This document shows positions 1 to 64,000 of a DNA stretch of 64,000 nucleotides, in pieces. The stretch comes from Mytilus galloprovincialis (lineage: Eukaryota; Mollusca; Bivalvia; Mytilida; Mytilidae): NCBI RefSeq assembly GCF_965363235.1, contig NC_134848.1:62582181-62646180 (forward strand), given 5' to 3'. The notes beneath the pieces were generated by a model. That model had not been told where the DNA came from, ran no database searches, and was given only the letters and a program-made list of their open reading frames with translations. A program made the translations under genes and the position numbers. Each line of letters opens with the position of its first letter. Positions within the stretch are counted from its first letter, which is position 1.

Positions 1-1713
1 AATAATTGAATAGTCAACAGTGTTTGTATTTTTTATAAGCAAACTGTTTTATGATAATTGTCTAGTTACCCATCAAGCTTCAATTCCAACTGAAATCTAC
101 AAATACAAAAACTAAATACAACAGAAATCCAATTTAAACAGAGGTTTAATAAAATATTTAGTTGTCTAAGTGAAGGTTATTATGCTAACGCTGCTGATGT
201 ATTTGCCTAATTTAGCTTAGATATACCAGAATGTGCAATCAGGCCATAGGGAAATGTTTTAATGTAAAGACAATCTTGTTTATAAATCCCTTTGTATCAT
301 ATGGCAATCATATTTAGTATATCATGTTTTTAAATAAATTGTGTTAAAAATTAGCATTAATAAAGTCGCAATGTCTCCCCAATAAATTGAAGGTAAAACA
401 AGTGTAGACTAAAGAAATTATACTCTTACTTGCCCAGTCTTCTTAAATATTTGACAGTAAGCAGTTGTATTTTGGATATTTTTTATATTGCCTTTACACT
501 CATTTCAATATTTAAAATAAATGTTACTAAAGCTTTTTCTTAAAAGACCAAATTTGACATTGTTTGCCATTTTGAGATTAACCGCAATATTATTCAATAC
601 TAAAATGTATGAATAAATTGTAAAATTTTGAAAAATTAACGGACAAATATTTTAAAAAGGGACAAACAAGTCTGAATAAAGCAGGCAAATATAAATGTTT
701 AAACAACTGTAAAAGGCAATTTTTTTATATACACACCAATCATATCAAATCTCACACATATGTGTATAACAACATATTGAAGCCATATCTCTTTCATATT
801 ACACAATTTTGTAAAAACAGATATTGAAGTCAGATCTCTTTCATATCAAACAAATTACCTCCTGGTAGAGTCAGTGATTTTTATATGCTGTCTTTTTCAT
901 TGATGTTTATGACCGCTAACTTGTTTGAATACTTTACCATTAATATCTCATCAAATGACTTTTTTAACAGTATGCATCCACCCTTGTTACATATTTTATT
1001 TTATGAAATTTATATATCAAGTGGCATTACTTACTTAATATTTACATAATATTTTGACATTATGCTTAGTATGTTTATATTGTATTAAGCTGTTATATAT
1101 TCCACTTATTTTTAAATTGTTTTATGCCATTATGCCAGACATGTTTATATATTGTAATAGGCCAAAAAAAACTAAGTATCTGTGTATACTACTAATGAGG
1201 GAATTTTTATTTATAGCAAAGTATGAAGAAGTCATCACAAATTAAATCAGTTAATGCAAAACATATTTGAAGAAAAAGTTAATAGACAAATGAAACATTT
1301 ATAGATGAAGCTTTTAAAAAAAAACATATATGGTTAATCACATATTTGCCATTGTAGTTTTAACATCACAAGAAAAATAAATGTTGTTTGCATTTTTAAT
1401 ATTTCTGAAAGTAGACATTGATACATATTCTATTGATTATTCAATTAGATTTTACATGAGTGTTGAAGTTATTAGCTATGCTTATTTAAGATAATATTAT
1501 ACATATTGTTCAAGCCATTCCTGTGATTGACGTAATAAGATTGTTGTTATTTGTCGTACTGTCATTCCTGTTTCTCAGTAGTGAATCAATATGAGTACTA
1601 ACCTGCGTTTCATAGTAAATCTAAAATGTATCAAAGTTTACAGAATTGTTTATGTCACCTGAGAAGAATTTTTAGTGGATGTTTTTTTGTAAAACATGGA
1701 CCTCATATCAAAC
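1..1713. other. AT-rich DNA without recognised features
   Basis: No splice-bounded frame with a recognisable product, and no clear repeat structure. The short open frames are AT-rich and Tyr/Ile/Leu-biased, as expected by chance. Confidence 0.6.
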
Positions 1714-1928
1714 TTAAGGGGGTAGACCTTGGTTCAGGGAGATAACTCTGTAAATCAGTTATGCGTTTGTAAAAGTCAAGTTCATCAATGTATTTTAAGC
1801 ATTTACCTGAAACAGATTAAAATAATCTATGTAACCTAGAAGCTTAGAATAAATTTTTGAAAATGGTTGACAAAAACGTACTGATGATTTTAAGAGTTAT
1901 TTCCTTTAACCTAGGTCTACCTCCTTAA
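1714..1928. mobile_element. TTAA-flanked MITE, 215 bp (family A)
   Basis: Ends TTAAGGGGGTAGACC and GGTCTACCTCCTTAA are inverted copies. The same family lies in the opposite orientation at 29651-29866. TTAA at both borders suggests piggyBac-type insertion. No coding capacity. Confidence 0.8.
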
Positions 1929-2285
1929 GCTGGGGCTCTATAAAATGTCTGGAAAATGGACCAATTTGATTTTTAGGACTTGCCAAACTTTTGAGAAATG
2001 TTGATTTGCCTCACTGAGAGTCTTCTGAGAACTCTAGTTATCATTTATTCAAAATGAACCAAATCTGTATTCATTGTATAATTAAGCAAATGAATTTGTA
2101 AAAAATGACAAAAGATATTTTCAGAAAAGTCAATGAAAATTTAACAATCAAACTGATGATGCCAAAAGTCATATTTGACTGGTTGGCTTGGAATGAGTTT
2201 AATGTGTAGAATATTGTGATAGGTTCCATAGAATAACTTATCTTGTGAGCTAGTATGTTTCCAATTCCAACTTCACATTGTCTGT

Positions 2286-2566
2286 TTAAGGTGGTACCTA
2301 AGACTACAGGGAGATATATCTGTAAAGTCATCTAAACGTATTGATTATGTTGTGTTGTAAAGGGAATATTAAGCTTCTCAATGATCAAAATTGGTGTTTG
2401 TCAATCTGCTATATAACCAGTGTAATTTTTCTGATAAAATGGTTGGTTCAAAATTTTTGAAATTTATATATTTTTGTTAAAGGGTCAAAATAAATACTTT
2501 GTCAAAATTTTATGAAAATTAAACAAGCCAAATTAATTTTAGTGAAAGTGTTGTGTACCACCTTAA
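2286..2566. mobile_element. TTAA-flanked MITE, 281 bp (family B)
   Basis: Ends TTAAGGTGGTACCTAAG and TTGTGTACCACCTTAA. Nearly full-length match in inverse orientation to 24515-24796. Confidence 0.85.
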
Positions 2567-4171
2567 AGCAAAGTGTCATATGATAATACCTCATTAACAT
2601 ATCTTTCTGAAAATGCATTGAAATTACCTGCAAGAATTTAAACAATCAGATATCTTTAAACATGTCTTTCAGGCACAGATGCATATCCATTTTGAAATTT
2701 GTTTAGAAATATTTACACTGTGGGAGTATATAAATATTTTATATGTTCTGTTAAAAACTGGGTTTATAATTTTGTACACCAGATGTGTTTTGAGAATTCA
2801 TCTTGTATTTTTACAAGAGTAAATTAATACACAATATACAAGTAATAAATAATTGGGATTAGGTAATAAGAGCAGTGCTCTCAATGAATTTGTCTCCCTG
2901 AAATTCCAATTTACATATAAAGTGTCAATTATTTTGATTTTTTATTTAATATATTACTGATTGATATCTTCGAAAAATTAAAATGTAAGGATTGAAAGCC
3001 TATATTACAATGAGAATATTAGAAAAAGGTTGTCATCTAGAGGTGTTATCAAAAGTAAATTATGATATGTAACAAGTACTTAACATACAATTAGAATAGA
3101 AAATAATCTTGCTTAATTGTAGAAAATTGCATCAGCATTAGCTTTTGTAGATGATGTAGAATGCATAATTATATCCATTTAAATTCTATAAGTCAGCAAT
3201 AAACTGTGTCATGTTTTGCTGCTTTTAAAGTGTTGTTTCCTTTCTGAGAAATCCCCTTAATTTTTTTATAACTGATATTCTATTTTAACTTACAAGCAAA
3301 AAGCTGTCGATGCAGAGCTATGAGTTTGATAAATCATATTTTAGACATTTATAAATTGTGTGCTTCCATTTTATATGTTGTGTCTTTATAATTATGTAAG
3401 AGCATTTTATATCATTTTATATTGTTCACATATGCAAAATGTGTATGCTATTGTTGGTTATTAAAATACAACATAAAATTGCAATTTGATTTTGTTTTAA
3501 TGCTAACAGCTGATAGCCTTTTATTCGTGGTAAATGTTTTAAACCTTTTAGATTCAAGGAGATGGTTTTAGATGTATGTCAATTAGAGAGAGAACAGATG
3601 ACATCTAATGATCAATATGCCTCAAAGTGATTTGTTATCACCAAGTTTAATTTTTACAAAGATCAAACCTTTTTTCTAACTTATGTTTTTTTGTTCTTTG
3701 ATATTGATCTTCCTTGTGGATCAATATGTGAGTAAACTCGTCATAGATAAGAGGATTGAAACTTTGTATTTGTGCCAGATGGCCATTTCGTTTACAAAAT
3801 ACTTGTCAATGACACTCAAATTAAAAAGTAAGGAAGTCTAAATTAAGTAGGAAGTTGAGGACCAAAAACTCCTAAAAGTTATGCCAAATACAGCTAAGGT
3901 AATCTATCCCTAAGGTAAAAAAAGACGAAGTATTTCAAAAATAGAGATTTCTGAAAGTAGACCCCTTGCAAAAAATGACCACTTGATCTCTGACATTAAA
4001 GTTGGTGGGTGCATTGATGGGTTTTAAATATTTTGGTATTAACTTTCCTGATGAAATATAAATCCAGAAAAGTGCCTTGAACTCACAAAATTTATTATGT
4101 GTTTATTTCATGTACATTAATTATGGCTTTAAATAGTAAACAGCCCATGGCAATCTCCAAGTGGTTTGAGT

Positions 4172-4613
4172 TTAAGGTAAATCATCCGTATATATTTCCT
4201 CAGCTAGAATTTGCTTGTATTTTGCCAAAATGAAGATTTTACTGTTTTTTTTTTTTCAAAAATATAATAAAAAGTATGGGTCACCGTGTTGTCTTTTAAG
4301 CTGCAACTCGTCAAAATTTCCAAAATTTGCTATAAGAAATACCTGTTTTTGTGCATAGAAAGAAATCTATGAGAAAATAGATTTTAAAATATATTTTATG
4401 AAAAAGAAAATGCTGTCACCGAAGTTGTTTTCTTTCTACAAGTAAATATTTTGGAAAATTCAATAAATCACTAAGTTTTTCATATAGATAAACAGTCTAA
4501 CAAAAAAATTGCAAATCTGTCTCCGAATTTGCAGATTTGTGCAAATAATTAGACCGATTTTGAACTGTAATTGTGCAATCCAAGATGTCGATATATAATG
4601 AATATACCATAAA
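4172..4613. mobile_element. TTAA MITE (family C), degenerate right end
   Basis: Starts TTAAGGTAAATCATCC. It shares TTTGCCAAAATGAAGATTTT and AGTATGGGTCACCGTG blocks with 26977-27565. It ends near ATATACCATAAA, next to the following MITE. Confidence 0.6.
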
Positions 4614-4617
4614 TAGT

Positions 4618-5337
4618 TTAAGGTAGCACAATACAAAGATTTTTTTACTTCCAATCACTAACCTTTAAAATGGTGTAACTTTCTTTTGAATGCATAAAAA
4701 ATAATAAAAGAGGTATATATAGATAGATAAAAGATTAATCTTTTAAATGGATGCAATATTTTTATTATGCAATTAATATGTAATCAATTATTACATAATT
4801 AGTGGCAAAATCGCGGTCAGTTCACTTGAATGAATTTAGCTCTATCACATCTTTAACTATACAGAAAATTTTAACGAAATCTTAATCAACACATCATGGG
4901 CTTCAAAAGAGTGTCTCAGATTGTCTCTATGGTATTCCATTCTCTCATAAATCTCTGATTAGTGTAAACATCCTTACCACATAAAAGAAGATAATGTTTA
5001 ATTAGGTGTAAAAATTGTTCTATACATTCTATCTGAAATCTGAGACACACTTTTTTAGATAATGGCCATAGGAACAACATGTAATAAAATCAACCCTCTA
5101 GGGATACCTATGCAGAAGCTAATTTCAATTGAAAGTGGAAATTTGGTGAAAAATATTTAACATTATAATTTGTTACATAATTGTTGCATAATACTAACAT
5201 TGCATTAATTTGAAAGAGTAATCTGTTAGCTATCCATAACTACCACTTTTATGAATTTCCAAGCATTATTAAGAAAGTTACAGCATTTTAAAACTTGGGA
5301 GTTGGAGTTATAAAATCTTTGTATTGTGCTACCTTAA
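4618..5337. mobile_element. TTAA-flanked MITE, 720 bp, about 68-bp terminal inverted repeats (family D)
   Basis: Both ends read TTAAGGTAGCACAATACAAA inward and stay similar for about 68 bases (to GTAACTTTCTT). No coding sequence. Confidence 0.87.
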
Positions 5338-5547
5338 ATAGTGAATAATTAATAATAGACTCAACATATCTGCTATCAGCCCTAGTTCCCCATAATGACA
5401 GATGCAAAACAGTAACCTTTATGAGCACACTCACTAAGCCCACGTTGTCACTAGGCTTTCATAATTTACTACAGTTTTGGGTTAAAAGACTCCAAATTCC
5501 TAGTAAATTCAAACGATTAAAATTTCATGTTGATAAGCATCTGTTCA

Positions 5548-5810
5548 TATTATGTCTCTATTATCTACAACGTTTTATATAATTAATTCTGTTGAGTGGA
5601 TTCAGAGCATTTGCAATGACACACTGTTTGCAGTAGATTATTTAAGTTCAAACTCTTGGAACAAACATGAATCATAGTTTCAATGTTAATATTCATCTCA
5701 ACATATTGTGTCTCTATTATCTACAACGTTTCATATAATTCTGTTTTGCGGATTCAGAGGAGTTGCAATGACAAACTGTTTGCAGTAGAATATTTTGACA
5801 AAACAAAGTT
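5548..5810. repeat. Duplicated segment of about 105 bp, spaced about 158 bp
   Basis: TCTCTATTATCTACAACGTT through GACA.ACTGTTTGCAGTAGA occurs at about 5553-5640 and 5711-5795. Confidence 0.8.
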
Positions 5811-6229
5811 GTTCAAATTAAGTCTTTAATGGTCTGTATTGGTTTTGGTGTTCCTGCTGTTTTGATCCGAGCGCCGCTGACGAGGCGAAACCTAAGTGAT
5901 GCTACCAAATTTTAAGCCTGGTATCTTTGATGAGTTCATACAAGTTCTCTTGGATTTGACGTAATGAATTTGGCACTGCACAAGGTCATTTTTTTTCTCT
6001 GACTGTTTATGTCGTCTTTACATTAAATTAATTGAATGTAGGATGTGCACTGATTGATGATTTAGTTCTAGTCTCCTAAATATATGATTTATTGTATTAG
6101 ATGTTATTGGCTTTGAACTAACTGTCAATGAGTGCCAGTTATCTCAGATCTGTACTTATTTTGGTTGTTGGGATGCATTTTCTATTTGTATCCATCTGAA
6201 GAGTTAAGACTTTGTCAACTGATTTTATA

Positions 6230-6870
6230 GTACGTTCTTATGTTGAAATGTTACACCACTGTCCTAGGTTGCTGGATCCTAACATGTTTAACCCCGCCAA
6301 TTTTTGTTATTTGTTGTCCGTTCCAAGTCGGGAGCCTGAAATTCAGTGGTTGTTTGTTGCCGTATCACATATTATTTTTTTATACATTAATTAAGCCGTT
6401 AGTATTTCGTTTGAATTGTTTTACATTGCCATTTCTGGGCCTTTGTAGCTTACTATGCGGTATGGGCTTTGCTCATCATGGTTGAAGTCCGTAAGTTAAC
6501 ATATAGTTATGTGAGACAACTCTTCATTAGAGACCAAATGACACAGAAATTAACAACTGCAGGTCATCGTAAAGCCCTCAACAATGAGCAAAACCCATAC
6601 CGTATAGTAAGCTATAAAAGGCCCCTAAATGACAAATATAAAAAATTCAAACGCGAAAACTAAAGGACTAATTTATGAAAATTAAAAACAAAACAAATAT
6701 GTAACACATCAAGTAACGACAACAACTAAAGAACAGGCTCATAACTTGGGACAGGCACATACAGAATGTGGCAGAGTTAATTATGTTAGCGGGATCCCAA
6801 CCTTCCCTCTTTACCTGGAACAGTAGTATAACAGTACAGCAAAAACCTGGTTCCTTGACAGGGTGATGTC
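6230..6870. repeat. Two copies of a dispersed mussel-type repeat arranged head to head
   Basis: Plus-orientation copy 6230-6490 (TAACATGTTTAACCCCGCCA, GCGGTATGGGCTTTGCTCAT) meets a reverse copy 6490-6870 (ATGAGCAAAACCCATACCG, TTAGCGGGATCCCAACC). Related fragments lie at about 22870-22965 and 40455-40560. Confidence 0.7.
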
Positions 6871-8226
6871 TTCTGCTATGTACGCAAAACCTTAAATCTT
6901 TTGCACGTAAATGTGTTTTCTGCAGAATGAAATAATGTAAAAATGACCTTTTGTGTTTGAGGCCAGTTCTAATACCTGTGTTTCTTTTGTTCCGTTGTTT
7001 TCCTTTTATAGTATTGTCGAGTTCCATCCGTTTTGGTTTGTGAAGCCAGGGTGCCCGTATAGAGATATTGATTTTTGTCAGTGTAACCGACATTCACACT
7101 TCTTCAGATTGGAATTGAATGCACCTCCTACGTGCGGGGTTCTAACTAACAACGTTAAGGATGTAATCTTCTGAACTTTCAGTCTCGTTGAAATCTCGTT
7201 CTGGAATTACTTCCAAAACATTGGATACAAGTGGAAAATATCATATCAATACATACATGATAATGAATTTTAAAAATATTATAATCAAACATCACTCTGA
7301 AAAAATTGTGTACTTACAATGAATAGTTTTTGAGTAATCCAATTTTCAAATTTTACGACCAACCAAGTCAGTCTTTCTAGCCCATATTTTCAGAAAATGG
7401 GTGAGGGGAACAAAATATTATTTTACAAGAATCATTTTTGTCTTTTCAAATTTCTTATATATGTGTATTTTTTTCAATCATTTGTAACACAAAAGTTGAA
7501 ATAATATGCATTTTGTTCTTAAAACTGAGAACAATCACAAATTTACAAAATTGACAGTATGGTAAATTTGACACAAAAAAAAAAAAACACCATCAAAATC
7601 TGATAACACTTTCTTATATTAACACCTATCTATAGTTTTTTTTAAAGATTGGTCCACTTCATCTTTATTGAAAGTATGAAAACAAATTTAATTGTGGAAC
7701 ACTGATTTTTTTCACGATAATAGCCCAAAAATAGTTAAAGTTGATGAAAAATTGGAAAATCATCAAAATTGGGTATTTTTAAAGGCCCGTAGAAAAAAAG
7801 AAGTGCACCACCATATGATTTTTTCTTCACTAATTATTTCTTTAAAGTCATATAAACCCAAAAATCAGGCTAAGAAAAAAAGTTTAATTCTAAAAATGTT
7901 AGGCTCCTCAGAGGTGTACATTCCTTGAAATTAAAGTATCCTTAAGAATCATTTGGTGATAGAAAACAAATTATTTACAGCGGATTCCATTGAGTGTATA
8001 GCGAAAGGTAATATCTTTGGTTAGCTTGCTTGCTAGCTGAACCGTGAAGTCATTATTAGGTCAGGTATACTACCCTCCTTTCGAAGTAGCATAGTCCAAC
8101 AGACAAATCGATTAGTTAAAGGTTAAGCAGTAATATGGTTATTAGTCAAAGGCAGGTTATTTTGTTAATAATTTTATTGAATGAGTGAGTACTTTCTTGA
8201 GCACAAAACCAATAACAAAACAAATA

Positions 8227-8467
8227 AGGGACGACATCAAAAGATCAATGTAAGATAAAAAAACTTAATTCAAATAGTTTGGGGTTGGGGTTGGGGGGGG
8301 GGGGTGAACTGCTGCAAGATTTGGTTATCCGACATTGATGTTTACATATATCCATATGGGTCAATCAATTTTTCCCAAATTAAGTTAAAAGGGGGGTAGG
8401 GGGGTCAGTGAAAAACTATTTGAATTAAGTTTTTTTTATCCTTCATTGAACGTTTGATGTCGTCCCT
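8227..8467. mobile_element. MITE, 241 bp, AAATA target duplication
   Basis: Terminal inverted repeats of about 55 bp starting AGGGACGACATCAAA and including ACTTAATTCAAATAG; AAATA lies directly on both sides (8222-8226, 8468-8472). The interior holds a run of G. I recall this as a common mussel repeat. Confidence 0.88.
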
Positions 8468-8474
8468 AAATATC

Positions 8475-8710
8475 TCATACCATACTATAAATTCACACAG
8501 ATATAATGCTATGTTTTATGAATGCGACTGAATTATCACGATAAGAATTACAATAACTTCTATTTAGCACAATATCACCTTCGAAATGCAACTCATACCA
8601 TACTATAAATGCAAACAGATATAATGCTATGTTTTATGAATGCGACTGAATTATCCCGATTAGAATTACAATAACTTCTATTTAGTACAATATCACCTGC
8701 GAAATGCAAC
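8475..8710. repeat. Two tandem copies of about 117 bp
   Basis: CTCATACCATACTATAAA recurs at 8475 and 8591, followed by nearly identical sequence to GAAATGCAACT. Confidence 0.88.
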
Positions 8711-9829
8711 TTTTGGTAGGAGAAACACGGCAATTACTTTATGAATCTCCAACTTGGGACATTCGAATGCGAATATATATAAAAGGTGAAAAACAACCAA
8801 CAATCAATTCGCGTCAAGGTCGGCTAGAAAGGGCTTAATGTAAATCAAAGTACATGGGAACAAAGTTGGGTTACAGTATTATATCACATTTGCAGTAATA
8901 TAAATTCCCAAAATCATTTATCACAGTGAGTTTGTATCAACACATCTGTATATATTGTTGTAAGATTTTAAATTTCAGTTAGCCAAGTTTAATAACATTG
9001 CAATAGAAAAGAATGGTGTGTACAACAAGATAAATGTATACATTATAGTTAAAACAAATTCATGTTGCCAGTACAAACATTTGAAATACTACGACGTAAA
9101 AAAAAGTCGTCGAAGTTGAATATATACTGAGGGCATTTATTGCAATGACAGTCTTATAGTAGATAGATTTCTCTACACTTCAAATTAGTATGACCGTAGG
9201 AAACAAATGTTCCAATCTAGTAATACAATCAGGAAGAGACAAATCTAGTAAATAATAAAAAAATCCAAAAGAGGGCACATTGAGCGAACCATAAAAGGAT
9301 ATGAGCGATCAACAACATGAGCGTTAAATTGATCACCCGCCTAGCGAATTAACATGTAATTGTAAAAATATCGGTACCGGAACACTGCAATTATTCAGTT
9401 GCCCACCACGAGCTGTAAAATATATCTAGCTGTAGGATATTATGATGGATGAATATGTAGAAACGTCAATGAAACAACGTCATAGTTAAAATCCAGATGG
9501 CAGTAGTGTGTACATTGTAATTGCGCGCGTTATGATTCTTATATGCTTTCTTGTGGTACAATTTAAATTCAAATATATATATATGCATTAAGAATTTCAT
9601 TAAGTACGTTAAACTAAAAAAACGTTTTGAAAAATACAGTCGTTTTGATTGTCACAAAAAGGCAATGATATGTCTGAGCAAAAAAAAGTTCGAAATTAGG
9701 ATCACTTCTAAATACATAAAACATAATATGTTCCTGTTCTTTACCTTTCATAATTGAGTATTGAGCGACATCCATGTATCGTGTATCGAGACATTTACAA
9801 ATTATTCCTCCTTTTTAACATGAATTCAT

Positions 9830-9985
9830 GATGGAAACTCAATTCAGAGGCCAGCTGAAGGACGCCTCCGGGTGCAGGAATTTCTCGCTACATTGAAGAC
9901 CTGTTGGTGACCCTCTGCTGTTGTTTTTTATTTGGTCGGGTTGTTGTCTCTTTGACACATTCCCCATTTCCATTCTCAATTTTAA
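9830..9985 (+). repeat. Dispersed repeat (CTGAAGGACGCCTCCGGGTG type)
   Basis: GCTGAAGGACGCCTCCGGGT, TTTGGTCGGGTTGTTGTCTC and ACACATTCCCCATTTCC are recalled from many mussel sequences. It lies just 3' of the filamin-like stop codon. Its minus strand carries AATAAA at about 9926-9931. Confidence 0.6.
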
Positions 9986-10241
9986 TATGTAAATATGTGG
10001 AATTAACTACTGGTATGTAACCAAAATTTGTTATGCAAATTTTCAAGCCAACAATTCTATGTTCCATCACTCAGATCCAGATCCTTTGCCTTTGGCATGA
10101 AAAATTTCAAGCTTCTGGCATTCTAAACAAAATAATTCTGCAATAATCTTGCACACAAGTGAACACGTCATAATAAAATGAATGCTATGGATAATATGAA
10201 GAAACTATGCCATCAACATCGATCAAACTAATACACCGATG

Positions 10242-10454
10242 TCAATATGTAATCCTACAAGTGAATGGACTATTTTGTACATTTTCATCTGACCATTTGA
10301 CACAGATGATATAAATGCCCGGATGTCTGACCTCATATATGACTTCATATAGATTATCTCCCGTATACACGACACATGTTTCTACTACACTGTGTGATCT
10401 CGGACCATAGATGTTAACAGACAGGGAACCATTATCCAATGCATTTGTCCAGAC
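10242..10454 (-). CDS. Filamin-like gene, terminal coding exon (last filamin Ig repeat)
   Basis: Acceptor TTTTATTTTCCAG|GTCTGG, phase 0. It encodes VWTNALDNGSLSVNIYGPR, a central strand pattern, and SPFTCRITY followed by TGA at 10244-10242. With the end of the giant exon this completes one filamin Ig fold of about 90 residues. No further filamin repeats follow, unlike canonical filamins with 20 or more. Confidence 0.9.
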   Translation of the reverse strand, partial: VWTNALDNGSLSVNIYGPRSHSVVETCVVYTGDNLYEVIYEVRHPGIYIICVKWSDENVQNSPFTCRITY

Positions 10455-13400
10455 CTGGAAAATAAAATGAATACTCTGTGTAAGTATTAAAATAATCAAA
10501 ACAAATCAAATTGCAGAAAGTACACAAGTGTCAAACAACCTTACCACGTGTTGAAGTCATCACTATGATTTTGAGATTAACAACAACAATAAAAACCCTG
10601 TTCCGTTGCTTTTTGTGATTATTTTGGGGAGTTGTTGTTGTTCATGAATTGATTTTTCGTCATGGATATGTACCCCATATTTTTTCTATTACCAGTGTTA
10701 ACGGTACCCTTGTGTACTCGACTCGAATCTTAATTGACTAGAATTGTCAGTTTTCCTATCGAAGGTTATGTGATTTTCTCCCGGCACTCCGGTTTCCTCC
10801 ATGAAATAGCCCAAAAGCGGTGCTTAAAAGTGGCGTTAAAATAAATAAATCATAAAAAATAACATATTTTTTAATTCTATGTTCATACGTTCAGAAATAA
10901 TTATGAAAACTTCGATTTCAATTCCTTCAAGCAAAATTGACAATTGATGGGTGTAGCTTTTTTTTTTGTTGCTTAAACTCAATTTCACTTTTACACGTCT
11001 GTTTTCTTGTCAATTGGTTGTTTCTGTCTAATAAACTCATCATATATACCAGAATTAAGTTTTGTGTTTTTCGCTTGACGCGCGTTTCGTCCACAAAAGA
11101 TTCATCAGTGACGCTCGAATAAAAAAAGTAAAAAGGCCAAATAAAGTACTTAGTTGAAGAGCATTGAGAACCACAATTGTTATGTGTTATGCCAAATACA
11201 GCTAATGTAATCTATTCCTGAGGTAGAAAATCATCAGTATTTCAAAATTCAAAAGTATACATCATGTACATATATTGCATCTGCGTGATGTATGTTATCT
11301 AAGTTATTAGTTTGAAAATTCAATACTGATTTTGTAATAAAAACTAAATGATTAGCCTAGCTATTACAGTAAGTCCATAGTTTTGTAGGCGTTGAAGCCA
11401 CGATAATTAAAACAAAGAATGAAGTATTTTTATACTGCTTTCTATATATATATAACTCGTGTGTAACTATTGAACTACACTTAGTTGTCTATAATAGGAA
11501 AGGTAATACGGGTTAATTCAAAATCGTGTATAACAAACTTTAATTCCTTTGGGATTGGTCATTTACCGACTGAAATCGTTGACATTTGATTTTAATAACA
11601 TCCCTTTATCTCTTTCATCCAAATGTCATTTTATTTCAAAGACTTCTTACAGGAGAGTTTTTACAAAAGCAATGAAATTGAAATACCATCAGTCACGTTT
11701 TCACGAGAAAAACAACTATTTTCCGAGATTTCAAGACATATGGCATGTTGTATATTTAAGTCATTATTTTACTAAAGAAACTCGCTTTACATTTATAAAA
11801 GAATACTTTAAAGACCATTTAATCAGAAATGTTTTTGACAAATCGAATGAAACGAACTAATAAACGAAACACTGCAATACTACCTCCATTTTAAAAGAAG
11901 TGTTCCTAAAGGATGATTTACAACATGTAAAATTCAATCGCTCTTACAAATTCTGACAATAACTCAAATAATGATCATCATTGTGCAGAATGTATTCTCC
12001 CTCAGATAATATTTTAATAACCCTTTAATCTATGTTATACAGTTCAATTATTTCCTTACTCAAATCAACGAAAAACTTTTTCCTTCTTAGAAAATCAAAT
12101 GTTGGATCTATTTGTTTTAATAAAACATCTGTATGTTGGTTTAATTCTTCTTTTTTTAATTATACGACTATAAAATGACAGAAAAACACAAAAATTGTAT
12201 TGTTTGCAAAAATTCTGTCTGTTGCATGTGATGAGCAATATCTATCAGCTTCAAGCATATACATATTGCATCTGCAAAACACGACGTGATGTATGTTATC
12301 TAAGTTATTAGTTTGAAAATTCAATACTTTATTGATTTTGCGATAAAAACTATATAATTAGTATAGCTATTACAGTACGTCCATAATTTTGTAGGCGTTG
12401 AAGCCAAGATAATTAAAACAAAGAATGATATATTTTAAACTGCTTTCTATATATGTATAACTCGTGTGTGACTATTGAACTACATTAAGTCGTCTAAAAT
12501 AGGAAAGGTAATATGGGTTAATTCAAAATCATCTATAATAAATTTTAATTTCTTTGGGATAGGTCATTTACTGACTGCAATCGTTGACATTTGATTTTAA
12601 TTACATCCCTTTATCTCTTTTTCCCAAATGTCATTTTATTTCAAAGACTTCTTACAAAAGTAATTGGTTTGAAATATCATCAGTTACGTTTCAACGAAAA
12701 AAGAAATAGTGTCCGAGATTTCCAGACATACTAGTATGTTGAGGCATGCAGTATATTTTGGACATTATTTTACGGAAGACACTTGCTTTACATTTAAAAA
12801 ATGCTTTACATTTAAAAAATGCTTTAAAGACCATTAAATCAGAAATGTTTTTGACAAATCGAATGAGGCGTATTTGGAAAAACAAATAATTGAAACACTG
12901 CAATACTACCTCCATTTTAAAGGAAGTGTTTCTAAAGGAGGATTTACATCATGTATAATGCAATCGCTCTTACAAATTCTGACAATAAGTCAAATAATGA
13001 TCACTATTGTACAGAATGTATTCTCCTTCGGATAATTGTTTAATATTCCTTTAATCTATGTTATAAGGTACAACAATGTCTTGACTCAAATTGACGAAAA
13101 ACTGTTTCCTTCTTAGAAAATAAAATGTTGAATCTATTTGTTTTTTTATAAAACATCCGTATGTTGGTTTCATTCTTCCTTTTCATGAAGTGAACGACTA
13201 AAAAATGACAGAAAATACACAAAACAATTGTAATGTTGTGAAAAATCCTGTCCGTTTTACATGTGTTGAGAAATAGTATCAACTTCATGCTGGCTCATAT
13301 ATTTGTTCACTCATGTTATTTTTTTATTTACTCGCATAAAATGATCGGTGAAAAATGTTGAATAACTGCAGTATTTTCTTATGTTTAGCACTTTTTTCCA

Positions 13401-16400
13401 GAGGTATCAGAATATTGCATGGATGTACTACTAATCAACTAGTATTGCCTTTGAAGATCTACGTAAGGAACATGTTGTTGTCTTTTTACCCTTCAACACC
13501 AAGAAAATAATTTAGAGGTCATTTAACGGATAAACAAATACAAATGAATCGAACGTTATGTCGTTCGCTCTCAAATCAAGAATTTCTTCTGTTTTGTAGT
13601 TTATTGAAAAAGTCATTTGTTTTACAATACCAATGCAGTGCTATGGTATTATCGAGGCAGTGCTGTGATATAGTCGAGGAAGTGTGAGATCGAACCCCGG
13701 TAGGGTCAAACGAAAAACTCGAAAATTGGGATTTGCTTCCTATGTGATAAGCAATAAAATAAATGGAAAAATTATTTGAGTCAAACATTTGAAAAGAGGG
13801 CACTATTAATCTTAAATGTCCAAGCGCTTAATGGTTTTTCCAGAAAAGCAAAAAGCCACACACTTGAAATCCAGACATGCGAAGAGCTTTTTAACCATTT
13901 TAATAAGTGAGTTCGATACTTGAATGTGGGTTTAATCGCTACTAATATTAATTATTTGGCGTTTCATAAACTAAAAGATAAATAAACATGTACTGATTTA
14001 CATTTATAAAACTAATGTTCCTACATCAAATCGATATGATGTACTTATACATTGTCAATATACAAGGTTATGTATTTTGTGAACTGTTAATGACGTCTTT
14101 ACACTTAATCCGTTGAATATTTACTTATATTTTAGTATGGAAGAAAATGGGTTTTTAAATTATTTTCAGTAATTGCGAGTACTCTGAGCTTGGAATTTTT
14201 AATCTGTTGTCTTTACGTAATTTTTTTGTCTGTGACATTTGATTATTATAGTCATCTGATACTCTACAGTCTGTCCTTATGTTAAGAGATTGAACAGAGT
14301 TTAGAGATCACAAACATATTTAACCTCATCTACTATACGTTATTGAATTTACCTTATTGTTGAAAACCGTATGCTGTTTATTTACAAGGTACGGTATTCC
14401 AAAAATAACCCTAGCCCGATAAGACGATTCTTACCTGAAAATTATTTTTCATTCCGACATGACCCTCTATAAGTCCAATGCCATCCGCCTTGCACACAAA
14501 ATCATCATCTTCTTCAGTCGAAACAGAAGATAAAAATGTCTCGTTCTCACCGTCGCTGCAAAACATTTCATCATGCGCAAAAGAGCCTATCGTGCTGCGT
14601 TCCATTACAATGACGTCATTTATTTGAAGGAAAAATGGATGATCTAATGTGCTGGTATATCTTTTCGGAATGTCCTTAGCCAAACTATCATTACTGATTT
14701 CCGAAAAATCTTCAGAAGAATATATACGTTGACTGCGACTAGAGTGTTCACTATTTGGAGAGAAGGATCTACATGAGTCATTAGTAAATACCTCATCTGC
14801 CATTTTGATTTTATACATAGCATCGATGTCACGTCCTTCTCGGTGTTTTTGGGGGGTTTTCAAATCTAAATTTTTGAAGTCGTTCAAATGAGACAGTAAA
14901 TTTGTCCTATTGTCTTTAGTAACGCCAAATCCATAGTAAGACTCGTCCACACTGATAGAAGAAGACGTGGATTTCGTTTGTAATGCATTTTTAGAAAAAG
15001 TCACATTTGAGTTGATATTTGCCAGATATTCTGAGTGTGCACGTAGTTTTGTGTCTTCTAAATTCATTTCATCATTGCGCGAAACAGTCACGTTGTTTAT
15101 ATCTTTAGCATCAAATGCAGTCTTATCGTTTGTATCCACAAAGCTACTGTGGGAACCGTTTTCATCTGTTTTTGATTTAAAATCTACGTCTTCAATGATG
15201 TCATTCTTTTCTATTTCATATCTCTTTGATTTCTCATTTAAAATTTGTCGATCTGAAATCAAATGTTCTGGCATTTCTATATTTACATGTGATTGCTGTT
15301 CTTCGTCTTGAGAATATCCAAACTTATCTGTGGTCTCTAGATCATTTGATTTACTACTACTTTTAGTCAGTTTCGGATCTAGGGGAATCTTTCCTTTATA
15401 TGGACGTCTGCAAAGAATTTGATGTTGATTATCCCCAGTAAACCGGAAGTTGCTGTACAGAGACGCACGTCGTCCTGACAATATGCCGTTATCGTCATCA
15501 ACGCCACTGTCTGTTGTTTCTATAGTAGATTGTCGAATCGGAGCATTATTAACTCGAAGTTGAGGATGTTTCTCTATCCACGCATGTACATTTTTGTCCC
15601 TACTACGTGTATCAAATACCGAGAAACTTCGCCCTCTATTTGTGACATTGATGCATGGTATTAACTCCTCATCATTGTTATTAAGTTCGTTCGTTTCTGC
15701 CATTTTCATACACATTCTACGTCGAAATATGTTACAGTAATCAAAGGCGGAATCCCATTTTGTGTCCTCTACGATATCATTGGCATATACAACTGTACCC
15801 TTGTCACATTTAACCCGTGGAACTACTATAGCAACTCGAGTCTCAAATGGCTTGACTTGTTTTGTTTCATTAGAGATAGTCCGAAATACTGATGAGTGAT
15901 CATTGCACATGTCAGTATTTTCTATTTCAATGCTATTGTTTGTACTACATAAATCGTTTGTTGAAGAATTATTGTTTCTAATATTTGTACCTTCTATTTC
16001 ATCTTCAGGAAAATTGTTCGGTGTGGATAAACCTAGACTGTGGCAATCATTTGATATGAAGCTACTTACATCGTCCAACGAAGGGTCATTGTCTGCATCT
16101 GGAAACACAGAAGCCTGTTTTTGTAAGTTTCCTCGTTTTGAGTCACTGCTAAATGTTCTACGAAAATAAACCTTTTCCTTCATATCTATGTCATTACTCC
16201 TTGTTCGTCGTGCTATAATTTTTTCTGTTGTATTACGTGGAGCTTCGATCATTATTGGTGCAACTTCAACAGAATATTCTGTAATCTGTTTATCAGGATC
16301 ATTAGTATGTGACATCGGAAACGAATACATCGGTCGAGAGTTTGAAACCATGCAAGAGGACGCATTTGGTTGCATGGTGGCGCTTAGTTCGTCGTCATAA

Positions 16401-19400
16401 ATTCCAATGTTTTCGGGTTCAATAAGTGGTGAACTTTTAAGCCAGCCTTCAACATCAAATTTTTCGGAGGCTTCTTTGATGTCTAATTTCTTTAGAGGTT
16501 TCAAATCTTTATTCTTTTTTTCTGTTAAATCTTTAGGAAAGATATGTATATTTGAACATTTTGTTTGGTAATTTAGGTCGCTGTTTAATGTTCCGTTTTC
16601 ATTAGAAAGGGTCAAATTCATCGTTTCCTTAATATTAGTTTGTGAATTTGAATTGTCATTTTTACATTCGTCAGTGTGATGTAATTTATGATCTTCATCT
16701 TTTATAAGTAAACACTTAGATCCTACATTCCGCATAAAATTTGGTGGTAAGCTTACTTCAGCATTTGATTCTTGTCGAGACCCAGACATCGAATCCGATA
16801 TGCTACTACAAGAGACCAAGCTCTGTGATGTGGTGATTGCCTTTCCACTTATGTAGAAACATGCTTTCCGCAAACTACTAGACTGTAACATTTTAAGATT
16901 AGGGGAAGCTTTCGGACTTCCATTATCATGGTTTTGTGATTCTGGATTACGTGACATGATATCACCATGCGCACACACAAACAGTTTTTTCAGTACTTTG
17001 TCTTTGTCTAGACTTGATTCAGATAACGAACGATTAAGTACAACTATATTTGAAAGTCTCTTGTCTTTACCTGGAAGTTTGTTTTCCGTATTCCCTAACT
17101 TTGGAATAGCGCTATCTGAATTTTGGCGTGTAATTCCATATTCCCGCTTAGCCATGCTTTGAAGACAACAATCAAGAAATTTCTGGCTTATTTCATTGCC
17201 GAATCCTGAAAATGGTCTTTTGACGTCACTTCCGTTTGAATTACTTTCCTGATCTGAAGTAGTCACAGAACTCAATGTTAATGACGATTCAGTCCGAGGA
17301 ACATCGTTATATGCAGATTTCTCCGTAATTCTTGCCATCGTTGGTTCCAGATTCATTTTTCGTTTTTCCACGTTCGGACTTGACGACCTTGACCTTTGAC
17401 GTCTCAGATTAGATATGTCCTTTGCTGCTCGTAGCAGAGCAGGACTAGACGACCTCGAAGAATGCGCAGTTCTGTGATATGAACTTCCATCTTCATCTGT
17501 ATAATCAGAGATATCGGTTAGACTACTTTGGCGAGAGAGGGGAGGAGTTTGGCTTTCAGTTATGATAATTTCTTCTCCATTTCGTGCTATGACTTTCTTC
17601 AAAATCCTACGTTTTGTTATAGTATATTGTTTACGGATGCGTTGTGGAGATGCAGAGACTGTTTCTGAACAACTTTTACTGTCATTTTTTAATTGTTTTT
17701 TATCTGGAGTAGAATTGTGTTCCTGTAAGTTATTTCCATCAAAAGACATTGAGAGTGAATCCAATAAAAGACGTTTTCCGGTTGACTCTGATATTCCTCG
17801 TCTATTGACGTCACTAAGTTTATAAACTTTTATTTTAAATGGAGATCCTTCCACGTGTTTGTCTTGCCAGCGTAATGACAAGGTGTGAATACCTGCTGAT
17901 ACAGGTGTAAAAGACATTGCAAAACAACCTTCACTGCTGCACGTGCAATTAAAATCGAATGCGTTATAGACAGCATGGCCACCGTATTGTGTTACATTCT
18001 TCCATCTAACGTAAGTGTTACCATGGCTGTCCTCTAAGTAGGCTAATACTTTTGTATCTCCAGCAGGTACTTTTTGGTCCGGATTTAAACGTTTAACGAC
18101 TTTATTTTTATTGTTCAGTATAGTTTCGCTGGATTGATGAAGACTAACAATTTTTTCACTGTATACTTCATTCCTGGGACCTTTCAGTTGTAAATACATG
18201 TCGAACATACCAAAGACATTGGAGATGGTAACAGTAAACTTGGTCTTACGTCCCACTACTCCTGCCTTTAACCCCGATCCCTTAACAGTACAGCAGGCAA
18301 TCGGTTTACTAATTGACCTGGATCCAGTTATCTCGATTTCATTTTTCGATTTCTTTTCAGATGCCCACTTTATAGTAGAAATTAAATTAAAGATTTTACG
18401 TTCTGTACGTTTGTTTGCAATGGCCATTTCTTCTGGTGTAACCATATCCTGAAAGAAAAGATACATCAAATATAGAGGTTGCATGATAATCGATGAATAG
18501 GAAACAACACAAAAAAGACATATAAATTTAATAACACAAAGTGAAAACGCTCGATGCATAATAATTATTTGCTTTTCTTTGTCGACATGGAATGAAATTA
18601 AGCAGCTGCACGTAATACGAGAGGTATAAATGTTCCACTGAAAGTATTTTAGCCGATTTAAGATCTAGATTGTCGAGAAAAGATATCGATCTTACCGCCT
18701 ATACATTTATAGAAATATGATTGGTTAAAAGTGACAGTGTGACGATATTTAATATATAAGGTAAGTGGTATGGGGTTATGTTTTTTCAGTGAGATGAATT
18801 CGTTACACAGTGTGCTAGTGCTGTTTTATAAATTTTCTAGAGCGGTATCGATGACCTGACTTAAAGCAGCAGACGCATGCTTGTGTTATCGTTTATTAAG
18901 AAGTTCAATCCCTAGGCATCCGCCATTAAAATGTATATTCATGCATAACGTTAACAGTGCATTGCTTCTACATCTCACTTACCTGGGGAATTTTTAGATA
19001 TTGCTGTGCCAGTCTAATTCCAAGCCGACAGTTGTTAACTCTATTGTGCATTTTCAAGTTTTTGTAACCTGGGCAGGATCCGGGTAACACAGATTCCAGC
19101 AAGGCACAAAGTGATATACCATCGTGCCATGAGGATGAAAAATTCTCAACTGATCGGTCTGGAATTTTGGTCTTTATCCAAAGCAGAATGGACAATTTTC
19201 GCTTTGACTCTATAAAACAAAGAAATTGTGTTTAGAATTTGTTTATGTTTCTACTTTTGACTGCATTTTTTTTGGTCGAATAAGTAAGGCTGCAAGTAAT
19301 ATTTATATGAATAATGCGAAAAATATCGTCACGGCTTTCTTCCTGGAAGTATAATTTATATCTCCCAAACGATATTTCCGGACTTGTATTTCCTATCATG

Positions 19401-22338
19401 ATTTCTTTGGTAGAGGGTTGCTGCTCACAAGGAAGTTTTCAAACCAAGAGTTCCAAATGCTGAAGTTTAAATTATCCCTTCGTAAATTTTACGGACGCCA
19501 TCACGAGTTGGTTGACCGTTATGGAATAACTGTTTCACAATGATATCAGACATGTTCCTTAATATGTCGTGATGACAATCCCTTTCCCTTTTCACGAATG
19601 TGAACTACCGAATAAGACTATTTACCGGGTTTGTAATAAAATGAGCAACACGATGGGGAGCTTGATCTGCTTTCCCTTCCGGAGCACATGATATCACCCT
19701 CAGTTTTTGGTGGGGTCGTGTTGATTTGTCTTTAGTTGTCTATGTTGTGTCTTGTGGACTATTATTGATATGTTTGTCTTCGTCTTTTTTTGCCATGGCG
19801 TTGTCAGTATATTTTCGATCTATGAGTTTGACTGCCCCTCTTTTACGTAGTTAAAGCATATTTTTTGTCCCCATGCCGTCAAGCTTATATTTGCTTGATA
19901 GCAATAAAAACACATCTATTGCCACAATCTATTTTTCGGAAGAGACAGCTAACATCACATTACAAATATACAAAGCGACTCAACTGTCACGACTAAACTA
20001 TATATATGGAAGTTTTTAACGACCTTGACTGGCTATACAGCCCTTGCACGGTCGGTAAACTACAAAACATATACAACTATATATAGGCGTAACACCTTAT
20101 CGAGTGAAAAAAAATTCTGACAATATGCGTGTAAAATTGATTTTATTTAACCCAAATGACATTTAAACCTTTTTGTTTCATACCACATCGTTGGTTTTTT
20201 TTTATTTTTCAGTATATTTAAAATAGATAGTAAATATAACATCATTATTATCTATGACGCAAAAAGGTAATTCTAAGATAAATTTGCCTTGGATTCAAAT
20301 CAACGACAGGATATTACTGAGGAGATCATATTCGGTTTTTTTTTATTTTTTATATCATTTGTACGATTTGTGGCTTAATTTTTTTAATCTCTAAAAATTC
20401 TTACTACATAAATATATATTTTTTGTTTTATTCTTAAATAAAACAAAATGACATTTAAATGACAATGTCGTTGCTTTAAGCTTTTAATGAAATCGCCAAT
20501 ACACTTAACTTTAATATGGATTGCAAACAAAATCTCATAATAATCTATGACGTAAGTATGGAACGTAAGCGGTAATTTTGATATACAATTTTGTCTGAGA
20601 TTTTGTCCGAGGAGAAGAATTTTTTTTTTTGCAAATATTGTTTATCAATCATTTGTACGATAGTTCATTTAATATTTAAAAAGGTATACCACTGTAATAA
20701 ACGATAAAACGGCGACAACTCAAAGACAATGAAATACATTTAGACACAAACCATTCATCATTTGTTTGGATAACTTATGTTTGTTTTTTTTCTTCTGAGG
20801 ATAATTTGTGTTCATTATATTTTGATAAAAAAAATATCCTGAGTTTCAATGAAAGCAAAGATTTTGTTCCTTCTCTTCCCTCCTGAAACAGGGTATTTCG
20901 ATTAGAAAATTTAAAATTAAAACATTATACTCTACCTCATAAATTTCCTGTTTACAAAACTTTGAATTGTTCGAAAAACTAAGGATTTTCTTATCCCAGG
21001 CATAGGTTACCTTAGCCTATTTGGCACAACTTTTTGGAATTTGGAATTTTGAATACTCAATACTCTTCAACTTTGTACTTGTTTGAATTTATAGATATTT
21101 GATATGAGCGTCACTGATGAGTCTTATGTAGACGAAACGCGCGTCTGGCGTACTAAATTATAATCCTGGTACCTTTGATAATTTATACTCTTCACAAGAT
21201 GAATGGTTAGTACCTTATGAATGCTTCTTACCTGAGTATAAAAGGTTGACAATCCTCTCTTTGTATCGTGGTTTGAAAGGTATATTGCCATTAGAATCAT
21301 TGTAGTATAGCGTCTTCTCCTTCTCTCTGATATAATACACTGGGTTAAAGATGTAGATATATGACATGTAATATAACACGTAGGAACAACCACTTCTTAT
21401 CACCACCCATAACTTCTGGAACCTAGTAACTAAAAACGAAAATAAAAATTATTTACTGATACATTCAGATACATAACGGTACTCATAACTTCTGGAACTT
21501 GGAAACTACAAACGAAAATTACAATAAGTTCCGGATACATTCAGATACATAGCGGTACCCATAACTTCTGGAACAATATAACTAAAAACGGTAATTACAA
21601 TAAGTTCCGGAAACATACAGATATGTGGTATCATTGGCATAACGTGTAAACGCACAAAAATAGCATGGGCATAAAGCCATACATGATTCACTCGCTCTTA
21701 TACGTAGAGTCCAACAATATTTCAAAGTGATTAAACCTTGTTTTATTTTAGAAGACGATTAAAAAAATATTTCCTCGAATGTCACCAACTAAATTTGACT
21801 TGTAACGGATTGTTTCTTACATGAGCAACACGACGGGTGCCAAATCTGCCTACCCTTCCGGAGCACCTGAGATCACCCGCGATTTTTGGTGGGTTCGTTT
21901 TACTAAGTCTTTAGAGTTTTAAGTTATGTTTTGTATTCTTTATTTGTTTTTTATGTCTTCTTTTTTTTCTGTCATGGCTACAGTTTGTTTTCGATTTTTG
22001 AGTTTAAATGTCCCTTTGGTATATTTCGTCTCTCTATAAATACAGGAATTGGTTTTTTTCTAATTATCAAAAAAATATATCAATAAACAGGCAAAAGTAT
22101 GCACTCGGAGTCTCGGATGCAGTCCTACACACGGCGATGACAGACAACTTGCATAACACATGTGTTAAATATTATTTGCATTCAACTTATTGCAGCATTT
22201 TCAAACTTACAAGCGAAATTTTCAAACAGCGTGTAGAAGGCTGAGTAAACAGTAAATTTGACCAAAATAATTACCTAGTGGTTCTGATCCTGCTCTATTT
22301 ACAACGGTCGTCTTCTTCTTCGATGCTGCTGTTGGCAT
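10242..22338 (-). CDS. Filamin-like actin-binding protein (CH domain + two filamin Ig repeats), 5 exons
   Basis: Spliced minus-strand gene with coding exons 22275-22338, 21232-21339, 18983-19209, 14435-18448 and 10242-10454; phases (1, 1, 0, 0) all agree, giving about 1,541 residues. Residues about 59-140 match the second calponin-homology domain of filamins (LLWIKTKIPD, NFSSSWHDGISLCALL, LPGSCPGY, VNNCRLG, YLKIPQ). Residues about 184-343 form a first filamin Ig repeat (GSGLKAGVVG near its start, HVEGSPFKIKV at its end), longer than the usual 95 residues because of an internal insertion. Residues about 344-1450 are Ser/Asn/Asp/Lys-rich with no fold I recognise. A second filamin Ig repeat closes the protein (GIGLIEGHVG, NNFQVWTNALDNGSLSV, NSPFTCRITY, then stop). 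By family it should bind F-actin and act as a cytoplasmic scaffold or crosslinker. No first CH domain was found. The two N-terminal exons rest on splice sites and phase only. Confidence 0.82.
11062..11262 (-). repeat. SINE-like repeat, reverse copy
   Basis: GACGCGCGTTTCGTCCAC with CATCAGTGACGCTCGAAT, then TGCCAAATACAGCTAATG. A more decayed relative lies at 3765-3945. Confidence 0.65.
11268..13280. repeat. Two tandem copies of a roughly 1-kb segment in the last filamin-like intron
   Basis: Copies about 11268-12240 and 12262-13280 share TGATGTATGTTATCTAAGTT, TTTGTAGGCGTTGAAGCCA and TTGACATTTGATTTTAA in order. A 103-codon frame in copy 1 (11549-11860) is broken in copy 2, so I do not call it a gene. 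Confidence 0.85.
13290..14400. other. Filamin-like last intron, 3' part: nothing seen
   Basis: Intronic AT-rich DNA. No inverted repeat or coding signal was noticed. Confidence 0.5.
14435..18448 (-). CDS. Filamin-like gene, giant exon: end of CH, first filamin repeat, long disordered region
   Basis: 4,014 bp (1,338 codons) with no stop. Acceptor TTTCTTTCAG|GATATGG and donor TTTTCAG|GTAAGA, both phase 0. It opens with DMVTPEEMA (CH end), then a filamin Ig repeat with a Cys pair in FNCTCSSEGCFAMSF and a typical terminal SPFKIKV. The rest is low-complexity hydrophilic sequence with many Ser-Arg-Ser and Asp/Asn runs (RSRSSSPNVEKRK, SRQSSLTDISDYTDEDG) and no hydrophobic core pattern. It ends with GIGLIEGHVGMKNNFQ, the first strand of the last filamin repeat, so that repeat is split across the intron. 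Unbroken reading across more than 3 kb of low-complexity sequence argues for purifying selection. Confidence 0.93.
18983..19209 (-). CDS. Filamin-like gene, calponin-homology exon
   Basis: 227 bp between acceptor TTTTATAG| and donor CCCCAG|GTAAGTGAG, phase 1 in and phase 0 out. It encodes SKRKLSILLWIKTKIPD followed by most of a CH domain of the filamin CH2 type: the Trp of LLWIK, a WHDG turn, and the LPGSCPGY and VNNCRLG segments. It joins directly to DMVTPEEMA of the next exon, the usual end of the CH fold (IPQ..TPEE). Confidence 0.9.
19640..19855 (+). repeat. Dispersed repeat (GAGCAACACGA type)
   Basis: GAGCAACACGATGGGGAG, CCTTCCGGAGCACATGATAT and TATTTTCGATCTATGAGTTT. Same family at 21822-22020 and, reversed, inside the 28.7-34.4 kb duplication. 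Confidence 0.7.
20996..21182 (+). repeat. SINE-like dispersed repeat with GACGAAACGCGCGTCTGG core
   Basis: Core GACGAAACGCGCGTCTGG preceded by GAGCGTCACTGATGAGTC and followed by CCTGGTACCTTTGATAA. I read it as a conserved SINE-type core common in mussels; class from memory. Confidence 0.65.
21232..21339 (-). CDS. Filamin-like gene, candidate exon 2
   Basis: Acceptor CTTTAACCCAG| and strong donor CTCAG|GTAAGA bound 108 bp that are open in the frame set by exon 1 and exit in phase 1, as the CH exon requires. It encodes YYIREKEKTLYYNDSN and then GNIPFKPRYKERIVNLLYS. No domain recognised; it sits immediately before the CH domain. The acceptor side adjoins a 75-bp tandem repeat, so the true 5' edge might lie further up. 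Confidence 0.55.
21409..21625. repeat. 75-bp tandem repeat, three copies
   Basis: CATAACTTCTGGAAC starts at about 21409, 21485 and 21560, with similar downstream sequence (AATAAGTTCCGGA, CATTCAGATACATA). It lies in the intron before filamin-like exon 2. Confidence 0.85.
21822..22020 (+). repeat. Dispersed repeat (GAGCAACACGA type), second copy
   Basis: GAGCAACACGACGGGTGCC, CCTTCCGGAGCACCTGAGAT and GTTTTCGATTTTTGAGTTT match 19640-19855. Confidence 0.7.
22275..22338 (-). CDS. Filamin-like gene, candidate first coding exon
   Basis: Minus-strand ATG at 22338-22336 opens a short basic peptide (MPTAASKKKTTVVNRAGSEPL, hyphen-free part of 20 or so residues, then one base of the next codon). The exon ends at a CTAG|GTAATT donor in phase 1. 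Upstream, TTACCTTATAG| at 22371 is a plausible acceptor, so 22339-22370 would be 5' UTR. Chosen because its phase joins without a stop to the next exon. No homology supports it, so it could still be UTR or chance. Confidence 0.5.
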
Positions 22339-22526
22339 AATTGGTGTAGTTTTCAGTCCTCACTAACGAACTATAAGGTAAACAATGCATATTATAATTT
22401 ATTTCAAATATATGAAATAATCGCTTTTTACAATCTATGTATATAATCAATCCAAATATCCCTTTCTTCTCGGCTGAACTTGGAATTTTATTGAAGTTCA
22501 ACAATATCCCGTTCTTATTAAAAAAA

Positions 22527-22830
22527 GTCTTTTCTGTCGTGCTATAGAGAAAAATTGTCATTGGTGTCACTGTGTCGTGAGAAATCGTCATCTTTATCAG
22601 GGAATGGTTAAAAATCGTCATTATTATCGAAGTATCGTGAGAAATCGTAGTTGCTATCGTGAAATCGTGACAAGTCGTCATTACTATTGAGGTATTGTGG
22701 TAAATTGTCATTGATATGGTGGTGTCCTGCGAAACTGTCAGTGCTATCATAAAATCATAAGAAAATCGTCGATTGCTGTCATGGAATAGTGAAAAAATCG
22801 TTATTTTTATCATAGTATCGTGATGCGATC
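22527..22830. repeat. 30-bp minisatellite, about 10 copies
   Basis: Ten degenerate units of 30 bp (the last ones 31-32), each starting GTCATT or similar and ending GAGAAATC. It reads open on the minus strand as ten-residue repeats, which I regard as a by-product of the 30-bp period. It lies just upstream of the first filamin-like coding exon. Confidence 0.9.
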
Positions 22831-23730
22831 ATTTGTTGATTATTCACACGTCATTTCCCTTCATTTTGATATACTAAGTATGGTGACCTATAGTTGTTAA
22901 TTTCTGTGTCATTTTGATCTCTTGTGGAGAGTTAATTTTTTGTTTCATTGCAATCATACCACATCCTCTTTCTTTTTTTATAATTAATTAACATTTCTCT
23001 ATACATGAGCTTCACATGTAAATAGTTTAAAAAATCTACTTATTACAATTAAATGACTTTAAATTAGAATGTGTCAGATGCAATTCATATATGACATATA
23101 TATAGCAACGACATATGTCTGCATGCTTATCTAAAGGCACATGAGACAGAAGGAGGATTTTTAATTCTTAATGACTTATTTCACTTTTTTTAATTGGGTG
23201 AATATGGTATTGAATGCAGATTTATTTATAAATTCATTTCATTTTATATATTTCTTTAGAAGATTTGGGACAAAAAAAAAGAGCTTGATATATTGTATAG
23301 ATACCTGTCTATTGTTTAGGTTTTTTTATCACTATTGATATATATAGATGATGTCTCTCTTACGTTTTCCCCTAATGTGCATTCAAATACATATGAGTTA
23401 CGAATCACAGAGGCCAAAGATATTGTCTTTATCATACCGTCTCTGGGCAATATCAAATCGTGATGAAAGTTCATTACAGTGTTCTTTCATACTCGACTGT
23501 CTTTAAAATGCTGCTTAACTTTCAATATAACTTAATTATACAGCTTTGCTATTTACAGAAACAATCTGTCACGAAGTTCGTGATATCTATTTGATCTTAA
23601 AGTCAATGGTAAGAGAAGTACATAGATCACTAATTATTGTGTTTTATTTATAGTTTAGAAAATATGATGACAAACGATAGGGGGTGTATTAACAATTCAC
23701 TTAAAAGAGGAAACTCATTACCAAAATACT

Positions 23731-23760
23731 ACCACCCCCCCCCCCCCCCCCCCCCCCCGG
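23731..23760 (+). repeat. Poly-C tract
   Basis: Nearly 30 consecutive C with one early A; strong G-tract on the minus strand. Others lie at about 37500-37526 (C) and 35821-35841 (G-rich). Confidence 0.9.
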
Positions 23761-24514
23761 ACACATCTTCCTTAAATTATCATAGTCCTATTGAATACGT
23801 TTACAAGCAATACCACGAACTTGTATCTTATATAACCATACGTTCTCAACACATTCGTAAACCATTGATTACCTAAATTTTAACAGAATGTTTTAATCGA
23901 CTTTTTTTCAGGAATTTATACAATGGATTTAGTTTTATTTATTTATTTGTTTGGATGAAATGATCATCTCAATGTAATTCTGATGTGAGTTTGGGATAAT
24001 TTAGCTGTAACGTAGATAGGACTTTTGAAATTTACATTTTCTTTTGTGTGTAATTTCAGTCTTGCATTTATAGGGGTGAACGGATATGTGAAATCGGGTC
24101 ATCAAGCTTTCAAAGTATGGAATTCTTCCTTTTAACTTGCTGATATATCTAAAAAAAAATATACAAGGTGATTACCATATCAGATATGGTATGATTGAGA
24201 ATGAGATAGCTATATGTATATATCCACTAAAGCGCAAATGACGTGGATGTATCAGATATATGTCACAGTATATTTCTCAACAGCTAGATTAAAACCGTAT
24301 TGTAAGCTCTGACATCGATAATGTGAAAACCAACGGCTTAATTAATGACAAAACAACGAAAACCAAATATGACAGACAGTAATCAAGGATGACATTAACT
24401 CTGTAGAGCTCTTTAACTGATGTTGATTACATTTACTTGTAATATTTGGGTAAATGTTAACTCTCGATATTGATTGTCAGTAACCTTTGGTGAATGTCTT
24501 ACTCTCCGGCGATA

Positions 24515-24796
24515 TTAAGGTGGTACCCAACACTTTAACTAAAATTAATTTGGCTCGTTTAATTTTTCTCAAAATTTTGACAAAGTATTTACTTTGACCC
24601 TTTTACAAAAATATAAGAATTTCAAAAAATTTGAACCAACCGTTTTATCAGAAAAATTACACTGGTTATATAGCAGTTTGACAAACACTTATTTTGATCA
24701 TCGAGAAGCTTAATATTCCCTTAACAACACAACGTAATTAAAACGTTTAGCTGATTTTACAGAGTTATCTCCTTGTAGTGTTAGGTACCACCTTAA
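24515..24796. mobile_element. TTAA-flanked MITE, 282 bp (family B)
   Basis: Ends TTAAGGTGGTACCCAAC and TTAGGTACCACCTTAA. It is the reverse-complement sister of 2286-2566. Confidence 0.85.
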
Positions 24797-25411
24797 GTAC
24801 AAGTAACCTATTGGTAAATATTTAACTATTGACCTTGCATTGGAAACTAGTAATATTTGAGTAAGTGTCTTGGTTACTAGAAACTGTTGGATATAAGTCT
24901 CACTCTCGATCTTCAGAAGTAAAAACCTCAGGGTAAATGTCTAAACTCTCTATCATGATTACTCGTAACCTTTCGGTAAATGTCTAAACTCTCGATCTCC
25001 AGTACTAGTAACCTTTGTATATTAAAATGTCTAGTTCAGAATTAGTAAGACAATATATAAGGTCAGGTTCATATTTTGATAATGAAATTTGTCCGTAAAT
25101 TAAAAACTGAACCGCGAGGTCGTATTTCAAAGATTAATGTTATCAATTATTCAAATGATTCCGATTATTTTGCCCCCTAAAGCATTTATAAAACCACTTT
25201 TGTCCATTCGTTTTTGATGTGTTTTGTTATTGTGATTATGGACTTTCCGATTAGATTTTCCTCTAAGTTCAGTTTTTTGTGATTTTGGTTTTTGTTATCT
25301 GTGGAAACTTGCCGCTTTGAATGAAATCTATGCATAACAAATACATTAATTCTAATGAATTATAACAAATACATTTTGTCAATTTACATATCTTTCTAGT
25401 TAAAATTGCTG

Positions 25412-25964
25412 TAGTATCTAGTACGGCTTGCCGTTTTACTATTTATTCGAATTTCAAGATATCTCCTATAATATATAAGATATCTTATATAATATATTTT
25501 ATAAGATATCCTTTAATATATAAGATATCTTATATAATTTCATTTTTATAAGATATCTCATATATTATATAAGATATCTTATAAGGTATATAAGATATCT
25601 TATATCTTATATACTTTATAAGATATTTTCTAAAGTTTATAAGATATCTTATAAAGTATATGTGATATCTTATATAATGTATAAGATATCTTATATAGTT
25701 AACAAGATATCTCATATAGTTAACAAGATATCTCATATAGTTTATAAGATATCTCATATAGTTAATAAGATATCTCATATAGTTAATAAGATATCTCATA
25801 TAGTTTATAAGATATCTCATATAGTTAATAAGATATCTCATATAGTTAATAAGATATCTCATATAGTTAATAAGATATCTCATATAGTTTATAAGATATC
25901 TTATAAAGTTTATGAGATATCTTGAAGTAAGAATAAATAGCAAAACGGCTTGCCATAATCTAGT
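25412..25964. repeat. Palindromic 21-bp satellite inside inverted flanks (foldback block)
   Basis: AAGATATCTCATATAGTTAAT-type 21-bp units, about 10 regular copies at about 25690-25890 with looser AAGATATCTTATAT units to the left. The flanks CGGCTTGCCGTTTTACTATTT (split: CGGCTTGCCG, TTTTACTATTTATTC) at 25424-25448 and the complement at 25931-25955 face each other. Open frames here merely reflect the 21-bp period. Confidence 0.9.
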
Positions 25965-26402
25965 CCTTCTATACGGAAGTGTCACCTTATACCTAAGGTA
26001 AATTCAAAAAGATAAATCCTTAAAAACTGACAAATAAAAAATTATCAATCAACGGAACGAATGAAAAACAACTGTCATATTCCCGACTTAGTATACAGAC
26101 ATTTCTAACAAAATGGTGAGTTAAAACTGGTTTTATAGCTAGCTAACACTTTGCATTTCAATGTTACCAGAATGGCTATTTATCCAATGGACATTAAGTT
26201 TACTACTAGGTCTTATTTTTTTTAATACCAGAAGCATAACTTGGCGGATTCCGTTTACTTCAGGTGTATTTCTAGGATGATTTCCAATACTCAGTAAACA
26301 CTTTAAAAATTAATCAGTAATTAATTGAGATATCGACTTAAATGTAGCCGGCTATCCTATCTTAATTGTATGAAATATAAATTAAACATATTTATTTCTT
26401 AC

Positions 26403-26540
26403 CTGATAAAATCACGTCAGGTAGCATCTTCACCTTTAATCTTCTTCATCTGACTTCTACCTGTGAAGTCTTTACACCTGGATATTGGAATCCGTATATA
26501 TATCTTTACTTATGATATTTTAGTATTACGTTTGAACGTA
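26403..26540 (-). other. Possible noncoding 5' exon of the filamin-like gene
   Basis: On the minus strand, TTTTATCAG|GTAAGAAAT is a strong 5' splice site at 26403/26402. The sequence before it is less AT-rich than its surroundings and holds a short upstream reading frame (MKKIKGEDAT then stop). It lies upstream of the acceptor at 22371 in the same orientation. The 5' limit is arbitrary. Speculative. Confidence 0.25.
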
Positions 26541-26976
26541 TTGATTTTCTATACCTGTGTTTTACCTGTCACAATTAAGGATGTTGATATAAAATATGAT
26601 TCTGTCAAATATAGATTTTATCTGCCATAATGATTTGTTCAGTTGAAACTGATATAGGATTCTTGGCAGTTTGAACAATATAATGCATAGTAAGGTTATC
26701 TTTGGGGGGAATTAAATGTAAGTCACAAATCGACATCTACAATATGTTACAAATACCGCAGTCGCCTCAAGATTTCATAATTATAGCGAAAAAATTGGGA
26801 GAAATAAAATGATTTTAGTAGCACTATATAGTATCTTCCGGCGACTGCAAATACTAAGAGCAGGCAAGATGTCACAAATTCGAATATTGCAGCCTCTTCC
26901 TTCAAAAGAGGTTGAAAAAACATTTTACATGCATTGGACGAAAGTCCATATAATTATGACGTCTTGGAAAGCTATT

Positions 26977-27565
26977 TTAAGGTAGGTCATAAGTAAATGT
27001 GTTTTGAGACAGAATTTACTTATAATTTGCCAAAATGAAGATTTTACTATGCTTTTTTCAAAAATATAATAAAAAGTATGGGTCACCGTGCTATTTTTCA
27101 AGCTATGAGTCGTTGAAAATTGCCTAAATTTGGTTAGTTTGTTCATGAAAAAACACATAAGAGTGCAAAAAAAAAAATTCTATGAGATAGAATTTTGAAA
27201 TAAATTGTGAGAAGATAGGTTTCATGATATGTTTTAAGAAAATAAACAGAAAACATGGTGTCACTGAACTTGTTTTCTTGCCACAAGTAAAAATTAAAAA
27301 ATTCCCTATTAGCCTAGTATAAATTTTGTACTAAAAGAGTTATCTCCCCTTTAATGGCTCATTTGAAAAAAACCAAAAAGGTTGATATTTGTTAAAATAT
27401 TTTGAATAATACAATAAATCAACAAGTTTTCTTTATATAAATGAACAGTCTAACCATTAAATTGCAAATATGTTTCCAAATTTGCTGATTTGGGAAAATA
27501 ACTAGACCGATTTTGTACTGTGATTGTACAATCCAAGATGGCAGTATACCATGAATCTACCTTAA
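26977..27565. mobile_element. TTAA-flanked MITE, 589 bp (family C)
   Basis: TTAAGGTAGGTCATAAG at the left, TGAATCTACCTTAA at the right; internal blocks match 4172-4613. Confidence 0.75.
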
Positions 27566-29324
27566 TGTTTTGCTGTGGCGCTTTTTTAGGATATAGTCCA
27601 AAAATTTTGACGTCTTGTTAGCTAGGCTAGTATACTGATTTTACCTGTGACGACTTCGCACGATAGGAACTAGTCCAAATAATAATGACGTTTTATTTCA
27701 TTAATTTGTTGTGACGCATTCGTAGAAATTAGTCCAAATAATCATGACGTCTTGTAAGGCTGATTTAATGTTTTGCAACGAACTAGTCCAATTAATAAAC
27801 CAAGGTTAGTTGTCACTATAACAAGAAATTATGTTCTTTATAGCCGATATCTATTGGAGCCCTAAATTATTTGCGCCATTGCTGCTTCTGCGCTGCTTCA
27901 TCTTTTGGAAACATATAGGTTTATTGTGTGCCAAAAAAAACCAAACAATCCACAGCATAACAATTAAGCCAGTTTGATACATTTATTCTATTCATATGAC
28001 GTTTAAAAACATGTCTCTTCCTGTTCTATGCATTTGTTTTTCGAATTGTAGATGCATGATGTTCATGCTCAAGGTCAGGCTAAATCTTTGCAACTTTCAG
28101 CAAGCAATGACACATTTTTTTTAATCAAGCCTCTGCGATGATTTTCACCGTACAGACGTAGACAATATGATGACCGTTTTAAAGTCATAAATAGTATAGA
28201 GTTGTCTAAAATCTTAGTATCTAGGAAAAACCGTGATTTATAAGACTTAATACGATTGGGAGATTGATTCTGAAACAAACAAACGTACAAAAGTATTATT
28301 TAAACAAAAGATTTGTATAAAAACTAATAAATAATTCACGCTGTGTAAAGTAATTCCAAATTAATAGTCACTGTGTTAATCGGTTGATATCATTCGAAAT
28401 GTACGGGATGATTAAATAAATAGTAATATCACTGTTGGTTTACATGTGATCTGGGAAGGAAGGAGAAGGATACCCCAGCTAACCTTGCTGAACCTAAATA
28501 CAATTGGAAACAATAACTGGGAATGTGTACATACATTGGCGAACACTGGCTCCATAATATCACAGACAAAGACATGGGTAGCTCTAGAGAAATAGATTAA
28601 CAGTTTTTCCATTTATATCAGTATCTTTGTACCTAAACAATATAACTCAGAAGCTGTCATTAGAATTAATTTCACAAAGTAACTCGAATAATCCAATACC
28701 TATTGGCAGGTTGTAAAAGAAGGACGAAGGATACCAGAGGGAAAGATTGAAAATAAACTGACAACCCCATGGCTAAAAATAAAAAGACAAAAAACGAATA
28801 AAAGTACACAAAACACAACATAGAAAACTAAAGAGTTTAAGCAACACGAACCCCATCAAAAACTGGGGTGAACTCAGGGGCCCCGGAAGTGTAAGCAGAG
28901 CCTGCACCACCTGTGGCACTGCACTCGTCGTTATGCTCATGTTATTACAAACCCGGTAAATTTGGTAGGTCACACAAGTGTATGCTGTTACAGTCGCCGC
29001 CTGACTGTAATTTCTATGCCACGCACTAAAGTCTCAGATGAGACAAAAAAACACCTTCCATACGGACAATTAAAGAGTAATTCACACAAAAAGTTATATG
29101 AACCAGCTATTCGAAGTAGTGTAAGCTAGGGGAGTCATATCTTGTGTTCAGTATTTTTTTTATTACCAAGATCCCTGCATCCTACAACTGGCTATGTATG
29201 TATATCTTACATAACATATGATTCAATTTTCAATTCCTATTCTTTGTTGTAACATTGATTTCACTTTATAGTCATAATGATTGGTGATTTTTTTCTTTAT
29301 ACTTGTTTGGCTTTCTAACTATTT

Positions 29325-29400
29325 TGATCTGAGCGTCACTGATAGGTCTTATGTAGACGAAACGCGCGTCTGGTATATCAGATGATAAGCCTTTTACCTT
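29325..29400 (+). repeat. SINE-like core copy in tandem copy 1
   Basis: TATGTAGACGAAACGCGCGT; the paralogue at 31573-31655 reads GACGAAACGAGAGTCTGG, showing CpG decay. Confidence 0.65.
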
Positions 29401-29650
29401 AGATAACTATATTATGACACATAAAACATCACGATTTTAATGTCTGCCAATCCATAATTAGGGTGAAGTATTATAAAACAAGTATGTAATGCAGTTATAT
29501 TGATTGATGTTTACTAATCTGTTTCCACAAGTCTTTTTTATGAGTTAATAGCTGTGAAAACAGGAAGCCATATCCTTTTCATAGAAAAAATAATTGACGT
29601 AGAGAAATTAATCTGCCTTACTTATATAATTTGATGAGTAAAACAGTTAC

Positions 29651-29866
29651 TTAAGGAGGTAGACCTAGGTTAAGGGAAATAACTCTTAAAATCATCAGTA
29701 CGTTTGTGTCAACCATTTTTAAAAATATATTCTAAGCTTCTAGGTTACATAGATTATTTTCAATCTGTTTCAGGTAAATGCTTAAAATAAATTGATGAAC
29801 TTGACTTTTACAAACGCTTAACTGATTTAAAGAGTTGTCTCCCTGAATTAAGGCCTATCCCCTTAA
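29651..29866. mobile_element. TTAA-flanked MITE, 216 bp (family A)
   Basis: Ends TTAAGGAGGTAGACC and GGCCTATCCCCTTAA. The interior is the reverse complement of 1714-1928. It is absent from the paralogous site near 31910 in the neighbouring duplicate, which gives an empty-site comparison. Confidence 0.88.
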
Positions 29867-30092
29867 ATTCACAAGTATCAGATTAATTGGTAATAATGTA
29901 TCAACAGAAACTATTATTTATATAAAAAGCTTAGGCAAAATGTCATTGTCAGTTCATTATCTGATCATTGTTATATGCAGGTCAATTAATAGTGTTTTCA
30001 TAACCTAACTTATAAAAAGGGGTCAAAGATACCAGAGGAACATTCAAACACATGCATCGAAAATAAACTGTCAACGCCAGCCAAGGGTAAAT

Positions 30093-30400
30093 AATTTAAT
30101 TTTGGATGTAACGCGTCTTCTGATTGGCTGACGTTATTTTGTTATGAGCCCATAGACATACTTTAGTCATGTGACCGTGACGTCATCAACGTTTTTTCAT
30201 GGTTTTCTACGGTTTAAAATGGAATTTATAATTAAATTATAAGAAATTACTGTAATATTTTTTCTGTCTATTCGAAATAACATAAAAAATGTGATGCACA
30301 CTGTTATATAACCTGCTACGCGCGTTATTCAGTGTGCACCAAATTTTTTATGTTATTTCTTCATAGACAGAAAAAATATTACAGTCATTCCTTAAATAAG
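30093..30400. mobile_element. Insertion of about 310 bp with internal inverted arms
   Basis: Present in copy 1 and absent at the matching place in copy 2 (about 32105). Arms 30241-30303 and 30330-30394 pair (GTAATATTTTTTCTGTC and complement) around a loop containing CTGCTACGCGCGTTAT. Confidence 0.7.
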
Positions 30401-32404
30401 AAAAACAGAAAGCAAATAATACAACACAAGACACAATCTAGAAAACTAACAACTAAGCAACATGAACCGCACCAAAAACTGGGGGTGATCTCAGGTTATC
30501 TAAACATGAAATTGAAGAAGTCTTCATTGCCTCCAATCGATGTACATGTATGGTCGTACTGATCCCTTATCCTTATCATCAAGGTAAAAAAAGTCAATTA
30601 ATGTAGAAAGAAAACCAAACTAAATACAATAGGCGCATAAGAACCTGAATTAAGAACAAAAAAATAACAATTTTATAAATTATATTTCTTTTGTTAATTT
30701 CTAAATTGATTTTTAGATATAGCATTACAGTTATGCCGAGTGGAATTAATTATCTTTTCTTCAGATCAAGTATCATATTATTTATTTATGAAAAATTAAA
30801 TCAGGATTTTTTTTTCATGTCTGTAACTTCAAAATCCTGTTCTCCCCTTTCCTATATTCAAATTTCTCCCTTCTATAATTCAAGGTCAATAAAATAATGT
30901 ATAGATCTCAATTTGCTTGTTTAACAATTTTACAGTTAACAGTTTCTCTTTCAAGATAGACGAAAGATACTAGAGGGACATTAAAACTAGATCGGAAATA
31001 ATCTGCCAACACCATGACTAAAACAGAAAAGAAAAACACTTTACAGACAAATAATTGAACACAAGACAAAACATAGAAAACTAAAGACTAAATAACATGA
31101 CCCACATCAAAAACTGGAAGTGATCTCAGATGCTTCAAAATGGTAAGCAGGACCTGCTCCATATGACACCCGTCGTGTTGCTCGACATGTTATTACAAAC
31201 CCAGTAAATTCAGTAGGTCACACAAGTTTATGCTGTGACAGTCGCCGCCTGATTGTAATTTCTATAACACGCACTATTAAAAGTCTCAGATGAGACAAAA
31301 AAAAAAACCTTCCATACAGACAATTGAAAAAGAGTAAATCACACAAAAAGTTATATGAACCAGCTATTCAAAGTAGTGTAAGGGGAATCCTATTTTGTGT
31401 TTAGTAATTTTTTTATTACCAAGATTCCTGCATCCTACAACTGGCTATGCATGTATATTTTACATAACATATGATTCAATTTTCAATTCCTATGCTTTGT
31501 TGTAACATTGATTTCACTTTATACTCAAAATGATTGGTGATTTTCTTTCTTTATACTTGTTTGGCTTTCTAACTATTTTGATCTGAGTGTCACTGATGAG
31601 TCTAATGTAGACGAAACGAGAGTCTGGTATATCAAATGATAAGCCTAGTACCTTAGATAACTATATTATGACACATAAAACATCACGATTTTAATGTCTG
31701 CCAACCAACAATCAGGGTTAAGTATTACAAAACAAGTCTGTAATGCAATTATATTGATACATGTATACTAAACTATTTTCAGAAGTCTGTTTATGTGTTA
31801 ATAGCTGTAAAAGCAGGTATTCATATCCTTTTGTATAAAAAAAATTTGACATTAAGAGAAATTAATTGACCTTACTTATATACTTATATAATTAAATGAG
31901 TTGAACATATACTAAAATTCACAAGTATCAGATTAATTGGTAATGATGTAACTACAGGAGCCATTATTTATATAAAAAGCTTAGGAAATGTCATTAACAG
32001 TTCATTACCTGATCAACATGTAGGTCAATGGTGTTGTCATTACCTAACATCTAAAGATACCAGAGGGACATTCAAACTCATAGATAGAAAATAAACTGAC
32101 AACGCCATGACAAGATACAGACAAAAAGACAAATAATAGAACACAAGACAAAACATGGAAAACCAAAGACTTCTCAACACGAACTCCACCAAAAACAGGA
32201 GGTGATCTCAGGTGATGTTTCACCAAAATCCGATCTCAGGTGATCTAAACATGAAATTTAAAAGTCTTCGATGCCTCTAACTGATGAACAGGTATGTTCA
32301 TACTGATCCCTTATCCTTATCATCAAGGTAGAAAAGTATATTAATGTGGAAAAAAACCCAACTAAATACAATAGGCGCATTAGAACCTGAATCAAGAACA
32401 AAAA

Positions 32405-33881
32405 CAAGAATGTGTCCCCGGTACACGGATTCTCATCTGCACTTTTATTTTTATGTTCAGTGAACCGTGAAAATAGGATAAAATCTCTAATTTGGCATTA
32501 AAATTAGAAAGATCTTATCATAGGGAACATGTTTACTAAGTTTCAAGTTGATTGGACTTCAACTTCATCAAACAGATGCTCCGCAGGGCGCAGCTTTATA
32601 CGACCGCAGAGGTGGAACCCTGAACAGTTGGGGCAAGTATGGACACAACATTTAAGCTTGATACAGCTCTGAATTTGGATTGTGATTAAATAGTTGACAC
32701 AACATAGGTTTCTGACACGGAATGAATGTGGTCTAAGAACTTAAACTTAAAAACTTATAAAATTTTAAAATTGGACATTTACCTTTTATGGTCCAATATC
32801 TAAAATCTAAATACATGGTTAGATTCAGCATATCATAGAACCGCAAGAATTCAATTTTTGATGAAATCAAATAATGTTCAATTTTAGACCCTTTAGACCT
32901 CAATGTGGACCAATTTGATAACTGGGCCCAAATATTAAAAATCTAAATACATGGTTAGATTCAGCATATTTAAGAACTCCATATATTCAATTTTTGTTGA
33001 AATCAAACAAAGTTTATTTTTGAACCCCGATTTTGACCAACTTGAAAACTGGGCCCATAATCAAAAATCTAAGTACATGTTTAGATTCGGCATATAAAAA
33101 AACACCAAGAAAATATTTTTTGTTAAAATCAAACTAAGTTTAATTTTGGACCCTTTGGACCTTAATGTAGACCAATTTGAAAACAGGGCCAAAATTTAAG
33201 AATCTAAATACTCGGTTAGATTTGGCATATAAAAGAACCCCAATAATTAATTTTTTTATGAAATCAAACAAAGTTTAATTTTGGCCCCTAATTCCTAAAC
33301 TATTGGGACCAAACTCCCAAAATCAATCCCAACCTTCGTTTTGTGGTCATAAACCTTGTGTTAAAATTTCATAGATTTCTATTTACTTATACTAAAGTTA
33401 CTGTGCAAAAACCAAGAAACATGCTTATTTGGGACCTTTTCGGCCCCTAATTCCTAAACTGTTGGGACCCAAACTCCCAAAATCAATTCCAACCTTCCTG
33501 TTGTGGTCATAGACCTTATGTTAAAATTTCATAGATTTCTGATATATACTAAAGTTATTGTGGGAAAACCAAGAAAAATGCTTATTTGGGGCCTTTATGG
33601 CCCCTAATTCCTAAACTGTTGGGACCAAAACTCCGAACCTTCCTTTTATGGTCATAAACCTTGTGTTTAAATTTCATAGATTTCTATTTACTTATACTAA
33701 AGTAATAGTGCGAAAACCAAATGTCTTTGGATGACGACGACAACGCCAACAACATACCAATATACGACCACAATTTTCAATTTTTGCAGTTGTATAAAAA
33801 CTACCCAACCAAAAACTTTGACCTGAAGCAGGAAGGACGGACACACAGACCAGAAAACATAATACCCATAAATGGGGCATA
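32405..33881 (-). mobile_element. Fuller copy of the TATGCCCC...CACATTCTTG repeat, 1.48 kb
   Basis: Reverse orientation; ends CAAGAATGTGTCC and GGGGCATA. Internally it has about four degenerate units of about 125 bp (32790-33290, GACCAATTTGA.AACTGGGCC) and about three of about 160 bp (33280-33720, CCTAATTCCTAAACT). It is missing from the paralogous site near 30660, which defines its edges. Confidence 0.85.
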
Positions 33882-34439
33882 AAAATAACAATTTGATAAA
33901 TTTGATTTGTTTTATTAATTTCTAAATTGATTTTTAGATATAGCATTAGTTATGCTGAATGTATTTATTATCTTTTCTTCAGTTCAAGAATCATATTATT
34001 TGTTTATGAAAAATAAAATCAGGATTATTTTTTTCTTGTCTGTAACTTCGAAACCCTGTCGTCCCCCTTCCTATATTTAAATTACTCTCTACTATTATTC
34101 AAGATCAATAAAATAATTGATAGATTTCAATTTGCTTGTTTATCAATTTTAAAGTTAACAGTTTCTCTTTCAAGAGAGGGACGAAAGATTCAAACTCATA
34201 GATCGAAAATAAATGGCCAACACCATGACTAAAACAGAAAAGAAAAAAAGACTAATCATAGAACACAAGACAAAACATAGAAAACTAAAGACTAAATAAC
34301 ATAAACCACATCAAAAACTGGAAGTGATCTGAGATGCTCCAGAAGGATGAACAGGTTGTGCTCCACATGTGGCACCCATCTTGTTGCTTGTGTTATGTCA
34401 AACCGGTAAATAGTCTAATTCAGTAAGTCATATTTTTCA

Positions 34440-35560
34440 AAAGGGGAAGCAGTATTTGGGGTTTTGTCAGTTCCTTGTGAGTAAATAATGGACACATGAT
34501 CTGGATTTTTATCAGATTAACTCTTAAATTTATGCTTTAAGTCACTCTGTATTTTTGTATTGCTTTGATGGCTTCAACCAAGTTACTGTTTATGTAGATC
34601 TTGTATTGCTGATCATCTATGCTCTTTACAGTACTGTTTCTGGTTAGCTAAAAATTGGAGAAAGATAGATATATCCTAATGTTGTCCTGAAATTTTATTT
34701 ATCTATCTTATTTCAGATAATGCATTTTACACTTATGTTTTATCTTTAGCAAAGGTGACAATATGTGATACCCTAAGGATCACTAAACTAAAATTTTGGG
34801 TGAAATTAAAACAAAAGTTTGAGCTAACAACAAACACCAAGTGATGGTAATAGCTCACATTTCAGTTTAGGCAAGGACCCCAAGGTGAGGTAAGAATGAC
34901 ACATGACATACATGTAGGTCCTAAAATGACATTTCCAATCATAATCCTAATTAATAATTTTCAATGAGCATATATCTGACAACAACATTAAGGAAGCTAC
35001 ATTAGGCGGTACAGTGATATAAATTTTGACTACATACTTGTCTTTCAGTCTCTGGTGGATTGTTTTTTAATTGGAAATTATTTTAATCTCCATACTCATA
35101 TTAATATACATTTATACTTATTTCAAAGGAAAAAATATTGGCAATCAAATAATTGCTAGACATATTTTGATGGAAGATATGAGAGATCATAATACCAAAT
35201 AAATGTTAAAGTATGGTTCTCACTTAGACGAGTCAATCAATTATGGTGAAAATCTGTCTTGACTCCACTGGTTCAATCCAAAGATATAGCCAGATTGTGA
35301 ATTGTTGTATCATGTGAGCCAAGAAATACATGTGTCATCCACCTCATGGAGCAAAACGTAAAAAGTTTTTAACGTCATATAAAATTTCCTTTCCTTGCTC
35401 TATTTTACCATGGAAACCAAATAATAAGTTTTATAGCAATAACCTTTCTTTTCTCTCTTACCATGGCAAAAACCATGAGTTCTTGGACTGCATACACAAA
35501 CCCTTAATTAGACCCCAGGTCCTTGGTAACAGGAAAAAGTAACAATATGGAATATTTATG
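34440..35560. other. Intergenic DNA 3' of PSMB4
   Basis: No supported gene. A 70-codon plus frame (35330-35542) has no recognisable homology and lies next to the PSMB4 3' end; not called. Confidence 0.5.
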
Positions 35561-35562
35561 AT

Positions 35563-35568
35563 TTTATT
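35563..35568 (-). terminator. PSMB4 polyadenylation signal
   Basis: AATAAA on the minus strand, about 130 bases after the PSMB4 stop codon. It is the first canonical hexamer in the 3' UTR. Confidence 0.6.
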
Positions 35569-35696
35569 AACAAATGATGATGAATCCAATAGCACTATAA
35601 CAATAGTTCTTGTATCACGTTCACTTTAACATGTCATCTTATGAATCTGTTGATTCTCTGTGATCTTGCCATCAAATGACGAGGAGAAAATGTCTA

Positions 35697-35709
35697 TCAT
35701 TCATAACCC
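35697..35709 (-). CDS. PSMB4: PSMB4 exon 7, only 13 coding bases
   Basis: Acceptor ATATTTCCAG|GGGTTATGAATGA completes codon AAG and adds Gly-Tyr-Glu and the stop TGA (35699-35697). This gives the C terminus AHLIKGYE against AHMISGFE in vertebrates as remembered. The phase fit and the family match support it over a stop directly after exon 6. The exon continues as 3' UTR. Confidence 0.85.
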
Positions 35710-38700
35710 CTGGAAATATAACGACAAAACAGTTAAGTACTATAAATTATAAAGGGATATTGTATTTAAAGTAGATAATAAGTACTGTAAATTGTAAGGG
35801 CTATTCCAGTAAAAAATGTATGGGGGAGGGGGGGGGAGGGGTTTGGAAGACACATTATATTAATAATACATGGGTGATGGGTATCTGAGCAACTTTTCAC
35901 ACTATGATGCACTATAATTCTCAATTACAATTGTCTGGGTGACGGGTGCTGACAAAAACTGCATATCAAATTAACTTATAAAGGAACATCATTATAGAAC
36001 TGTAAAAGTGGCGCTACCAAAGTTTAAACTTGATCTGAGTTTTGTGGTTAAAGTATTGTGTATAAGTGTCATAACATTTGGTTGAAAAAATGGTTGAGGC
36101 AAACTTAAGTTAGAGAATTGGAAGTAAATATTCAAATGGACAAGGATAAAATCTAATGTCCCCTCTGCTACAGCATAGAAATTAGTTGCTTTATTATGAA
36201 AACTATCCCATTGGGATTTTGCAATACATGAAATAATATATTTGCAAATTGTTCTGACTTTTAATTTATTCATGACCATTATTCTATATCAAATTATAAC
36301 AGCAATGGCTACATCTATAGCCTACAATATTATTTAACTAGGTCACTGTGATGTAATTGTTAAAGAAAAAGTTTATCTGTGAGCTTCTTTAAGTTTAAGA
36401 TGAAGAGCACAGTATAGCATGCTTATATGAATGGTATACCAAATTTGAGGTTTTACTATAAAATGTACTTACTTAATATACAATATTAGGTCAATGTCAG
36501 AAAAATATAAACCTTTTTTTGTATTCAGCACAAAACTGGGTAAGGGTGAGGTTCTACTGAGCAGTTTCTTAGCCTCATACAAAAAAGTTTATATTTTTCT
36601 AACATTGACCTAATATTGTTTTTATACTGAAACTTAAATTAAAACATTGATAGCTATTAAAATAGTAACACAAACTTCAAAATTATTATCATCCCTTAAT
36701 GAATCACTGATTGTGGAAAAATGGTTCCATGATGAAATTGACATTGCACAAAATAAAGCTGTTTTATTAAATTTAGGAAATAAACACAACTAGCATAACT
36801 AGTTGCAGTATAAAATGAGCTATTTAATATCAGTTTCTGGTGAAAATAGATATTTTACTGTAATATGTACAGTACTTACTTACTTAATTAAATGTGTTAT
36901 TTCCTGATCAATTTTTAGTTGAACTGGAGGTTTTACTATAACATGTACTTACTTAATTAAATGAGCAATTTCCCAATTAGTTTCTGGCTGAACTGGAGGT
37001 TTTACTATACAACCGTCTTTTGTTACTATTGCCACTTCATACTGAAATTAAACAAGCAAATATTAAATAAAATGTTTGAAAATATAATCAATATTTATGA
37101 TGATCTTTGAATTAAAAATACATTGGTCTCTCCTCTGTATGTAACCCCCTAATCTTATTAACCCTTTCAACGCTACACAAAAAAATGGAAAAATGGCTGC
37201 TGCTGCTGCTGCATTTTTTTTGTTGTGTTCATTCATTAGAACAGTATATTCCTTTTCCTATTATAAGAGATACAGAGAAAGTTATTGCATGAAAAATGCT
37301 CGGGAGAACATGAAATATAAATTTAAGCAATTATTTCAGTATAATTTTTATCAGGTTAGGTTGTTGTTTAATCTGACATATAATAAAGAAGACCCTAGTT
37401 GCTTGATCCCAAAGCATATTGCATCACATTACACAATGTAAAATGTAATCATGGCAAACATATGCTTCGTCCTCAAAATTTTCAGTCAACCACTGTTTCC
37501 CCCCCCCCCCCCCCCCCCCCCCCCCCTTTTTCTACGTCTTGTAATGATTGGTCAAATCATATTTCCTACACGAATTAAATGTAATAAACACATTGAGATA
37601 ACAGGAAACCTTTTAACTAATCCTTGTTGTCAGTTTCGGCATAGAAATGCTGTAATATTTTCATATGAATAGCTTCGTTTCAGATTTCCGCTATTTGCAT
37701 TTGTCAAAATATTTGTTTTTAATTTCCTTCTACTGCATGATTTTACTTAAAAAATTGCCGGGATTTTCAGCACAAATGAGACCTTGTATATCCTTGAATC
37801 ATACCAAGAAAAATTGGAGAGAACCTGAATGAAAACCAGATGGTTTAAGAGTCCTGATGAAAAATCCATTGTCATTGCGGCATATGCTGCGAATAGCAGT
37901 GGCGGACAGCGTATGTCATCGCATCATATGCCGCGTATAGAATTGAAATGGTTAAAATCGCATTTATTCTAAAATGACAAATTCACAATAATAAATACAG
38001 GCAGTAATTTCTGAATTTACAGTATTTTGATCTTATGGTTTTTAAATTTTTAAAGCAAGGAAAACAAATAATTTTCAGTTATGAGCATATAATTATATCT
38101 ATTCTTTTTCCATTTTTCAAAGTATTTTTAGCATTTGAATCTGCTTTATACAAATATGAAATATAATCAATATCAAAACCAGTTTTTCACACAATAATTT
38201 TAATGGGTTTCTTGTAAAAAAGTTTTTCCTATAGGGCAAGGATCAGATAAAGTGTAACATTTGTGTGACATAACGTCCGTCACATTTAAGCCCATATATC
38301 AAGATTTTAAATATATTAGAGGAATCTTCAAAATTTCAGTGTTGACTTGTGTGATTATAGAGATAGTTCTTTGTTTCAATACTTGTCAACAGACATTCAA
38401 ACAAAGGCACAACTTTTGTGATGGATGTTACATTGACAAGTTTGACATGCTAATTTTAGATCAAAGAAAGTTTTAAATGTATTTCAAACTAATTAAATTA
38501 CATGGTTTTCATTCTTGTTCTGAACTCATGAAAATGCACATCTTGGAAGTTTAAAGTTAAAAAGAATAATGGGGTTAAAAAAAAGTAATGGACGTCACAA
38601 AAATATGATGCATATTTGTTTAGTTTCCATTCCAACTAATCACTACTGGACACCAGGAGAGTCAAAATGGTTAGGATTATATAACTGGTAGTAGTAAAAA

Positions 38701-41700
38701 CCCAGAGTCAATGGGAAATGGATATTAATAATGGTTAATTTGTTTAGTGTGATGGAAGTTTTGTTTGACAGTTTGACATTTTATAAGTCACATTTCACAT
38801 CTGTGTAACGGGCGTCACAAAAAAATGCTGTATATTTTTTTATTTTTCAACCTAAGTTCTTACAACTGGACGCCTGTAGAGTCAGAATTGGTAAAATACA
38901 TCAAAATGGTTGTATGTAAAAGATAAAGAATCAATAGAAAATAGATACATATAAGAATTCATTTGTATAGTGTGACAGACGTTTTGTTTGACAGTTTGAC
39001 ATTTTCCAAGTTAAATTTTACACTCATGCATGAGAATTTTAAAAGAAATGATGTACTGATAACTTTGGTACTTAATCAAAGACGTAGAACCAGCATTTCT
39101 TGCATACCACTAAATGACATTGTGTATATCAACACAGTTCGACAGGAATTATAAACTATTTATTTTAGGAAATATTGTCAAAAATAACGCCTGTTCTATA
39201 TGATTGTGGAATTTGGAACTGAATGACTCAATTTCACCTTACTATTGCACAATTTCAATGTTAGGGTAGAATAATAACAGTTCACTGGTATCATGATATT
39301 CTCTGTTCAAAACAATGAGATACATACTTGCAAATGTTTGCCCTTTATACAGGGAGGTCAAACAATAACAGTCGTTCGTTGATTAATTGTCACATAGTAA
39401 TTGGCAAAAATAGTTTCCTAGTTTTCATTAAAATATTTCATTTTAACAAACAATTATTATCAATAACTGTTACAATATCTATATCAAATATAACCATAAC
39501 ATGATACTTCGTGGTTGTATCTCGTATGAGACACTTTGTACAATCATTAAATATTAGAACGCCCGTTATTCTTGAAAAAATATTTGACCGACACTAAACT
39601 TACCCTTCTGCAAGTTACACTATCTATTTTTGACACATAGATCAATGACATAGTAATCATGTGTACCCAATTACAAAGCACATGATGTGATGATGTATAC
39701 CACTCTTTCATGTAAATATAGACAGTTTGATCGCCGTTACTTTGAAAATTTGAAATGCTTGTCTTTTGTAATATCTATGTCTGAATGCAATATTTCTTAG
39801 CAAATTTTAAAGGATTATTATTTGAGGGTTCCTGAACATTTGTAGGGTTATATTAGACATTGTACTTCAACAGTAAACAAAGTTAAAAATTAGGTCATAA
39901 TTTGACAGACAGCATAATGGACAAACAGTGATTTTTGAAGAGTTTTTTCTCAATAAATCTGCACAAATTATTCCTACTCATAGGTTTGAAGTGTTCATTG
40001 ACATGTTATTTCTCAATATTAATAAAGCTGGAGAACATGCAATTTGACAAATGGATATTCTAAATCAATTTTCTCAAAGGCCTACTAAATGTCACAAAAT
40101 GGCTGACAAAAAACATTGACATTTCAGGAAAAAATCCAATTAAAAATCGAACCACAAATAGTTAATAAATGATTTTATTTATTATATATATACACTACAA
40201 ACACCACTTTGTTTTGGTTTATGACTCTTATTTATACACATAAGTAAAGAAAATTTTCACAAGAAATGTTCGGGCGTTACTTTTTACACTTTATCTGATC
40301 TTTGCCCTATACTCCAGTGCCCAAACTCTTAATATAAGAATAACCTTTACCTAATAACAAAATAGTGTATGTGCCAAGACAGGGGCATATTATTCTGCAG
40401 TAATAATTTTTTTGTTGTATTTCATATTAGTTTTTCAGTTTGTAATTTTGTCATGTCTGTACTATGCCGTATGGGTTTTTCTAACAGTTGACGGCCATAC
40501 AAGCTCTCCATCATTTGAAATCTGATGGATAGTTGTCTCATTGATATTCATACGGCATCTACTTATTTTTCTATTACACAGCAATATTACCTTGTTAATA
40601 GATCTAGCATCTCTGTAATACAAAATCTTCATACATCTTTCTATCTGTTTTTGTGCTTCCTCTAACGTCATGTTAGGATTATTCTCATAGGCTTCTCTTA
40701 ATAAAGGCTGAAATGTATATTAGTATTTTAATGTTTTATAACCTTATACAAAATAAATATATATTTTATCAGCATATAGCAGGCCTCTACATTAACATTT
40801 TTTCTAACTTGTCCCTTCGGACAAGTGGCAAGAAAATCAGCTTGTCCGAACTCTCAACTCACTTGTCCGAATTCATAATTAAAAATCTAACATATTGATG
40901 ATTTATGCAATAATAACACTTGGGCTTTGATTGTACCTAATAAAAGGAGCATTTTGTAATGTTATATGAATACCGCATCAAAATACATTTCATTATTTCA
41001 GAATGAAAGTTTTTTTGCAAGACTGTGTTCTCTGACTCAATGTCACTATCATTTGTCAATCATTTAATCATCATTTCTTCCCAAACCACTACGTTCCCCT
41101 ATGGACCTATTCATTCTTTAGTAGTGGTATGGGTTAAACCAAGGATGTAAATACACCTGGCCACCTTGAACATGTATATGAGTAAACCTTTTTAATTTAT
41201 TGATGATGTCAAAACAAGCTTTTACAATTTATTTTGATTTGTATATACATTGATATATGATCATGAAGTACATACACATTTCACTAAAAAATCTGCCTTT
41301 TAAGTTTTTTTGTTTTTTTTCATCTTAAATTTTTATATCACATGTCATAGATTTTATCAAATAAAACCTCTTTTAATATATTGTTATGCATAAAAGCAAA
41401 ATCAAATGAAACATACTTTAATTTAATATTTTAAAGTTTAGGTAAAACTCCATATGGAGGTGCTCCTAATTCAAGGAAGCTTATACTAAGAAGATACATT
41501 AACATTGGTTTCTTTCCCCTTACTTATATCCCCCTGGTCAATGGCTGCCAGCATGTTCAATACTCCAAATCAGAGACATATAATACAAGTTTTATATGTC
41601 TCTGGTTCAATCAACGAATAATTATTTCATTAAGTATGATAAATAAAACAATCATTCATATTTTTGGGAATGTATAAGTCTTGAATTTGATCTATTTTTA

Positions 41701-44700
41701 TCTGACCTTGATTTTTTTAACTTGTCCCATCGGACAAGTAGTATGGTGAATCTACTTGCCCGACACCTGTGTGCACTTGTCCCGGACAATCGGACAAGCG
41801 TTAATGTCGAGCCCTGTATATTTGTTGTGATATTGAAGAGGAGTATTAGATTATTGTCACATAATTTAGTGTTAAAGTGCTAGTTCACAAGTCTGTAGTA
41901 CTGAGACAGGCCACCCTACCAGGACATACCAATTTCAGAGTCTTCCAGTCGGTGCCATGATACACATGTATATCATATCAGCAAGTAACTGTAGGAATTA
42001 TGATTGCATTTTATACATAGTTAACCACAAAAAGCAGAAAATTACATTTTTTTTTCGAAAAAAAGCTGGATTACCAATTCAGGAATATGATATTTGTTAT
42101 CCTTTTGTTTGATGTGTTTGATCTTTTGATTTTGCCATTTGATTAGTGACCTCCCGTTCAGATCTTTCCTTGAAGTTTGGTATTTTTGTTATTTTACTAT
42201 TTATTGTGACTTACATTTGCTATATATGCTCCATAACCAGTACAAATAGTTGGCGATTCATAAGCTACACCTATCTTGTCAACAAAACCTAAAAAGCTGT
42301 AATATATAATATGCAAATTATTGGCAATCTGTACAGTATGTTCCAACTGATAAATATTTTTTTAGATCACAGGCTGGATGTTATATCTTTAAAATTTTGG
42401 CAAACCATCAAGAAACAATGATTTTCTTTTATAAATACATGCAATATCATTGCTATAATGGAAGAAGCTATCAAAATACTTTGAATGTTTGAATTTTTTT
42501 ACTACATTTACTACTTGAAAGTACTGTATAGTATAATGACATCAATACTATGACATAAGATCTAGTGGGCAAGTAGAACTGGTTTAACCATAGCTAATTA
42601 TATATAACCAGTCATAGAAATTGGGGTTGGGCATAGTTTACAGGAACTAATTGATGATTTTTCAAATTATTACTACAAATGTACAAAAATCAACAGGACC
42701 GAATATATTTTTACAGGACTATCCTGCGCATCCTGTGCTAATTCTGAGGACTAAACCCAACTATTTTTCATGCCTGTACAAAATCAGGCTATCTGAATCA
42801 TATATTGCTTCAATTTGTTTGTGTTTTTATGCTCTTTCTTTCTGATGTAATGAGCAATAATCTCAGGTTCAAAATTGAATACTTATGGTTCTCTGTCCTG
42901 TAATCTTTCAACAATTGAATACTTACGGTTCTCTGTCCTGTAATTTTTCAACAATTGAATACTTACGGTTCTCCGTCCTGTAATCTTTCAACAATTGAAT
43001 ACTTACGGTTCTCCATCCTGTAATCTTTCAACAATTGAATACTTACGGTTCTCCGTCCTGTAATCCTCCAACAAGGAACACATTCCACAGTGGATTAAAC
43101 TGTGACCTTCTGTTATACAGTATTCTAGTCATCCATGAGTACAGTCCCCTTGGTGTGTAGCCAAAACCGTCATTTAAGCATTCTTCATCTATTCTGTAAA
43201 TATGTATGCAAAACAATTAAACATTAGTTTACATTTGAAATTAATAACTTTAATTGATTTCAATACAAATTAAACAAGCAATCCATGATTATCCTTAAAA
43301 ATGCACTCAACATGCTCAACAACACATGTTTACCAAAAATACACAACATCATCCCATATGTCATCAGAAAATGAAATGGAAATGTTTAAAATTACATCGT
43401 ACATGTACATGAAAAGCTTAAAATAATAAATTAATTCAACACAGCTACATTGTACCATATGCCTACACACACTTACATTGTATAAAAAAAATCTATGCAT
43501 TCAGTATAATTAGTTTTAATATAGTGGTTGAAGTTGTTCATGAAATATAACCAATTTATTTTTGACCAGGTTATATCAGACATACATGTATTAGATGTTT
43601 TCAGGAGTGTGATAATAAATATAGTATTAATGCTCTTGGTACACAAATTTTTCTTGTAGTTGCACAACATGTATTATAAATATATTATAAATGTGCACAA
43701 GCTTGTCAACAAGAGCTGCACAAAAATCCTGTTCTTTGTCTTAAACTTTAACAATTTTCAGCTCTAGGATTTTATTCTAAGCTGTATCAACAACAGAAAA
43801 CGTTTTCATATTGCTGCAATTTGTATCTATGGTTTAGCCATACATGTACATGACTTACACTCTTTGTTCAATAACACTCTGTAAATACTGGAAATCTGCA
43901 TAATCTCCCCCACAGCCTATGATTGTACTGTCATTAACCTTCATCACACGAGAGAGATTCCTGTACCTGGCGAGAGAGCCGTATGATCCTAACATGTCAG
44001 CAGCTATCACTACCCCACCATTAAACTTTATACCTAGGACAGACGTTCCAGTTACAGTTGGTGCTCTGAAATACAAATGAAATAAAGAAAAGAGGGTTAA
44101 GTCAAGATAATATTTAGACATCTGCAGTTTATACTAATTAAGATATACATGAAATAGTTACAACTTGTACTGAATTTTTTGTAACATTGTTATGTTTCAT
44201 TTCATAGATAGATAAATCAACAATTTGATAGTTATTGGAAAGTTCAGTTGATCTCGTCTGAGATTTGTTCTTCTTGGTCATGTTGGTGACATAAAAATTG
44301 CTTATTGATAAACCATGGATTTGTTTGGAATGCATTCTAAAACAAGTTCATCAGTTTTTTCTTGTGTTAGTGAATAAGCACATGTCTTAAGCTTTCTTTA
44401 ATTATTAATCATCATGATTATAAGATTTTTTTGTAAAAAAAAGCCTTCTTTTGAGACCAAATGAATATGATTAATTAATGATTAAATACAACACATATAC
44501 TTACACAACCTAACTTACAGTTTATTGTTCGTCATTTCTGTTATGCTTACATGTACCGGTAGGTTCATTAAATAGTGGAGATTACAGAAAATTCAGGTGG
44601 TATTCTGCTTTCAAATTGCTTAAAAGTTTTGATAGCACATCTCAAAAATATAATCAATGCAGACCACTATAGAGTTACATGTATGTCCTTCACAGGAAAA

Positions 44701-47700
44701 AAATCAACAATTATGTGCGCCTTTAGCATTTACCAGATATACATGTAACATCATTACATGTGCAAGGGGATCACTTGTATTAACATTCATCAAGCGTCTA
44801 AGTGTCATTATTTTGAAGGATAGTCTAGAAATAAGGTTTGTTCTGTAGATGCATGTACATTTTTTTGTACTTAATCATAATTTCTTAATTTCTTAATGAC
44901 AACAGTGCTGATTGTCAATTGTGAGAATTTAATTTGTCAAGACAAATAATTTGAAAAATTAGTAGAAAAAAAAAGTAGAATATTTTTTAACTAGTAAATT
45001 GTCACAGAATTGAAGATGCAGCTAAACTAATAAATGATGTTCACTCAAATGAATTTTTTGGGCAAAAATGCATCCAAGTTGAAAGGAATGCATGTCGTTT
45101 CGTAACCTGGTCGTTTCGTAACTATGTTGATTTGTAACTGAGACGTTTCATACCTGGTGTAATTATATATGGTTATAAGTGTTAGTTTAAATTAATTAGT
45201 TTAAATGAAACAGTTAAAGTTATTAATTTATAAATGATCAAATTGTTCATCTAATAATAACAATATTGTAATGTTTTTAATTTAAAACTTTCTTAAATCT
45301 TTTTAATTATTGGCTATAATTGGTAATTATGCTTAGGTGTTCTTTCTGTAGTTATAGACTCCAATATCGTCAGACTAAAAACAAGAAACATGAAAGAAAC
45401 CTAATGATGGAATAAAAAAAGATTAATAAAGAACTCAGCAACATAAAGATGAGTGGTGTCAAGTATTGGAGACAACAAAGCACGTGGCAGACAACTAAAT
45501 ACTTTGATAAGGACGGGGTACATCTAAAATGATGATGGACAATTTCAATTCTTCTATTCTATTCGCATGTGTGCAAAACTGTACTTGTTAAGGTGGCTCG
45601 GGTCTATTCGGATTTTCTATCAGAAAGGCCGTATTTTTTGTTATTTTATTCTTTAAAGAAAGTGAATGAAATTGGTCGAAAAAAAATAGGGGGTCACGGA
45701 CCATTTAAGCTCAAAATTTTACTTTTAAACAGGTATGCAAAAGGGACCATTTTTCAATGAAATGATAGGGAAAATAGAGGTGTTGACATATTTTTATCGG
45801 AATATCAAAAAAACATTCTATGACACTTGGTCCAAAACTGTAATATAGGAACTTGAAATATAGCTTTAAAGAATGTGCAAATAAAAAACATAGGTCACCG
45901 ATAAGGAAAAAAAATTATTTTGCATCAAAACCCAAATTTTGGCGGGAAAATGGTAAAACTGCGTGAAATGTCGTTTTGAGCCCTTAAAAGATACACATAA
46001 TAACGAAAATATTCTTTAAGTGACATACCTACAATGATTTAACATTTCTAATCAATCAAAATATTAAAAAAATAATTTCGAATTTACGACAAATACTTTT
46101 CGTGTACATTGTAATTCATGCGTGAAATTATGCGCAGTCGAATAGTCCCGATCCACCTTAAGTGCAAAATTTTGTGCAATCAATTATCTAATAAATAAAT
46201 ATAGATATATATATATATATGTACACCAATAGGTCTTTTTATTATTTTTAAGTAACCTACGACTCATATTATTATTATATATTGACATGGGGACGAAGTC
46301 CCCAATAACAGTAGAAAATTCAATAAAAAAAAAAAAAAAAAGATCGGAAAAATTTTCCCGATATTTTCATTGTACTAATGAACTCAAAATCGTTCAGATT
46401 TTTTTTTCTCGCGTTTTTGAATTTCCGGATCTGCGCAGAAATTTACTTTCGTTTCTGATCTTGTTTGCATTAGACTTTGAATAAAATGTATATTTATCAG
46501 TTTAAGAAAGGAACTCAATACTATTAATTCATTTTTAAAAATTGTTTATTATAAAAAAAAACGTTACCTGATGACAGCGTTTCTTTGTTTACATTGAATA
46601 TGACGTCATAACTTAAATAACGTCACAACTAAAATCCCTAACAACAGAACCAAAATCGGAAACGTTACATTCTTTGTTTACATTGAATATGACGTCATAA
46701 CGTCACAACTAAATCCTTAACAACAGAACCAAAATCGGAAACGTTACGGTATTTCCGTTTCTCTTTTTAACATGTTTGATTTATAAAAAAAAATCATACA
46801 GACTTCGTCCCCATTCACAGGTTATGCCTGCCTCATATTATTGGTTACAAAACGTCTCAGGTACGAAACGACCTAGTAAGTTACGAATCGACTAGTCCGA
46901 GATTACCCTGACGTCCAACGGCTGTTTTGCCAGACAAGCTGGGGCCGTGGGACGTCAGAAGTCGTCCCATATCAAAAAGTGGATATTTGCCCACCCAAAA
47001 AAAAATGCGCTGCTTCGTCGCTTCTGAGGCCGACTGACGGCCTTGGAATTATATAAATCGGGCATCAATCTGTTCATTTTTCATTTATCTCTTCATTTAT
47101 GTAAGTTTCACCTACCTGCCAACCTTTATTTTTCCATATTTTAACAGTTTTCACAGTGACCCATCGATTTCGACATTTTGACTTTCACTTTCAAATGGAC
47201 GTCAAGTTACGAGAGAGTTCGTGGTCTCGAGACTCAAAATATGCAAATATTTATATTTTTTCACCTCCTTTATAGGAGATCGATGTTTAACATTTAGTTC
47301 CGACCACGTTACAATCGGAAGCTCTCGGACATTTAGATAACTTGCATTGTAAATGAACGAGGTGTTACAATATAGTCATTTGCATAAATCATCACTGTTT
47401 TCTCGTGGTCACGTGATTATCTTTGAAAATGAAAGGCAAAATGCTGAAATCGATGGGTCACTGTGAAAACTGTTAAAATATGGAAAAATAAAGGTTGGCA
47501 GGTAGGTGAAACTTACATAAATGAAGAGATAAATGAAAATGAACAGATTGATGCCCGAATTATATAATTCCAAGGCCGTCAGTCGGCCTCAGAAGCGACG
47601 AAGCAGCGCATCTATTTTGGGTGGGCAAATATCCACTTTTTGATATGGGACGAGCTCTGACGTCCCACGGCCCCAGCTTGTCTGGCAAAACAGCCGTAGG

Positions 47701-48160
47701 ACGTCAGAGTAATCTGGGACTATGAATCGACTAAGTTACGAAATGACCAGGTTAGGAAACGACCTGCACCGGTCTAAAGGAGCCTGTAATTCATGTTTTC
47801 GTTTGTTACACATTTGTTTTTTTGTTCATTACTTTGTACATTAAACAGAATGGAGCCAAGAAAGAAATGATCTGTCAAACGCATAGGACATGCATGGTTT
47901 TGACCTGACTGGTAGACTAATTTCAACATTACTACCAACAATGACATATTAATGTTTCAAAATAAAGAGAAAAAAGGGGGGATTTGTAACACGGCTTGTG
48001 TACTTGTTTATTGTGAGATGCCTTACAGTGTACGTTTAGCTGCACCAATCTGTGATTGATTTTGCATTGCAGTCTGTCCTGGTCCTGGGAAATTGTAAAC
48101 GGAACCAGGAGATGGTCCATTTCTCCAAAATTCTGTAGACATCATACTCTCCGAAGTCAT
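35697..48160 (-). CDS. PSMB4: Proteasome subunit beta type-4 (20S core beta-7), 7 coding exons
   Basis: Coding exons 48027-48160, 43859-44065, 43047-43193, 42215-42296, 40591-40707, 36953-37041 and 35697-35709 splice in phase to 262 residues; the human protein, from memory, is 264. Beta-7 is a non-catalytic subunit of the 20S proteasome beta ring, in cytosol and nucleus, needed for assembly and joining of half-proteasomes. Family-specific blocks run throughout: [99 protein letters not shown]. Introns 1, 4 and 5 are filled with transposons, and exons 3 and 6 have tandemly copied 3' ends. The start was chosen as the first ATG of an exon that joins in phase. An ETS-type site lies just outside it. 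Confidence 0.96.
36438..37008 (-). repeat. Degenerate tandem copies of the PSMB4 exon 6 end
   Basis: A unit of about 70-78 bp spanning the exon 6 end and donor recurs at about 36863-36940 and, more decayed, about 36814-36862, with a fragment at 36438-36480. The nearest copy still translates to [18 protein letters not shown] and ends at AA|GTAAGT, in the same frame as the true [18 protein letters not shown]. Confidence 0.75.
36481..36618. repeat. Imperfect hairpin in the last PSMB4 intron
   Basis: Arms of about 42 bases (36481-36524 and 36577-36618; CAATATTAGGTCAATGT and its complement) around a loop of about 52 bases. It directly abuts a fragment of the exon 6-end repeat. Confidence 0.8.
36953..37041 (-). 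CDS. PSMB4: PSMB4 exon 6
   Basis: Acceptor TTTAATTTCAG|TATGAAG; encodes [18 protein letters not shown] and [11 protein letters not shown]. The frame would stop at TAA right after HLIK, but AA|GTAAGT is a perfect donor, and splicing to 35709 restores the family C terminus (K-GYE). Degenerate copies of the exon end with its donor lie downstream. Confidence 0.93.
37158..37955. mobile_element. TTAA-bordered inverted-repeat element, about 798 bp, in PSMB4 intron 5
   Basis: TTAACCCTTTCAACGCTA inverted against TAGAATTGAAATGGTTAA. The interior has a (GCT)5 tract, a poly-C run at about 37500-37526 and a GCGGCATATG/CATATGCCGC pair. No transposase recognised. Confidence 0.6.
38231..40313. mobile_element. 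About 2.1-kb TA-bordered element with 26-28-bp inverted ends, PSMB4 intron 5
   Basis: TATAGGGCAAGGATCAGATA at the left is complementary to TATCTGATCTTTGCCCTATA at the right. The interior carries several spaced copies of a GACGTCCGTCAC/GGACGTCACAAAAA motif. No transposase frame recognised. The TA border fits, but does not prove, a Tc1/mariner-type mechanism. Confidence 0.7.
40591..40707 (-). CDS. PSMB4: PSMB4 exon 5
   Basis: Acceptor ACATTTCAG|CCTTTA, donor AACAAG|GTAATA; 117 bp, phase 0 both sides, encoding [19 protein letters not shown] and [16 protein letters not shown], the conserved helix and strand of beta-7. Confidence 0.95.
40780..41816. mobile_element. hAT-like non-autonomous element, 1,037 bp, in PSMB4 intron 4
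   Basis: CAGGCCTCTACATTAAC inverted against GTTAATGTCGAGCCCTG, resembling hAT ends (CAGGGCTCGA.ATTAA). Short palindromes (ACTTGTCC..TCGGACAAGT) repeat near both ends. No intact transposase, and no clear 8-bp target duplication. Confidence 0.7.
42215..42296 (-). CDS. PSMB4: PSMB4 exon 4
   Basis: Acceptor ATATTACAG|CTTTTTAGG, donor GCAAAT|GTAAGT; 82 bp encoding [20 protein letters not shown] then YGAYIAN. It joins DGEP of exon 3, and phase 0 leaves it. Confidence 0.95.
42871..43070 (-). repeat. Five 40-bp tandem copies of the PSMB4 exon 3 end plus donor
   Basis: Units at 42871, 42911, 42951, 42991 and 43031, exactly 40 bp apart, each with the exon 3 end (GGAGAACC) and intron start. Only the 43031 unit is continuous with the exon. 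Donors are GTAAGT in the first four units read on the minus strand and ATAAGT in the last. Any downstream donor would add 40n bases and meet TAA at once. Confidence 0.93.
43047..43193 (-). CDS. PSMB4: PSMB4 exon 3
   Basis: Acceptor ATATTTACAG|AATAGATG, donor GAGAACC|GTAAGT; 147 bp, encoding [48 protein letters not shown]. The last 24 bases of the exon with the donor are copied in tandem into the intron at a 40-bp period (see repeat 42871-43070). Confidence 0.95.
43859..44065 (-). CDS. PSMB4: PSMB4 exon 2
   Basis: Acceptor TTGTATTTCAG|AGCACC, donor AAAGAGT|GTAAGT. It encodes the start of the mature beta fold, [15 protein letters not shown], then [17 protein letters not shown] and [16 protein letters not shown]. 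Conservation with vertebrate beta-7 is very high and is the main evidence for the gene. Confidence 0.97.
45588..46161. mobile_element. TTAA-flanked MITE, 574 bp (family E), in PSMB4 intron 1
   Basis: Ends TTAAGGTGGCTCGGGTCTA and its near-complement CGATCCACCTTAA; TTAA at both borders. It sits inside the larger 45093-47764 element. Confidence 0.85.
46289..46812. mobile_element. MITE with GGGGACGAAGTC ends, 524 bp
   Basis: GGGGACGAAGTC at the left is the exact complement of GACTTCGTCCCC at the right. Inside lie two tandem copies of about 90 bp (about 46576-46750) with TTTACATTGAATATGACGTC and CAGAACCAAAATCGGAAACG. Confidence 0.75.
46893..47722. mobile_element. Foldback element, 830 bp, about 300-bp arms, 9-bp target duplication
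   Basis: Arms 46893-47193 and 47423-47722 are near-identical inverted copies (TAGTCC.AGATTAC at the tip, CTGACGTCC, CCCATCGATTTC inward). CGAATCGAC (46884-46892) and TGAATCGAC (47723-47731) flank it. Long inverted ends and 9-bp duplications are typical of Mutator-like elements. Confidence 0.82.
48027..48160 (-). CDS. PSMB4: PSMB4 exon 1
   Basis: ATG at 48160-48158; 44 codons plus two bases, donor ACACT|GTAAGG. It encodes [19 protein letters not shown] and the rest of the variable N-terminal prosegment up to AAKRT, matching the layout of the human N terminus (Trp followed by GGPAPG). Phase 2 out. Confidence 0.88.
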
Positions 48161-48165
48161 CTTTT

Positions 48166-48174
48166 ACCGGAAGT
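48166..48174 (+). promoter_or_regulatory. ETS/GABP-type site at the PSMB4 5' end
   Basis: ACCGGAAGT directly upstream of the PSMB4 start codon, within the expected 5' UTR or core promoter. ETS sites near the start are common in TATA-less housekeeping promoters. The match is to the consensus only. Confidence 0.45.
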
Positions 48175-48557
48175 GGATACCGACTGCATTACTCTCTAAA
48201 TTTATCAAATCAAATGTTAGTAAATGAAGTGAATTTTGCAATGCAAAATACGACAAAATATTAATGTTAAGTTCAAAAACCTCTATACACCTAAAGTTTC
48301 ATTCAGAATAATAAGGAATATGCTTAAAGACTAAGTCCTTCTAAGGGAGGTAACTAAAAGTGACAAAATGAAAGTAGGAGGAGCGAACAAAACAAAAAAT
48401 GTTGCGAAAAACGAATAGCTACTGATTTTATTTTATATAACTCAAAAATAGTCGGGCCATCTTGTAACGTAAGCTTGAATGTAAATAATTTTAAGCATCT
48501 GTATCTCGTTAAAATGGTATTCCCAATGGGCAAGGGAAAAAACATAGGCATTGAGCC

Positions 48558-48647
48558 ACAGGCACTTGTTTCTATCCATTGGAAGACCCACTATCAACGT
48601 ATTTACGTTGATAGTGGGTCTTCCAATGGATAGAAACAAGTGCCTGT
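48558..48647. repeat. Perfect 90-bp hairpin flanked by a 9-bp direct repeat
   Basis: 44-base arms (ACAGGCACTTGTTTCTATCC...) around a TT loop. GCATTGAGC lies at 48548-48556 and again at 48648-48656. It sits about 400 bp upstream of the PSMB4 start codon. Confidence 0.9.
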
Positions 48648-49226
48648 GCATTGAGCTTCCAAATTATTTTTTATGGGGACTAGGATGGAAAATTTTGAAC
48701 TGCATTTTCTAGTTGTAAATCTCTGTCCTGCCTTTTTATGAGGGTACCAATTCCCTTCAACGCCTTGCTTCATATGGTAATTTAGCTTACCATTAATGTC
48801 AAATTGGTTTAAATTTTTTCTGCAATACCATCGAGTACTGGGATTCGAAGTCGTCCCAGAAAAAAAAAAGCCTTGCCAGACGTGCTAATTATTTGGACTA
48901 GTGATTCGTCAACATATCGTTATTGTGATTCCTCATAGGTCTCAAATAGTTATCGTAATGGTTATTTTTTGAAAAAAATTTAATTACAATGATTTGTCAA
49001 AACATTTCACTTTTATTTTATCATCATGCATCAAAAATTACTGTTAATATCATTTGGCAAAAATTTTAACTTTAATCATCATAAAAGTACTTCAGTTACG
49101 ACCATTTTTATGCCCCACCTACGATAGTAGAGGGGCATTATGTTTTCTGGTCTGTGCCTCCGTTCGTTCGTTCGTCCGTCCGTCTGTGCGTCCGTTCGCT
49201 TCAGGTTAAAGTTTTTGGTCGAGGTA

Positions 49227-49637
49227 CCCCTGTGAGATGATAATGAATAATTCATGAATATGCATGAACATTTCATGAACTGTTCATGAACAGATTTCAT
49301 GAACAGTTCATCATATCTTCATGAACATTTGATGAGCAATTCATGAACTGAAAATCGACAGTAATGTTCATGAACTTTAATGTTCATGAACAATTCATGA
49401 ACAAGAAAGGGTTCATGATCATTGTTGTTCATGAACATTTAAATGTTCATGAACCTTTCTTGTTCATGAATTGTTCATGAACATTAAAGTTCATGAACAT
49501 TACTGTCGATTTTCAGTTCATGAATTGCTCATCAAATGTTCATGAAGATATGATGAACTGTTCATGAAATCTGTTCATGAACAGTTCATGAAATGTTCAT
49601 GCATATTCATGAATTATTCATTATCATCTCACAGGGG
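49227..49637. mobile_element. Giant palindromic element, 411 bp, TA target site
   Basis: The whole stretch is a near-perfect palindrome centred at 49432, bounded by TA on each side (TACCCCTGTGAGATGA at the left, its complement at the right). It is built of many TTCATGAA-type short palindromes. No coding. Confidence 0.92.
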
Positions 49638-51060
49638 TAATTTACTGTCAAGGAGAGGATTCTGGGGGGGATTGGAACCCACCCTTTTTTAGCAAGATCA
49701 ATGCATATGAAAGGGTTTATAGTACATAGTTTGAACCCCACACCTTTTTTAAAATGGCTGGATCTGCACCTGTACCCACCCAATATTAAAACTAAAGTAA
49801 CTATGCGTCAGATATAATAATATAAAAGGATACATGTAAAGTTTCTGCTTCTTTCTGTAATATTTTGTTGTCTCTGTTCTTCCAAGTAGAATCGCTGAAT
49901 AAATGTAACTAAAATCTCCACGGAATCTGTTTTACTATCAAAACTGGCAGCTCCATTTTGATATTTAATCATTCAATCCCCTAAAAGTATAAAAAAAATC
50001 CACAAAGAATCAATTGTTCTAGATGTTTTAAAGCAATAAAATTCAATTGAAATGTTGTTGCCTGTTTATACACTACATCTGAAGCTGTTAATGAATCAAA
50101 TTCATTTCAAAACCCTCCCCCTTTTTATCCCCTGAAGATTATAAAAACTGGCTACTTATTATTTTCACAAAAGAACAATTCAAACAATTCAAAAACTATA
50201 AATTTTAGGTAACTACCAATAATCATATGTGGAAACAATTATTCATTTTGTTTATATAATTAAAAATAAATTTTCAAATATGCTTTCAGACTTTCTGATG
50301 TTGCTTTGCTCAAAGAAACCATAAAAAAAATATATTTCCTCAACAAATTATATTTTATAATAATATACACATGTCTGTCATGTTAAATTAAATTTGTAAT
50401 GCACTTATCTGAAATCTTTCTGACTGGAAATGTCTTTTCCGTGTTTCCATCAGCGTAATCTCCATTTTGGTGACGTATTACCCAAGAGTGCACTTATGCT
50501 GACGTTGAGACTGTGACAATCTCGCCCCAGATAATATCGGCCAGAAGTTGATCTGTGCCGTAACGGAAGTATGAAAATAAATCAAGGGTGTCGCAAACAA
50601 ATATTTATTAATATGCAGTTTTATTAAGTATAATAAAAAAAAAATCTTTAGTTTAAACGGCACATGGTGCATGTGAATAAACAAGTGGACTCACTTGGAA
50701 GGTATTTTTAGGGCCGAACTGTTCAGTACGATTAAAACCACGAGGTCAAGGTTTGTTTACATTGTACATACGTTGAGAAACGTCTGTCGTTGGGCCTATC
50801 TATCATTGATCTGATATTTTTCTAAGTTATTTATATGCCGGACGACAATTAATAGAAAGGCACATATGTGAACTTGGAGAAAATCAGAATTTACATCTTT
50901 AGCAGTTTAGGGAAAGGAAGAGTAAAAAAAACCTTCTTGCAGCAAACCAGTAACAGCAGTGACAGTCCCACACGCAGTGTTACCAGTTACTAAATCATCT
51001 ATTATTCATAACACATGCATATGACAGATGAACATTTCAAGAATTTCAATGATCAGCTCG

Positions 51061-51425
51061 TGATTCATCAAAACTTCATGAACATTCATAAAATACTTTT
51101 AATGAACATTTCATGAATTTTTATGAGCAGCTACTGATTCATCAAAACTTCATGAACATTCATAAAATACTTTTAATGAACATTTCATGAATTTTTATGA
51201 GCAGCTAGTGATTCATCAAAACTTCATGAACATTCATAAAATACTTTTAATGAACATTTCATGAATTTTTATGAACATCTAGTGATTCATCAAAACTTCA
51301 TGAACATTCATAAATACTTTTAATGAACATTTCATGATTTTTTATGAGCAGCTAGTGATTCATCAAAACTTCATGAACATTCATAAAATACTTTTAATGA
51401 ACAGTTCATGAATTAAATTCATGAA
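51061..51425. repeat. 74-bp tandem array, about five copies
   Basis: TGATTCATCAAAACTTCATG starts at 51061, 51135, 51209, 51283 and 51356, each unit also holding ACTTTTAATGAACATTTC. One unit is a base shorter. Confidence 0.92.
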
Positions 51426-51883
51426 CCTTCATTTATGAATTATTTATGAATTTTCATGTACCATTCATGAACATTCACGAACCATTCATGATAGTTCATG
51501 AAGTCATGAATTTCTTCTCGCCGGGGAAGTTTTTGATGAAGCTGAAGTCCAATCAACTTGAAACTTGATACACATGTTCCCCATGATATGATCTTTCTAA
51601 TTTTAATGCCAAATTATAGTTTTGACCCCAATTTCATGGTTCACTGAACATAGAAAATGATAGTGCAAAGTTCAGGTTAAAGTTTTTGGTCAAGGTAGTT
51701 TTTGATGAAGTTAAAGTTACATCAACTTGAAACTTAGTACACATGTTCCCTATGATATGATCTTTCTAATTTTAATTCCAAATTAAAGTTTTGACCCCAA
51801 TTTCATGGTCCACTGCACATAGAAAATGATAGTGTGAGTGGGGCATCCGTGTACTATGGACACATTCTTGTTTATTTTGGTAT

Positions 51884-51994
51884 CCGGTCGTTCCGGCCCC
51901 AAACCGATCCGGCCCCAAGTCAATCCGGCCCAAAGTCGATCCGGCCCAAGTAGATCCGGCCCACGTCGATCCGTCCCCAAGTCGATCCGGCCCC
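51884..51994 (-). repeat. Array of GGCCGGATCGACTT-type 14-16-bp units (left arm)
   Basis: About eight degenerate units read on the minus strand. Inverted counterpart at 58031-58130. Confidence 0.88.
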
Positions 51995-52856
51995 ATAATA
52001 AAATATGGATTAACTAGATTTTGGAGGAATTTGTCACAAACTTTAACAGTATAAATGGAATTTGAAAAAAAGTGTCCAATCAATGATGGATGACAACAGG
52101 TCAGTGAAGTATTGGAGTACCAGTTAACGAACTATTTTAAATCCATACGAAAATTAGTGTTATTGTGTCTGTTTGTATCGCAGTTTCTACATTTTTAAAT
52201 TATGAAGTTATTTTCCATAATAACTTTTACTTTGAATTTCATGGCGATTTTTATTTTATTCAGTTCACACACAGAATAGCTAAATAAATATTTACAGTCC
52301 AATGTACCTATAAAATTTAACGCATAATAATGACTTATATAATCAAATCATTAGTCTATAATTGGTTTGTTTATTCAACAGTTGTCTGATGATTGTGAAA
52401 TAAGGTAATGCCACTCGTAATCACTTAATTCAATCCAATGCGGATTAATTAAAGTTACGTAATCTGTTTTTCAAGAAAGTCTTTATAGTTTGATCTTCTG
52501 CATGGTTGGTGTATATTATAATAATTATTTGTATTTTTTTTTCAGGTTACATCATAGGCTTCTATAACATATAAAAATATTCTATTCTATAACACTTTTT
52601 TTTTGTAACATCAGATATAGTCAATATATTTTTCTTATTTTGACAATATTTTGAATAGTGTATTAATAAGATAAATAAGATAAATACGTTTATTGCAATA
52701 AGCACAATTATGCTATAGCACATTTAAATTACAACATTATCATGTGTAAGCAACATGAAATTTATATTAATACATAGGTATACAAAACTGCAGAGAACAT
52801 AATTAACAATATGAACATTTTGTTAATGAAAAAGACAATTAGATTCATATATATAA

Positions 52857-53892
52857 CTAAGTTAATATGAAAGTTCTGAGTTTCCAACTTTCACGCAAAA
52901 AACACATCAAATTGTAAATAACAGTTTTTGTTTGAACTTGTAGTAGTGAATACAGTTTGTTGATATTTGGCCATGTATGATAATGTTTTGAGAAGTATTT
53001 AAGTCTATACTGTCTATATGCTGGACAAACCATAATAAAATGATATTCGTTCTCTATACATTGCATAGTACAACATTTACAAATTCTATCCTCCCTTCGT
53101 TGTTTTATGTAACGACCAGTTTCCATATTTAGTTTTAATACACCAAATCTTAATAAAGACAACATTTTAACATTGATATTTTTCAATATATATTGTTCCA
53201 TCTTAAAACCTGTTTTTATCACTTTGTACAATATTAGTTTTTCAGAGCTCTCTACAGACTCACGCCAGCTCTGATAAAATTGATCTAACAGACGTTCATT
53301 CAAAATATCAAAGTTTACATTAACATTCTCTTGTGCATACCATAAATAATTAAATCCAAGTTGAAAAAGTAAATTACGAACATTTGTGGCCCAATTTTCT
53401 TTACCACTATTACAGTCAGCAACTAGAACTTGATATATTTCATATACAATATCTGGTTTCTTGTTTATAATATTAACCCAGTATTTCAACAACTTTTGTT
53501 TCCTAGTAACATACATAGGTAAATGACCAAGATCGCCAATAATACAACAGACAGGCGTGTTTTTGGGTACTTTTAAAACAAATCTACAAAATTTATTATG
53601 TACAGTTTCGATTTCTTTTGCATGATGAAAACCCCATACTTCAGAGGCGTAGTTTAAAATAGACATAACTAGACTGTCAAACATAGCACATTGCTGTTCT
53701 GGTGAAATATAAGTAGATCTTAATGAGTTTAACAATGCTGCAAGCGCTCTACTTCCCTGTCCCGCTAGGCGTTTTTGAGTTTGTTGAAATTTACCGTTGT
53801 AATGTAGAAGAACTCCAAGGTATACATAGTGATCGACTACTTTTAGTTCCGTATTGTCATAATGCCATGAATGGTTTACTCTTTGCCATCCT
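52857..53892 (-). pseudogene. LINE ORF2 C-terminal part with Cys/His knuckle
   Basis: In the shifted frame it continues RKGWQRVNHSWHYDN and VDHYVYLGVLLH (thumb region), and ends with a C-C-H-C knuckle (CKCCTMQCIENEYHF then CPAYRQYR), the common terminal motif of LINE ORF2 proteins. Confidence 0.87.
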
Positions 53893-54875
53893 TTACGAAA
53901 AAACTACAACTTCTGTTTTATCCTTATTAACCCCAATTTTCCATTTTGTACAGTAGACGAATAATTTATCTAAAAGAAACTGTAGAGCTTCCGGTGTTTT
54001 TCCAAATAGCACAGTGTCATCAGCGAATAACAACAAATATATCAAATATCCATTAAGGCTTATGTAATCACTAGTTCTATTATCATTCATACGTAGATCA
54101 TCAGCAATGTCATTTATAAAAAATATGAAAAGTAGAGGAGACAAGGGTTCACCTTGTTTTACACCAATATTATTACAAAAAACATCTGAAAGTAATCCAT
54201 CGCATTTAACGCGAATGTTCACAGTTGCATATACTGACTGCACCATGGAAACAAACTTGCTACTAATTCCACTATTGAAAAGCTTATACCAAAGTATGCG
54301 ACGGTCGACATTGTCAAAAGCTTTACAAAAGTCCACGAATGCTGAATACAGTTTTTCCTTTTGCGACAAGGTTGTTGATATTATTCCATGAAGAATAAAA
54401 ACAGCGTCGACAGTTGATTTTTGGCGACGAAATCCAAATTGGTTTGCTAAAAGAATCTCATTATCTTCGGCCCAACAAAGTAAACGATTATTCAAAATTG
54501 AAGTAAAGATCTTTGAAAATACACTAATCAATATAATTGGCCTATAGTTATTAGGGTTTGTAAGATCCCCTTTCTTTGGTACAGGTATAGCAATTCCTTC
54601 TATCCAATTATCGGGGTATATACTAAATTCAAAAAGTTTATTAAACAAAACTGTTAAAAATGTTGAAAAAAGTTGAGAATCTGATAAAAACATTTCTCCA
54701 CTGATTTCATCTGTTCCTGTACTTTTACCACGCTTTAGTTTTTTAATAGCAGATTCAATTTCAGATTCAGTAAATTCGTTATCTAAATCGTCTATGTGAA
54801 GATCTTCCGAATGAATGTTGTCTATTAACGTTTTAACTTCTTCTGATAAATCACCAGGTTCCGCACCAAGAAAGT
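53893..54875 (-). pseudogene. LINE ORF2 reverse transcriptase domain
   Basis: Palm and finger motifs in order: GKSTGTDEISG, IPVPKKGD, NNYRPIILISVFSKIF, FVDFCKAFDNVDR, GVKQGEPLSPLLFIFF (motif B), LLLFADDTVLF (catalytic Asp pair) and KTEVVVFS. A stop follows because of a one-base shift in a T run at about 53893. Confidence 0.9.
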
Positions 54876-56252
54876 TTTTAAATGTTCAAAAATGTCTTTT
54901 GCATCGGCCGCGCATCTAGATCGACCCTTAGGTCTAACTTTTGACCAGAATTCTCTAGGATTCACTTTAGCCAATCGACTTAGCTCCTGTCCACGTACAC
55001 GTTTATATCGTGTTTTCGCTTTTCGTTTAACTTTGTTGTATTCGTTTCTTGTTGACACGTATAATTGTCTATTGGGATTGCTTGGGTAGCGCTGAAAACG
55101 GTTCCGTGCTTGGTGAAATTCACTTCTAAACAGTTTACATGAGTGATCGAACCAATCATTTGTACTAAGTTTATGTTTACTTAAATGTTTTTTAACAGAT
55201 GTTTTACCAAAAACATTAAGCGCGCATTTAAATATAACATCGGTGATCACATTTACGGCGTTGTTCGCACTTTCATTGTCATTTATGTTGTTTACTAGTT
55301 CCAACAGATCAGTTTGTTTCTCCCGTAATGCTTGCGTGTAATCGCTAACTTTCTCATTATCCCACTTTATATATGTATAATGGTTTGAAGAATGTTCCTC
55401 ATTATACGTTCGATTAGTCTGAATTTCATAAAATAAAGGCGAATGGTCAGAAAATTCATTATGTTCCAGAACTTTAAAATTCTCAACCAATTTATAATCA
55501 CATGGACAAGTTAACAGATAATCATTCACACTTCTTCCGTTTGAAGTACAAAATGTAAATTGACCAGCCAGATCGTTTCGTAGTCTACCATTACATATAG
55601 TTAAACCCGTGTTATGACACATTTGGACAAGCTTTCGACCAAACTTATTTACTGTTGTATCCTTTGAACATCTTGGAGGAGTAATGGGATTTTCATCATG
55701 CACTACACTACTAACATATCTATCTAAATTATCAAAACCTAGCCAATCATCTAGTAACCCAACTCTACTATTAAAATCACCACAAACAAGTATACTTCCT
55801 TTTTCTCTATACTCAAAAACAATATTTTCTATTAATTCAAAAAAGTCACAGTCATTTACATTATAATATGAGGACTTCTCATGGGGTATGTACACAAAAC
55901 ATATGTAAATATCAGTATCATTATGAAAAAAATCCTTTTTTAACTTTATCAATAAAATACCATTTTCAATTTCCTTGACTATTTCAATACCTTTCATAAT
56001 ATATGGTTTACAGTAAAAACATATTCCACCCTCGTTTCTGACCCCTTTATTATTACATCTACCAAATGACGATAGATTTTCAAAATTATTTAAGTGTGGC
56101 TTATTACTGCCCTTTAACCATGATTCACAAAGAAATAATAAATCATAATCATTAACAAAATTTAAAAAGTCATTGTCATCGATACAAGAAATAATACCAT
56201 GAATGTTCCAACTTAAACACTTGATATTTCGAGAATGCTCTCTGCGTGTATC
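54825..56252 (-). pseudogene. LINE ORF2 endonuclease part (APE type)
   Basis: Open directly after the ORF1 stop TAG (56255-56253) and in the same frame. Shows LSWNIHG (catalytic Asn), LFLCESWLKG (catalytic Glu), LVCGDFNSRV (Asp and Asn), and the terminal EFSDHSPLFYEI (SDH). The following linker contains a basic stretch (KVKRKAKTRYKRVRGQELS). The frame shifts near 54875, where the continuation GAEPGDLSEEVKTL is one base out. Confidence 0.88.
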
Positions 56253-57379
56253 CTATGGACCAACATATTCTTTACCTGCTACGAACAGTTTGTCTCTCAC
56301 AAAATATGCCTTAATATTGTTTTCTTTAAGTGCTCTAAGTTTCGGCAGTAGATTTTTTCTTCTTTTCAAAATTTCAACTGGCAGTTGTTCGGATATACCA
56401 AAATTCGTGTCTTTAAGATTAACAGCGCTTTTACGGACTTCTTGTTTCTGAAAATAGTTTGAAAACTTCACCAATAACGGGCGGATTCTGTCCCCCTCTT
56501 TTCCAATTCTGGAAAATTTTCTTTGAAAAAAATATGTAAGTTATTAACACAGTCTTCACCTTCCACCTCAGGTATATTATAAAAAACAAGATTGTTTTTC
56601 ATTTCTTTCATCTGTATGTCAATCATAAGTTCTTCTTTCATTTTAACGCTTTCGTCCTTCACCTTTTTTCTAGTCAGGTCAATTTCGTTCTTTTGTTCAG
56701 ATATTTGTTTATTGAAACGTTTTACATTTTCTGATTGTGAATTGATTTGATCATTTACTTCTTTGATTTTAGTGTCAAGTTCTAATATTTTTTTTCTCTG
56801 ATCATCGAAGCAATCACTGAAATGTTGAGTAGCTTGTTTAACCTCCCCCAATCTCTGACTTAAAATCTGTGTTTCATATTCAACTTTAGTCACTTTACTA
56901 TTCATATTATTCACAATGGATTCAATGTTGTCAAGTTTATTCAGCCTACTGTCAATGTTTTCCATTTTCAAAAATAAATCGTCAACCCACGGAGGTTTCT
57001 GTGCCATACTAGTTGGTGACATTCGTTGCATAGTTGACTGATAGAATGAGTTTGGAGTTGAACAATATTGCGGTTGAATTTGTTGCATTGTTTGTGATGG
57101 GGCGACATATTGTAACTGCTGGTTCTTCGGGTAAAACAAGCTATGATCTTGCACCATTTGCGATGAATGTGGATGACCAGTGTTTTGTTTGTTTACATCT
57201 GACATAACGGGTGTGTTGGGTGTACTCGATTTGTTCAATTTACCTTCAATGTTACTTTCAATGTTTTTCACTTCATTACTCTTACTTTTTGGCTTTTTTG
57301 GTTTTCTCCTTGTCGTCTTTTTAATGTCCGATTCACTTAATGTATTATCACTGCTCACATTTTTACGTTTTCCGCTCAT
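56253..57379 (-). pseudogene. LINE ORF1 (coiled coil + RRM-like, L1 ORF1p-type), one frameshift
   Basis: Starts MSGKRKNVSSD with a Lys-rich nucleic-acid-binding head and a Gln/Pro-rich segment. A long heptad region follows (MENIDSRLNKLDNIESIV to KMKEELMIDIQMKEMK), then an RRM-like core (NNLVFYNIPEVEGEDC). At about 56470 a G run is one base short: ...LEKRG runs into a stop, while the next frame reads DRIRPLLVKFSNYF and continues to KEYVGP, then TAG. RPLLVKFSNY is the usual start of the L1 ORF1p C-terminal domain. It should package its RNA in trimers, if intact. Confidence 0.85.
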
Positions 57380-58030
57380 ATTAGTTCATAGTTCTTAAAT
57401 TTACATTGGATCTTTCACAAACACCTCTGTCCGCCATGTCGCTTACACCTTTTTTTTTTAATAGTCATAGATAAAAAAAAAAAGTCATATGAGTATCCAT
57501 TATTCTTTATTGCAAGAAATCAACAAAACAATGACATTGAATGCACGTTTTCACTCTCTAAAATATAATATCAGCACTCTTTTATAGAAAGGATCCGGCA
57601 AATCAAACAACATTTCTCAATTTTAGAAATTTTAAGAACTTAAAAAGAAAAACCAAGTTTATATGTATCAGCTTGGGGATCGGCTTGTACCGTTCATGTA
57701 TGTAACTATTTGTTATTATATGTTACACAAGATGAAAGACTTGTTAGGATCACAGTCAATTGAAAGAAAATGCTAATTACTGCTGATTAATGTTGATGTC
57801 TGAATTCTTTTACATACGTTTTAATATAATTATACCAAATAATCTTGAAAACTTGTAATAAAGACATAATCAACCTAGTTGTTTTATACTCATCTAAAGA
57901 AAATATTTTTCAAAGGCCTTTTTTACTTTTTTTACCGTACACCTTTAACATTATAATAAAAATAATAAACATTTATGAATTATAATTAATATATATTTAT
58001 TTTTATTCCTTAGAAATAATTTTTTTTATT

Positions 58031-58130
58031 GGGGCCGGATCGACTTTACATATGGGCCGGATCGACGTGGGGCCAGATCGACGTGGGACGGATCGACTTG
58101 GGCCAGATCGACGTGGGGCCGGATCTACCC
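58031..58130 (+). repeat. Array of GGCCGGATCGACGT-type units (right arm)
   Basis: About seven units of 14-16 bp, complementary in orientation to 51884-51994. The two arrays bracket about 6.2 kb. Confidence 0.88.
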
Positions 58131-59091
58131 GAAAGCTTTTATTTTTCACCCTTTTTCGATCTTGCATTTTTTATAATAGTTTATTAGGTGTGGAAAGACC
58201 TTTTGTTTTTCTTCTGATTATTATTTTTTTTTTTTTATTCCTTCTGCCATCTGAGGTGCTTTTTCGTCTTACAACATATCAAATGGAATTTTGGCCAATG
58301 ATGTTGTACAGTAATGGGGGTTTCAAAACTCACCCTGTGTGACCAAACACTTATTCTTATAGAAGTTATCTCCCCGCGTCCCATTTTTCTTGTTATCGCT
58401 ATATCTCTAAAACCGTAAAAGATTTTAGCAAACTGTTTTCACCAATTTGTTCGTCTACTCTTAAGAATGATTTGGTTTATTTTGACTTGAGTGATCGGAA
58501 GACATCTTACGGGAGTTATTTCCCTTTGAAAATTTAAGATAGGCGATTTGTTGGATAAATTCATACGTTATTAGTCGTAGAGGCCTACAGTCTATTGATA
58601 TGAAGTCCTTGGTCCATTTGAAGGAAATTGAGGTTTAGGTCAAAGGTCAAGGTCATGTAATAAATTTGAATATTGCTTGTTATCGTTATTCTAAAGAAAC
58701 TGTGACAGTAAATGATATGATGTGTTTGCCAAATAACTGAAAAAGGCGCAACTTCAACCTATTTAAGTCGAAGAGTTTTGGTTAACCCTTATAGGAGTTT
58801 TCTCCCTTTTTGTATTTGAAATCAGTATTTCTTCACAACCATACAAGTGATTGACCATGGGTCTTTTGATTTGAGATCACTGACCTGTGACCTCAAAATT
58901 GAGGTCACGGTCAAAGGTCAATTTGACGTTCTAGATTTTGACCTTTGCTAAAAATTCTTTCTGGTTCATTATAAAACAATTAAGTCTTCTGCATAAACCT
59001 ATTAATCTTATTTTTTTTATTTGTATCAGTTTGATTTACATTCAACACGGAGTGACATTTTCTAACATCGTTTTTTAAATTTCATTCTTAT
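58131..59091. other. Repeat-like intergenic DNA
   Basis: Contains GTTATCTCCC and AAGGTCAAGGTCA-type motifs typical of mollusc dispersed repeats. No coding signal. Confidence 0.4.
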
Positions 59092-59888
59092 CAGGGGTTA
59101 AGAAATTTTGTTATAGCTCACAAGCCCAGGGCTAATTGGTTGCAAGATTTTACTAGCCCTGCTAGCCTTAGTATGCCTTACAATTTCATAGTTTGCTGCA
59201 AAAACAATGAATTCTATAAACTTAACATTTTTTATCTATTCACGGCATTGTACAGTAGATCTTTGCAAATTGGATATTCAAAACTTATAATCAGCAAAAA
59301 ATATTCCATTAGCATATATATTCAATAAATCGATAATTGAATATTCACTGAAAATTCTGATATAATGAGTTGACCAAATCCGAGGATGATACAAGTCTTG
59401 ACCACTGCTATACGTGGGTATGTAAAAGGATTGGAGGGGGTTTTATCAGATACAATAACATCATCACGGTTGTGTAAAAGAATTATCAGCACATGTTTCA
59501 AATTTATATCTGACAAAAGTCAGGTTTCTGCTGTCAAAAGGGATTCACATTTATATTGCAATAAATTAATCAGAAGGAGGTAAAATCAGGTTGCATAAGC
59601 AATGTACAATACCGCCCCTGTATTGACACATCGATATTGAAAGTACAAGATTGGTTCTGTTTTAAAACTTTTACAAAATCAGTTCAAATTCTGGGAATCC
59701 CTGATGACGTAGTTGAATCTGATTGAATAAGATAGAAAAGTGTTGAGGGGATTTTCCCCTTTCAATTTTAGAAACGCCAAGAATTTTTTGTTACTAGTCC
59801 GTCGGGCATTTTGGGTTACAAGTTTTGGTTGCCCGAGGTCAAAATGTTGTAGTCCCGGGCGTCGGGCTAGTGGATTTCTTATCCCCTG
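59092..59888. mobile_element. hAT-like non-autonomous element, about 797 bp
   Basis: CAGGGGTTAAGAAAT inverted against ATTTCTTATCCCCTG, with CTTAT flanking both sides (59087-59091, 59889-59893). Subterminal GCCCGGGC-like palindromes. No transposase. Confidence 0.65.
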
Positions 59889-60129
59889 CTTATTATCGAG
59901 GTGGAAAGACCTTCAATTGTTCTCTGAAGAATTGGTTTTTATATCTTACTTTTCTTACTGAAATTGTCATCTTGCTAATTTTTTTAGGCCAAATTGCTCA
60001 TTCTGCTTTTTTTTTTAACTCAAAACTCCTGTCTTATTTTTATTATTTTCATCCTAGCGCCATTCCCCTTAAAAATCAAATGGAAGCTCCCTAACTTGGC
60101 CAGTTGGTATAAAAAAATTTCCTTTTTTC

Positions 60130-60802
60130 TTAAAGACCAAACAGCCTATTGTTTATGCGCATCATCTAACGCAACTTGGTTAAAAGCTCTATGACGTTGT
60201 TTCTAGCAATAAAAAAACGTCAAATTATAACGTCCTATTTCGCTTTTTTCATGGATTCCATCATGGTGTACGCTTAAAAATAAGTCCTTCAAGAAAAGAG
60301 GAATTAAGCGTTGTGCTGATATCTTGTTGAAATTTTGCACAAATGGACACAAAAGATACCACACTATATTTAACCTTCTTTCTTATAAGAATAATAAAAT
60401 ATAAATTTTGATATCGACTTTTTGCATTTGCGCCGATCTACATATATTTTTCTTTATTCTTTCAGATGCATAGATTTTGTCTTATATTTGTGCCGATCTG
60501 CATTTCATTTTTTTTATTCTTTCACTTGCGTAGATTTTTTCTTTCGTTTGCGCCGATTGTGTACAGGTTATAAGATAGGTGAAAGTTATTTTCATGCCCC
60601 ATTTATGGGCATTGTGTTTTCTGGTATGTGCGTCCGTCTGTCCCGCTTCAGATTAAATTTTTTGATCAAGCTGGTTTTTAATTAAGTTGAAGTCCTACCA
60701 ACTTAAAACTTAGTCCACATGTTTCTTATGATATGATCCTTCTTATTTTAATGTCAATTTTTCAAATATCACTGGTAGAAATAAATAGGCTGTTTGGTCT
60801 TT
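60130..60802. mobile_element. TTAA-bordered element with perfect 20-bp inverted ends
   Basis: TAAAGACCAAACAGCCTATT at 60131-60150 is the exact complement of 60782-60801, with TTAA at both borders. It encloses a partial copy of the TATGCCCC repeat (about 60594-60765). Confidence 0.75.
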
Positions 60803-62332
60803 AAACAAAGGAATTGTATCATTTGTGTACATGTATATCATTGTATATATAGTGAGCCAAATCCTTGCTGAAACAATTATTAATGTACATGTAAATGTAT
60901 TATTTTAAAATATTGTATACAATGATACATGCTTGTCTTAATCTAAAACCTACCAGAACATAATGGCTTGTGGTAGAGAAAATGCTTCTGCAGCATCAAA
61001 TATATACCTGTTGACTGTGGTGTCAAACATACCTGCTTAGCACAAATTGTCTTGCATTTGCTGGGTTACTCCTTCATGCTTTAAATTCTTCTCTTATCAT
61101 GCTTATTACATGTATCTCTGTGTGAGTGTGTTTGAATGGTATGCACTGGTTAAGATTAGGAATGAGGAAATGCAGTATCCAAACTGTCAGTTCTGTCATA
61201 TTATTTGTCACTGTTTGAAGTTACACTTTAGTTTCTTTCATGTTGCCTTCTGATTAATTTGGTTGATAAATAAAGTATTGTAAAACTGTCCTCATTTGAT
61301 ATTTGATTGAACATATTGTCTTGTTCGTTTTTATAGCATTGAAAATCCAAGAGAAAGTGGTGAGGTATTTCTGATGCTTCATAGTTGCATGTCGTTGGTT
61401 ACTTATTTTTTGTAGTAATTAATTTCGGTGTAGCCTGCAGTCAGTTTGGTGATTATACTGAAATTTTATGTTCTATAGATTAGAAATCGTACAGAATTGG
61501 TATCTGTTCAAATAAGTCCCTGCCTCTCTCAGATATTTCATATCTTCTCTACCATTTTGAAGCTGTTGAAAATCTCCAATGGGTGTTTTTTGAGGAGACA
61601 TCATTTTAAGGGTTACAATTTTTATCATTGTTTTATTTTAGATATCTCCAATTCATAGCATTGTCTTTTAATACATTGCAATTTTTCTTACTTTAGAATG
61701 AATGCAATATTTACCCTACAGTGCTCACAAACCTTATTTTGTTATAGTCTTAGGCCAATAAAGAAATTTTGTGGCGGGTTATGAATTGTAGTTTTAAGTC
61801 GGATTCTGTCCCAATGTTATATTATTTAGGTATTTTGTGGTTCATTTTTGTTGAGATTGTTGTTGGTTATTAGTCATTATGGACATCCAGCATGTCTTGT
61901 TATATTACTCTTAGTTCAAGTACAAAAAATGTCAAAAATAAAGATTTAAGCTGAGTTTGTTAAAAGTGCTTCAAGTGCTGATTCAAAATACACACTTTAA
62001 ATCACCATGGTTTTATCTGTCAATTAACTGGTATTTTACAGGTGACACATGGGAATTTAGAAGCTCACTGGAGATTTTTCAATACCCTTTTCTTTTTAAG
62101 AGTTATGCAGATATGATTTTTAAATACCTACATTTTAATTTGTGGAGAGGGCTTACATAGGCTATGCCTGTTGCCCGATCCAATTCAATTTATTTGAATA
62201 AAATATTGTTTAAACTAAACTAATTTAATACCTACATTTTGTAGTTTCTACAATCATGACAATCTACTTTGCAGTCTTAAATTTGACAGTACTTAGATAG
62301 TTTGTTATACTAATTATTGCAACTATTTTCAG
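60803..62332. other. Upstream region or 5' intron of the 62.3-kb gene
   Basis: AT-rich, no domain-bearing frame. It ends in a polypyrimidine tract and TTTTCAG acceptor at 62332, so an upstream noncoding exon should lie here or earlier; I could not place it. Confidence 0.4.
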
Positions 62333-62344
62333 ATATTTTATGAA

Positions 62345-62492
62345 ATGTCAGACCAAAAAGATGATGTGAAGGTTGAGCAAACCCGGGATACTTTAAATGA
62401 AGATTCTAGTGAACATACAGATGATACTAATAATGCTACCAAAGAAGATGTGAAAACAGATAGCAAGGGAGATAATTCTACAGATGATCAAG
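62345..62492 (+). CDS. First coding exon of an unidentified acidic protein (gene runs off the window)
   Basis: Acceptor ACTATTTTCAG| at 62332/62333, ATG at 62345, donor GATCAAG|GTATGA after 49 codons in phase 1. It encodes a hydrophilic, acidic, probably disordered N terminus (MSDQKDDVKVEQTRDTLNED, later DDTNNATKEDVKTDSKGDN). No domain or family recognised, and no later exon could be found before 64000. The exon end and donor are repeated downstream. Confidence 0.55.
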
Positions 62493-63082
62493 GTATGATA
62501 ATAAATAAAAACGGTAGGAAGGGAGATAACTGAAGATGATCAGGGTATGGCTGTAAATAAAACTTTTAAAGTGCTAACCTTGTACATAAGAATCAGGCAA
62601 TTTTGAAAATTTTTAAAAACAGGCCAGAAAAATGCAAACTGAGCTTACCATCCTATTTTATAGTTACCTTAATCCTGAGTTAGAAATGGTAGGTCTATTG
62701 TTTCTGCATGTCTGGTAATTTGAGAAATCTCTCGATATTTTTTGGTTAGAATGATAGCAAATTACAGAGTTAGCTCCCCTTGATTGTTAATTTCTAGTGA
62801 CTTTCAACAAAATTTTGTCTTGAATTACCAGAACAGGAAAAGAAATCAAATGTTATATTTGTGCACCATTATACAATTTAAACATAAATTAATGTCAACT
62901 TGAGTGGGTCCTTGTTTGTCATTATTTCACCACAGCCTCAGATTCTTTGGCAGATTGGCACTTATAAAGGTAGACAAATGTACAAACAATCATTGTACAT
63001 CAATAAAAGAAAAATGCTATAAGGGAGATAACTGTACAGAAAATCATAGTATGACAATAAATCAGTATAACGATTGTAGTAA
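62461..63082 (+). repeat. Degenerate copies of the 62.3-kb exon end and its splice donor
   Basis: The block starting AAGGGAGATAATTCTACAG and running through the donor into AATAAATAAAA at 62466-62510 recurs at about 62519-62565 (AAGGGAGATAACTGAAGATG, GGTATGG) and, more decayed, at about 63020-63065 (AAGGGAGATAACTGTACAG, AGTATGA). The second copy keeps a GT donor. Confidence 0.6.
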
Positions 63083-63272
63083 TAGAGGTCACTTTAGAAT
63101 CCTTGCACAAGTTTATTTATATGCATTTAATGTTGTGTAACATGTGCAAACATTCTGATTTAAAAAGCTACAAAATCGAATCAGATAGCATTTCCAGTCT
63201 TGCATTGTCTATGTATGTACAGAATTATCTTAATTTGAAATTCGTATTTCAGTTATTTCTTTAGAAAAATAT

Positions 63273-63972
63273 TTAAGGGCGTATGATACAGTTACAGGGG
63301 AGGTAATGGCGTTGCTAATGTAAATTGTTATTTTCGCGACGTCAAACTATGACTTATCGGGAAAAGATTCAGTTTTCGACTGATTTTTATCATTCAAACT
63401 TATCTTACTTGAAAAGGAGTTCATGGACCCCTCTTTTTTTAAAATGCCATTTGGCTTGATTACAGGAGAAGAATATGTGTGCCAACAACGAATTGTATAT
63501 TTAAATATACAATTCCTTGGTGCAAATATTCAAAATGATTCAATAAAAACGTAAATAGTGCAATTTTTTTTAAATTTGATAAATATACAGCAAAAAATTA
63601 TGTTTTTTTCTACATTCATGAACATTTGATAAATATGAGTTATTTCTGAATAAAAAATGTATAAATTTTTAGGATACTTATAAAATACAGAAATTACAAA
63701 TTATTTAACAAAAAACAATTTGTGTTTATTTTTTAAAAAACAAAATGTTACAAAATGTGTACACGTATGTCTTTTCTCTCAAATGGGAAAATACGGCCAC
63801 AATTCTGAATTTTGAGCAAATATACAAAATTTTGACCTCATTTTAATCAAAAAGTAGCACATGAAGGTATATTTTTTATCACATATTTGATTTTATCAGG
63901 TAAAAAATAGTCTATATGGAAATTTTTATCAAAATGTAAATACAGGATCAAAACTGTATCGTATGCCCTTAA
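63273..63972. mobile_element. TTAA-flanked MITE, 700 bp (family F)
   Basis: TTAAGGGCGTATGATACAGT inverted against ACTGTATCGTATGCCCTTAA. No coding sequence. Confidence 0.87.
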
Positions 63973-64000
63973 ATTCTACATTGCACTTAAAATGAAAGAA

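Follow-up and report, generated by a model that had tools for sequence, protein, structure and literature searches.

Why should a gene for a proteasome subunit carry the end of one of its exons, together with the 5' splice site (donor) that follows it, five times over? The stretch analysed here (the window: 64,000 nucleotides, 32% G+C, holding intron-bearing animal genes) contains such an arrangement within PSMB4, and an initial annotation had read it as a ladder of competing decoy donors, either tolerated or used to tune output through nonsense-mediated decay (NMD). Our analysis supported that interpretation in part; the anatomy and the frame consequences proved right.

The gene itself was delineated on the minus strand, from 48160 to 36949, as an intact six-exon PSMB4 of 259 amino acids with GT-AG introns and no stop in frame. 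The coding part of exon 1 (48027..48160), exon 2 (43859..44065), exon 3 (43047..43193; 147 nt), exon 4 (42215..42296), exon 5 (40591..40707) and the coding part of exon 6 (36949..37041, with the stop codon TAA at 36951-36949), all on the minus strand, are separated by introns 1-5 of 3961, 665, 750, 1507 and 3549 nt, exon 3 thus being flanked by introns of 665 and 750 nt. Exons 2 to 6 were located by tblastn with human PSMB4. Exon 1 was found weakly in this search (against the human N terminus, E was 0.044 with the N-terminal piece and 1.1 with the full protein), and its frame joins that of exon 2; its start codon was chosen by inspection. When exons 2-5 were joined, the product matched the mouse chain 'Proteasome subunit beta type-4' (PDB 3unb_M) at E = 4.2e-85 over 183 residues, and the six-exon protein matched the Pfam Proteasome family (PF00227) at 2.2e-32. 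Among the best 60 of 167 matches, the first 17 ran from 4.2e-85 to 1.3e-81, 16 of them named beta type-4 and one 'Proteasome subunit beta'; those that followed were at 2.1e-49 and weaker, including yeast PRE4/beta type-7 at about 1e-48, the differently named chain 8adn_J ('beta type-4') at 2.9e-11 and, as the first of the beta type-1 chains, one at 1.6e-09. Within these 60, the match to PSMB4 was better than that to other beta subunits. The gene had been named correctly, with its frame intact, and the label 'exon 3' is right provided that there is no further 5' exon. All six exons stay in one open frame, so the gene that hosts the array appears to be functional. A search of the PSMB4 protein against viral_contigs, a viral collection uninformative on relatives, confirmed 0 of 16 stretches. 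Elsewhere in the window, the minus strand holds separate frames at 10245-19231 that may be parts of one gene: a calponin homology domain is encoded at 18971-19231, and filamin repeats lie at 10245-10505 and inside the 1417-codon open stretch at 14414-18664.

In this setting, Tandem Repeats Finder (TRF) reported an array at 42868-43074 with a period of 40, 5.2 copies, 94% matches, 0% indels and a score of 358. The 40-bp unit joins the final 28 bases of PSMB4 exon 3 to the 12 with which intron 3 begins (minus strand), and five in-register copies without indels span 43074-42875; copy boundaries are arbitrary to within a few bases. The five-fold 40-bp repeat of an exon end and its donor was therefore borne out, and the initial annotation had put it in the right place, although its span of 42871-43070 is 4 bases off our boundaries. 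Copy 1 (43035..43074, minus) holds the exon 3 end and the intron 3 start with the authentic donor, GT at 43046-43045, across which frame and protein match run on into exon 4. Copies 2 (42995..43034), 3 (42955..42994) and 4 (42915..42954), likewise on the minus strand, carry intact donors at 43006, 42966 and 42926 and differ from copy 1 at 3, 2 and 4 bases, respectively; copy 5 (42875..42914, minus) has 4 differences from copy 1, and its donor at 42886 is broken from GT to AT. Donors 1-4, the second of which reads ACC/GTAAGT like the rest, are identical from -3 to +6, and donor 5 is ACC/ATAAGT; both the four intact donors and the dead fifth had been annotated correctly.

A 25-mer of the unit was found at 5 places in the window when up to 3 mismatches were allowed, all of them inside the array, and 100 dinucleotide-preserving shuffles gave 0 matches to it; the array is therefore not a product of chance, and the unit is not a dispersed repeat within the 64-kb window. 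Minisatellites, in the definition given in PMC3618361, have units of 15-100 bp; head-to-tail units of 40 bp, in 5.2 copies with 94% matches, place the array among them. Rfam at gathering thresholds gave 0 matches. A 32-base exact pattern of the unit gave 0 matches in viral_contigs, a viral collection uninformative on relatives, and an 18-base pattern gave 11 single matches in genome_contigs, all in bacterial records of a prokaryote collection equally uninformative on relatives, with about 7 expected by chance on our own estimate.

Assemblies often have the copy number of short arrays wrong, and on this general ground the array could be an artefact or a collapsed or expanded repeat, the true number of copies being different or one. 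However, all ten of the ten pairwise comparisons of copies were non-identical, with 1 to 4 base differences each, and five mutually distinct copies with nested shared changes are not what a duplicated read or contig end would give. We regard an artefact as highly improbable, and the array as a confirmed, real observation in the assembled sequence.

The differences among the copies also bear on how the array arose. Every one is a change from C:G to T:A. Two positions, 7 and 9, set copies 2 to 5 together apart from the exon (GGAGG in the exon vs GAAAG), copy 4 has one more change within the GAAAG stretch, and position 21 is changed in both copy 4 and copy 5; because these shared changes are nested, the copies appear to have arisen in steps, and the pattern suggests one duplication, after which the intronic copy multiplied. 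On one side, the joint TTCAATTGTTGAAAGATTACAG is similar to the exon (TTGTTGGAGGATTACAG), and on its other side to the intron sequence that follows the array (TTCAATTTTGAACC); the two shared differences may mark a recombinant joint between similar stretches 40 bp apart, or may be early changes. The founding event would have been a local tandem duplication across the boundary of exon 3 and intron 3. Its likely seed is a short stretch in the exon (TTGTTGGA) with a similar counterpart 40 bp away in the intron (perhaps TTGTTGAA, which today reads TT-TTGAA in the tail behind the array); slippage or unequal exchange between the two would have copied the intervening 40 bp, and the intronic copies would then have multiplied.

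The two CpGs of the unit take 3 of the 4 later changes, and the change that breaks the donor of copy 5 sits at a CpG. This excess had P = 0.0037 when all 40 positions were treated as equal and 0.06 when C/G positions only were counted; with the two shared differences counted as well (3 of 6) it had P = 0.016. The excess is suggestive only. The observed/expected CpG ratio is 0.41 for the six PSMB4 exons pooled, 0.16-0.50 for introns 2-5, 1.01 for intron 1 and 0.71 for the whole window, and the low values fit germline methylation of a housekeeping gene body. Along 36949-48160 the ratio drops after intron 1, as if a methylated gene body began there; oyster methylation, according to PMC4378273, rises after the transcription start and is then level along gene bodies, which we offer as an analogy only.

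The consequences of using any donor other than the first follow from the frame. Whenever donor 1 is left unused, the reading frame runs into TAA at 43043..43045 (minus). Donors 2, 3, 4 and 5 would add 40, 80, 120 and 160 nt, and in every case this TAA comes first, so that donors 2 to 5 and retention of intron 3 all give an identical product of 163 amino acids; that a downstream donor adds 40n bases and meets TAA at once had been foreseen precisely. The junctions formed by donors 2, 3 and 4 would fall 36, 76 and 116 nt past the TAA, and the exon 4/5 and 5/6 junctions come later still; for these three donors the premature stop thus lies upstream of exon junctions. Transcripts with a stop upstream of exon junctions are generally degraded by NMD. 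As the stop precedes the junctions, NMD of downstream-donor transcripts is to be expected from the gene model.

Such an arrangement invites the thought that the ladder is kept for regulated unproductive splicing, in which some PSMB4 transcripts would use donors 2-4 and NMD would set the output of the subunit. Three extra donors are perfect from -3 to +6, and every downstream choice meets the same immediate stop, with junctions further on to trigger NMD. The stop needs no design, however: intron retention yields the same product, so the uniform outcome comes from the frame at donor 1 and not from a designed ladder. One of the four extra donors is dead. The 9-mer of the donor, which makes up 22.5% of the unit, holds 1 of the 4 later changes with 0.9 expected, a weak test on so few changes, and the intronic donors show no measurable sparing relative to the rest of the unit at this small number of changes. 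Identical donors under exon definition, moreover, led to use of the upstream one only in the minigene results of PMC9225289. Regulation of this kind is decidedly unlikely.

In order to compare the donors, their pairing with the end of U1 was computed. Donors 1-4 pair at -7.6 kcal/mol each and donor 5 at -4.4; the other four donors of the gene, at -4.8 to -6.6, pair more poorly than donors 1-4. One acceptor is thus faced by at least two donors of similar strength, donors 1-4 being identical. RNA structure that masks the extra donors was considered and rejected, since the predicted fold gave donor 1 no advantage; its mean unpaired probability was 0.41, 0.40 and 0.14 at three flank lengths, and that of donors 2-4 was 0.33-0.52.

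With strength equal, position should decide, and the closest published constructs speak to it. Carranza et al. (2022; PMC9225289), in their section on minigenes, describe five constructs, each with two CAG/guaagu donors of the same sequence spaced 52 nt apart and introns of 365 nt; in all five, only the upstream donor was used. When both donors were strongly weakened, skipping predominated for the two largest exons, and in the M and S constructs the upstream donor was still chosen (PMC9225289, same section). Human events with donors of near equal strength and long introns prefer the upstream site, according to the genomic part of that paper; before strength matching, the preference was downstream (about 60%, 2,497 of 4,171), and in the classical experiments among its references the advantage lay with the donor closer to the 3' splice site (PMC9225289). 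The PSMB4 array resembles the minigenes in having identical donors (40 vs 52 nt apart) in an exon between long introns. It differs in being natural, in belonging to another animal and in having four intact donors and one dead one rather than two, and the minigene donors, CAG/GTAAGT, are better than ACC/GTAAGT.

Two expectations follow. A 147-nt exon 3 between introns of 665 and 750 nt implies that the authentic donor should win, and upstream-only use in the minigenes implies little competition among the PSMB4 donors; donors 2-4 would accordingly be near-silent in RNA, by analogy with those constructs. Of the 'ladder of competing decoy donors' in the initial annotation, the equality of donors 1-4 in U1 pairing holds, and the competition is, on the minigene results given in PMC9225289, expected to be slight. 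The same evidence weighs on a passive cost of the array, that is, an unregulated but measurable leak that would leave less PSMB4 from the allele, mildly harmful or drifting at low frequency. Equal donors 40 nt apart could be expected to leak, and most human alternative donor events considered without strength matching go downstream (PMC9225289, genomic part); the closest published constructs, by contrast, were upstream-only in that paper's minigene section. We consider such a leak unlikely.

In each unit, TTACAG stands 11 nt ahead of the donor, an order of signals that could serve as a cassette for 11-nt microexons or as a first step to intron gain. The AG-11 nt-donor series is present in each intronic unit (with the GT broken in unit 5), and the true acceptors of the gene are pyrimidine-poor too (9-13 of 17 vs 7 of 17 in the units). 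Splicing between neighbouring units, however, would leave an intron of 29 nt (69 or 109 nt if units were jumped), a single 11-nt insertion shifts the frame, and the joined exons give an intact protein without microexons. Microexon use is extremely improbable.

A second array of an exon end lies in the same gene. At 36877..37009 (minus), the coding end of exon 6, its stop and GTAAGTA are repeated with a period of 69 at 84% over 64 nt, the second copy lying in the 3' UTR, and a degenerate third copy of this end stands at 36829..36862 (minus; 71% and 74% over 34 nt vs the other two). This array, which the initial annotation leaves unmentioned, is more diverged than that of exon 3. By inspection, the last 19 codons of the UTR copy have six changed residues vs two silent changes; its candidacy as a second coding end was rejected on these six residues and on its placement after the stop, and it looks like a relic. 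Judged by its sequence, the exon 6 array is a recurrence of exon-end copying in PSMB4 without evident function. Two other features were noted in intron 5: a plus-strand stretch of 28 consecutive C at 37499-37526, about 460 nt before exon 6, likely an assembly weak spot, and repeats at about 220 bp spacing at 38417-39022, 75-79% alike over 89-96 nt.

Tandem repeats are frequent in the window as a whole. When 45 TRF rows were merged by hand, 28 arrays remained, that of PSMB4 exon 3 included, and they cover 4360 of the 64,000 bases (6.8%). Coverage puts the chance that an array falls on at least one of the gene's five donors at about 0.30, and placing the 17 arrays with a period of at least 20 at random puts it at 0.26; in so repeat-rich a window, an array on a PSMB4 donor is therefore not surprising. 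GTAAGT occurs in 2 of the 28 arrays with 0.63 expected; this is no evidence for a splice-linked mechanism behind the arrays, which was rejected on that count. Among the other repeats are dense tandem arrays of GTTCATGAAC-like words with several periods at 49243-51502, and arrays of a 16-bp unit (GTCGATCCGGCCC...) at 51887-51995 and, as the reverse complement, at 58053-58125, on opposite flanks of a retrotransposon-like region. Within that region, 52860-56252 (minus) holds pieces resembling a non-LTR retrotransposon, among them frames that match an endonuclease family (PF03372) and a reverse transcriptase family (PF00078); Pfam gave no match for the frame at 52863-53903.

We reason that the array is, with good probability, a young, tolerated minisatellite in an otherwise ordinary PSMB4, lying behind an authentic donor which exon definition picks. 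It would be tolerated because all of its extra copies fall inside intron 3. A short exon 3 between long introns most likely undergoes definition across the exon, which would fix the donor nearest its acceptor, namely the first; the further donors would be bound by U1 at most in passing, and rare downstream use would lead to the immediate stop, with NMD as a backstop that should remove the transcript. Of the two fates offered by the initial annotation, toleration is favoured; nothing was found for tuning, with no measurable sparing of the donors over the few changes, one of them dead and the exon 6 array present as well.

Several points were counted against toleration. Three perfect extra donors could reflect constraint, on which the changes are too few to speak. 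No other donor of the gene pairs with U1 as well as donors 1-4 do, and the predicted fold does not single out donor 1. The downstream preference of human events and the exon skipping seen with weakened minigenes (PMC9225289) also count here. A natural rheostat, in which the number of donors in an allele would set the share of PSMB4 lost to NMD and copy number would vary among individuals, and dose with it, strikes us as very unlikely. Among the papers listed for splice-site minisatellites, PSMB4 in mussels and donor repeats, a set short of most subscription papers, no title or opening of an abstract reports this case.

The interest of the tolerated minisatellite lies in its construction, with four identical donors spaced regularly every 40 nt in one intron of a housekeeping gene and one common stop as readout. 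Without engineering, it could test whether proximity across the exon by itself settles the choice on the first of several equal donors in an animal only distantly related to human. If proximity does so, the array would be an example of splicing that tolerates duplicated signals; if it does not, the array would become a dose-setting repeat.

Among known systems, regulated unproductive splicing with NMD (RUST) is alike in that the alternative splice would end translation early and lead to NMD; the array differs in showing no evidence of use, regulation or conservation. Minisatellites that alter genes, the internal tandem repeats in the examples of De Grassi and Ciccarelli (2009; PMC2812944), similarly multiply a short unit inside a gene. 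In PSMB4, unlike those examples, the unit crosses from exon into intron and the additional copies lie in the intron, which leaves the protein as it is as long as donor 1 is used. Intron gain by tandem duplication, in the case presented in PMC2891723 (2010), likewise copies splice signals, with AG and GT both in the unit. The PSMB4 array, unlike that case, grew out of a donor already in place and extends an intron that was already there, without making a new one; intron gain was rejected here, since splicing from donor 1 to the far acceptor keeps exons 3 and 4 in frame and requires no new intron. Set beside these systems, the array is a neat natural test of donor choice rather than a new kind of system.
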